From positions 1 through 37,082 of the forward strand of contig CAJWGB010000026.1 of NCBI GenBank assembly GCA_913031625.1: a DNA stretch of 37,082 bases, read 5' to 3'. The stretch is from an uncultured Planctomycetaceae bacterium. Lineage in GTDB: Bacteria > Planctomycetota > Planctomycetia > Planctomycetales > Planctomycetaceae. The notes below the pieces were generated by a model that was not told the DNA's origin, did no database searches, and was given only the letters and a program-made list of their open reading frames with translations. Positions 1-37,082 of this stretch are shown here, in pieces. Numbering within the stretch: the first letter of the stretch is position 1; each line of letters opens with the position of its first letter. Made by a program: the position numbers and the translations under genes.

Positions 1-1
1 T

Positions 2-1444
2 AAGACGATTCGCCTTGGTGTTCTTGTTCTGATCTGTGGAGCACTTTTCTTCACGCTCAAAATGACCTTCATCAATATTCGTGCCTTCAAGCACGCGATC
101 ATGGTGACGGCCGGGAAGTACGACAATCCCGAAGACGAAGGCGAAGTGACTCACTTTCAGGCACTCACCGCCGCACTTTCGGCGACAGTTGGACTGGGGA
201 ACATCGGTGGTGTCGCAGTCGCGGTTTGCCTCGGTGGGCCGGGAGCCGTTCTGTGGATGATCCTGGCCGGGTTCCTCGGCATGACTTCCAAATTCGTCGA
301 ATGCACATTGGGACAGAAGTATCGCGAGGAGCGACCGGACGGCCGCGTGATGGGTGGTGCCATGTATTACCTGTCCAAAGGTCTCGGTGAAATGGGACAC
401 GGCGTACTGGGCAAGGTGCTCGCGGTGCTGTTTGCAATTCTCTGCGTTGGGGGTTCCTTCGCCGGAGGCAACTCGTATCAGGTGAACCAGTCTCTTGGAG
501 CCGTCGGGACAGCTGTGCCGTTCTTTGCTGCACCCACCGAGGCTGAAGATGCGGCAGCGGCGGACGATCAGGCTGTTGAAGAACAGGCTGACTATCGGTG
601 GGTCTACGGCCTGATTATGTCTGTTCTCGTTGCAGTGGTCATCATCGGTGGCATTCGCCGCATTGCCTCAACGGCTGAGAAAGTGGTTCCGGCAATGTGC
701 GGGCTGTACGTTGCGGTGGCACTGATTATCCTCCTGAAGAACATTGGTGCAGTACCAGCCGCTATGATCCAGATCGTGACTGATGCATTTACAGGGGCAG
801 CAGTTGCGGGTGGGTTCGTTGGTGTTCTTGTCCAGGGATTCCAGCGAGCCGCGTTTTCAAACGAAGCCGGAGTTGGTTCGGCGGCGATCGCGCACGCAGC
901 GGCGAAGACCGAGTACCCCGTTCGAGAGGGTGTCGTTGCACTTCTTGGACCCTTTATTGACACCGTGGTCATCTGCACCATGACTGCACTTGTGATCATT
1001 ATTACGGGAGCGTGGGATCCCAAGGCACATCCCGAATGGGAAGCTCAGATCAAAGGCGAAGAAGGGGCTGCCCTTACACTGAATGCAATGGACTCTGAGA
1101 TCGGTGGTGTGAAGTATGTGCTGGCAGTGGCTGTTGTCCTGTTCGCATTCTCAACCATGATTTCATGGTCGTACTATGGGGAGCGATGCTGGGCGTATCT
1201 GTTTGGTGACGGCAGCTCGATGGTGTATCGAATAATATTCGTGGTGTTTACCTTTATGGGGTCGATCATCTCGGCTAAGAACGTCTTCGACTTCGGTGAC
1301 CTGATGATCTTTGGTATGGCGATCCCGAACATTATCGGCGTAGTGCTGCTCTGTGGCAAAGTACGCAAGGATATGGATGAGTACTGGGACAAGCTCCAAC
1401 GAGGTGAGTTCAAGCCCGTGGAGAAGACTGAATCGGCGGACTGA
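2..1444 (+). CDS. Sodium:alanine/amino-acid symporter (AGCS family), 5' truncated
   Basis: Inner-membrane carrier that imports alanine or glycine with sodium. The reading frame is open from base 2 to the stop at 1442-1444, so the gene begins outside the window. The ATG at 62 is internal: the residues before it (KTIRLGVLVLICGALFFTLK) are a membrane segment continuous with the rest. Family hallmarks visible are FQALTAALSATVGLGNIGGVAVA, GGPGAVLWM, the conserved MGGAMYY motif, and GFQRAAFSNEAGVGSAAIAHAAA in the second half. Many hydrophobic segments follow through to a charged C-terminus. A short Ala/Asp/Glu-rich loop (about residues 160-180 from the ATG at 62) is an insertion I do not recognise. 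The family call is firm; the substrate is inferred from the family. Confidence 0.93.
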   Translation, partial: KTIRLGVLVLICGALFFTLKMTFINIRAFKHAIMVTAGKYDNPEDEGEVTHFQALTAALSATVGLGNIGGVAVAVCLGGPGAVLWMILAGFLGMTSKFVECTLGQKYREERPDGRVMGGAMYYLSKGLGEMGHGVLGKVLAVLFAILCVGGSFAGGNSYQVNQSLGAVGTAVPFFAAPTEAEDAAAADDQAVEEQADYRWVYGLIMSVLVAVVIIGGIRRIASTAEKVVPAMCGLYVAVALIILLKNIGAVPAAMIQIVTDAFTGAAVAGGFVGVLVQGFQRAAFSNEAGVGSAAIAHAAAKTEYPVREGVVALLGPFIDTVVICTMTALVIIITGAWDPKAHPEWEAQIKGEEGAALTLNAMDSEIGGVKYVLAVAVVLFAFSTMISWSYYGERCWAYLFGDGSSMVYRIIFVVFTFMGSIISAKNVFDFGDLMIFGMAIPNIIGVVLLCGKVRKDMDEYWDKLQRGEFKPVEKTESAD

Positions 1445-1490
1445 CCGTTGTTCGTGATTGTACCATCTACGCCTCTCTGACTGGTTCTGC

Positions 1491-2501
1491 ATGCAACTGA
1501 CTGAGTCAGATCTGATTCTGGTGACCGGTGCGACCGGACTGGTTGGCAGTCACGTGGTCGAACAGGCGGCACAGCGTGGACTGAGAGTCCGCGCTCTCTG
1601 TCGCGCCGACTCAGAGACCGAGTCGCTGCGTCAGACGGCGACCGAAATCGTAACCGGAGACCTGTCAGACACAGGGTCGCTATCGACGGCGACAAAAGAC
1701 GTGTCCGTAGTGGTTCATTGTGCGGCAAAGGTCGGAGACTGGGGGCCAACCGACGAATACCGTCGTATCAATGTCGACGGCACTCGCAGTCTCATGGACG
1801 CTGCGCTCAATGCCGGCTCGCTCCGGCGCTGGATTCAGATCAGTTCGCTGGGGGTTTACTCCGGTCAGGATCACTATGGCACTGATGAGTCGACGCCTCC
1901 CAATACAGACGGGATCGACGGCTACACGTTAACGAAAGTCGAGTCAGAACTCCTCGTGCAGGAATATATTCGCGACCGTGAACTGCCCGGCGTGATTCTG
2001 CGGCCCGGGTTCATCTATGGTCCACGCGATCGAACGGTGATGCCGCGGCTGATGGAAAAGCTCAGCACGGGCAGGTTCGCCTATCTGGGCAACCACGACA
2101 AACTGATGAATAACACGTTTGTCGGCAACCTGTGCGAGGCAATCTGGCTGGCTGTTGAAAAGGACGAGGTCCTCGGGGAAACATTCAATATTCGGGATCC
2201 TCGAGCCGTCAGCAAGAAGGAGTTTATGGATACTGTTTGTTCGGCCGCAGACATCAAGCCACCCACCAAAGTCGTGCCGCTGCATATTGCGAGATTCATT
2301 GCATGGCACATGGAGACCCTGTGGAAGCTGCTGGGCAAAAAGACGGCTCCCCTTGTGAATAGTGCACGCATCAAGTTCCTTGGGCGGAATCTCGACTTCT
2401 CCATTGAGAAGGCGATTCACGAACTCGAATACTCACCCTCAACAGATTTCTCAGACGGGATGTCTGAAACTGTGAACTGGTTTACCAGTCACTCCTCCTG
2501 A
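1491..2501 (+). CDS. NAD(P)-dependent epimerase/dehydratase (extended SDR family)
   Basis: Soluble Rossmann-fold oxidoreductase of about 336 residues. The N-terminal nucleotide motif is VTGATGLVGSHVV (Gly13, Gly16, Gly19). The catalytic elements are ISSLGVYSG (Ser118/Ser119) and YTLTK (Tyr145, Lys149). The RPGFIYGPRD segment is also typical of extended SDRs. The sequence resembles the 3-beta-hydroxysteroid dehydrogenase/nucleoside-sugar epimerase side of the family, but the substrate cannot be told. A longer version could start at the TTG at 1458. I chose the ATG at 1491 because it puts the Rossmann motif at the usual distance from the N-terminus. It lies 46 bp after the symporter and 15 bp before a sulfatase, all in one direction, so co-transcription is likely. 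Confidence 0.88.
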   Translation: MQLTESDLILVTGATGLVGSHVVEQAAQRGLRVRALCRADSETESLRQTATEIVTGDLSDTGSLSTATKDVSVVVHCAAKVGDWGPTDEYRRINVDGTRSLMDAALNAGSLRRWIQISSLGVYSGQDHYGTDESTPPNTDGIDGYTLTKVESELLVQEYIRDRELPGVILRPGFIYGPRDRTVMPRLMEKLSTGRFAYLGNHDKLMNNTFVGNLCEAIWLAVEKDEVLGETFNIRDPRAVSKKEFMDTVCSAADIKPPTKVVPLHIARFIAWHMETLWKLLGKKTAPLVNSARIKFLGRNLDFSIEKAIHELEYSPSTDFSDGMSETVNWFTSHSS

Positions 2502-2516
2502 AACCACGGTCATTCA

Positions 2517-4004
2517 ATGCGACAGTTCTGCCTTCTCTTCGTCTGCCTGTTTCTGTTCCCATCTACCAGTTTGCAGGCGGATAAACGACCCAATATCGTA
2601 TTCCTGCTGGCGGACGATCAGGCAGTCCGATCGATGGGCTGTTATCACGCACCCGGCGCCCGCACGCCGCACCTGGACCAGCTCGCAAAAGAGGGGATGG
2701 TCTTTGATGCCCACTACGATACGACAGCCATCTGTATGGCAAGTCGTGTCAACATTATGACCGGTCGCTTTGAGTACCGCACAGGCTGCAACTTTGAGCA
2801 CGGACCACTTATCCAGGAGTTGTGGGATCGCTCCTACCCAATGCTGCTGAGACGAGCCGGGTATCAGACGGCCTTCGCCGGAAAATTCGGCTTTGTGGTG
2901 GCTCCTGAACCCGAGGGCAAAGGCAGTCTTCCCGAGTCCGATTTTGATGCGTGGGGAGGTGGACCGGGGCAAACGAGTTACAACACAGCTAAGAATAAGT
3001 CGATGGCAGTGTACGCGAAAGAGTATCCTCATTCGACGCGGTCTTATGGCGCTTTCGGCCGAGACTTCATTCGGAAAGCGGCAAAGAGTGATCTGCCCTT
3101 CTGTCTTTCGATCAGTTTCAAAGCACCTCATCACCCTGTTCAGCCGGATCCGGAGTTTGATCACGTCTACCAGGGAATGACATTTTCAAAACCCACAAAT
3201 TATGGACGGCAGGCGGGGCTGCATTTCAGCCGCCAGAGTCAGCAGGGGCGTCAATACGAACGCTTTGATAGCTGGCACTACAGAGATGACTATGACAAAA
3301 CGATAGCACTCTACTACCAGCAGATCTTTGCAATTGATGTTGCCGTGGGCATGATCCGAACGGCGCTTGAGGAGGCTGGTGTTTCTGACGATACAGTCGT
3401 GATCTACACGTCTGACAATGGGTTCATGAATGGAGCTCACGGATATGGAAGCAAAGTGCTTCCTTACGAAGAGTCCTCACGTGTGCCGCTGATCATGTAC
3501 ATTCCGGGGCATGAAAACAGCGGACAACGCCTGAGGTGTCAGTCACTCACCGGGAATGTGGACTTTCTCCCGACCATTCTGGAACTTGCCGGTGTCAACG
3601 TTCCACCTGGGGTCGACGGAAAAAGTCTGTTGTCCCTGTATGATGACCCGAAGAAGACAACGCATCAGTCGCTTCCGTTGATCAACGTGTGGGGGCCTCC
3701 CGCCGTCCACAGCCTGGCGGTTGTGACTGCCAACGCCAAATACATCTATTGGCCATGGGCGGAAGGCAATTTTGAGCCTGCCGAAGAACTGTACGATCTT
3801 GAGCAGGACCGCATGGAACTCAGCAACATCGCGAAGGCACAGTCGCGAAAGGGCCAACTGCTGGAGATGAGGGCTCTGTATGACCGTTGGCATAAGGACT
3901 GGGTCGATCGAGGGCTGAAGTTTCATCGGTACCAGCCGTTCGACACCATCTTTGATCGAATGGTCGACTGGCAGAAGAAACGCGTCCTCTATCAGCTTCG
4001 CTAA
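2517..4004 (+). CDS. Secreted sulfatase (formylglycine type), first of a tandem pair
   Basis: Type I sulfatase of 495 residues that hydrolyses sulfate esters, probably in the periplasm on sulfated polysaccharides. A signal peptide covers about residues 1-21 (LFVCLFLFPSTSLQA). The mature start RPNIVFLLADDQ carries the metal-binding aspartates (Asp33, Asp34). The modification motif is C73-M-A-S-R77, a C-x-A-S-R variant of the usual C-x-P-S-R; Cys73 would become formylglycine. Further family motifs are KAPHHPVQPDPEF and TSDNGFMNGAHG. The C-terminal NVWGPPAVHSLAVVTANAKYIYWPW and ELYDLEQDRMELSNIA segments are typical of the family. No formylglycine-generating enzyme or anaerobic maturase is in the window. 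The natural substrate is unknown. Confidence 0.92.
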   Translation: MRQFCLLFVCLFLFPSTSLQADKRPNIVFLLADDQAVRSMGCYHAPGARTPHLDQLAKEGMVFDAHYDTTAICMASRVNIMTGRFEYRTGCNFEHGPLIQELWDRSYPMLLRRAGYQTAFAGKFGFVVAPEPEGKGSLPESDFDAWGGGPGQTSYNTAKNKSMAVYAKEYPHSTRSYGAFGRDFIRKAAKSDLPFCLSISFKAPHHPVQPDPEFDHVYQGMTFSKPTNYGRQAGLHFSRQSQQGRQYERFDSWHYRDDYDKTIALYYQQIFAIDVAVGMIRTALEEAGVSDDTVVIYTSDNGFMNGAHGYGSKVLPYEESSRVPLIMYIPGHENSGQRLRCQSLTGNVDFLPTILELAGVNVPPGVDGKSLLSLYDDPKKTTHQSLPLINVWGPPAVHSLAVVTANAKYIYWPWAEGNFEPAEELYDLEQDRMELSNIAKAQSRKGQLLEMRALYDRWHKDWVDRGLKFHRYQPFDTIFDRMVDWQKKRVLYQLR

Positions 4005-4021
4005 TCGCTGTTGGATGGAAT

Positions 4022-4087
4022 AACCACACAGGTACAGAGAGAGACTTCCCGGAGCCCATCTCTGTGTACCTCTGTGTTCTCTGTGGT
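4022..4087. repeat. REP-like imperfect palindrome between the two sulfatase genes
   Basis: The left arm begins ACCACACAGGTACAGAGAG. The right arm reads, on the opposite strand, ACCACAGAGAACACAGAGG followed by TACACAGAGA. The arms therefore form an imperfect inverted repeat around a short CCCGG-containing centre. This ACAGAG/CTCTGTG-type palindrome resembles an intergenic repeat I recall from many environmental bacteria, whose false translation gives peptides of the REHRGTQR type; that string occurs here on the minus strand. Only one copy is visible in this window, so repetition in the genome is inferred. Confidence 0.6.
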
Positions 4088-4126
4088 AAAATCGCACCCT
4101 CCGGCCTGTCTTAAGGTGCAAACCAC

Positions 4127-5746
4127 ATGACTCGTGCTCTCATTCTTGCTCTTGCCCTCACCTGTGTGGAGTCAACCTCAGTTGCCCAGGAACGACCCAA
4201 TATCGTCTTCATCCTCGCCGATGATCTTGGGATTGGCGATGTCAAATGTTACGGAGGCGACCGTTGCCTGATTGATACTCCCAACATTGATGCACTTGCC
4301 AGTGGGGGGGTGAGATTCACGGACGCCCATGTGAATGCGTCCGTCTGCATGCCCACTCGAACGGCCATCATGACCGGGCGGTATCCCTGGCGATTCCCTC
4401 GCTTCATGCAGGGAGGTCCATGGGGGTATGTTGGCTGTCGCTACAGTCCGGACACATACACGCTTGCCGACATGCTGGCCTCAGCCGGCTACCGCACGGG
4501 CTATGTCGGGAAGTGGCACCTTGGGACAAAAATGGCCACGACCGACGGGAAGCGTCAGGACAACGGGAATGTAGACTTCATGAAGCCGCTTGAAATTGGG
4601 CCCGTGCAGCAGGGGTTTGATTTCAGTTTCATTCTGCCCGGTTCTCTGGATATGTATCCGTACGCTTATGTTCGCAACAATATCTGGCAGGGCGAAGTAA
4701 CCGCTCAGAAAGGCTGGAGCGCCTTCAACCGCGTGGGAGCGGCGGAGAAGGACTTTAAGGACCACGAAGTGCTGGAGACCTTCTTTGGAGAGGCAGAAGC
4801 GTTCATTGAGGAAAGTTCTTCCGCAGCCGCAAAAGATCCGTTCTTTCTCTATCTGGCGCTAACAGCGCCGCACACTCCAACGAGCCCCGGACAGAAGTTT
4901 CAGGGGAAGAGTCAGCTGGGAGTCTACGGCGATTTTGTGATGGAAGTGGATCATGCGGTTGAACGCGTGATGTCAGCGCTTCGGAAGGCAGGGATCGAAA
5001 AGAACACGCTCGTTCTGTTCTCCAGCGATCATGGACCGGCGCCGTATGCCGGTAACATTCTCAAGGCAACGCCTGGACAGATTCACCGGATGGAAGAGCA
5101 AGGTCATTACCCTGCCGGACCCTATCGAGGCTATAAGTTCGCCGTTTATGAAGGAGCTCTTCGGGTTCCTCTGATTGCGCACTGGCCGGGGCAGATTCCG
5201 CGGGGAACCAAATGCGATGGCCTTGTCGGGCTGTGCGACCTGATGGCGACTCTGGGGCAGGTCGCCGGAGCGAAGATTCCGAATGACGCAGGAGTTGACT
5301 CCGTCAGTTTTGCCGACCTGTTGAAGACGCCCGGAAAAGTCGGAGGCCGCAGCGATCTGATTATGCAGTCTGTCGGTCCGTTCGTGGTGCGTCAGGGCAA
5401 ATGGAAACTTTGCCTCTGTCCGGGCAGCGGAGCGGCAGGTGTATATGGCAACGTCCCGGCGTCAGCGGATGCATGGAAGGCGGCACTGAAGCAGCATCAG
5501 GGCAGCCTGACGTGGGAGGATCTTACGCAGGCTCCCTTCCTGCAGTTGTTTGATCTCTCAGCTGATTCTCACGAAGACACCAATCTCGCCGCGCAGCACC
5601 CGGAACGAGTCAAAGCGATGGTGGCACTGCTACGAGCGCAAATGGATTCCGGCCGCAGCACTCCGGGGCCTGCATTGCCGGTCGGGCGACGACACAATAT
5701 TCATCAGCGGCTGCCGGAGTTTGTCAGGGCAAAGCTTCCCAGGTAA
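4127..5746 (+). CDS. Secreted arylsulfatase-like enzyme, second of a tandem pair
   Basis: Type I sulfatase of 539 residues with a signal peptide (about 1-20, ending STSVAQ). ERPNIVFILADDLGIGD holds the metal-binding aspartates. The formylglycine motif is C74-M-P-T-R78, followed by TAIMTGRYPWR. GYVGKWHLG supplies the conserved active-site Lys and His, and FSSDHGP supplies the late Asp/His metal ligands. The region PGSLDMYPYAYVRNNIW looks like substrate-pocket sequence of the family. It differs clearly from the preceding sulfatase, so this is a pair of distinct specificities rather than a recent duplication. The stop is at 5744-5746 and it converges on the minus-strand DUF1501 gene 98 bp away. 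The polysaccharide or small-molecule target is not predictable. Confidence 0.92.
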   Translation: MTRALILALALTCVESTSVAQERPNIVFILADDLGIGDVKCYGGDRCLIDTPNIDALASGGVRFTDAHVNASVCMPTRTAIMTGRYPWRFPRFMQGGPWGYVGCRYSPDTYTLADMLASAGYRTGYVGKWHLGTKMATTDGKRQDNGNVDFMKPLEIGPVQQGFDFSFILPGSLDMYPYAYVRNNIWQGEVTAQKGWSAFNRVGAAEKDFKDHEVLETFFGEAEAFIEESSSAAAKDPFFLYLALTAPHTPTSPGQKFQGKSQLGVYGDFVMEVDHAVERVMSALRKAGIEKNTLVLFSSDHGPAPYAGNILKATPGQIHRMEEQGHYPAGPYRGYKFAVYEGALRVPLIAHWPGQIPRGTKCDGLVGLCDLMATLGQVAGAKIPNDAGVDSVSFADLLKTPGKVGGRSDLIMQSVGPFVVRQGKWKLCLCPGSGAAGVYGNVPASADAWKAALKQHQGSLTWEDLTQAPFLQLFDLSADSHEDTNLAAQHPERVKAMVALLRAQMDSGRSTPGPALPVGRRHNIHQRLPEFVRAKLPR

Positions 5747-5844
5747 AACGGCCCCGCCGACAATGTGGTAACGCGACAATTCTCGCCCGGAGATCGCCAC
5801 ATGGCCGACCGGCATCCCAGGACGCCGACTCAGGCCTGTTGACG

Positions 5845-7146
5845 TTACGCAAACAGGTCTTTGATAACCGTTCCGTTGCGAACAATCATGACTGGTCGTC
5901 CGGTTGTCGTGTTGTATTCCTTCTCGTGATTGATGCCGAGGGAGTGATAGAATGAGGCGGCCACGTCGTCCGGGCTGAACCCTTCATTCTTGGGCAGCGT
6001 TCCCTTTTCATCACTTTCGCCGAGCACCTGGCCACCTTTGACGCCGCCACCTGCCATCAACATAAACATGTTGCGTGGGTAGTGGTCGCGGCCGTTGCGT
6101 TCGGTGTTGATCTTTGGAGTTCGTCCGAATTCGCCGGTGACATAGACAACTGTGGACTCAAGCAGCCCACGTTCTTCCAGTCCGTTGAAGAGGGCTGAGA
6201 GTGCTTCGTCCAGCGGTGGCAGCTGTCGAGTGGACAGTGCGTTCCAGTTATCTCGGTGAGTGTCCCACCCGCCATTGGTGACGGTGACAAAGCGGACACC
6301 CGCCTCAACAAGTCGGAGTCCGAGCAGGCAGCTCGCTCCCAGGTTCGACTCACCGAAAGACTTCGCAAATTCAGGTGACTCTTTGGAGATGTCAAATGCA
6401 TCCCGCGACTTGCGGCTGGTGATCATTGCGTGAGCCTGTTGTCCGAACTGATCGAGACCGTCGAGCAACTGGCTTTCCGCTTCGAATTCACCGAAGGTGC
6501 GGTCGAGGCGGCCCAGCAGGTTGTTGCGTTTTTCAACGTCTTCCACTGTCAGTCCGGCACCAAGGCTCATGCCGCGAACGCGGAATGGTGAGCCAATGGT
6601 TGGAGTCGCACTGGTGTTCATTGGGGCGTAGCGAACCCCGAGGTATCCGGGGCGCTGCTGGCTGCGGGGAATCGCCACAAACTTCGGCAGTTCCGGATCG
6701 CCATTCATTTCTTTGCTGACTACGGCGCCGTAGCCGGGGAACTCAAGGGAAGGCAGAGGACGGTTGCCGCTGTTGACGTACTCAGTTCCCAGCTGGTGAG
6801 CAGCAACAGAGTGAGACACGCCCCGTAAAATGCAGAACTTGTCCATCGTCTGAGCCAGCTTTGGCAGGTGTTCAGAGATGTAGATGCCGGGGATCTTTGT
6901 CGCGATCGGGCTGAACTCTCCGCGATATTCATCCGGAGCATCCGGCTTAAGGTCAAAGGTGTCCATGTGTGATGGGCCACCATTGAGATTAATGAAGATC
7001 GCTGACTTTGCCTTCGCCTGTTTGTTGAGCTGGTCGGCCTGAGCCAGTTGTATGTAGTTAGCCAGTGACAGCCCAGCCGCACCCACGACTCCTGCTCGCA
7101 GAATGTCGCGTCGTCCCGTTCCTTCGCAGTTCTGGAAAAATGCCAT
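5845..7146 (-). CDS. DUF1501 family exported protein
   Basis: Protein of 433 residues from the DUF1501 family, which is abundant in planctomycetes and belongs to the alkaline-phosphatase/sulfatase-like fold clan; its reaction is unknown. The N-terminus carries a twin-arginine-type signal, RRDILRAGVVGAAGLSLANY, pointing to export after folding. Family motifs include INLNGGPSHMDTFDLKPDAP, CILRGVSHSVAAHQLG, NGGWDTHRDN, VYVTGEFGRTPKIN and GRDHYPRNMFMLMAGGGVKGGQVLGESD. The Asp/His-rich motifs could bind metal. An AAGGAAC-type ribosome site precedes the ATG. It is the last gene of a five-gene minus-strand run and lies 54 bp after its PSCyt2/PSD1 partner; DUF1501 genes are typically paired with DUF1549/DUF1553 genes. 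Confidence 0.93.
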   Translation of the reverse strand: MAFFQNCEGTGRRDILRAGVVGAAGLSLANYIQLAQADQLNKQAKAKSAIFINLNGGPSHMDTFDLKPDAPDEYRGEFSPIATKIPGIYISEHLPKLAQTMDKFCILRGVSHSVAAHQLGTEYVNSGNRPLPSLEFPGYGAVVSKEMNGDPELPKFVAIPRSQQRPGYLGVRYAPMNTSATPTIGSPFRVRGMSLGAGLTVEDVEKRNNLLGRLDRTFGEFEAESQLLDGLDQFGQQAHAMITSRKSRDAFDISKESPEFAKSFGESNLGASCLLGLRLVEAGVRFVTVTNGGWDTHRDNWNALSTRQLPPLDEALSALFNGLEERGLLESTVVYVTGEFGRTPKINTERNGRDHYPRNMFMLMAGGGVKGGQVLGESDEKGTLPKNEGFSPDDVAASFYHSLGINHEKEYNTTTGRPVMIVRNGTVIKDLFA

Positions 7147-7200
7147 GCGAATGTTCCTTCAGAAAAGTGATATGTATTAAGACTCAGTGAGATGAGTGGC

Positions 7201-9924
7201 TCAGTGATTTACGATGAACTCTTTCGTGTTCAGTACGGCCCAGAGTACCCCTCTGAGTCCATCAATCTGATCCTTTGCTTCCGCCACATACTGTGCAGCA
7301 GCGGCCGCTTCGTCTTCCGTCGGCCTGCGAGTGAGAGTGCGAAGATATATGTCTTCTACTGCACTGGCGACGTTGATGTCCTGTGACTTGTCGGCACGCT
7401 TTTCTTTCGGGTCAGCAGGCTCTCCGCTCAGGATTCGCAGACGTCGCTGCAGACCCTGAATCGAACGCTGAACTCCAGCGATCTGACGCTCAGTGCCGTC
7501 ATTCTTTCGGAGTTTCAGAAGTCGCTCCTTCAGAGTCTTGAGCTGCTGATAGATGGACTTACGTTGAGCATTGATGCGGTTGGTCCGAGTTCGATCTGTG
7601 GCAGACGGTGTCCTGGCCTGGAAGGGGACTTTATGCTCGCGTGCTACCTGAGCGAGGTAGCCGTCGCGTCCATCCAGCATGTCGAGGACCTGTGTGTCGT
7701 TTCGCAGGAAGATCGTCTGCAGCAGGCTTGGTTCTTCTGAACGGTCGCAATCGCAGTTACTTTCGCGAATGGATCGTCCAAAGATCGCCAGTGCGTATCC
7801 GTTCCCACCTCGCTGAGCGTATCGCTGTCCTGCCCCGGTCGTGGCAATCGCACGTCCTTCATTGCTGGAGCAGAACTGAGCATACTTCTCGTCATTGCTG
7901 ACCGCCTGGCTGACAATGTCCCATGCGATTTCAGCCGGGAGTCGACGAGGAACGGCTCGGGCAAAGTTGCGTTCGTCCAGTCGGTTCGTGGAGTTTGGAC
8001 GCCAGCTAAGCTGGTACGTGCGGCTGTTGAGGATCTCTCGATGCAGCCACTTCATGTCGAAATCATGGACTATGAACTCTTTGGCCAGGTAGTCCAGAAG
8101 AGCTGCATTGCTGGGCGGGTTGGCAAGGTTCAGGTCATCCGGAGGATTGACGATGCCCACATTGAAGTAGCCTGCCCAGACACGGTTCACAAATGCTTTG
8201 GCAAACAGCGGGTTCTCAGGAGATCGCAGCCATGCCATTAACGGCTCACGGACATCCTTGTACTCCGTCAGGTCCATTGGTTCCTGGCCCAGCAGTCGAG
8301 CTTCGGTGGCCACGCGTGTGCTTCCACGACGACGACGTTGAGCCTTGCCGTTACGTTCGATGACTTCCATTTTTGGCGGAGGAACTGTGTAGACCTCACC
8401 GAACGGAATGGTCTTGCCGGTTGCGACAATCTTTCTCAGTTCGTTTCGAAGCTGATTGCCACGAAGGTCTCTTGTTTCGAACTTCTTCAGCATCGCCTGA
8501 TACTTCTCGCGTTCTTCAGGACGAGGCGCTGTGTTGCGTCCGATTGTCCCTGTGAAGAATCCCTGGAAGCCTTTGAAGTCGTCCTGGGTCCATTGGTCAA
8601 ACGGGTGCTTGTGACACTGAGCACACTGGATTCGAATTCCGAGGAACGTGTATGCGAATCCAATCACGCGGTCTTCATTCTGCTGGAAGTTGCGGCGTGA
8701 CCAGTAGTGCGGCATGTATTCGCGATCAGCAAACTCATAGTCACTGCCTTTGTGATACAGGCTGCTGATGTTCTCGCAGTATTCTTCATAAGACTCGTTC
8801 GGGTCGCGGCTGACTGCCATTACGAGACCCTCGACGATGTCATCGTAGGGAACGTTCTTCCGGACCCGTGCGTGAATCCAGTCGTACCACTGGGCGGAAG
8901 CTGCCTGGCGAACAGGCGTGACGTTGTTCAACTGGTCATCGCTGTTTCCGGTGTAGTCACAGAGTCGTGTCGCCCACCATGCTGAGTACCCGGGGCGTTC
9001 GAGCAGTTCGTCAATCTTCTTCTGTCGCTTGTTCTTTGAAGTGTCTGTGAGGAAGGCACGGATTTCATCGATGGTTGGCAGCGCGCCTGTGACGTCAAGG
9101 CTGACGCGACGCAGAAACTCTTCGTCACTGCAGAGATCAGACTGCACCATTCCCAGCTTCTTCAGCCGCTGAACGACAAGTTTGTCGATTTGAGTTGGAG
9201 TAGGGGTCTGCGGGTAGTTGTCCCCATTCATGTCAGAGACGGGGCGCATCACTGGAATGGGCACAACTGCGTTGTCGTAGAAGACAACAACATGGGTGTC
9301 GCCGGGAGTTCCACCTTCCACAAGTCCGTTGCGGCCAATGTCGGCGATCTGGTCGTCGTTGGACTGAAATCGGCAAAGATCGGTGACATCTTCCTGAGTG
9401 CCATCATTCCAGATGGCCACAGCCTTCAGCTGGACAGACTGTCCGTCTTTCGAGAACTGAATCTCCGCCGGAGTGACTTCAAGTTTTGTCAGCCGTGCCG
9501 CTCTTTCCGGCTGGGGCGCACACTTGCCGCGAATCCAGTTTAGGACGACTCGATGCTGCCAGGTCCCTGGCTTGATGCGCTGGCCACCTTCGTGGGGTTC
9601 TACCATGAGCGGCTTATGCAGCAGGTAGCTTTCTGAAGGATCATCAGTATCGGCTCGTGACGACAGCTCTTCGTGGTCGGCCTTGAAGTCATATCCAAAC
9701 AGTGAGAGGCGAAAACCGCCGCGTCCCTGGAATGAACCGTGACAGGCTCGGCCGTTGCAGCCAAGTTTGCCCAGCAGCGGAATCACATGTCGCTGAAAAT
9801 CGGGAGTCTCCTCCGTGTCCTTCGAGAACCGCGCAGAGACCGGATCCAGAGGCTTCACTGGCTCCACTGCAGAGGCGACTGCGGTGAGTGCAAGCAGTCC
9901 ACATGTCAGCTGTCTTATTGTCAT
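7201..9924 (-). CDS. PSCyt1-like/Big_2/DUF1549 (PSCyt2)/DUF1553 (PSD1) cytochrome-like protein
   Basis: Exported protein of 907 residues. Signal peptide about 1-20. A PSCyt1-like haem region at about 45-145 begins DFQRHVIPLLGKLGCNGRACH, with an unusual C-x4-C-H motif at Cys56-His62. Next comes a bacterial Ig-like (Big_2) segment around LEVTPAEIQFSKDGQSVQLK, then DUF1549 with SLDVTGALPT and a standard CAQCHKHPFDQW motif. DUF1553 follows with AFVNRVWAGYFNVGIV, DLNLANPPSN, DMKWLHREIL and SRTYQLSWRPN. A Lys/Arg-rich helical stretch lies near the C-terminus. Members are thought to be periplasmic c-type cytochrome-like proteins of unknown reaction. It sits between an exported coiled-coil protein and DUF1501. 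A close relative with an extra LRR domain is encoded at 27288-30491. Confidence 0.92.
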   Translation of the reverse strand: MTIRQLTCGLLALTAVASAVEPVKPLDPVSARFSKDTEETPDFQRHVIPLLGKLGCNGRACHGSFQGRGGFRLSLFGYDFKADHEELSSRADTDDPSESYLLHKPLMVEPHEGGQRIKPGTWQHRVVLNWIRGKCAPQPERAARLTKLEVTPAEIQFSKDGQSVQLKAVAIWNDGTQEDVTDLCRFQSNDDQIADIGRNGLVEGGTPGDTHVVVFYDNAVVPIPVMRPVSDMNGDNYPQTPTPTQIDKLVVQRLKKLGMVQSDLCSDEEFLRRVSLDVTGALPTIDEIRAFLTDTSKNKRQKKIDELLERPGYSAWWATRLCDYTGNSDDQLNNVTPVRQAASAQWYDWIHARVRKNVPYDDIVEGLVMAVSRDPNESYEEYCENISSLYHKGSDYEFADREYMPHYWSRRNFQQNEDRVIGFAYTFLGIRIQCAQCHKHPFDQWTQDDFKGFQGFFTGTIGRNTAPRPEEREKYQAMLKKFETRDLRGNQLRNELRKIVATGKTIPFGEVYTVPPPKMEVIERNGKAQRRRRGSTRVATEARLLGQEPMDLTEYKDVREPLMAWLRSPENPLFAKAFVNRVWAGYFNVGIVNPPDDLNLANPPSNAALLDYLAKEFIVHDFDMKWLHREILNSRTYQLSWRPNSTNRLDERNFARAVPRRLPAEIAWDIVSQAVSNDEKYAQFCSSNEGRAIATTGAGQRYAQRGGNGYALAIFGRSIRESNCDCDRSEEPSLLQTIFLRNDTQVLDMLDGRDGYLAQVAREHKVPFQARTPSATDRTRTNRINAQRKSIYQQLKTLKERLLKLRKNDGTERQIAGVQRSIQGLQRRLRILSGEPADPKEKRADKSQDINVASAVEDIYLRTLTRRPTEDEAAAAAQYVAEAKDQIDGLRGVLWAVLNTKEFIVNH

Positions 9925-9957
9925 CTTCGAATTCCCGTTCGCCGAAAAGGACTGTTG

Positions 9958-10698
9958 TTAGTCTTTTGCTGTGACGTTTTCGTCGGTCTGTTTGCGATTG
10001 CGGGCAGAGGCTTCTGCCTGTTTCTTAATTCGCGTCCATTCAACATCCAGATTCTTCTGGAAGTTCTTTTTCTGATTTGCGAGGTCGGTGTCCAGCTCTT
10101 TCAGGCGGCCTGCAATCCGATCTCGTTCGGCCTGAGTTGCCTGGAGCTTTGTTTCCTGGTGAGACTTCAGGAGCGTCTGAATGCGAGGCGCAAGCTTTTC
10201 ATCATTCGTGAGCACGTATCGAGCGGTCAGCAGGCGGATCTCTGAATAACACTTCCACTGTTTGATCTGTGATTCAAATCTTTCCGGCTGACGTTCTCGG
10301 ATGCGTTCAAGTCGCTGTGAAGTCGTCCACACTTCCCGGAGTCCGCGGATGTATTGTGGAGCCGATTTTTTCTTGAGCTGACGCAGCAGGTTTGCGAGTT
10401 CCGGATGATGTTCGTCAGCGAACGTCATCGCTTTGGCTTCCTGCTCCGGCTTGAGTCGAGGAACAGCGGTGCGCTTTGCCGGCGCCCGATCGCTTTGCAG
10501 CCCTGTTTTCTTTGCGTCCTTCGCCGTGGGCTTACTATTGGCTGGCTTCTTGTCCCGTACCCTGTCAGTTTGGTTCTTTGGCGGTTGCTTCTGCCCTGCA
10601 GCCTTTTCCTGGGCAGACACTGAAAACAATGGCGCGGCTGCAAACAGGGTCACGACAAGGGCAGCAATGATGCTCTGAAGAGTCTGGCTGGAATTCAT
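9958..10698 (-). CDS. Exported basic coiled-coil protein, function unknown
   Basis: Protein of 246 residues not recognised as a named family. It has a signal peptide (about 1-29, ending FSVSAQ), then a low-complexity Lys/Pro/Ala/Asp-rich stretch to about 75. A more ordered part follows from about 80, beginning FADEHHPELANLLRQLKKK, with several Arg/Glu-rich helices. The C-terminal 90 residues form a likely coiled coil, rich in Glu, Lys, Arg and Gln. It lies 33 bp upstream of the PSCyt2/PSD1 gene and 23 bp downstream of the anti-sigma-like gene, so it is almost certainly in the same transcript. A periplasmic or surface accessory of the PSD1/DUF1501 pair is an inference from position only. Confidence 0.75.
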   Translation of the reverse strand: MNSSQTLQSIIAALVVTLFAAAPLFSVSAQEKAAGQKQPPKNQTDRVRDKKPANSKPTAKDAKKTGLQSDRAPAKRTAVPRLKPEQEAKAMTFADEHHPELANLLRQLKKKSAPQYIRGLREVWTTSQRLERIRERQPERFESQIKQWKCYSEIRLLTARYVLTNDEKLAPRIQTLLKSHQETKLQATQAERDRIAGRLKELDTDLANQKKNFQKNLDVEWTRIKKQAEASARNRKQTDENVTAKD

Positions 10699-10721
10699 AA
10701 GTCTGGTGCCTTGGTAGTTGA

Positions 10722-11252
10722 TCAGAGTTCCATGTCTTCGCCGTCCGGCATGACATCATCCGGCATACTGCCATCGTCGAGTTCCAGTTCAGCAAGCGAC
10801 ACACCGGCGATTATCCACTCCGGGACGTCGATCTCTGGAGTGAATTCTTCGTCTTCCGTCGCTTCTGTCGATTCGAATTCCAGGCCGTTGCTCAGCCATG
10901 CATCAACCAGGACTTCTGCGTCAGGATCAGCAGTCGCAGGTGGAGTGACGGGACGCGTGACAACGAACAACAGTGCAAGGCAGGCAGCAAGTGCAGCGGC
11001 CGAGGCCAGTGAGCGGCCAATTCGTGTGCCCGCTTCGGCAGGAGCGGACTGTGGCACCAACTGCCGGCTGAGGACCGGATCTACAGTCTGAGCACAGGCC
11101 ATCAACTGAGTCGCTTCGATCACGAAATCGCACAGTTCTGGATCACACGCCAGCTGGTCTTCAAACTGTTCCTGTTGTGCTTCGGAAAGTTCGCCCATGA
11201 CGTACAGGCATGCCTGCCAGAACTGTTCGTCGTTATGGTCTGTCGTTGTCAT
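10722..11252 (-). CDS. Single-pass membrane protein, probable anti-sigma factor
   Basis: Protein of 176 residues encoded 23 bp after the ECF sigma gene. A cytoplasmic N-terminal part (about 1-80) has the acidic helical pattern FWQACLYVMGELSEAQQEQFEDQLACDPELCDFV, common in planctomycete anti-sigma proteins. One membrane helix spans about 82-98 (IGRSLASAAALAACLALLFVV). A very acidic C-terminal domain of about 75 residues, rich in Asp/Glu and ending DDVMPDGEDMEL, would lie outside. The classic zinc-binding His-x3-Cys-x2-Cys motif is absent; only two nearby cysteines (about 36 and 41) are seen. Anti-sigma function is inferred from position, topology and the N-terminal pattern. Confidence 0.7.
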   Translation of the reverse strand: MTTTDHNDEQFWQACLYVMGELSEAQQEQFEDQLACDPELCDFVIEATQLMACAQTVDPVLSRQLVPQSAPAEAGTRIGRSLASAAALAACLALLFVVTRPVTPPATADPDAEVLVDAWLSNGLEFESTEATEDEEFTPEIDVPEWIIAGVSLAELELDDGSMPDDVMPDGEDMEL

Positions 11253-11275
11253 AGTAGTCAGTCACCCAACGGTGA

Positions 11276-11812
11276 TCATTCATTAGTCAGCTGCCGAATC
11301 TCTGCGGTTTCTCGCAGCTGAATGAGTGCTCGCCGCATCCACGTCAGAACTGTTCCGAGTGGACGCCCCATTTCTTCCGAAATAGTGGCGAACGTTTGTC
11401 CCTTTTGAAGACGTCTTACGACAACTTCCTGATATTCCGCGTCCAGACGACCAAGGGCCCTCAGGACAATTACCTTCTCTTCTTCGGACACAATTTGAGC
11501 GTAGCCGTCACCCTCAGGAGATTCCGTTGGAAGCGGCATTGAAGTTCGAAAGCCCTCTTTCAACCGCCCCTGACGCGCTGATTCGCGCTGCAGTTCACGA
11601 GCTTCGTTGAGAGCAATTCGAAACAGCCAGCCACGAACTGTTTCCGGGTTCACACTTTCCGCAGCTTCGATTGCTTTCACAACCATCCGCTGATACGCGT
11701 CGTCCACAAGGTGAAAGTCGCGCGTTACGCCCGCAAGAAACGTTCGCAGGTCCCGTTCGAAGTCCACACACGCCTGTTCGACGATTCGTCGTTTTTCGGC
11801 GACTTGTGGCAA
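11276..11812 (-). CDS. ECF-type RNA polymerase sigma-70 factor
   Basis: Sigma factor of 178 residues that would direct RNA polymerase to a small regulon. Region 2 is seen in FHLVDDAYQRMVVKAIEA and the following WLFRIALNEARELQRE. Region 4 is the C-terminal helix-turn-helix, LDAEYQEVVVRRLQKGQTFATISEEMGRPLGTVLTWMRRALIQL. The frame has no ATG or GTG upstream before a stop. I chose the TTG at 11812 because a GGAG ribosome site lies seven bases ahead of it. It heads a minus-strand run with anti-sigma-like, coiled-coil, PSD1 and DUF1501 genes, an arrangement suggesting the sigma factor controls its own operon. The signal it answers is not evident. Confidence 0.88.
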   Translation of the reverse strand: MPQVAEKRRIVEQACVDFERDLRTFLAGVTRDFHLVDDAYQRMVVKAIEAAESVNPETVRGWLFRIALNEARELQRESARQGRLKEGFRTSMPLPTESPEGDGYAQIVSEEEKVIVLRALGRLDAEYQEVVVRRLQKGQTFATISEEMGRPLGTVLTWMRRALIQLRETAEIRQLTNE

Positions 11813-12108
11813 CGATTGGCTCCGGGCACTGATAGACTTTTCTTTCAGGCGGAGATTCTTTCACACAGTCAGCCAAACCACCAGCTGATCCCTGTGAATC
11901 TGCCAGCAGCTCGGTTTTTCAATGGTTGGAGTCTCCGGTCATAAGACGGGAAGCTGTCACGGTTTATTTCAGGCTCCCTAAAAAATACAGGGAGATTTGA
12001 GCCCCACGTCGCGTCAGAGCTCTGTACTGCCGGCGAATTTTCATGTTGCGGAGCGATGTGTCTCCGTAAGCTCTTTCGTGTAGGTTGTTTACTTCGAAAC
12101 GTTGCCGG
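11813..12108. promoter_or_regulatory. Divergent intergenic region with inverted repeat
   Basis: This gap separates the minus-strand sigma operon from the plus-strand hydrolase and must hold at least one promoter for each. The clearest structure is an inverted repeat, CTCCCT (11974-11979) and AGGGAG (11989-11994), around an A-rich nine-base spacer. It could be an operator or part of an ECF promoter region. I could not assign convincing -35/-10 boxes on either strand. Confidence 0.35.
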
Positions 12109-12897
12109 ATGTTTGATCGTCTCCGCAAAATGCTCTCCTCAGATGTTTCTGAGGATAATTCAGGCGAACTGCTTGTTCGTTGGTCAGAAGATCAGGTGGA
12201 CGGGCATGCAGTCGGGGTCTTTGAACCTTCGACTGAGACTCCTAACGGTGTCGTGTTGTTCCTGCATGGACACGGAGGGGTCGCACTCCGCGAGAACCCT
12301 GTGTTTACACAGTTGTTTGAGGCGGCAGGCCTGATTGCCGTCTGTCCGAATGGGGGACGTTCATGGTGGCTGGACCAGGTCTGTGACGACTTTGACGCTG
12401 GACGATCACCACAGGAGTGGATTCTGGAGTCCCTCGTGCCGTGGATTGAGGCGCGCTGGAGCATCGTTCCGCCGCAGATAGCACTCCTGGGAGTGAGTAT
12501 GGGCGGACAGGGGGTGCAGCAGCTGAGTTATCGGCATCCACGCACGTTTCCGGTTGTTGCTGCGGTGTCACCGGCAATTGACTTTCATCAGCTCTACGGG
12601 CAGAACCTGCCTCTTGATGCCATGTTTGAAACAGTGGAAGACGCGCGGCAGGCCACTGTTGTGTTGAACCTGAATCCATTGAACTGGCCCCGGCATCAAT
12701 GGTTCTGTTGTGACCCGGACGACATTGATTGGTTTGACGGCTGTGCACGGCTGGGCATGAAACTCTCTTCTTCCGGGATCATGCATGAGAGGGATCTTGA
12801 GACTCGTGCCGGTGGTCACACCTGGGACTACTTTAACAGGATGGCGCCCGCTGCCATCGAACACATTGTGCAGGGGCTTGAGTCTGTGGATGAGTAG
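12109..12897 (+). CDS. Alpha/beta hydrolase, esterase-like
   Basis: Cytoplasmic-looking hydrolase of 262 residues with no signal peptide. The strand/oxyanion region is VVLFLHGHGG. The nucleophile elbow is G-V-S-M-G-G with Ser130, and the catalytic histidine is His237 in RAGGHTWDYF. An aspartate in the DPDDIDWFDG segment could complete the triad. The layout resembles esterase-D/S-formylglutathione-hydrolase-like and phospholipase/carboxylesterase proteins, but the substrate is not predictable. A longer frame would start at the TTG at 12085; I prefer the ATG at 12109. Its stop overlaps the ATG of a 26-codon signal-peptide ORF at 12890. Confidence 0.82.
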   Translation: MFDRLRKMLSSDVSEDNSGELLVRWSEDQVDGHAVGVFEPSTETPNGVVLFLHGHGGVALRENPVFTQLFEAAGLIAVCPNGGRSWWLDQVCDDFDAGRSPQEWILESLVPWIEARWSIVPPQIALLGVSMGGQGVQQLSYRHPRTFPVVAAVSPAIDFHQLYGQNLPLDAMFETVEDARQATVVLNLNPLNWPRHQWFCCDPDDIDWFDGCARLGMKLSSSGIMHERDLETRAGGHTWDYFNRMAPAAIEHIVQGLESVDE

Positions 12898-13047
12898 GAT
12901 GGTAACCAGCCTCCTGGCATGCTTTGTTGTTCTGGTCTTTATGCTGCCGGCCACAGCCCAGGACAGGTAAAGATTGTCGGGAGAGATGTTTCGGAATCTG
13001 GTGAGCCTATCTGCTTCGACCCGCAATCGCGCGGCACTGAAAATTGA
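12890..13047 (+). pseudogene. Frameshifted or truncated gene for a small secreted peptide
   Basis: An ATG at 12890 overlaps the hydrolase stop and opens a 26-codon frame ending at the TAA at 12968-12970. Its product is a textbook signal peptide: charged start MSRM, hydrophobic core LLACFVVLVFMLP, and the cleavage site ATA followed by QDR, then the stop. One frame over, a coding-like stretch runs on without a break to the TGA at 13045-13047, beginning GQVKIVGRDVSESGEP. The simplest reading is an exported protein broken by a frameshift or left as a stub. No homologue is recognised. A sequencing error or a genuine tiny secreted product are alternatives. Confidence 0.4.
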
Positions 13048-13378
13048 TGCATGCTGGAATCCCAGTGATGCGGCTATGCTGATCGAAGCCTGACGCGTGA
13101 TTCGCGAACGTAGCACTCGCGAACAGGGCCCCGCCCCCGAAAATGATACCAGGTTTTGAGTTGTGATTGGGCTGCCTGTAGCCCTCGGTAGAATCGCCTC
13201 TGGAGCAGGCGGTCTCTACCCCGGTGAGCTGTGAAGACGGACCGTGTTGTAGTGGACACGCCAACGTTCGATCAGGACTCCTGCCTCCAGTAGAGCCTCG
13301 CCACAGCGCTCAATCGAATTCCAGGCAGGCGATGTTATGATGTAAAAGTATCCGTTCTCCGGCTTTCAGGCAGGCATC
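13048..13378. other. Gene-poor scar between hydrolase and PSCyt1-WD40 gene
   Basis: No intact gene is seen here. The stretch holds the IS3 transposase remnant listed separately and an inverted repeat, TTCGCGA (13101-13107) and TCGCGAA (13117-13123). It also holds a direct repeat of CAGGCAGGC at 13322-13330 and 13367-13375, the second copy just before the next start codon. A TATGAT box at 13336-13341 could be a -10 element for the gene at 13379, but no good -35 accompanies it. Confidence 0.4.
13178..13312 (-). mobile_element. Decayed IS3-family transposase C-terminal remnant
   Basis: Read on the minus strand, this stretch gives EALLEAGVLIERWRVHYNTV, then RLHSSPG, a TAG stop (13216-13218), and RPPAPEAILPR. 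It closely matches the C-terminal end of IS3-family OrfB transposases, which typically reads VLIERWR-HYNTVRPHSSLGYRPPAPEA. The TAG sits where the family has a tyrosine codon, so a single base change explains the stop. Only about 45 codons survive; the catalytic DDE part and both element ends are not seen. Sequence upstream of about 13312 no longer matches the family. Confidence 0.75.
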
Positions 13379-16105
13379 ATGCGTTCCGCTGTTTGTTTCA
13401 CTGCATTAATCCTTCTTCCTGCTCCGGCTTTGGCTCAGACGCCTGTTGAGCCGTTACTGCGGCAATACTGTATCGGTTGTCATAACGACGCTGACCGCGA
13501 GGGCGGTCTGTCGATGCAGACGCTGGATTCGCTGAAACGAGGCGGCGAAAACGGATCCGTTATCGACCCCGGGCGACCTGCGGAGAGTCTCCTTTCCAAA
13601 GTCCTCGGCCGTCCGTCAGACATTCAGATGCCTCCGGCAGACGAGCCACAACCCACAGCCGAAGAATTGGAAGTCCTGCGCAAGTGGGTGCTCGCGGGGG
13701 CAAAGATTCGTCCCATCGCGACCGGAAATCCAGACGTTCCCGAAGTAAAGCCGTTCGCTTCAGTGGCTCCGTCTCTGTTGGCCAGTGTTGCCGTATCGGA
13801 CGGGAACGTTGTCGTCGGAGGAGGTCGCCATGTCGCGCTGCTGAACGCTCAAACGGGCAAAGTGGAATGGAAGACGGAGCTGAAACATGAGCGAGTGACA
13901 GCGCTGTCCGTTTTCGGGAAATCTGAAGTTATTGCCGCGGTTGGCATCCCCGGAGTTTCCGGTGGGGCAATCGTAATCTCCGTCGCCGATGGGAAGGTCG
14001 TGACTCGGCTTGGTGGTCATACGGACGCGGCTTATGCCGCGGCCGTTGCTCGAGGTGGCAGCCGAGTGGCCACGGCGGGATATGATCGTCAGATTCTTCT
14101 GCATGATCCAAAGACCGGTAAAGTTACGGATCGCCTTGAAGGACACAATGGAAGTATCTTCGGTTTGGCATTCGCCGAATCAGGGAAGGTGTTGTGCAGT
14201 GCCAGCGCTGACGGGACTGTCAAAGTCTGGAACACGTCAACCGGCGAACGACTTGATACGCTGAGCCAGCCGACGTCCGAGCAATATTCCGTGCTTGTGA
14301 GTGCAGACAGGATCTTTGCTGCCGGTGCAGATAACAGAATTCGCATCTGGGACCTGGTGTCACGTGACAAACCGCAGATTAATCCCATCAGGATTTCCCG
14401 TTTCGCCCATGAAAAAGCGATTACGAAGATCGCCCTCTCGGCAGATGGAATGCGTCTCGCCAGCACCGCAGAAGATGGGACTCTGCAGGTTTGGTCGACA
14501 CAGCCATTTGCTCATGAGCAGACTCTGCCAACTCAGCAGCTTCCTGTCACTTCACTGACTTTTCTGAGTTCTGACCAACTCTTTGTGACGTACCTGAAGG
14601 GCACCTCCGCCGTTCTGTCTGTGAAAGCTGATTCCAAAACCGAAAACCCGACAGTTGTGGACGTCGGCATACATCACGCGAAGGGACAGGACACGACACA
14701 ACTCGTGGCGGTGACGGAGCAGGACGGGCATGACGATCCGGGTAGTGCTCAGGCCGTTCAGCTTCCAGCTAAGATCTCCGGGACGATTCAGTCGCCCGCA
14801 GATGTGGATCACTTCAGCTTCGAGGCGACTGCCGGCCAGCGGCTCCTGCTGGAGGTTAACGCGGCTCGTATGAAGTCAGATCTCGATTCGAAGATTCGGA
14901 TCCTGACTCCGGATGGAAAACCCGTTTTGCGAACCCGGCTGCAGGCTGTGCGAGATTCGTGGTTCACATTCCGTGGTAAGGACTCCAGCACCAGTAATGA
15001 TTTCCGCGTGTTTAACTGGGAAGAAATGGAGCTCAATGAGTTTCTCTACGCGGACGGCGAGGTCGTGAAACTATGGCATTACCCTCGCGGTCCGGATTCC
15101 GGATTCATCGTGTATCCGGGATTTGGCACACGCTGGACTTATTTTGATACGACACCGACGGCTCATGCTCTGCAGGCGCCCTGTTTCATCGTGGTGCCGC
15201 GTGGGCCGGACGAAAAACTGATCCCGAATGGTCTGCCTGTGTTTCCGGTCTACTTCGAGAATGACGATGATGGGCGTCGGGAACTGGGACGTGACTCGCG
15301 GCTGTACTTTAGGGCTCCGACTGCTGGACGGTATGTCGTCTCGATCAGTGATGCACGAGGAATGGGGGGCGAGAAGTTCAACTATGAACTGCAGGTTCGC
15401 ACTCCCAAACCGGATTTCAGTATCAATGTCAACACCAGAAAACTGACCGTCTCACCTGGTACCGGACGAGAGATTCTGTTTGATCTAAAACGGCGTGAAG
15501 GTTTTAACGGTCCCGTGACAATTGACATGCAGAACCTGCCACCCGGGTTTTCGTTTTCCGGCCCGGTAGAAATCGGCGAGGAGCAGGTGCGGTGCATGGG
15601 CATCATTTACGCCAGCGCGGATGCAAAGGCTCCGACTCCGGAAGATGTTGCAAAGATCACAATCAAGGCGTTCACGGAAGAAATTGGTGAACGAGATCTT
15701 GGAAAGTGGGAAGAACTTAAACTGGGGGGAACTCCCAAACTGCGAGCAATCGTTGAGTCCTATGAAGAATCAGACGGACCGCTCGTTCTCGAGGTTCGCT
15801 CCGGAGAGACCATTCGAGCAAAGGTGCGACTCGAGCGGAACAGTCACAACGGTGTTGTTTCGTTTGGGAACTCCGATTCAGGCCGCAATCTTCCTCACGG
15901 TGTGTTTGTTGACAATATCGGGTTGAATGGCCTGTTGTTACTGGCCGGTCAGTCGGAACGCGAGTTCTTTATTACCGCGTCGCCCGTGGCCAGGCCGTCA
16001 TCGGGAACCTTCTATCTGAAATCGAATGTAGACAGTGCCACATCACAGCCCGTTGTGCTGAAGATTCTTCCTCGTGACGAGTCTGGTCAGGTCTCTTCTC
16101 GCTGA
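13379..16105 (+). CDS. PSCyt1 cytochrome-WD40 repeat-PPC domain exported protein
   Basis: Exported protein of 908 residues. Signal peptide about 1-20 (LLPAPALAQ). A planctomycete cytochrome domain (PSCyt1) at about 22-105 has the haem-c motif CIGCH (Cys31-His35) and a distal DIQMPPADEP loop whose Met could be a haem ligand. A WD40-like propeller at about 130-430 has repeats ending in KVWNTS, RIWDLV and LQVWSTQ. A pre-peptidase C-terminal (PPC)-like beta domain starts near 455 (ISGTIQSPADVDHFSFEATAGQ), with further Ig-like beta-rich regions to the end. Such proteins are inferred to be periplasmic or surface haem proteins with binding modules; no reaction is known. The TGA stop shares a base with the ATG of the next transporter gene, implying coupling. 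Confidence 0.9.
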   Translation: MRSAVCFTALILLPAPALAQTPVEPLLRQYCIGCHNDADREGGLSMQTLDSLKRGGENGSVIDPGRPAESLLSKVLGRPSDIQMPPADEPQPTAEELEVLRKWVLAGAKIRPIATGNPDVPEVKPFASVAPSLLASVAVSDGNVVVGGGRHVALLNAQTGKVEWKTELKHERVTALSVFGKSEVIAAVGIPGVSGGAIVISVADGKVVTRLGGHTDAAYAAAVARGGSRVATAGYDRQILLHDPKTGKVTDRLEGHNGSIFGLAFAESGKVLCSASADGTVKVWNTSTGERLDTLSQPTSEQYSVLVSADRIFAAGADNRIRIWDLVSRDKPQINPIRISRFAHEKAITKIALSADGMRLASTAEDGTLQVWSTQPFAHEQTLPTQQLPVTSLTFLSSDQLFVTYLKGTSAVLSVKADSKTENPTVVDVGIHHAKGQDTTQLVAVTEQDGHDDPGSAQAVQLPAKISGTIQSPADVDHFSFEATAGQRLLLEVNAARMKSDLDSKIRILTPDGKPVLRTRLQAVRDSWFTFRGKDSSTSNDFRVFNWEEMELNEFLYADGEVVKLWHYPRGPDSGFIVYPGFGTRWTYFDTTPTAHALQAPCFIVVPRGPDEKLIPNGLPVFPVYFENDDDGRRELGRDSRLYFRAPTAGRYVVSISDARGMGGEKFNYELQVRTPKPDFSINVNTRKLTVSPGTGREILFDLKRREGFNGPVTIDMQNLPPGFSFSGPVEIGEEQVRCMGIIYASADAKAPTPEDVAKITIKAFTEEIGERDLGKWEELKLGGTPKLRAIVESYEESDGPLVLEVRSGETIRAKVRLERNSHNGVVSFGNSDSGRNLPHGVFVDNIGLNGLLLLAGQSEREFFITASPVARPSSGTFYLKSNVDSATSQPVVLKILPRDESGQVSSR

Positions 16106-17160
16106 TGATGATTCTGAAGAAACACTGGTTCCTTGTCGGACTGCTCATCCTGATCCCACTCGGGATTCTGCTGGGCAGGAACGACCCGCCCGAGTGGCTG
16201 CCAGGCCTGGTCAGGAGCGTTCCAACGTCGATCTGCACCGGTGCGATCCTGTTCCTGATGTCGGTAACTCTGGACAGTGGACGGCTGTTTCAGTCTCTCC
16301 GGAAGCCGCTGCCCGTGCTCCTGGCGTGTGGAGTGAATCAGCTCTGCATTCCGTTGCTGTGTTTACCACTCTTATTTCTGCAGGCGAGCCCCGATCTTCG
16401 GGTGGGCCTGCTGATTTCTGCCAGTGTTCCCTGCACGATGGCTGCGGCCTCAGTGTGGACGCGCCGCGCGGGCGGCAATGATGCCGTTTCGCTCCTCGTG
16501 ACCCTGCTCACCAATGGCCTGTGCTTTGTGGTGACACCATTGTGGATGAGTGTCGGCACCGAGTGGTTTGGGACATCTGATGCTTCCAGGGGACTTGGTT
16601 TTGTTCCCATGATGCAGCGGTTGGTTCTGACAGCGCTGTTGCCGGCGTTGGCGGGGCAGCTGTTGCGGCTTGCTCCAAAGCCAAAGGACGTCGTTGATCG
16701 CAATAAGCCAAAGTTCAGCATGATGGCTCAAAGCATCATTTTGTTTCTTGTGTTTGTTTCATGTTTCAAAGGAGGCATGGATTTCGCAAAGAACAATCTT
16801 GGTGAAGGTCTGCGTCACACTGAATTTCTGACGGTCTGGGTTTGCTGCATTGGGCTGCACGTTGCCGCAATGGGAATTGTATGGGTGTTGAGCGGTGTAC
16901 TTAAACTCAAAGAATCGGATCGTCGCGCGACTGTGATTGCCGGCAGCCAGAAGACCCTGCCGATCGGTATGCTTGTGTCGCAGGCTACCGGACTGCCGTT
17001 TTCTCTGTTGCCGATGTTGATGTACCATGCATCTCAGTTGTTTATTGATACCTGGGTTGCGGACCGACTGGCAGCTCGGGGGACTCCTGAGACGTCTGCG
17101 CCTGAGACGTCTGCCGCAGATAACGGTGAAGAGCAGCCGGGCGATGCAGATTCGCGCTGA
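16105..17160 (+). CDS. Bile acid:sodium symporter-like transporter (BASS/SBF-like)
   Basis: Integral membrane protein of 351 residues with about nine or ten hydrophobic segments. It resembles SBF-like/BASS transporters, for example SICTGAILFLMSVTLDSGRL, LLISASVPCTMAAASVWTRRAGGNDAVSLLVTLLTN and VIAGSQKTLPIGMLVSQ. Family members move organic anions or other solutes with sodium. The C-terminal tail is hydrophilic with a repeated PETSAPETSA-type stretch. The start codon overlaps the stop of the PSCyt1-WD40 gene by one base (TGATG), so the two are translated together. Why a cytochrome-propeller protein should be coupled to this transporter is not known; a binding or sensing partner is one possibility. 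Confidence 0.83.
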   Translation: MMILKKHWFLVGLLILIPLGILLGRNDPPEWLPGLVRSVPTSICTGAILFLMSVTLDSGRLFQSLRKPLPVLLACGVNQLCIPLLCLPLLFLQASPDLRVGLLISASVPCTMAAASVWTRRAGGNDAVSLLVTLLTNGLCFVVTPLWMSVGTEWFGTSDASRGLGFVPMMQRLVLTALLPALAGQLLRLAPKPKDVVDRNKPKFSMMAQSIILFLVFVSCFKGGMDFAKNNLGEGLRHTEFLTVWVCCIGLHVAAMGIVWVLSGVLKLKESDRRATVIAGSQKTLPIGMLVSQATGLPFSLLPMLMYHASQLFIDTWVADRLAARGTPETSAPETSAADNGEEQPGDADSR

Positions 17161-17418
17161 GGCTGGAATCAGCTTCCGTTGAGTGACTGGGAGATGCAGA
17201 CGTATCTTCGTTCACTGGTTCGAATTGGTGACCAGAAGTTCGATCTGGTAAATGGCTCTTCTTTTCGAATGGCGACTTAGTTCAGCTTGATCCGCGTCAG
17301 ACAGTTGAAGATTGACGTGAGTCAGGTCATGGAAGAAGACGCTGTAAGTCGTGAGTTTGCGCTGAAACCGCCCGCTGTGAAGTCTTTCTTTGACCCGGGC
17401 GACGACGAGCCAGAATGA
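17161..17418 (+). pseudogene. Possible decayed coding remnant after the BASS gene
   Basis: The frame of the transporter stays open after its stop for 39 codons to a TAG at 17278-17280. It is then open again for 45 codons to a TGA at 17416-17418. The segments look coding-like (RSLVRIGDQKFDLVNGSSFR, then VMEEDAVSREFALKPPAVKS and an acidic end) but match no family I know. A tiny ORF could start at the ATG at 17329. The rest of the gap to 17518 shows nothing. This could be an old gene fragment or chance. Confidence 0.25.
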
Positions 17419-17518
17419 ACCGGAATGAATGCCAGCGCGTTCTGGTTGGTGCCACGAACAAACGTGTTCTCAGTGACCTGGTCGCGCCGCGGGCTTGTTT
17501 TTCTTCAGGCTTCGACGC

Positions 17519-19129
17519 TTAGAGTGCTTCTGCTTCTTCTCGGCTGAGCAGTCCGTCTTTGTTGGTATCCAGCTCCTGGAATGTTTCCCGCGGTCCGAGG
17601 AACTCCCGCCGACTGACGTCACGATCCTGATTACGGTCCATGCGTTTGAACCATTCCGGTCCTTCAAGGTTTGCGAGGCCTGGCAGAACGGCATTGGTGG
17701 TTCCCTGCATGCCCTGATCCTGCATCATTCTTGACGTTCGCAGTTCGGAAAGTTGCCCAAGGCCAATTTCCAGAGCATAAGCTGTCCCCAGTTCCGCTTC
17801 GGTGATTCGTTCGTCATTGTTTATGTCGTACTCCAGGAGACGATCGAATCCTTCGAGGAACTCACGCTGGGTCAGTCTTCGGTCCGTGTTTTCATCGAGC
17901 AGCTTAAAGAAGGTCTTTCCATCCTGCCTGATACTGGCTTCGATCTGGCTTTGAGTGGCGATCGCGTCTCGTTCGAGGAACAGCGCCAGTTCTTCTCGCA
18001 CAAGCATTTCGTCGTTGTTCAGGTCAACGTCAGCAAACTGAGCACGAACGTTTTGCTGTGCAAACTGACTTTGCATCTGCGGAAACTCGTCTTCAGTCAG
18101 GTAGCTGTTCTTGTCTTCGTCATAGACAGAGAACCGTTGCATCAGGAACGAGACGAGAAATGTGCGGGTGTTTTGGCCGCCTCCACGTGCCCGGATTTCA
18201 ATCGGCATGTCGTCAACAATGAGGCGAGCGCGGCCGGTTCTGCCTGGAGTGACCCGGCAGAATCCTTTCGCTGCGTCCGGGATTTTGAATTCAAGGCTGC
18301 CCGTTCGGCGTCTGTCCGGAAGCTCGATGTTCACTTCGAGATGGAAGACGGGATCGACCAACAATCCGGTGAGCGCGTCTGCATTCAATGATTCGGCTGT
18401 GATTGCGGGTTGCCTGACACGCGCCCCAATAATCGTCTGCCCGTCTCCATATCGCTCAAGAATTTGTTGAACGCATCGCTGCACCTCTTCATTGTCGCCC
18501 AGTTGCACGAACGGCAGTCGAGCCACTTCCGGAACGACGGCAGCCTGCTGTGTGCGTGGGTCGCGGTAGGGGAGCAGTTCCGCAGCACTAAAGGTCTGGT
18601 CATCGTCGAGATCGCGGAATCTCATGGAGTGTCTGCCGGACTGCACCTCTTCCCGAGTCACGGCACCGTCGCCGTTGGAATCAATCAGGCCGGCGAGACG
18701 CACCGCCTCTGATGCCTGAACGGCCCCGGCAATGACGTTGACTCCCTGACCGAGCGCTGAGGCAAGCCATTCGGAAAACTTTACCGCGTCTACAGAGTCA
18801 GCTTCATTCTGCCCGGTCGCCAGCCGGAGCAGGTGTTGAGGGCTTCGGGCGCCGGCCTGTCGGATCAACCGGTCCGGTATCAATGAAACCTCATCGAGAC
18901 CAAGCGAGCCATCACGATTACTGTCCGCGCGTTTGGCCATGAACGTGGCGACCCAGAGCCTGTATGGGCGTCGATCGACTGTAATGCGCAGATTTGCGAT
19001 GACCGGGCCTCCGGGAGCCATAATGACGACCGGAGCGCTGTCACCTGAGCGCGATTCTTCCTTCTGTGCCGGTACGTTGCCACAGAGCAACGTGGGTAAC
19101 AGCAGCAAAAGTAATCGGTAGATACTCAT
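17519..19129 (-). CDS. Exported protein with nine EF-hand calcium-binding loops
   Basis: Protein of 536 residues with a signal peptide (about 1-21, LLLLLLPTLLCGNVPAQ). Nine EF-hand-like loops can be read, starting at about residues 69 (DSNRDGSLGLDE), 150 (DSNGDGAVTREE), 173 (DLDDDQTFSAAE), 337 (DEDKNSYLTEDE), 369 (DLNNDEMLVREE), 412 (DENTDRRLTQRE), 435 (DINNDERITEAE), 498 (DRNQDRDVSRRE) and 521 (DTNKDGLLSREE). Loops at 69, 150 and 521 look canonical; several others lack the glycine at position 6. A region without loops (about 190-325) is beta-rich. Calcium binding in the periplasm or at the surface is expected from the motif; the target is unknown. It is transcribed divergently from the TPR/Exb operon. 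Confidence 0.88.
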   Translation of the reverse strand: MSIYRLLLLLLPTLLCGNVPAQKEESRSGDSAPVVIMAPGGPVIANLRITVDRRPYRLWVATFMAKRADSNRDGSLGLDEVSLIPDRLIRQAGARSPQHLLRLATGQNEADSVDAVKFSEWLASALGQGVNVIAGAVQASEAVRLAGLIDSNGDGAVTREEVQSGRHSMRFRDLDDDQTFSAAELLPYRDPRTQQAAVVPEVARLPFVQLGDNEEVQRCVQQILERYGDGQTIIGARVRQPAITAESLNADALTGLLVDPVFHLEVNIELPDRRRTGSLEFKIPDAAKGFCRVTPGRTGRARLIVDDMPIEIRARGGGQNTRTFLVSFLMQRFSVYDEDKNSYLTEDEFPQMQSQFAQQNVRAQFADVDLNNDEMLVREELALFLERDAIATQSQIEASIRQDGKTFFKLLDENTDRRLTQREFLEGFDRLLEYDINNDERITEAELGTAYALEIGLGQLSELRTSRMMQDQGMQGTTNAVLPGLANLEGPEWFKRMDRNQDRDVSRREFLGPRETFQELDTNKDGLLSREEAEAL

Positions 19130-19594
19130 AGATTTACCAACAACAAACTTTAACTGGTGAGCAAACGCCGAAAGTTCGTCAGGACCGGTTGTGCTTGACG
19201 AAAAGTGAGTCCTTAATCCTCAGGGAAGGAGCCCTCATTCCTCCGAGAATTGATTATAATAGCTTTGCGAACCTCAGAAAAACTTCCTATTCTTGAGTTG
19301 GCGGCAGGCAGGGGGACGACCGATTCCGGTCATTTCTGTCTCGCATCTCACTTCCTGTCCGTCGTCACATCATCAAAACGGGCAATCTGGTTCCTTCAGG
19401 CATATTTGTCCGCGCCTTTCCAGTCTCTCCATTCTTACGTTCAGTGAAAGAGTGCTGCGAGCGTTATCAGCGGTCGTTCACTTTTTAGATGGACAAACTG
19501 TTAAACCGGCTTTCCATAACCTATTGTTACCTATCTCCCTGGTCAGGGCGGTTGCGTTTCTGCAGCCACACTGTGTTTGTCCATAAGATCCGGA
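19130..19594. promoter_or_regulatory. Divergent leader region with long-range inverted repeat
   Basis: No gene is supported in this gap between the EF-hand gene and the TPR/Exb operon; promoters for both must lie here, but I could not place -35/-10 boxes with confidence. A perfect ten-base inverted repeat, ATGGACAAAC (19490-19499) and GTTTGTCCAT (19575-19584), ends ten bases before the ATG at 19595. In a transcript starting upstream it could fold the leader against the ribosome site. Confidence 0.35.
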
Positions 19595-22500
19595 ATGATC
19601 ATGCAATTGTCTAATTTCGGAAAACTGCTGATCTGTTCGTGCGTGCTGCTGACTTCCGCAGCTGCCGACGAGCCTGCCTTGAAATTTCTGGAAGGCCTCC
19701 GCCAGCGTCGTTACTTCGATACTGCGCTGGAATACATTGATCAGCTGGAAGGTCGGAGTGACCTTCCCCAGGAAGTGACGAAAGTTCTGGACCTTGAACG
19801 TGGAATTACGCTGCGCGCTCAGGCGACAGCCAGTGCCTACTCAGATGACAAAGAACAGGCTCTCGCAAGGGCCGAGCAGGCACTAAAAAAGTTCGCCACT
19901 GAGAATGCCGACCATCCTCGTGCTGCGTTTGCCAATTTCGAAGTGGGCCAGCTGCTGCTCGAGCGAGCTCGTTCAACCGTCTGGGAGGCTGAGTCACCAG
20001 CTGCTGCGTCGCGAAAGAACGAACTGCTGCAGTCGGCTCGCGGTCTGATTGATCAGGCGAAGGGCATCTACCAGGTCGCTTTTGATCAATACTCTGCACT
20101 GAACGATAAGTATCCGGCATTCATTGATCGCGACGAAGAACCCGATCTGTTTCAGGAGCGCAATCAGGTATTGCTGCGAAAACTGCGGTCTCAGTATCAG
20201 CTGGCGCGATGTACTTATGAGCGCGGCCAGACATTCGAAATGGGCAGCCAGGAGCGGAATGAGACTCTGATTCGTGCGTCGTCTGAATTTGAAAAGATTT
20301 ATCAGGAGAACCGTAGTACGCCTCTTGGTCGTCTGAGCAACCTGATGCGCGGTAAATGTTTTCAGGAACAGGGAGACATTGGGCGAGCTGTCTCGTTTTA
20401 CAATGACGTCAAAGACGACCGATCCAACCAGCCTGCCGTGGTACAGCTGCGAGCATACGCCGTCCAGTTTCGCCTGATCTGTCTTAATCACGAAACGCGA
20501 AATGACTATCAGCTGGTCGTTACGGAAGCAACAGAGTGGCTCGCGGATAACGTTAACAGGCCACTGCTCGGCACCGAACAGGGGATTGGAATCAAGTGGG
20601 AACGTGCCCTGGCATATGAGAAGATGTCAGCCGAGCGTGAGATCGAAGAGAAGGCTCGCAATCAACTGCTTAATGCAGCCTTTGATGATGCCGACCAGGT
20701 ATCACAGGTCGGAGGCCGCTACTACGAACCTGCTCTGGAAATGAAGCGCAGGATCGGTGCCCTGCGAGGCGACCGGTCGAAGGAGCCAACCGATGCGTTG
20801 AGCGCATACGACGCCGCCAAAGCGATTCTGACTTCAGACTATCGTAAGGCTGTCGATGCCCTGAAGACGGCAAAAGACAGCGGAGATCAGACCGCCATCC
20901 AGTCAGCAACGCAAACTCTGAACCTCAACCTCAAGGAGCTTGGCCGACTGCTGCAACTGACCCTGAAGCTGCGGGACAGAGATACCGATCCCAAACTGGT
21001 GGCTTCCGCCCGCAATCTCCTCAGCTTCGTCTACCTCAAACAGAACAAGAACCTCGATGCGGTTATTCTTGCCCGATTCTGTATGGAGAAGGACCGGGCG
21101 GTTAACCCGGAGGCTGCACTTGAGGCCGTTGATATTGCAATGGCTGCAGTTGTGCGTGCTTACAACGAGGCTGGTGAAGACAAAGACTTTGAGATTCAGC
21201 TGATGAAAGAAGTCATGGAGCTGATCATCAGCGACTATGACAAATCCGCCAAAGGAAATGAGGCTCGCTTTCGACTGGCAAAGATCTACGGCGATCTGGG
21301 CGATCCGGAAACATCGGCTGCCACCTATTTGACGGTCGCTCCGGAATACAAACTGTATCCCACCGCACAGATCAAGGCCGGACAGGCATACCTGACCTCA
21401 TGGTACAACGGTCTGATTGCTGCAGGCGGAGAATCCGAAGCTGGCAATCTGACGGAGCTGCGAGACAACGCTGCAAAGTATCTCCGAACCGGATTGAAGC
21501 TGGCTCGAGCTAACCTTGGTGATGGTCGACCGGGGGCTGAAGTCGTGAAGGCGGAGATCTCACTGGCGGACATCAACAATCGTCAGGGGAATTTTCAGGA
21601 GACCATTGCCCGACTGACGGCGGGAGCCGCAAATTCGGTGCTTGCAATTCAGCAGTTACCGGCGGATCAGCGGCCGGCAACAGGTGTTGGCAGCACGGCT
21701 CTGGCCGCACAGACTTATCGCTACATGCTGCGGGCGTACATCGGCACGCAGCAGCTTGAAAAAGCGCTCGAGATTATGACGAGTCTCGAAAATGTGGGTG
21801 AGCAGAATCTGGCCGCTGTTTATACCGAACTCGGCAAACAGCTGGAGTCCGAACTTGAAGGACTTAAAGCTGCCGGAGATACCGAGAAGCTCGATCAGGC
21901 CCGCACCGACTTTGAATCCTTCCTTGACCGTGTCAGGGAACGGGATCAGCTCGATTACAATTCGTTGTTGTGGATTGGCGAGACATACCTCGGACTCGGC
22001 AACGGAGTCCGGGATCAACGCGAAGTGGCCGAGCCGTATTTTGCTCGGGCCGCAGAAGCCTTCCAGCAGATGCTCGACGAAAAACTTGTCGAGAAGCAGT
22101 TTGTCAATGCCATCAAGCTGAGACTGGTGAAGTGCCGCACCGCTCAACGAAAGTATCAGGAAGCCGTTTCGATGGCTCAGGAGATTCTGACTGAATCAGA
22201 GATGCTTCTCGAAGGTCAGTTTGAGGCAGCACACAGCCTGGCTGAATGGGGGGCAGATGCGGGGGGTGAGCCAGACAAACTCCTCGAAGCAATTGGGGGA
22301 ATCAAGGTCGGGGAAAAGCGAGTCATCTGGGGCTATGGGTATCTCGCTCGTCGGCTTGCTCAAACTCGCAATCAGCCCGAATGGGAGCAACTGCGCCCGC
22401 AGTTTCTTGATGCTCGCTACGAGATTGCAAACTCGCGGCTTCGTTACTTCCAGACTGGTGCAGCGGACGGAAAGCAGATGCTGGATACGGCCGCCGGTGA

Positions 22501-23185
22501 ACTGCGACTGTTTGCTTCCCGAACTTCCGATCTTTCTGACGTAGAGTTCGATCGTTTTTCCGGCCTTTACGACACGATTGTCGCTGAATTGGGGATGGGG
22601 AATAACGACAAACACTACACGCTGAAGCGATTTGAGAAAGTTGAAGTGCCTCCTGAGCAGATGGTTGCCAGGACGGAGGAAGAGATTGCGAAAGACAAAG
22701 CCGAAGACCCTGTCCCGACCTATGAGCCTGAGGGGCCGGGGGTGGCCTTCTTTGGCGTTGCCTTGCTGCTCGCCGGCGGGCTTGGGTTTGGCTGCTACAA
22801 GATGATGAGCAAGCCGCCTCAGAGGAAACGGGCTTATTCATCCGATGTTAATGTGAAGGCTGATACTGCGGGTCCACCCGTTTCAATGCCGTCCGGCGAT
22901 GGCGAACCCAGTTTTGAAGGGCTTGATATTGGTCCGCCCCCAGGTCCTCCGGGAACAGCTCCTCAGAAGAGGCGGAAGAAGAAGGGGGCACCGAAGGCTG
23001 GTCCTGGTGGGAAGACACCTGCGAAGAAGAAGCGTCCGATGACGCCTGAGCAAATGGAGCAAGCCAAAGCGCGACGGCGACGTGCAGCAAAAGAAAAGGC
23101 GGCACAGGAACAGGGAGAGGGAGGTCCTCGACCTAAGAAGAAGGCGAGGAAGCGACCGCCTCAGCCACCCGCTGACGAGAAATAA
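19595..23185 (+). CDS. Large exported TPR-repeat protein with C-terminal membrane anchor and basic tail
   Basis: Protein of about 1196 residues. A signal peptide is followed by some 1000 residues of alpha-helical, tetratricopeptide-like repeats, for example FDTALEYIDQLEGR, ARFRLAKIYGDLGDPETSAATYL and KLRLVKCRTAQRKYQEAVSMAQEIL. One membrane segment near 1055-1080 (GVAFFGVALLLAGGLGFGCYKMM) precedes a tail very rich in Lys, Arg, Pro and Gly, which by topology should be cytoplasmic. A TTG at 19577 is in frame, but the ATG at 19595, with GGA just ahead, is the better start. It is the first gene of a run with a second TPR protein, ExbB and two ExbD proteins. A periplasmic scaffold for the Exb motor is inferred; the tail could bind nucleic acid, phospholipid or another acidic partner. 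Confidence 0.85.
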   Translation: MIMQLSNFGKLLICSCVLLTSAAADEPALKFLEGLRQRRYFDTALEYIDQLEGRSDLPQEVTKVLDLERGITLRAQATASAYSDDKEQALARAEQALKKFATENADHPRAAFANFEVGQLLLERARSTVWEAESPAAASRKNELLQSARGLIDQAKGIYQVAFDQYSALNDKYPAFIDRDEEPDLFQERNQVLLRKLRSQYQLARCTYERGQTFEMGSQERNETLIRASSEFEKIYQENRSTPLGRLSNLMRGKCFQEQGDIGRAVSFYNDVKDDRSNQPAVVQLRAYAVQFRLICLNHETRNDYQLVVTEATEWLADNVNRPLLGTEQGIGIKWERALAYEKMSAEREIEEKARNQLLNAAFDDADQVSQVGGRYYEPALEMKRRIGALRGDRSKEPTDALSAYDAAKAILTSDYRKAVDALKTAKDSGDQTAIQSATQTLNLNLKELGRLLQLTLKLRDRDTDPKLVASARNLLSFVYLKQNKNLDAVILARFCMEKDRAVNPEAALEAVDIAMAAVVRAYNEAGEDKDFEIQLMKEVMELIISDYDKSAKGNEARFRLAKIYGDLGDPETSAATYLTVAPEYKLYPTAQIKAGQAYLTSWYNGLIAAGGESEAGNLTELRDNAAKYLRTGLKLARANLGDGRPGAEVVKAEISLADINNRQGNFQETIARLTAGAANSVLAIQQLPADQRPATGVGSTALAAQTYRYMLRAYIGTQQLEKALEIMTSLENVGEQNLAAVYTELGKQLESELEGLKAAGDTEKLDQARTDFESFLDRVRERDQLDYNSLLWIGETYLGLGNGVRDQREVAEPYFARAAEAFQQMLDEKLVEKQFVNAIKLRLVKCRTAQRKYQEAVSMAQEILTESEMLLEGQFEAAHSLAEWGADAGGEPDKLLEAIGGIKVGEKRVIWGYGYLARRLAQTRNQPEWEQLRPQFLDARYEIANSRLRYFQTGAADGKQMLDTAAGELRLFASRTSDLSDVEFDRFSGLYDTIVAELGMGNNDKHYTLKRFEKVEVPPEQMVARTEEEIAKDKAEDPVPTYEPEGPGVAFFGVALLLAGGLGFGCYKMMSKPPQRKRAYSSDVNVKADTAGPPVSMPSGDGEPSFEGLDIGPPPGPPGTAPQKRRKKKGAPKAGPGGKTPAKKKRPMTPEQMEQAKARRRRAAKEKAAQEQGEGGPRPKKKARKRPPQPPADEK

Positions 23186-23211
23186 CACTGTCTATTGTCT
23201 GGATCAATCAG

Positions 23212-24240
23212 ATGAATATGAAACAATCACTTGCTTTGACTCTGATGGCAGCATTTGCTCTGTCCAGCTCGGCAGATGATCTGACGCGCAAGAGTGAGTC
23301 TACCCGAATTCGTGGTGACATTGGCAAGACGGATCTGACTCAGGTGACAATCAAGCGGACAAACGGAGATCTGATCTCCGTTCCCGTGAATGACCTGAAG
23401 ACCATCAATTTTGCAGGAGCACCGACGGAGCTGTTGCAGGGGCAGACCAATGAATTCAGCGGTGCTTCTCAGGCTGCTCTGGAGAAGTATCAGAAGGCTG
23501 TCGGGGGGACCAGCGGCAAGATGAGGAGTGAGTTCGAATTTCTGATCGGACGAGCTCTGGCGACGCTGTCTCAGGTCGATGCGGATAAATCTGTCGAGGC
23601 AAAGTCAGCCCTGCAGAAGTTTCGGTCAGCGAACAAGACCCACTACCGGTACCTTGAGGCGACTCTGCTTCAGGCTGCTGTTCAGGCTGGCATGAATGAA
23701 GCGGACGAAGCCACGACACTGCTTCAGGAAGTCGTTGATGGCCCTGTTGCCGCGTACAAACTGCAGGCAGGTGTCGAGCTTGGCCGACTGCATCTCAAAA
23801 CCGGCGACGCTGGTGCAGCACTGGCGAAATTTAATGAAGTGATTCAACAGAGTTCAGCTCCAGAAGCAGCTGCCACGAAGTTTGCGGGTATGCTCGGCAA
23901 AGCAGCCTGCCTTCAGAGTCAGAGCAACCTCGATCAGGCTGTGGCCACACTCGATGAAGTGATCAAGAGTGCTCCTGACACAGAAACAAAAACTCACGCG
24001 GAAGCATGGCTTCGTAAGGGAGACTGCCTTCGGCTGAAACAGGCATTTAAGCCTGCTCTATACGCATACCTGCATGTCGATGTGCTCTATGAAGGCGAGA
24101 CGGTTCAGCACGCTGAAGCACTCGCTCGACTGGTGGCACTGTGGCAGCAGGCCGGTCACGCTGACCGTTCTGCCAGTACCTCCGCCAAGCTCAAACAAAT
24201 GTATCCCAACAGCCAGTGGGCAAAGAGCCCCGGAGGTTAG
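23212..24240 (+). CDS. Exported TPR-repeat protein
   Basis: Protein of 342 residues with a signal peptide (about 1-22, LALTLMAAFALSSSA). A short N-terminal beta-type segment contains QVTIKRTNGDLISVPVNDLK. Helical TPR-like repeats follow, such as ALEKYQKAVGG, YKLQAGVELGRLHLKTGDAGAALAKFNEVI, LGKAACLQSQSNLDQAVATL and AWLRKGDCLRLKQAFKPALYAYLHVDVLY. The overall plan recalls YbgF/CpoB-like partners of the Tol system, but no specific motif proves it. It lies 26 bp after the large TPR gene and 149 bp before exbB, and is probably in the same operon. Role inferred: periplasmic adaptor of the Exb complex. Confidence 0.84.
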   Translation: MNMKQSLALTLMAAFALSSSADDLTRKSESTRIRGDIGKTDLTQVTIKRTNGDLISVPVNDLKTINFAGAPTELLQGQTNEFSGASQAALEKYQKAVGGTSGKMRSEFEFLIGRALATLSQVDADKSVEAKSALQKFRSANKTHYRYLEATLLQAAVQAGMNEADEATTLLQEVVDGPVAAYKLQAGVELGRLHLKTGDAGAALAKFNEVIQQSSAPEAAATKFAGMLGKAACLQSQSNLDQAVATLDEVIKSAPDTETKTHAEAWLRKGDCLRLKQAFKPALYAYLHVDVLYEGETVQHAEALARLVALWQQAGHADRSASTSAKLKQMYPNSQWAKSPGG

Positions 24241-24331
24241 GCCAATCTTCGGCGACTTTGGTCAAGTCCGTAAGAATGGATGACGCAGACAGGTCGAACA
24301 GCTACATTTCGAACAGCAAACAAACGAACAA

Positions 24332-24361
24332 CATTCTGCTCATTGGGGTATGAACAGAATG
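24332..24361 (+). other. Stem-loop in the leader just upstream of exbB
   Basis: CATTCTG (24332-24338) pairs with CAGAATG (24355-24361). After one mismatch, TCAT pairs with ATGA around the loop TGGGGT. The eleven base pairs lie 28 bases ahead of the exbB start codon. No T-run follows, so it is not a standard terminator. It may be an RNA-processing or stability element inside the operon. Confidence 0.5.
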
Positions 24362-24389
24362 CTCAAATTGGAATTGGAGAAATACCAAC

Positions 24390-25205
24390 ATGCTGACTCT
24401 TCAGGATCAGATTTCACGGCGCCGGACTCCATGGCTGGTGCTGCTGATGGCCGTTGTTTTGACGACTGCCATCATGCCATCGTTTAGTACGTCCGGGCAG
24501 GCAGTTGCTCAGGAGAATGAAGGCGATGGAGCAGAGGAAGAAAAGAAAGAAGAAAGCACGACCGGCACTGCCTCTGAACGGTCATTCCTTGAGTGGATGT
24601 TTGCTGCTCTGGGCTGGTTCTGGATGACCGTCTTTGCTGCCCTTTCGTTCGTGATGGTTGCTTTGATCATGATGAACGTACTTCAGGTGCGTCGGGACGT
24701 TCTGCTGCCAAACGAATTCGTCGAGGAGTTTGAAGGCAAGCTGAACACAAAAGACTTCCAGGGCGCCTACGAGGTTGCGAAGAACGATGACTCGTTCGTT
24801 GCTCGCGTTCTGGCTGCCGGAATGGCTCGTCTTCAACGCGGCTATGCAGAGTCCGTTGAGGGCATGCAGGAAGCCGGAGAAGACGAGAATATGGCACTGG
24901 AGCATCGTCTGAGTTACCTCGCGCTGATCGGAACTGTTGCTCCGATGCTCGGACTGATGGGAACTGTTCAGGGTATGATTAAGTCGTTCGACAAAATCGC
25001 CTCCTCTGCAGTTGCTCCCAAGCCACCTGAGCTCGCGGAAGGTATTTCTACCGCCCTGTTCACCACTCTGATTGGTCTGGGGATCGCCGTACCTGCAATG
25101 GTGTTTTACAGCATCCTGAAGAATCGCATTCAGCGACTGGTGCTGGAGATTGGCATGGTCAGCGAAGGTCTGATGAGCCGATTCTCTGCCGTTAAGCAGA
25201 ACTAG
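24390..25205 (+). CDS. MotA/TolQ/ExbB proton channel family protein
   Basis: Inner-membrane protein of 271 residues that, with ExbD/TolR, converts proton-motive force into movement in the envelope. It has an extra N-terminal extension: a hydrophobic signal-like segment (about 14-40, ending QAVA before QENEGD), then a Glu/Lys-rich linker. Three membrane helices follow at about 71-97, 174-194 and 219-242, the usual ExbB/TolQ core. Core motifs are SYLALIGTVAPMLGLMGTVQGMIKSF and ELAEGISTALFTTLIGLGIAVPAMVFYSILKNRI. The cleavable-looking extension resembles ExbB forms found in other phyla and suggests a periplasmic N-terminus after processing. Hairpins flank the gene on both sides. Symbol withheld because Exb, Tol and gliding-type members cannot be separated here. 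Confidence 0.93.
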   Translation: MLTLQDQISRRRTPWLVLLMAVVLTTAIMPSFSTSGQAVAQENEGDGAEEEKKEESTTGTASERSFLEWMFAALGWFWMTVFAALSFVMVALIMMNVLQVRRDVLLPNEFVEEFEGKLNTKDFQGAYEVAKNDDSFVARVLAAGMARLQRGYAESVEGMQEAGEDENMALEHRLSYLALIGTVAPMLGLMGTVQGMIKSFDKIASSAVAPKPPELAEGISTALFTTLIGLGIAVPAMVFYSILKNRIQRLVLEIGMVSEGLMSRFSAVKQN

Positions 25206-25219
25206 ATTCCGGGGCCTGC

Positions 25220-25240
25220 TCCGGCACCGTCGGTGTCGGA
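25220..25240 (+). other. Strong intercistronic hairpin between exbB and the first exbD
   Basis: TCCGGCACC pairs with GGTGTCGGA around the loop GTC, giving nine base pairs including one G-T wobble. It begins 15 bases after the exbB stop and ends 29 bases before the exbD ATG. The following sequence, ACTGATTTGTG, is not a proper T-run, so partial termination or protection of the exbB message is more likely than full termination. Confidence 0.55.
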
Positions 25241-25269
25241 ACTGATTTGTGCACAACAGGTGTGAATCC

Positions 25270-25743
25270 ATGAAAATCAAGGGTGCAGATTCAACTCCGC
25301 CCGATGTCGACATGACCCCAATGATCGACATCGTGTTTCAGCTGATTGCCTTCTTTATGGTGATCACGAACTTTGAACAGCAACAGGCTGACGAACGGAT
25401 CACTCTTCCCAAAGACCAGCTTGCAAAGCCTCCTGAGGTGAAGCGAGAGAATGTCGTTGTCATCAATCTCGGCTTCGATAAGGCCGACGGGGAGAAGATC
25501 AGCGATGAGCCTCTGATTCTGTTCGGTGGCGAGCAGTTTACAGTCGAAGGCAGCAGGGCAAGGCTTCAGCAGGAAGCTCAGTTCTACGAAGTCATTGACA
25601 CCGCACTGGACGAAGTGACGGTGGAGATTCGAGCTGATGCGGACGTCCCGGCGGGGCTTGTGCAGAGCCTTATCAAGATGTGCCAGGAAGAGGGGATCGG
25701 GTTTACTCGGTTTGCTCTCAAGGCAACACAGCAGATCAATTGA
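25270..25743 (+). CDS. ExbD/TolR family biopolymer transport protein (first copy)
   Basis: Protein of 157 residues with one N-terminal membrane helix and a periplasmic domain. DMTPMIDIVFQLIAFFMV contains the conserved proton-carrying aspartate (Asp20) at the start of the helix (about 19-37). The periplasmic part ends with a TolR-like segment, AGLVQSLIKMCQEEGIGFTRFALKATQ. A GTG at 25249 would add seven residues; I chose the ATG at 25270, since ExbD proteins start shortly before the helix. It lies 21 bp before a second ExbD gene. The two differ in the periplasmic domain, suggesting a hetero-dimer in the ExbB ring. Confidence 0.92.
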   Translation: MKIKGADSTPPDVDMTPMIDIVFQLIAFFMVITNFEQQQADERITLPKDQLAKPPEVKRENVVVINLGFDKADGEKISDEPLILFGGEQFTVEGSRARLQQEAQFYEVIDTALDEVTVEIRADADVPAGLVQSLIKMCQEEGIGFTRFALKATQQIN

Positions 25744-25764
25744 GTAATATTTGTTGAGGCATTA

Positions 25765-26259
25765 ATGAAGATTCGAAGTCGCAGTGCTGACGGCGAGAAG
25801 ATTGAAACACAGATGGCACCCATGATTGACGTGGTGTTCCAGCTGTTGATTTTCTTCATGCTGACGCTCAAGATTATTGAGCCGGAGGGTGACTTCAGCA
25901 TCAGTATGCCACTGGGGCAGACCTCGACTGAGTCGACCGATGACCCACAGATTGAGCCCTTGAAGATCCGACTTCGTGCTTCTGCTGATGGAGCACTGGC
26001 GGAAGTACTGGTGAATGGTGAGACAATGGGAGTCGGTCCTGCAGCTTTCCAGCGAGTCAATACCAAGGTCTTTGACGAGATTGTTGGGCTGGGGGACAAC
26101 GCTGATGATCTGGAGGTCGAGATCGATCCCGATTACGGAGTTCCTTACAGCGGGATCATTGCCACGATTAGTGCCTGCTCCGGGCGGATTGAGAACAAAG
26201 AGGTCACTCGATTTGTCAGTAAAATCAAGTTTGCGCCGATCCGTGAGGAAGCGCCTTAG
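25765..26259 (+). CDS. ExbD/TolR family biopolymer transport protein (second copy)
   Basis: Protein of 164 residues. QMAPMIDVVFQLLIFFMLTLK carries the conserved aspartate (Asp22) at the start of the single membrane helix. The periplasmic part (ALAEVLVNGETMGVG, DDLEVEIDPDYGVPYSGIIATISACSGRIENKEVTRFVSKIKFAP) has the ExbD/TolR fold pattern with a longer linker than the first copy. Paired ExbD genes after one ExbB gene are common in planctomycetes and other phyla. No TonB or TolA gene is nearby. The next gene, a redoxin-like protein, follows after 103 bp. Confidence 0.92.
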   Translation: MKIRSRSADGEKIETQMAPMIDVVFQLLIFFMLTLKIIEPEGDFSISMPLGQTSTESTDDPQIEPLKIRLRASADGALAEVLVNGETMGVGPAAFQRVNTKVFDEIVGLGDNADDLEVEIDPDYGVPYSGIIATISACSGRIENKEVTRFVSKIKFAPIREEAP

Positions 26260-26362
26260 CTGCTCCCTTGTTTGAAGAGCGAACAGGCGTCGAATGGGAG
26301 AGTGGAGTCAGTGGTCCCCCTGACCCTGCCTGAAGCAGTTAAAGTCGAATTTAAGTATCGTT

Positions 26363-26962
26363 ATGGCTGCTCAATCACGGAGGTTTGTTGTATTTCTGGC
26401 CGCGGCGGCAGTCGTTCTGGTAGCCGCTGCTGTCTGGCGCTCAGCTAACCCCCGCCCTGATTCATGGGATCCGTCCGCTCCGCAGACTCTGGAACTCCGG
26501 CAGTTCGCTCCTGCCTTTGAACTTTACGATCAGGGTAGTGGAGAGAAGAAGCCGCGGCTCGTGAATCTGAGGTCCTACCTGCATCGCCATCAGATCGTAT
26601 TGGTTTTCTTCAACGGAAACCCGGAGAGTGACTCCACTTTGTGGTCGCTGAGAGAACGGCACGAGGATCTTGAGGCAGAGAACATCAAAGTCTTTGGTGT
26701 CACGACTCAGTTGCCACAGGTGAATCGTAAGACGAATGAGCCGTTTCCGTTTCCGCTCCTGTCTGATGTCGAGTCGATGAGTCCGGATTCGGCACATAAA
26801 ATGTGGGGGCGTCTTAGACCTTCCGACGCACCGGGTGGCGGCCCCGAGACGATTCCGGGAGTCTTCCTCATCGACCGCGCGGGCACTGTGGCATGGGAAG
26901 ACAAGTTGCCCAGGCCCCTGGGCGACGACGTGGATCTGATTGAGCGGCTGCTTGGTTCGTAA
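26363..26962 (+). CDS. Membrane-anchored AhpC/TSA (redoxin)-like protein lacking all cysteines
   Basis: Protein of 199 residues with an N-terminal membrane anchor (about 9-26, VVFLAAAAVVLVAAAVW) and a periplasmic thioredoxin-fold domain. The peroxiredoxin-like pattern is FAPAFELYDQ, VNLRSYLHRHQIVLVFFNGNPESDSTLWSLRERHEDLEAENIKVFGVTT, then FPFPLLSDVES and IPGVFLIDRAGTVAW. Where the catalytic cysteine of this family would stand, the sequence reads GNPESDST, and there is no cysteine anywhere in the protein. It therefore cannot do cysteine-based peroxidase or thiol exchange chemistry; a binding or structural role is inferred. It follows the second exbD gene by 103 bp and has a weak ribosome site, so operon membership is probable rather than certain. 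Confidence 0.75.
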   Translation: MAAQSRRFVVFLAAAAVVLVAAAVWRSANPRPDSWDPSAPQTLELRQFAPAFELYDQGSGEKKPRLVNLRSYLHRHQIVLVFFNGNPESDSTLWSLRERHEDLEAENIKVFGVTTQLPQVNRKTNEPFPFPLLSDVESMSPDSAHKMWGRLRPSDAPGGGPETIPGVFLIDRAGTVAWEDKLPRPLGDDVDLIERLLGS

Positions 26963-27287
26963 AACGGGAGGCCTCTGTGAGGTCGGAGTCGGCTCGTCAA
27001 ACTCCAGTGGGGTTGTGGGTTATCCTCGTCAATACGTGGGGCGAGAAGAGGCAGTCTGGTAATCCGAAGCGTGAGCAGGGGATGCGTTGTCCTTGTGAGC
27101 AGATCCCTCCCTCACCAGGAAATTGCGTCCATCGTTGTCGCTGGTGGCCAGGTGGGCGTTTCGCCCGGACGCTTGCGTGTCACGGCTAACAGAAGCACTG
27201 CTGCCACACGACTTGCGTCAACGGATGTAATTTCCGATCACGTTTCGGGTTTCCATTCAATCACACGCTGGGCTGTAACCGAACGCT
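26963..27287. other. Convergent intergenic region with nested hairpin
   Basis: No gene is supported here; short open frames exist but show no family pattern. A nested fold is visible: GCGTCC (27125-27130) pairs with GGACGC (27167-27172), and inside it GGGCG (27154-27158) pairs with CGCCC (27162-27166) around TTT. No T-run follows on either strand, so I do not call it a terminator. Transcripts from both sides should end in this stretch. Confidence 0.35.
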
Positions 27288-30200
27288 CTAATGATTGGTG
27301 ATGAACTCCTGCGTGTTCACCAATGCCCACAGCAGGTCTCGCAGGCCGTCCGCAAATGATTCCTGGTTGGCAAAGTGTTGTTGGCACCGAGTTAATTCTT
27401 CGACAGTTGGTATTCGGGAAACCGTTCGAAGGTAGGCCTGTTCAATCCATGGCCTAAGGTCTTTGGGCGGTGATTTGAGACCCTTAACTTCACTCACCCA
27501 GCCATCTGCCCGGTCGAGCATCTGGAGAAGTTCTTCGTCATTTCGGATGTACAGCGCCTGTGGCAGGGCGGGCGATTCTGCGCGTTCGCAGTCACAGTTT
27601 ACGCTGCGCAGTGGCTTGCCAAAGACAAGCAGGGAATAGTCGATGGAACGAGTCTGGTAGGAACGCGGCTGCTGGTTGATTTTTCTGGATTCGACATCGC
27701 GGCCAATGAATCGCAGCCGTTTGGTGTTTGCTGTGGACTGCAGGATTGCATCCACGACTGTCTCGGCCGGTAGTCTTCGGATTTCGGCATGGCTGTGATG
27801 TGTATGATCATGAAGCCCGGATGGCGTGGCTTTCCATGACAGCTGGTAGGTGCGTGATTGGATTATTGTGCGGTGCAGCCATTTCATGTCGTAGTTGTGC
27901 TTCACGAATGAGGACGTCAGGTACTCCAGTAGCGGTGCGTTTGATGGAGGGTTCGCCAGGTTGAGATCGTCGGTGGGAGCGACGATTCCCTTGCCGAAGT
28001 ACACGGACCAGATGCGATTCACGAATGCTCGTGCCATGGAACGATGTGGCTCTTCGATCAGCCACTGAGCCAGCAGCAGGGTTGGGTCCTGGACATCGTT
28101 TAGATCAATCTCTGCTCCACCGGGAAATCTTGCCAGCTGCGGGCTGTTGCCGGGGGGCTTGATGTAGATTTCATTCCACGGGATCGCGCGGCCCTCTGCT
28201 GCGATTCTCAGGTAGCTCTGGCGGCGCAGTGCGGCAGTGTTCAGCTTTCCCGGGACGCCCAGCAGTTCACGATAACGTTGATTCCGAGGCATGGCATCCG
28301 GAGCAAGGCCACGGCCGATTCTTGTAAAGAACTGTGTGAACTGTTCAAAGTCGTGTTGCGACCACTGGTCAAACGGATGTTTGTGGCATTGAGCACAGTC
28401 GAGCCGTGTGCCCATAAAGATGTAACCGAATGAAAGGGCTTTGTCTGATGGGACTGTGATGTTGTCTCGATACCAGTAGTGCGGCATGGGGTTGCCCAGT
28501 GCGGAGAATTCGGCATCGCGTTTGCCCCGCTTCGTGAAGCCGCTCTGCCGTGCGATGTAGTCGCGGTAGGACTCAGTGTCCGGGCGTGACTTTGACGTGA
28601 TGATGCCCTCAACGATTTTGTGCCAGCCAATATTCTTCTCGACTCGGTGCTGCATCCAGTCACGCCATTGAGCGGCAACCACGGAGGCCATTTCCGTACT
28701 GCCAAGGTATCCCGCGTTGCTGCCTGTCAGGTCGCACAGCCTTGTCGTCCACCAGCGAACGTAGGCTGGGTGTTCAAGCAGGTCGTCGATCAATTGTTGT
28801 CGCTTGTCCTCGCTGGAATCGTCAACGAACTGACGGATCTGATCCGGCGTGGGAAGCGTTCCAATGAGGTCCAGTGATGCTCTGCGAAGGAACTCAGAGT
28901 CTGTGCAGAGGTCCGTGGGGACAACTCCCAGCTGTTGCAGTCGGCGATTGACCAGCCGATCAATTTCCGTAGGGGCCGGGATATCCGGAAATGCGGCACC
29001 TGATTGCTCGGAAACGGGACGGATGACGGGAACCGGGACCACGCCGTTATCGTAGTAGACCACGATATGAGTGGCGCCGGGGCGAATGCTGGTCACTCTG
29101 CCCTCCTCTGTAACACTCGCGAGTGCGTCATCGAGCGGCTCAAATCGTGCCAGGCTTGTTACGTCTTCTCGAAGACCATTTGACCAGACACTCACGACTT
29201 TCAGTTGGGCCGTCTGATTGTCGCTGTGGAATTCAATTTCGGACGGGCTGATTTCCAGCCGAACGAATGTGGGCGCAGACTCCGGCAGGCCGTTTGCTCC
29301 CCCTTTGATCCACCGAATAAGAGTTGCCTGCTGCCATGAGCCCTTAGCAAACCGCAGGCCCCCTTCGTGTTCTTTCTCAGAGGTTGGCTTGTTCACAATG
29401 AGACTCTGCCGGGGCTGCTGCAGGTTTACTCGGTCGCGCAACGCAGTGTGATCCGCCGAGAAGTCGTAGCCGAACATCGACAGCCGAAATCCACCGCGTC
29501 CCTGAAACGAGCCATGGCACGAACGTCCGTTGCATCCCAGCCGGCCGAGCAGCGGTATGACGTGTCGCTGAAAGTCCGGAGTAAAATCCTGTTCCAGTCG
29601 TGTTCGGACATCCGGTAGAACCGATTTGACGGCAGCTGTGGCATTTTGTTTCGCGAACAGAGCGATGCTCTCGCGGTCGCCGGCACCAGTGGCCTGGAAA
29701 AAGATCTGTGTGTCCGGTAACGCCTGCTGAAGGGCCTTTAACGCATCCGGTGTCAGGCCGCAGTGATAGACCTCAAGCACCTTCAGCTGTTTCAGCTGCG
29801 TAAGGGCTTTTACTCCTTCGGCTGTCAGTTTGTTGCCGGAAATCGAGAGGTGCGTAAGTGACTCGAGGCTGACGAGTGCGTCCAGGCCGACGCCCGTGAT
29901 TCCCGTTTCGTTGAGTGAAAGTGTTTGCAGTTTCTGGAGTGACGTCAGTGCAATCAGCCCGTCGTCTGTCACCAGAGTCTCGTCGAGAAACAGGCACTCC
30001 AGATTGATGAGCCGTGCCACGCTGCAAACTGTCTGGTCGCCGACTTTGGTTTCCTCGAGTGAAAGCACCTGCAAAGCGGAGAGGTGTTCGAGTGAGCCGC
30101 CCGCCGAGTCATCGATCGGGGTAGCTGCGAGTGAGAGGTGAGTCAGTCCCCGCATGTGCTCAAGTGCGTTCAGGGCGGCTGATGAGATGCGAGTCTCTGA

Positions 30201-30491
30201 AACAAAGAGTGTCTTCAGTTTCTTCAGCGAGGCCACATGATGAAAGCCAACATCACTGACCTGCGGGGCAACGACTGCCAGGTACTCAAGATGCGGATAC
30301 TCAGGCAGTTGTTCGAGTGTGGCATCTGTCACAACTGGCTTACTCAATCGAATCAACCCGACGGTTCCATCCTTGTTGTACTGGAGATTCGTGACTTGTC
30401 GCCGAAACTCGAGCGGTACTTCCGTCTTTGGATTTTGTGCCACAACCGAAGAAATTGCCGACAGTATGAGCAGCAGCAGAAGGTGTCTCAT
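27288..30491 (-). CDS. LRR-PSCyt1-like/Big_2/DUF1549 (PSCyt2)/DUF1553 (PSD1) fusion protein
   Basis: Exported protein of 1067 residues. Signal peptide at the start (MRHLLLLLILSAISSVVAQ). About nine leucine-rich repeats of roughly 24 residues run from about 45 to 265 (LTHLSLAATPIDD, LQVLSLEETKVGD, LECLFLDETLVTDDGL). The remainder parallels the protein at 7201-9924: DFQRHVIPLLGRLGCNGRSCH with a C-x4-C-H motif (Cys320-His326), a Big_2 segment, DUF1549 with CAQCHKHPFDQW, and DUF1553 ending LVNTQEFITNH. The GTG at 30512 is possible, but the ATG at 30491 has GGAG seven bases ahead and shares ATGA with the stop of an upstream small gene, so I chose it. Unlike the first copy it has no DUF1501 neighbour. 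The LRR part may supply a binding face. Confidence 0.9.
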   Translation of the reverse strand: MRHLLLLLILSAISSVVAQNPKTEVPLEFRRQVTNLQYNKDGTVGLIRLSKPVVTDATLEQLPEYPHLEYLAVVAPQVSDVGFHHVASLKKLKTLFVSETRISSAALNALEHMRGLTHLSLAATPIDDSAGGSLEHLSALQVLSLEETKVGDQTVCSVARLINLECLFLDETLVTDDGLIALTSLQKLQTLSLNETGITGVGLDALVSLESLTHLSISGNKLTAEGVKALTQLKQLKVLEVYHCGLTPDALKALQQALPDTQIFFQATGAGDRESIALFAKQNATAAVKSVLPDVRTRLEQDFTPDFQRHVIPLLGRLGCNGRSCHGSFQGRGGFRLSMFGYDFSADHTALRDRVNLQQPRQSLIVNKPTSEKEHEGGLRFAKGSWQQATLIRWIKGGANGLPESAPTFVRLEISPSEIEFHSDNQTAQLKVVSVWSNGLREDVTSLARFEPLDDALASVTEEGRVTSIRPGATHIVVYYDNGVVPVPVIRPVSEQSGAAFPDIPAPTEIDRLVNRRLQQLGVVPTDLCTDSEFLRRASLDLIGTLPTPDQIRQFVDDSSEDKRQQLIDDLLEHPAYVRWWTTRLCDLTGSNAGYLGSTEMASVVAAQWRDWMQHRVEKNIGWHKIVEGIITSKSRPDTESYRDYIARQSGFTKRGKRDAEFSALGNPMPHYWYRDNITVPSDKALSFGYIFMGTRLDCAQCHKHPFDQWSQHDFEQFTQFFTRIGRGLAPDAMPRNQRYRELLGVPGKLNTAALRRQSYLRIAAEGRAIPWNEIYIKPPGNSPQLARFPGGAEIDLNDVQDPTLLLAQWLIEEPHRSMARAFVNRIWSVYFGKGIVAPTDDLNLANPPSNAPLLEYLTSSFVKHNYDMKWLHRTIIQSRTYQLSWKATPSGLHDHTHHSHAEIRRLPAETVVDAILQSTANTKRLRFIGRDVESRKINQQPRSYQTRSIDYSLLVFGKPLRSVNCDCERAESPALPQALYIRNDEELLQMLDRADGWVSEVKGLKSPPKDLRPWIEQAYLRTVSRIPTVEELTRCQQHFANQESFADGLRDLLWALVNTQEFITNH

Positions 30492-30730
30492 TGGGTTTCT
30501 CCGGGCTTGCACGCTGCATCTGCGTCAACATCAAAGGACGTCTCCATCTTCGATACGTGACGGGCATCATACTGCTGTATCCGGCCTCGGTCGAACTCCA
30601 GACTGGCAAGTGTGGTCGTCGCGTGGCACGGGCCTGCGTCGCTTAACCGAAGACCCGCCGGGGCCTGTTCGAAGCTTCTGCTGTAAGTGCGTCGAACAAA
30701 CTGGATCCAAAGTTGTTCCACGTCATTCAT
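30488..30730 (-). CDS. Small hypothetical protein translationally coupled to the LRR-PSD1 gene
   Basis: An 80-residue frame whose TGA overlaps the ATG of the LRR-PSD1 gene as ATGA, a classic sign of coupled translation. The product starts MNDVEQLWIQFVRR and has a middle part LRLSDAGPCHATTTLASLEFDRGRIQQYDARHV. It shows no signal peptide or membrane segment and matches no family I know. The frame is open further back to a GTG at 30832, which would give 114 residues; GAGG precedes the ATG at 30730 but is very close to it, so the start is uncertain. The overlap is the main support that this is real. Confidence 0.45.
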   Translation of the reverse strand: MNDVEQLWIQFVRRTYSRSFEQAPAGLRLSDAGPCHATTTLASLEFDRGRIQQYDARHVSKMETSFDVDADAACKPGETQ

Positions 30731-31101
30731 TCCCTCGGTCCCGTTTTCAATGAGTCCTTTCGGGCTCCGGGGAGGCGGTTCGCCGACTGAGACGGCACCC
30801 GACGGGCATTGGAAGTCGGTGACAGATGACACTCGGCACAGAATTCCACCGCCCGAAAGGTCAGTTCTGGCCGCTCACCGATGCCGGACTCCTGGTGTGA
30901 CGTCAAGTGTTGGTTCGAAATTTGGGCGCTGTGTCATCCGTATTGTCAAAATGACAATTTTTGGGGGCAGCTCTCGGCTGTTTCTTCAACGGAGAGTTTA
31001 CCTAACCGGAAGACATGCAGTATTTGCCGCACCTTCCGATGTGTTTGGGATTGCGCAAGGTGTTTTTATTTAGTGACTTATGTTGATTCCTGTGCTGTTC
31101 G

Positions 31102-31118
31102 TTGTGATCAGATCACAA
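31102..31118. promoter_or_regulatory. Palindromic operator candidate upstream of csrA
   Basis: TTGTGAT and ATCACAA form a perfect seven-base inverted repeat around CAG. The half-sites TGTGA and TCACA are those of CRP/FNR-type regulators, but the spacer between them is five bases, not the six of CRP. It lies directly upstream of the -24 element of the candidate promoter, so a bound protein would sit next to the polymerase. The regulator is unknown. Confidence 0.45.
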
Positions 31119-31119
31119 T

Positions 31120-31136
31120 TGGCACAGTGTTGGCAT
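31120..31136 (+). promoter_or_regulatory. Sigma-54 (RpoN)-like -24/-12 promoter for csrA
   Basis: TGGCAC at 31120-31125 and TGGCA at 31131-31135 place the GG and GC pairs twelve bases apart, as in the sigma-54 consensus TGGCAC-N5-TTGC. One position of the -12 box differs (TGGC instead of TTGC). The expected start of transcription is near 31146, giving a leader of about 70 bases before the csrA ATG. No sigma-54 activator gene is in the window. Confidence 0.45.
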
Positions 31137-31216
31137 TATCAAGATCATAACGACAACATTCAGGCGATCCAGCACTGAATGATTCACTCAGGTCTTACAA
31201 ATGGAGGTTAAGAATC

Positions 31217-31447
31217 ATGCTCGTACTTACTCGGAAACCGGCAGAAACCATCCGGATTGGCGACAGTGTTGTTGTCAAGGTGATAAAGACGGGCCGCGGA
31301 ACTGTGAAACTGGGGATTGACGCGCCGCAGGATGTCCGAGTTCTGCGGGGCGAACTGGTTGTCGAGGAACCGCAGCCGAACAAGCCGCTCCTGAAGTCAC
31401 CTGAACCAGCGGTCGCCGCTGTCACACACTTTCCCCACGCGGTCTGA
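31217..31447 (+). CDS. csrA: Carbon storage regulator CsrA
   Basis: RNA-binding translational regulator of 76 residues that binds GGA in leader hairpins. The family core is complete: MLVLTRKPAETIRIGDSVVVKVI, TGRGTVKLGIDAP and RVLRGE, with the RNA-contacting arginines near residues 4-6 and in the C-terminal VRVLRGE segment. The 61-residue length usual in gammaproteobacteria is exceeded by a non-conserved proline-rich tail ending HFPHAV. GGAGG stands nine bases ahead of the ATG. FliW, its usual antagonist in flagellated bacteria, is not present here. It is followed by a short hairpin and, 51 bp later, by an S41 protease gene in the same direction. Confidence 0.95.
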   Translation: MLVLTRKPAETIRIGDSVVVKVIKTGRGTVKLGIDAPQDVRVLRGELVVEEPQPNKPLLKSPEPAVAAVTHFPHAV

Positions 31448-31455
31448 TGAATGAC

Positions 31456-31470
31456 GTGCTCTGAGAGCAC
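31456..31470 (+). other. Short hairpin between csrA and the S41 protease gene
   Basis: GTGCTC (31456-31461) pairs with GAGCAC (31465-31470) around TGA, starting nine bases after the csrA stop. There is no T-run; the AAGGAGGA ribosome site of the next gene begins about 15 bases later. Read-through into the protease gene is likely, with the hairpin protecting or separating the two messages. Confidence 0.4.
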
Positions 31471-31498
31471 CTGAACTACTCAAGAAGGAGGACTAATC

Positions 31499-33688
31499 AT
31501 GATGAAGCCGACATTACGACTGGCCGTCTGTCTCGCGGGAATACTGACGACAGCCATGGGCCAGACTTACGACAATGATCGCTATCGTCCGTGGGGTGAG
31601 AACGATGCGGACTATGTTCACGATCGGTATGAAGGGGATCAAGGTGTGTACTCCCCCTACACTGATCGACTCTTCCGGCAGCCCGTCCAGAGCCTGAATG
31701 ATCGCATGCGTCATGAGATGCTGCGGTTGCGGGATGGCTACGACTATCAAGCTCCACTGGGCTCAGCGGTCGAGGACAGATTTCGTGCTCCCATCGATGA
31801 ACGTCGACTCAACAGAGGATACTCGGAGGATGATTCTATCCGGACGTACCGCGGCTATAGTGGCTCAGAATCACTGCGAGGTGACTCTGGTCGCCGCAGC
31901 CTTCCGAATCCGTTTCAGTGGCCGTCGATGGATGACTTTCGTCGGTCACCCGGTGGGCAGTCACCGATGATCCGGCCGCGATCGTGGGAGACTCAGCGAC
32001 CGGGATACGTACCCGTCGATTACTCGAACTTTGATCGCGACTACCGTCCGGTTCGACCGAACGATGGTTCAGGATTCTCACGCCCCGTTCCAACAGATCG
32101 GCGATTCGAACCTGTTCCTGATTACAGTCAGCCGTCCAGTCGTGATCGTGGACTGGATCCCTATGTGCCAGCGTTGCCGCGTCGAGAAAACGGCTCAGAA
32201 GCTGATGCTATCTTCAAGGTGATTACTGAGCGATACAGCGATCCTGCGGGAATTCGTGCTGTGCAGGCAATGAGTGGGTCGCAGGCGATCGCACTCTACC
32301 GAGAAGTCTCCCAGCAGACTGACAGGCGACATCTGGAGCCCTCCAGTTACGACCTGCGAGTTCGACGAGGTCTGCGGAACCTGGCGCTGGCGATTGACAA
32401 TCCATCATTCCAGAGAGCATTTCGACTTTCGAACAGTTCATTTCGAATGGATGGCTTCCGTGATCAGCTGTCGCGACTGTCGGATCGAATCCGGGTTCGA
32501 AACGCAAGTGATGCTGAGTCTGTTGTTCAGTCTGTTATGTCGCAGGCGCAGGCGGCCGGAATTCCGGCCAACGTTGTTGCCTGGGAGTTTGCGAATGCGA
32601 CGGTTGATACGCTCGATAAGTTCTCTGCTCTTGAGCCAAAGGAACCCGGTCGCGGAGCCGCTTTGGAGCAGGAATCGCAGAGTGCAATGCTGGAGGGTGA
32701 GATTGTTGGTGTGGGCGTCGAACTCAAGGTGCACGACAATGGGCTATTGGTCATGAAGGCACTTCGAGGCGGCCCCGCTGCCGAGGCTGGTCTGCAGTCC
32801 GGAGACATCATCACAGCTATCGATGGTCGAAGCATTCGCGGAATGAAGCTGGCCGGCAGTGTTGACCTGATGAAGGGCTCATCCGGAACGCGAGTTCGTC
32901 TGACAATCCACCGAAATGGTGTTCGTGCAGGGACTGTCACGCTGACTCGAAGGCGTGTTCGGATCTACACGGTCAATGACGTAAGAATGATTCGCGGAAC
33001 TGATCGAGTTGCCTACATCAGTCTCAGTCAGTTCGGTCAGCGTTCTACGGAAGAACTGGATCAGGCTCTGCGTGAAATGCATGGTCAGGGAATGCAGTCT
33101 CTGGTCCTTGACCTGCGAGGCAATCCCGGGGGGCTGCTGAACGTATGTGTCGACATTACCAATCGCTTTCTGCCGTGTGGCACAATTGTGTCCACGAGGG
33201 GACGACTGGCCAATGACAACATGCGGGAAGTGGCCAGCTACAGCCGGACATGGAAGGTTCCACTGGTTGTTCTAATTGATAATGACAGTGCCAGTGCGAG
33301 CGAGATCTTTGCTGCAGCCGTGCAGGACAATCGACGAGGTGTTGTGGTTGGTGAACGCAGCTACGGCAAAGGAACTGTTCAGACTCATTTTCCATTGCAG
33401 ACTGTGAATGGGAGTCTGCGTCTGACGACAGCTCGGTTCTACAGCCCGAACGGACGTCCAATGTCCGGGCAGGGCGTCACACCGGATGTTCAGATTGCCG
33501 ATGCTGATGGGCCTGCTAACGGAGACCGCGTTCTGCAGGAAGCCCTGCAGATTGCTCAGAGTCAGCGTTTAAGGGACATTGCAAACGAATCTGCAAAGTG
33601 CCGCAATCGAACGTCATCCACCTCACCTGATAAGAAAGTTCAGAGCAATATCTATGACAGTGTTCTGCCTGAAACCGTTATTCAGTAA
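31499..33688 (+). CDS. Exported PDZ-domain S41 (C-terminal processing type) protease
   Basis: Serine protease of 729 residues. Signal peptide about 1-21 (CLAGILTTAMGQ). A long disordered-looking part (about 22-235) is rich in Arg, Asp, Tyr, Ser and Pro, which is unusual for this family. A helical segment follows, then a PDZ domain at about 405-490 (VELKVHDNGLLVMKALRGGPAAEAGLQSGDIITAIDGRSI). The S41 core has LRGNPGGLLNVCVDI, the nucleophile in DNDSASASEIFAAAVQ (Ser599), and the general base in YGKGTVQT (Lys624). The 25-residue Ser-Lys spacing equals that of Prc/CtpA. It should trim or degrade envelope proteins from their C-termini. A strong AAGGAGGA ribosome site precedes the ATG; a terminator follows at 33701. 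Confidence 0.93.
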   Translation: MMKPTLRLAVCLAGILTTAMGQTYDNDRYRPWGENDADYVHDRYEGDQGVYSPYTDRLFRQPVQSLNDRMRHEMLRLRDGYDYQAPLGSAVEDRFRAPIDERRLNRGYSEDDSIRTYRGYSGSESLRGDSGRRSLPNPFQWPSMDDFRRSPGGQSPMIRPRSWETQRPGYVPVDYSNFDRDYRPVRPNDGSGFSRPVPTDRRFEPVPDYSQPSSRDRGLDPYVPALPRRENGSEADAIFKVITERYSDPAGIRAVQAMSGSQAIALYREVSQQTDRRHLEPSSYDLRVRRGLRNLALAIDNPSFQRAFRLSNSSFRMDGFRDQLSRLSDRIRVRNASDAESVVQSVMSQAQAAGIPANVVAWEFANATVDTLDKFSALEPKEPGRGAALEQESQSAMLEGEIVGVGVELKVHDNGLLVMKALRGGPAAEAGLQSGDIITAIDGRSIRGMKLAGSVDLMKGSSGTRVRLTIHRNGVRAGTVTLTRRRVRIYTVNDVRMIRGTDRVAYISLSQFGQRSTEELDQALREMHGQGMQSLVLDLRGNPGGLLNVCVDITNRFLPCGTIVSTRGRLANDNMREVASYSRTWKVPLVVLIDNDSASASEIFAAAVQDNRRGVVVGERSYGKGTVQTHFPLQTVNGSLRLTTARFYSPNGRPMSGQGVTPDVQIADADGPANGDRVLQEALQIAQSQRLRDIANESAKCRNRTSSTSPDKKVQSNIYDSVLPETVIQ

Positions 33689-33700
33689 CCCCGTTTTCCC

Positions 33701-33729
33701 AGGGAGCCATGAGGGCTGCCTTCTTATTT
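33701..33729 (+). terminator. Rho-independent terminator after the S41 protease gene
   Basis: AGGGAGCC (33701-33708) pairs with GGCTGCCT (33714-33721) around ATGAG, with one internal G-G mismatch, followed by TCTTATTTG. It begins 13 bases after the protease stop and is well placed to end the csrA-protease transcript. Confidence 0.6.
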
Positions 33730-33780
33730 GATCCTGGTGCTCAAGAGGAGTCCTGATCGTGAACGATCTTCAAAACCCGT

Positions 33781-33817
33781 AACAGGCTGGTTCAGTGAAC
33801 CAGCCTGTTTTGCGTTT
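33781..33817 (+). terminator. Strong 13-bp hairpin, second terminator downstream of the S41 protease
   Basis: AACAGGCTGGTTC (33781-33793) and GAACCAGCCTGTT (33797-33809) are perfect complements around AGT. They are followed by TTGCGTTTT. This is the strongest hairpin in the window. A smaller hairpin, GATCGT/ACGATC, lies at 33755-33768. On the minus strand it could also catch transcripts from the ankyrin-cytochrome gene, though the T-run there is displaced. Confidence 0.75.
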
Positions 33818-33968
33818 TGGGGAGAGGGGGGCAATTTCCTGGTCAGCGAGGCATCCAGCGCTGTGGGGCGTTGTACAACTGGCTTTGCTGCATGAAGTGC
33901 CTCTTAGCCGAATGCTGCAAGGCAGCGGGCATTAACGAACGGTCAGGAACCGCGTTTGCCCGCCTCGG

Positions 33969-36900
33969 CTACTCGTCACGCACGGCGTTCTTCAACAGTT
34001 CAGCGATCTTTGGGCGAGTTTTCTCAATTCGATCGAGATCGAGTTCGATGCCAACTCCCTGAGCGACGCCTCGATAGAAACTTTTGAGGCCGTCGTCGAG
34101 GTCGCTGGAGACCGCTTCGATTGCTGAGTGACCCGCTCGGTTTTCTTTGTTTGGGTCAGCGCCCTTTTGAAGCAGCACCTTCACGATTTCAGTGTTACAC
34201 CAGAAGGAGGCCACGATGAGAGGCGTGTTGCCGTCTCGGTTTGTGGCGTTGGCGTTCGCGCCCTTCGCCAGCAGGTATTTGAGGATCTCGAGCTGGTTGT
34301 ATTGAGCGGCCGTTGAAATTGGCGTCGATCCATCAGGTGCCTGCGCATTAATGCGTTCGATAGAAGTCTTGTTGTTGAGCACGTCCAGGCTGATTCCTGC
34401 ACCTCGAGCGAGGGCCCGTTTGACCTGATCGAGGTCACCTCTGCGGATTGCGTTATTGGTGGCTGACCGTGAGTCGATGTGTTCTTCATCAATGGTAATC
34501 TGCAGCTCTCTTGCGGCTTCCGGTCCCTCCGCCGCGTGGAAGATAAAGTCATTACTGTACTGACCACCAGCGTTGAGCAACTGGACAAGATGGAGTCCAG
34601 GCTCCGGTAGCTCATCGAGAGTGATGTCGACATTCTCTCCCGCTCCAAAGTCGACAGTTCCCGAAACACCTCGACCATTAACCACAATGCTCGCCCCTTC
34701 CCGGATGTGTCGGCCGCTCAGCCGCATGGTCCTGTCGTCCGGGTGCAGGATGGGGAAACGCTGTCGGCCACGTTGCCGTTCGATCGGACCGCGCGTCCAG
34801 ATCGCTGGTTGTGGATGTTTGACGACATCCTGCCCATTGTGGCGTCCGGTCAGGGTGGCGATCAGGTCGCCGGATTTTGCAAGACTCAGCAGGTCGCTTC
34901 GTTTGTAGGCAGTTCGGTCTCCTTCACGTTCCACGTAGGATCCCCCTTCAAAGACGGGGTCGAACTGCACTGAAAGTGTTGTCGCTTCTTCGCCTTTCAG
35001 CAGTACGCCATCGGCTTCCAATACGACGCCTCCATCTCGCGCCGCGTTTTCAAGGGCCTCGAGGAGGTCAGCAGTCTGTAGTTCGTCTGCAGACTCTTTG
35101 TTCAGGGTCACCTGCCGAGCGAATGCGCCGGAGTGTCCATTGCTTTGCTCAAGCACCATATCCCAGATTGGATCAAATCGACGTCGACCAGCCCATGAGA
35201 ACTGCCACACACTTCGTTCCGGGATCCCCTGCTCTGCGACACGCCGATAGAAATCAAATTCAATAATGTTCAGACGTCCCTGCGGAAGAATCAGGAATCG
35301 GTCATAAGCCCCACGCCAGGTGGGTGCGTCCATGCCAGTGCCAGGAGTGTTCGTACTTACCAGAAAGGGCATGCGGTGGCAGTTGCCGCATACATTTGGT
35401 CGCGGGTCTCCCTGCCGGTCTCCTTTGATGTGAAACAGTTCAAAGCCGCGTCGCGCTCGGTCAGTCACCTTGTTGGTATACGGACGCTTTTGAGCGGGAG
35501 GATACGGGACGTTGATGAGAAACTCTGCCATTTCATCACGTTCAGCGGCAGTCAACAGGCCGCTTTTGCCCTCGTCATTGATGAGCTCTTTTCCTTCCAG
35601 GTGCATTGTGGAAGCAAGACCTCCATCGATCAGGTGTCGGGCCGGGCTCGCCGGATCATTCGGGTCGCTATTGGCCTCAACGCGGCGTCGCACGCTCGCA
35701 CTATTGATGCCACCGTATGGGTCGCCCGGAATACCGTCCCAGTGAAACGGAGCCGTGTCTCTCAGTCCGCGGATTGGCATCGTAGACCGTGGCATGATCT
35801 GATTGCCGCCTGTGACGACGGGAGTTTTCAGAACCCACAGCAGCTGGTCCGTGTGTCCATCCGGGTGGCAGCTGGCGCAGGAAAACGTACCGGTCGTCGA
35901 TGCGTCTGCGTCATTGAACCAGATGCGACCCTGCTTCACACGATGGTCGGTTGGGTCATCGAGTTTCACAAAGCCGGCAATGCTGAGGTCTTTCGGGTCA
36001 GAGACATCAACGATTGAAACTGTGTTAGCGAGTGCGTTAAAGACCCATGCCGTGTCGGCTGCTCCGTTGCTGTTATTCTGCAGAGCAATCCCACGAGGTG
36101 CTGCTCCGGTTGGAATCCGATCAAGTACTTCGCCGGAATCCGGGTCAACGGTAAAGAGCTTGTCCGAACCAGCGGCAGTGGCAAACAGCAGCGAGTCATC
36201 TGAGGAGACTTCAACGGCGAACGGGGTTGCCAGCGCCATCCCCTTCCCCGGCTGCTCAGGCGGCAGTGGTTCAAGGTCGATGAACGAAACTCGATCGTCT
36301 CCGCCTCCTGTGCGTACCCGAGTGATGCGATTCAGAAAGGCTCGGTTGTCAAGCTCTGCCAGGCCGTGTTTTTTTGTGCCGGCGCGACCATTCGCGTCAT
36401 TGCGTGCATCCGTCTGTGCGACGAAAACCTCACCCCGACTGTTGACGGTCAGCCCGTACAGGAGAGTTCCGAGAGTGTCAACGACTTCGACAAGTCTGTC
36501 GGTCCTGGTGTCAAACACATAAAGGTCACGGTCCGGGACAGCCGGGTTCTTGACGATGTCCATAACGGCACCGATCGAAAGAACGTTGTTGTTTCGGATT
36601 GCGTGCTCGTATGCATCAAATGTGACAAGCTCTCCATCGATTTTGTCGCCGCGGCCGCCTGACAGTTGGGTCTTATTGTTGGATTCAAAAGGAATTACAT
36701 ACAGTCGCTCATTTCGTACGACGATCGCGCGAGGGTCCTGGGCGGTGATGTGAAGAGTCTTTGTAACCCTGCGGGAGGCGACGTCGATCACTGCGATCCG
36801 GTTCTCAGAAGACAAGGCGACATAGGCTTTGGAGTTGTCCGCAAACGCAATTGAAACCGGCTCATCAAACTCTGTTGCCCGCGAGTCAGGATTGAACTTC

Positions 36901-37082
36901 TGGATCGTGGCGAGAACCTGCAGGTGGGTTCGGCTTTCGGGAACGATGTCGATGACACTGACGGAATCTGAGACGTGGTTTGAGACCCATAATTCCTTTC
37001 CATCCGGACGGACTGCGAGGCTCACGGGATCGATGCCAACAGCGACCCGAGCGAGAAGTTTTCTGGTGCCTGCGTCAATTAC
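33969..37082 (-). CDS. Beta-propeller/di-haem cytochrome c protein with C-terminal ankyrin repeats, 5' truncated
   Basis: The frame is open to the window end, so the true start lies beyond 37082; a GTG at 37025 is internal because VIDAGTRKLLARVAVGIDPV continues the propeller. More than 1035 residues are visible. The N-terminal half is a YVTN-type propeller (LWVSNHVSDSVSVIDIV, AYVALSSENRIAVIDVASRRV, IPTGAAPRGIALQN). Two haem-c motifs follow: CASCH, encoded at 35865-35879, and CGNCH, at 35376-35390, in a di-haem peroxidase/MauG-like layout. An Ig/IPT-like segment (RLSGRHIREGASIVVNGRGVSG) leads to ankyrin repeats near the end (DGSTPISTAAQYNQLEILKYLLAKGANANATNRDGNTPLIVAS). The protein is presumably periplasmic. 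Peroxidase activity is not assured; the ankyrin part suggests a binding partner. Confidence 0.88.
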   Translation of the reverse strand, partial: VIDAGTRKLLARVAVGIDPVSLAVRPDGKELWVSNHVSDSVSVIDIVPESRTHLQVLATIQKFNPDSRATEFDEPVSIAFADNSKAYVALSSENRIAVIDVASRRVTKTLHITAQDPRAIVVRNERLYVIPFESNNKTQLSGGRGDKIDGELVTFDAYEHAIRNNNVLSIGAVMDIVKNPAVPDRDLYVFDTRTDRLVEVVDTLGTLLYGLTVNSRGEVFVAQTDARNDANGRAGTKKHGLAELDNRAFLNRITRVRTGGGDDRVSFIDLEPLPPEQPGKGMALATPFAVEVSSDDSLLFATAAGSDKLFTVDPDSGEVLDRIPTGAAPRGIALQNNSNGAADTAWVFNALANTVSIVDVSDPKDLSIAGFVKLDDPTDHRVKQGRIWFNDADASTTGTFSCASCHPDGHTDQLLWVLKTPVVTGGNQIMPRSTMPIRGLRDTAPFHWDGIPGDPYGGINSASVRRRVEANSDPNDPASPARHLIDGGLASTMHLEGKELINDEGKSGLLTAAERDEMAEFLINVPYPPAQKRPYTNKVTDRARRGFELFHIKGDRQGDPRPNVCGNCHRMPFLVSTNTPGTGMDAPTWRGAYDRFLILPQGRLNIIEFDFYRRVAEQGIPERSVWQFSWAGRRRFDPIWDMVLEQSNGHSGAFARQVTLNKESADELQTADLLEALENAARDGGVVLEADGVLLKGEEATTLSVQFDPVFEGGSYVEREGDRTAYKRSDLLSLAKSGDLIATLTGRHNGQDVVKHPQPAIWTRGPIERQRGRQRFPILHPDDRTMRLSGRHIREGASIVVNGRGVSGTVDFGAGENVDITLDELPEPGLHLVQLLNAGGQYSNDFIFHAAEGPEAARELQITIDEEHIDSRSATNNAIRRGDLDQVKRALARGAGISLDVLNNKTSIERINAQAPDGSTPISTAAQYNQLEILKYLLAKGANANATNRDGNTPLIVASFWCNTEIVKVLLQKGADPNKENRAGHSAIEAVSSDLDDGLKSFYRGVAQGVGIELDLDRIEKTRPKIAELLKNAVRDE

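Follow-up and report, generated by a model that had tools for sequence, protein, structure and literature searches.

A planctomycete TPR-ExbB-ExbD-ExbD locus as the putative proton-motor half of an envelope machine built around a secretin

A five-gene cassette in an uncultured Planctomycetaceae bacterium, encoding two exported TPR proteins, one ExbB and two ExbDs, probably makes up the proton-motor half of an envelope machine centred on a secretin, a reading to which we assign a probability of about 0.58. In other planctomycete classes, the cassette forms the downstream end of a longer PilM-to-secretin operon, and this position names the likely partner. From this linkage, we infer a single complex, its force path and its function.

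Gene products of the cassette

The window (the whole stretch of DNA analysed, 37,082 nucleotides) had been predicted to carry six co-directional ORFs. All six are present, which confirms the ORF set, and five of them (TPR_L, TPR_S, ExbB, ExbD and ExbD) make up the conserved unit. The features of the locus are as follows.

19595-26962, + strand: whole locus, six co-directional ORFs
19595..23185, + strand: TPR_L (TPR1), exported 1196-aa repeat solenoid; ATG at 19595, the ORF opening at TTG 19577
22733..22795, + strand: C-terminal membrane helix of TPR_L, from hydrophobicity and the AlphaFold model
22796..23182, + strand: basic Pro/Lys/Ala-rich tail of TPR_L, from composition; mostly disordered in the AlphaFold model
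23212..24240, + strand: TPR_S (TPR2), exported 342-aa protein with an N-terminal beta domain (model) and TPRs (TPR_6 over cut-off)
24390..25205, + strand: motor subunit of the ExbB/TolQ type, extended at the N-terminus by an export-like segment; PF01618 E 1.2e-28 and alignment
25270..25743, + strand: ExbD1; ATG at 25270, the ORF opening at GTG 25249; PF02472 E 1.2e-19
25765..26259, + strand: ExbD2; PF02472 E 2.8e-14

The PF01618 and PF02472 domains of ExbB, ExbD1 and ExbD2 all lie above the Pfam cut-offs and, together with the conserved order in relatives, bear out the original prediction of a complete ExbB/ExbD-type motor beside two TPR genes. Compared with PDB sequences at E<=0.001, the ExbB profile matched TolQ and ExbB chains only. 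The Thr motifs of ExbB are present in the window, and the conserved aspartate expected in both ExbD helices is seen as P-M-I-D near the N-terminal helix of ExbD1 and ExbD2. Among 53 cassettes found in Planctomycetia, the window's class (L153 and recognised repeats removed; the class assignment of L113-L152 rests on gene order, plus the ExbB clade for those in the tree), both Thr motifs recur in 53/53 and two ExbDs in all, with P-x-h-D in 50/53 first and 45/53 second ExbDs; eight of the 11 misses are S/A-M-I-D variants and three are unclear in the segment shown. Cassettes of other classes carry the ExbD motif in 29/29 first and 22/29 second ExbDs, and the two ExbB motifs in 26/30 and 23/30.

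No TonB/TolA C-terminal domain, TolB or Pal scored over cut-off among the six locus proteins; the motor proteins gave TolQ/TolR/ExbB/ExbD matches, and the YbgF/CpoB matches of the TPR proteins were all below cut-off. The claimed lack of TonB, TolA and TolB holds for the locus; elsewhere in the genome, contig C91 encodes a TonB with its own, separate ExbB-ExbD pair (TonB_C E 7.3e-13).

TPR_L agrees with its description as an exported TPR protein of about 1200 residues with a membrane anchor and basic tail. One hydrophobic segment is N-terminal and a second, near residue 1047, precedes the K/R/P/A-rich tail. In the AlphaFold model (mean pLDDT 83), residues from about 26 to 996 form an almost all-helical repeat solenoid, followed by a helix at 1048-1068 and the tail, with pLDDT mostly <50 and a short helix at 1149-1171. 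Because Pfam scores are all under the cut-offs (best 1.7e-3), the repeat nature of TPR_L rests on this model. The tail, with 33 K/R versus 13 D/E in the window, is predicted to lie on the cytoplasmic side from the export signal and the single helix. TPR_L matches were found in 35/39 genomes searched, own genome included.

TPR_S is modelled (mean pLDDT 94) as a small five-stranded beta domain joined to a helical repeat array. Its best natural solved-structure match is CpoB (6g5s, E 1.8e-12), outranked by three designed TPR proteins, and structure searches with the TPR models returned only generic repeat matches; the PilF pilotin 2ho1 and chain 9hmf_K are among them and carry no weight as homology. 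The TPR_S profile (A5) matched 149/149 phylum genomes at E<=0.001, of which the weak ones may be generic TPRs. Very strong scores in G120, G080, G138, G053 and G117, considered as a bridge, were dropped because the profile contains L153, L155 and L159; L159 lies in G120 and L155 in G117.

A PilM-secretin operon in other planctomycete classes

In other classes than Planctomycetia, the operon starts with PilM and two single-helix membrane proteins, continues with a secretin that bears TPRs and then with TPR_L, TPR_S, ExbB, ExbD and ExbD, and often ends with a second secretin. An upstream secretin was found in 16 of the 23 other-class cassettes with room upstream, or 15/22 without L205, which has <6.5 kb upstream. 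Pfam identified the secretin in 7/7 candidates of a first set and 10/10 of a second, one of these ten, the L204 downstream gene, scoring below cut-off (24.1 versus 27.5 bits). The PilM ahead of the secretin matched PF11104 (E 6e-27 to 1e-32) in three of four proteins tested; the remaining one, a fragment truncated at the edge of locus L153, gave no Pfam match and matched the PilM profile at 2.5e-22. Between PilM and secretin, one N-terminal hydrophobic helix is present in 14/14 examined proteins, and six proteins scanned there gave no PilN/PilO Pfam match, with fn3 in two. In the gene drawings, whose ORFs were partly scanned, no left-over gene for an ATPase or pilin was apparent from PilM through the final ExbD.

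Matches to PilM, to some secretin and to TPR_S are near-universal in the genomes searched, where the counts also take in PilMs and secretins of other kinds and generic TPRs, and linkage, not co-occurrence, was therefore used as the test. In a sample of 149 phylum genomes chosen regardless of TPR_L, a TPR_S match lies 7-17 kb downstream of PilM in 29 of the 59 other-class genomes with both listed. Same-strand linkage within 20 kb was thus observed 29 times versus about 0.2 expected by chance, a count biased by the TPR_S profile, which includes the three loci named above, and by the PilM profile A7, built partly from linked loci. Within this distance, no arrangement other than TPR_S downstream on the same strand was found. 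The other 30/59 genomes, many of them fragmented drafts, showed no linkage. Eighteen of the 29 linked loci were read (L331 and L335 being the contigs of L159 and L155, respectively), and PilM is separated from the TPR genes by a secretin in 18/18, while ExbB follows TPR_S in 14/18; ExbB is missing from this position in L342 and L343, and in G170, one of the 29, the TPR_S match falls inside a TPR_L-sized ORF. The gene drawings, for which the longest ORFs were picked greedily, hide some genes, of which we recovered PilM in L344, ExbB and ExbD in L339, TPR_S in L336 and the second membrane-protein gene in L311, L321 and L325.

The recurrence of the same row of genes in distant planctomycetes suggests a motor-driven channel. 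In a literature search that left subscription papers mostly uncovered, no title or abstract was found describing PilM or a secretin with TPR-ExbB-ExbD-ExbD in Planctomycetota.

Separate loci in Planctomycetia and alternative readings

Within Planctomycetia, most of the Planctomycetaceae loci read preserve the five-gene order, as do some loci outside that family. As it is kept in many relatives, the order is not due to chance. The expected adjacency of the TPR genes to exbB/exbD is borne out in the window's own family, where 16/20 loci (L039-L058) carry the full set of five, and falls short in other Planctomycetia families, where 8/13 loci lack an ExbB beside their TPR genes (L061, L063-L067, L069 and L071; L068 is cut). 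Same-family loci of the latter kind are L055, L057, L233 and L234, and L058 is a lone TPR_L fragment. In the ExbB tree, 23 Planctomycetia cassette ExbBs fall on one side of a branch (100/100), and those of other classes make up a grade and do not join the window's ExbB in a clade.

An upstream secretin was found in 0/44 Planctomycetia cassettes, a list from which L153, an other-lineage locus and the one with a secretin, was removed (1/45 before removal) and in which L111, L112 and L118 repeat L041, L043 and L046. This would fit a stand-alone TolQR-like envelope motor, in which ExbB/ExbD, an anchored TPR_L and a CpoB-like TPR_S act on the cell wall or outer membrane in growth or division and the secretin link of other classes reflects shared history only. 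The CpoB match of TPR_S and the membrane anchor that TPR_L possesses in the window's family point the same way. However, the TPR matches are generic, PilM and secretin are joined to the cassette by operon linkage in other classes, and Planctomycetia retain both, so that we consider such a motor unlikely.

Neither the secretin nor PilM stands beside the cassette in Planctomycetia. Each was matched in 39/39 Planctomycetia genomes searched, and loci chosen from these matches contained the long cassette type of PilM in 13/13 and of secretin in 20/20. The long Planctomycetia PilM belongs to the same clade as the operon PilM, apart from short pilus PilMs (SH-aLRT 100). Two further large ORFs follow PilM in 12 of the 13 long-PilM loci read, and the secretin is next in four of the 13. 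In the window's genome, both lie outside the window itself: PilM and two neighbours are on contig C11, and the secretin is cut at two contig ends, C135 and C37.

It is less probable still that the locus is one of the PVC TPR-tolQ-tolR-tolR-vWA force-transducer clusters described in 2025, its transducer gene having been lost or moved. Three Lentisphaerota/Kiritimatiellota loci (L166, L169 and L186) do combine the five-gene order with one large gene, but these downstream genes have no vWA match and hit squalene-cyclase-like models (E 5.4e-5, 5.9e-3 and 3.4e-6, respectively, only L186 being just over cut-off). Nor did the window proteins scanned, which leave out the gene at 27288-30512 after the redoxin, yield a vWA match, and the recurrent neighbour in Planctomycetota outside the window's class is a secretin.

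The sixth ORF of the window encodes, as predicted, a cysteine-free redoxin-like protein (AhpC-TSA E 3.3e-10). Its homologs lie away from the cassette in 6/7 other same-genus genomes, and the redoxin was rejected as a subunit because it is not linked to the cassette in relatives. The membrane helix of TPR_L reaches threshold in 22/23 full-length family f1 proteins, the 23rd (L039) scoring 1.52 at the corresponding segment, and in 0/37 of the 'other classes' list, which holds two same-family second copies (L222 and L223); orthology of TPR_L between classes rests in part on position and size. Helix and basic tail are thus mostly limited to the window's family, and the tail therefore cannot be the core function. 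A six-gene complex that includes the redoxin and binds nucleic acid or lipid through its cytoplasmic tail accords with the strongly basic composition of the tail but is highly improbable, given the unlinked redoxin and the mostly family-specific tail. As a whole, the original prediction is partly supported.

Proposed machine and comparison with known systems

For the most novel version of the secretin-centred reading, the odds appear about even: an ExbBD-type motor would act via two periplasmic TPR proteins to drive a PilM-held, TPR-bearing lipoprotein secretin, together an undescribed trans-envelope machine. In the preferred reading, the five genes would supply a Planctomycetota-wide machine with its motor in the inner membrane and its TPR scaffold in the periplasm, ExbB and the two ExbDs assembling into a proton-driven 5:2-type motor whose movement the TPR proteins may pass through the periplasm to the lipoprotein secretin, which would receive it with its own N-terminal TPRs. 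The PilM-like actin-fold protein and the two single-helix proteins would keep the secretin in place from the inside, like PilM/PilN/PilO of type IV pili. Powered by proton flow, with no ATPase, the motor could open, remodel or work the secretin pore or move substrate through it. In Planctomycetia, the operon would have been split into separate loci, with the motor part in the window.

The well-known secretin machines of type II secretion, type III secretion and type IV pili are powered by ATPases. If the proposal is true, planctomycetes would possess a secretin nanomachine that runs on proton flow, not ATP, and that may power their large-molecule traffic or their surface pores. An ExbBD motor in a PilM-secretin operon of many planctomycete families would be a new power source for an outer-membrane channel, and it offers a concrete gene set for testing how large molecules move through the planctomycete envelope.

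The putative machine resembles a type IV pilus alignment complex combined with an ExbBD motor. It shares with TolQR/ExbBD motors the fold families, the ExbD helix Asp and the ExbB Thr motifs, but the window locus has two different ExbDs, exported TPR partners and no TonB/TolA. With PilMNOPQ, it has in common PilM (PF11104), two single-helix proteins and a secretin, both in other classes and in the four Planctomycetia loci; unlike PilMNOPQ, the other-class platform is followed by TPR_L-TPR_S-ExbB-ExbD-ExbD, and its PilM is a long protein with a clade to itself, with no PilN/PilO Pfam match among the proteins scanned. Foldseek listed chain 9hmf_K of the Campylobacter flagellar periplasmic scaffold, presumably in the PflA/PflB role, for both TPR models; this is generic repeat similarity (TMt 0.29 and 0.20), and no homology is claimed.

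The PVC vWA clusters likewise place a TPR gene before one tolQ-like and two tolR-like genes, and section 8 of the paper on them makes no mention of the secretin or PilM that are the recurrent extras in other planctomycete classes (PMC12204202). Compared by description, the locus differs in having two TPR genes and no vWA match. The AglRQS-Glt gliding motor of Myxococcus similarly combines one TolQ-like with two ExbD/TolR-like proteins and has GltD (1191 aa) and GltE among its exported TPR proteins, a likeness by description; its TPR genes, in contrast, lie in clusters apart from the motor genes (PMC3169522). The PocAB-TonB3 complex of Pseudomonas aeruginosa differs in including a TonB, and it is not known to have large TPR partners or a comparable operon position. 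This ExbBD-TonB-like complex, a precedent for ExbBD-type action on PilMNOPQ, is needed for the expression or polar placement of type IV pili, and the authors of the study suggest that TonB3 contacts the N0 domain of PilQ (PMC5285504).

The cassette and its conservation

The six same-strand open reading frames of the original prediction are present at 19595-26962; with one divergently transcribed neighbour they are:

17519-19129, minus strand, EF-hand protein
19595-23185, plus strand, TPR_L, only sub-threshold Pfam TPR matches (best 1.7e-3)
23212-24240, plus strand, TPR_S, Pfam TPR models
24390-25205, plus strand, ExbB, Pfam MotA_ExbB (E 1.2e-28)
25270-25743, plus strand, first ExbD, Pfam ExbD (E 1.2e-19)
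25765-26259, plus strand, second ExbD, Pfam ExbD (E 2.8e-14)
26363-26962, plus strand, redoxin-like protein, Pfam AhpC-TSA (E 3.3e-10)

The AlphaFold model of TPR_L is a helical repeat solenoid leading into one membrane helix and a basic, mostly disordered tail, and that of TPR_S (mean pLDDT 94) places helical repeats after a small beta domain. Those named relatives whose ExbBs are closest are recorded as Planctomycetaceae, a Fuerstiella MAG among them, and the search of relatives matched TPR_L in 35 of 39 genomes, the window's own included. The predicted retention of the TPR genes beside exbB/exbD holds within the family, where all five genes stand in order in 16 of 20 loci (L039-L058); the exceptions are two TPR pairs without an adjoining ExbB (L055, L057), a lone TPR_L fragment (L058) and a locus that runs off its contig (L052). 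Later same-family loci either carry all five genes (L235, L236) or lack ExbB (L233, L234). Retention fails more often in other Planctomycetia families, where 8 of 13 loci have the TPR genes without ExbB, three keep the five genes (L059, L060, L062), L070 has four with TPR_S missing, and L068 is cut. The five genes are also visible on many named contigs.

Of 53 Planctomycetia cassettes, counted with recognised repeats taken out, every one has two ExbDs and an ExbB with the Thr motifs. A branch with 100/100 support in the ExbB tree parts the 23 Planctomycetia cassette proteins from all others, the seven further ExbBs of the window's genome among them. Flanking genes are mostly not common to different genera. 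The redoxin, proposed as a sixth member, does not belong to the unit: of seven further genomes from the genus, six have a homologue, in every case away from the cassette. An EF-hand homologue adjoins the cassette in six same-genus loci read (a cluster of seven with the window). Across 49 Planctomycetia cassettes the median intergenic gaps, in cassette order, are 63, 191, 52 and 33 bases; the widest, between TPR_S and ExbB, marks the loosest joint, so the cassette may be read as two transcripts.

The TPR_L membrane helix and basic tail are largely a family trait: in the window's family 22 of 23 full-length proteins exceed the threshold, and the 23rd (L039) reaches 1.52 in the same segment. Other Planctomycetia families give 1 of 12 proteins (L070, whose segment does not resemble a membrane helix). 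Among named loci 10 of 29 pass, three of these being repeats of loci from the family, and none of the 37 listed under other classes does, a list that in fact includes two second copies from the window's family.

Secretin and PilM beside the cassette in other classes

Outside Planctomycetia, a secretin gene often precedes the cassette. TPR and ExbD neighbours flank 25 of 27 ExbB loci from other classes. Of these, 23 were taken to have room upstream, and a secretin gene stands upstream in 16 (15 of 22 if L205, whose upstream stretch is below 6.5 kb, is dropped); six have a downstream secretin as well. Named contigs beyond Planctomycetia, a list that includes paralogous systems and other phyla, show the upstream gene in 4 of 10 with room (L153, L155, L159, L163). 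Pfam assigns the Secretin family to every candidate in two sets (7 of 7 and 10 of 10), with one member of the second set below the family cut-off. Most candidates tested have N-terminal TPR matches, and 18 upstream secretins, once aligned, share an almost invariant lipobox-like Cys. In several lineages a second, downstream secretin ends the operon, as in L153, L159, L198, L207, L210, L331, L334 and L341.

Upstream of the secretin lies a gene for PilM (PF11104 in three of four proteins tested; the fourth, a piece at the edge of L153, has no Pfam match). Two proteins, each with one N-terminal membrane helix, are encoded between PilM and secretin, and neither gave a PilN or PilO Pfam match. Linkage was assessed by comparing PilM profile matches on 149 phylum genomes with TPR_S matches on the same genomes. 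Both were listed in 59 other-class genomes; in 29 of these a TPR_S match follows PilM, on its strand and no more than 20 kb downstream, against about 0.2 expected by chance for 4-Mb genomes, with profiles that both include sequences from joined loci and may favour linked copies. The distances are 6.8-16.9 kb, and in one linked genome (G170) the TPR_S match falls in a TPR_L-sized reading frame. Linkage is absent in the other 30, and no other PilM/TPR_S arrangement within 20 kb occurs in the 59. Secretin lies between PilM and the TPR genes in all 18 linked loci read, two of them (L331, L335) on contigs already represented by L159 and L155. ExbB follows the TPR genes in 14 and is not there in L342 and L343; L336 and L344 reach the end of their contigs first.

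Three Lentisphaerota/Kiritimatiellota loci (L166, L169, L186) share the five-gene order, with a further gene downstream for a large protein that matches squalene-cyclase-like models and has, by eye, one N-terminal hydrophobic helix; a His in that helix of L166 is reminiscent of TonB/TolA.

The corresponding genes in Planctomycetia

In Planctomycetia the long secretin of the joined-operon type is located away from the cassette. The secretin profile matched somewhere in 39 of 39 genomes, as did PilM, and a reading frame of 1310-2180 aa matching the secretin profile was present in all 20 loci fetched from good matches. Thirteen long-PilM loci were read: two more large reading frames directly follow PilM in 12, the thirteenth (L317) ending too early to show them, and secretin comes next in four (L311-L314). 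An SH-aLRT of 100 sets the long PilMs apart from five short ones of pilus type, in a tree made by a quick method and with several long branches. The window's draft genome (444 contigs, 6.7 Mb) holds PilM and its two neighbours on contig C11, with the secretin split between C135 (16942 bases long), where the N-terminal part ends at base 16800, and C37 (33101 bases long), where the C-terminal part reaches base 33100; the parts are thus present, unlinked to the window's cassette.

The lack of TonB, TolA and TolB that the original prediction noted is borne out in the locus; elsewhere in the genome a separate ExbB-ExbD-TonB set (L078; TonB_C E 7.3e-13) lies on C91. The same genome has a second TPR-motor locus (L076, C1:75000-92000) encoding a 2576-aa TPR-like protein, ExbB, two ExbD-like proteins, a DUF4159 protein and a 549-aa TPR protein. 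ExbB/MotA-like genes also occur beside a 1089-aa TPR protein (L077, C67), among neighbours without a Pfam match (L079, C98) and among neighbours with marginal matches only (L080, C40).

Proposed working and relation to known systems

Proton drive is established for TolQR/ExbBD, and the ExbB and ExbD residues imply a putative motor of this kind. The TPR proteins would most likely pass force on or keep the motor in place, since they look exported and their genes lie between the secretin and motor genes in joined operons. The secretin's own TPRs should face the periplasm and could offer a natural docking point. Pore opening, uptake, export or assembly are candidate functions. Planctomycetes have been reported to bear crateriform outer-membrane structures, which bind sugar moieties during feeding on dextran (PMC11131199); a tie between these and the secretin-motor machine is speculation.

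The cassette belongs with the ExbBD/TolQR-type motors, and its locus lacks what would place it in the Tol-Pal or TonB systems. Literature searches turned up no title or abstract describing the joined operon. The nearest published cluster is the TPR-tolQ-tolR-tolR-vWA set of the PVC group, in whose account section 8 leaves secretin and PilM unmentioned (PMC12204202). Because PilN and PilO were not found, we do not claim membership among type IV pili; the gene order of PilM and the two bitopic proteins is that of the inner half of the pilus alignment complex. In PocAB-TonB3, action of an ExbBD-type complex on such an apparatus has a precedent (PMC5285504).
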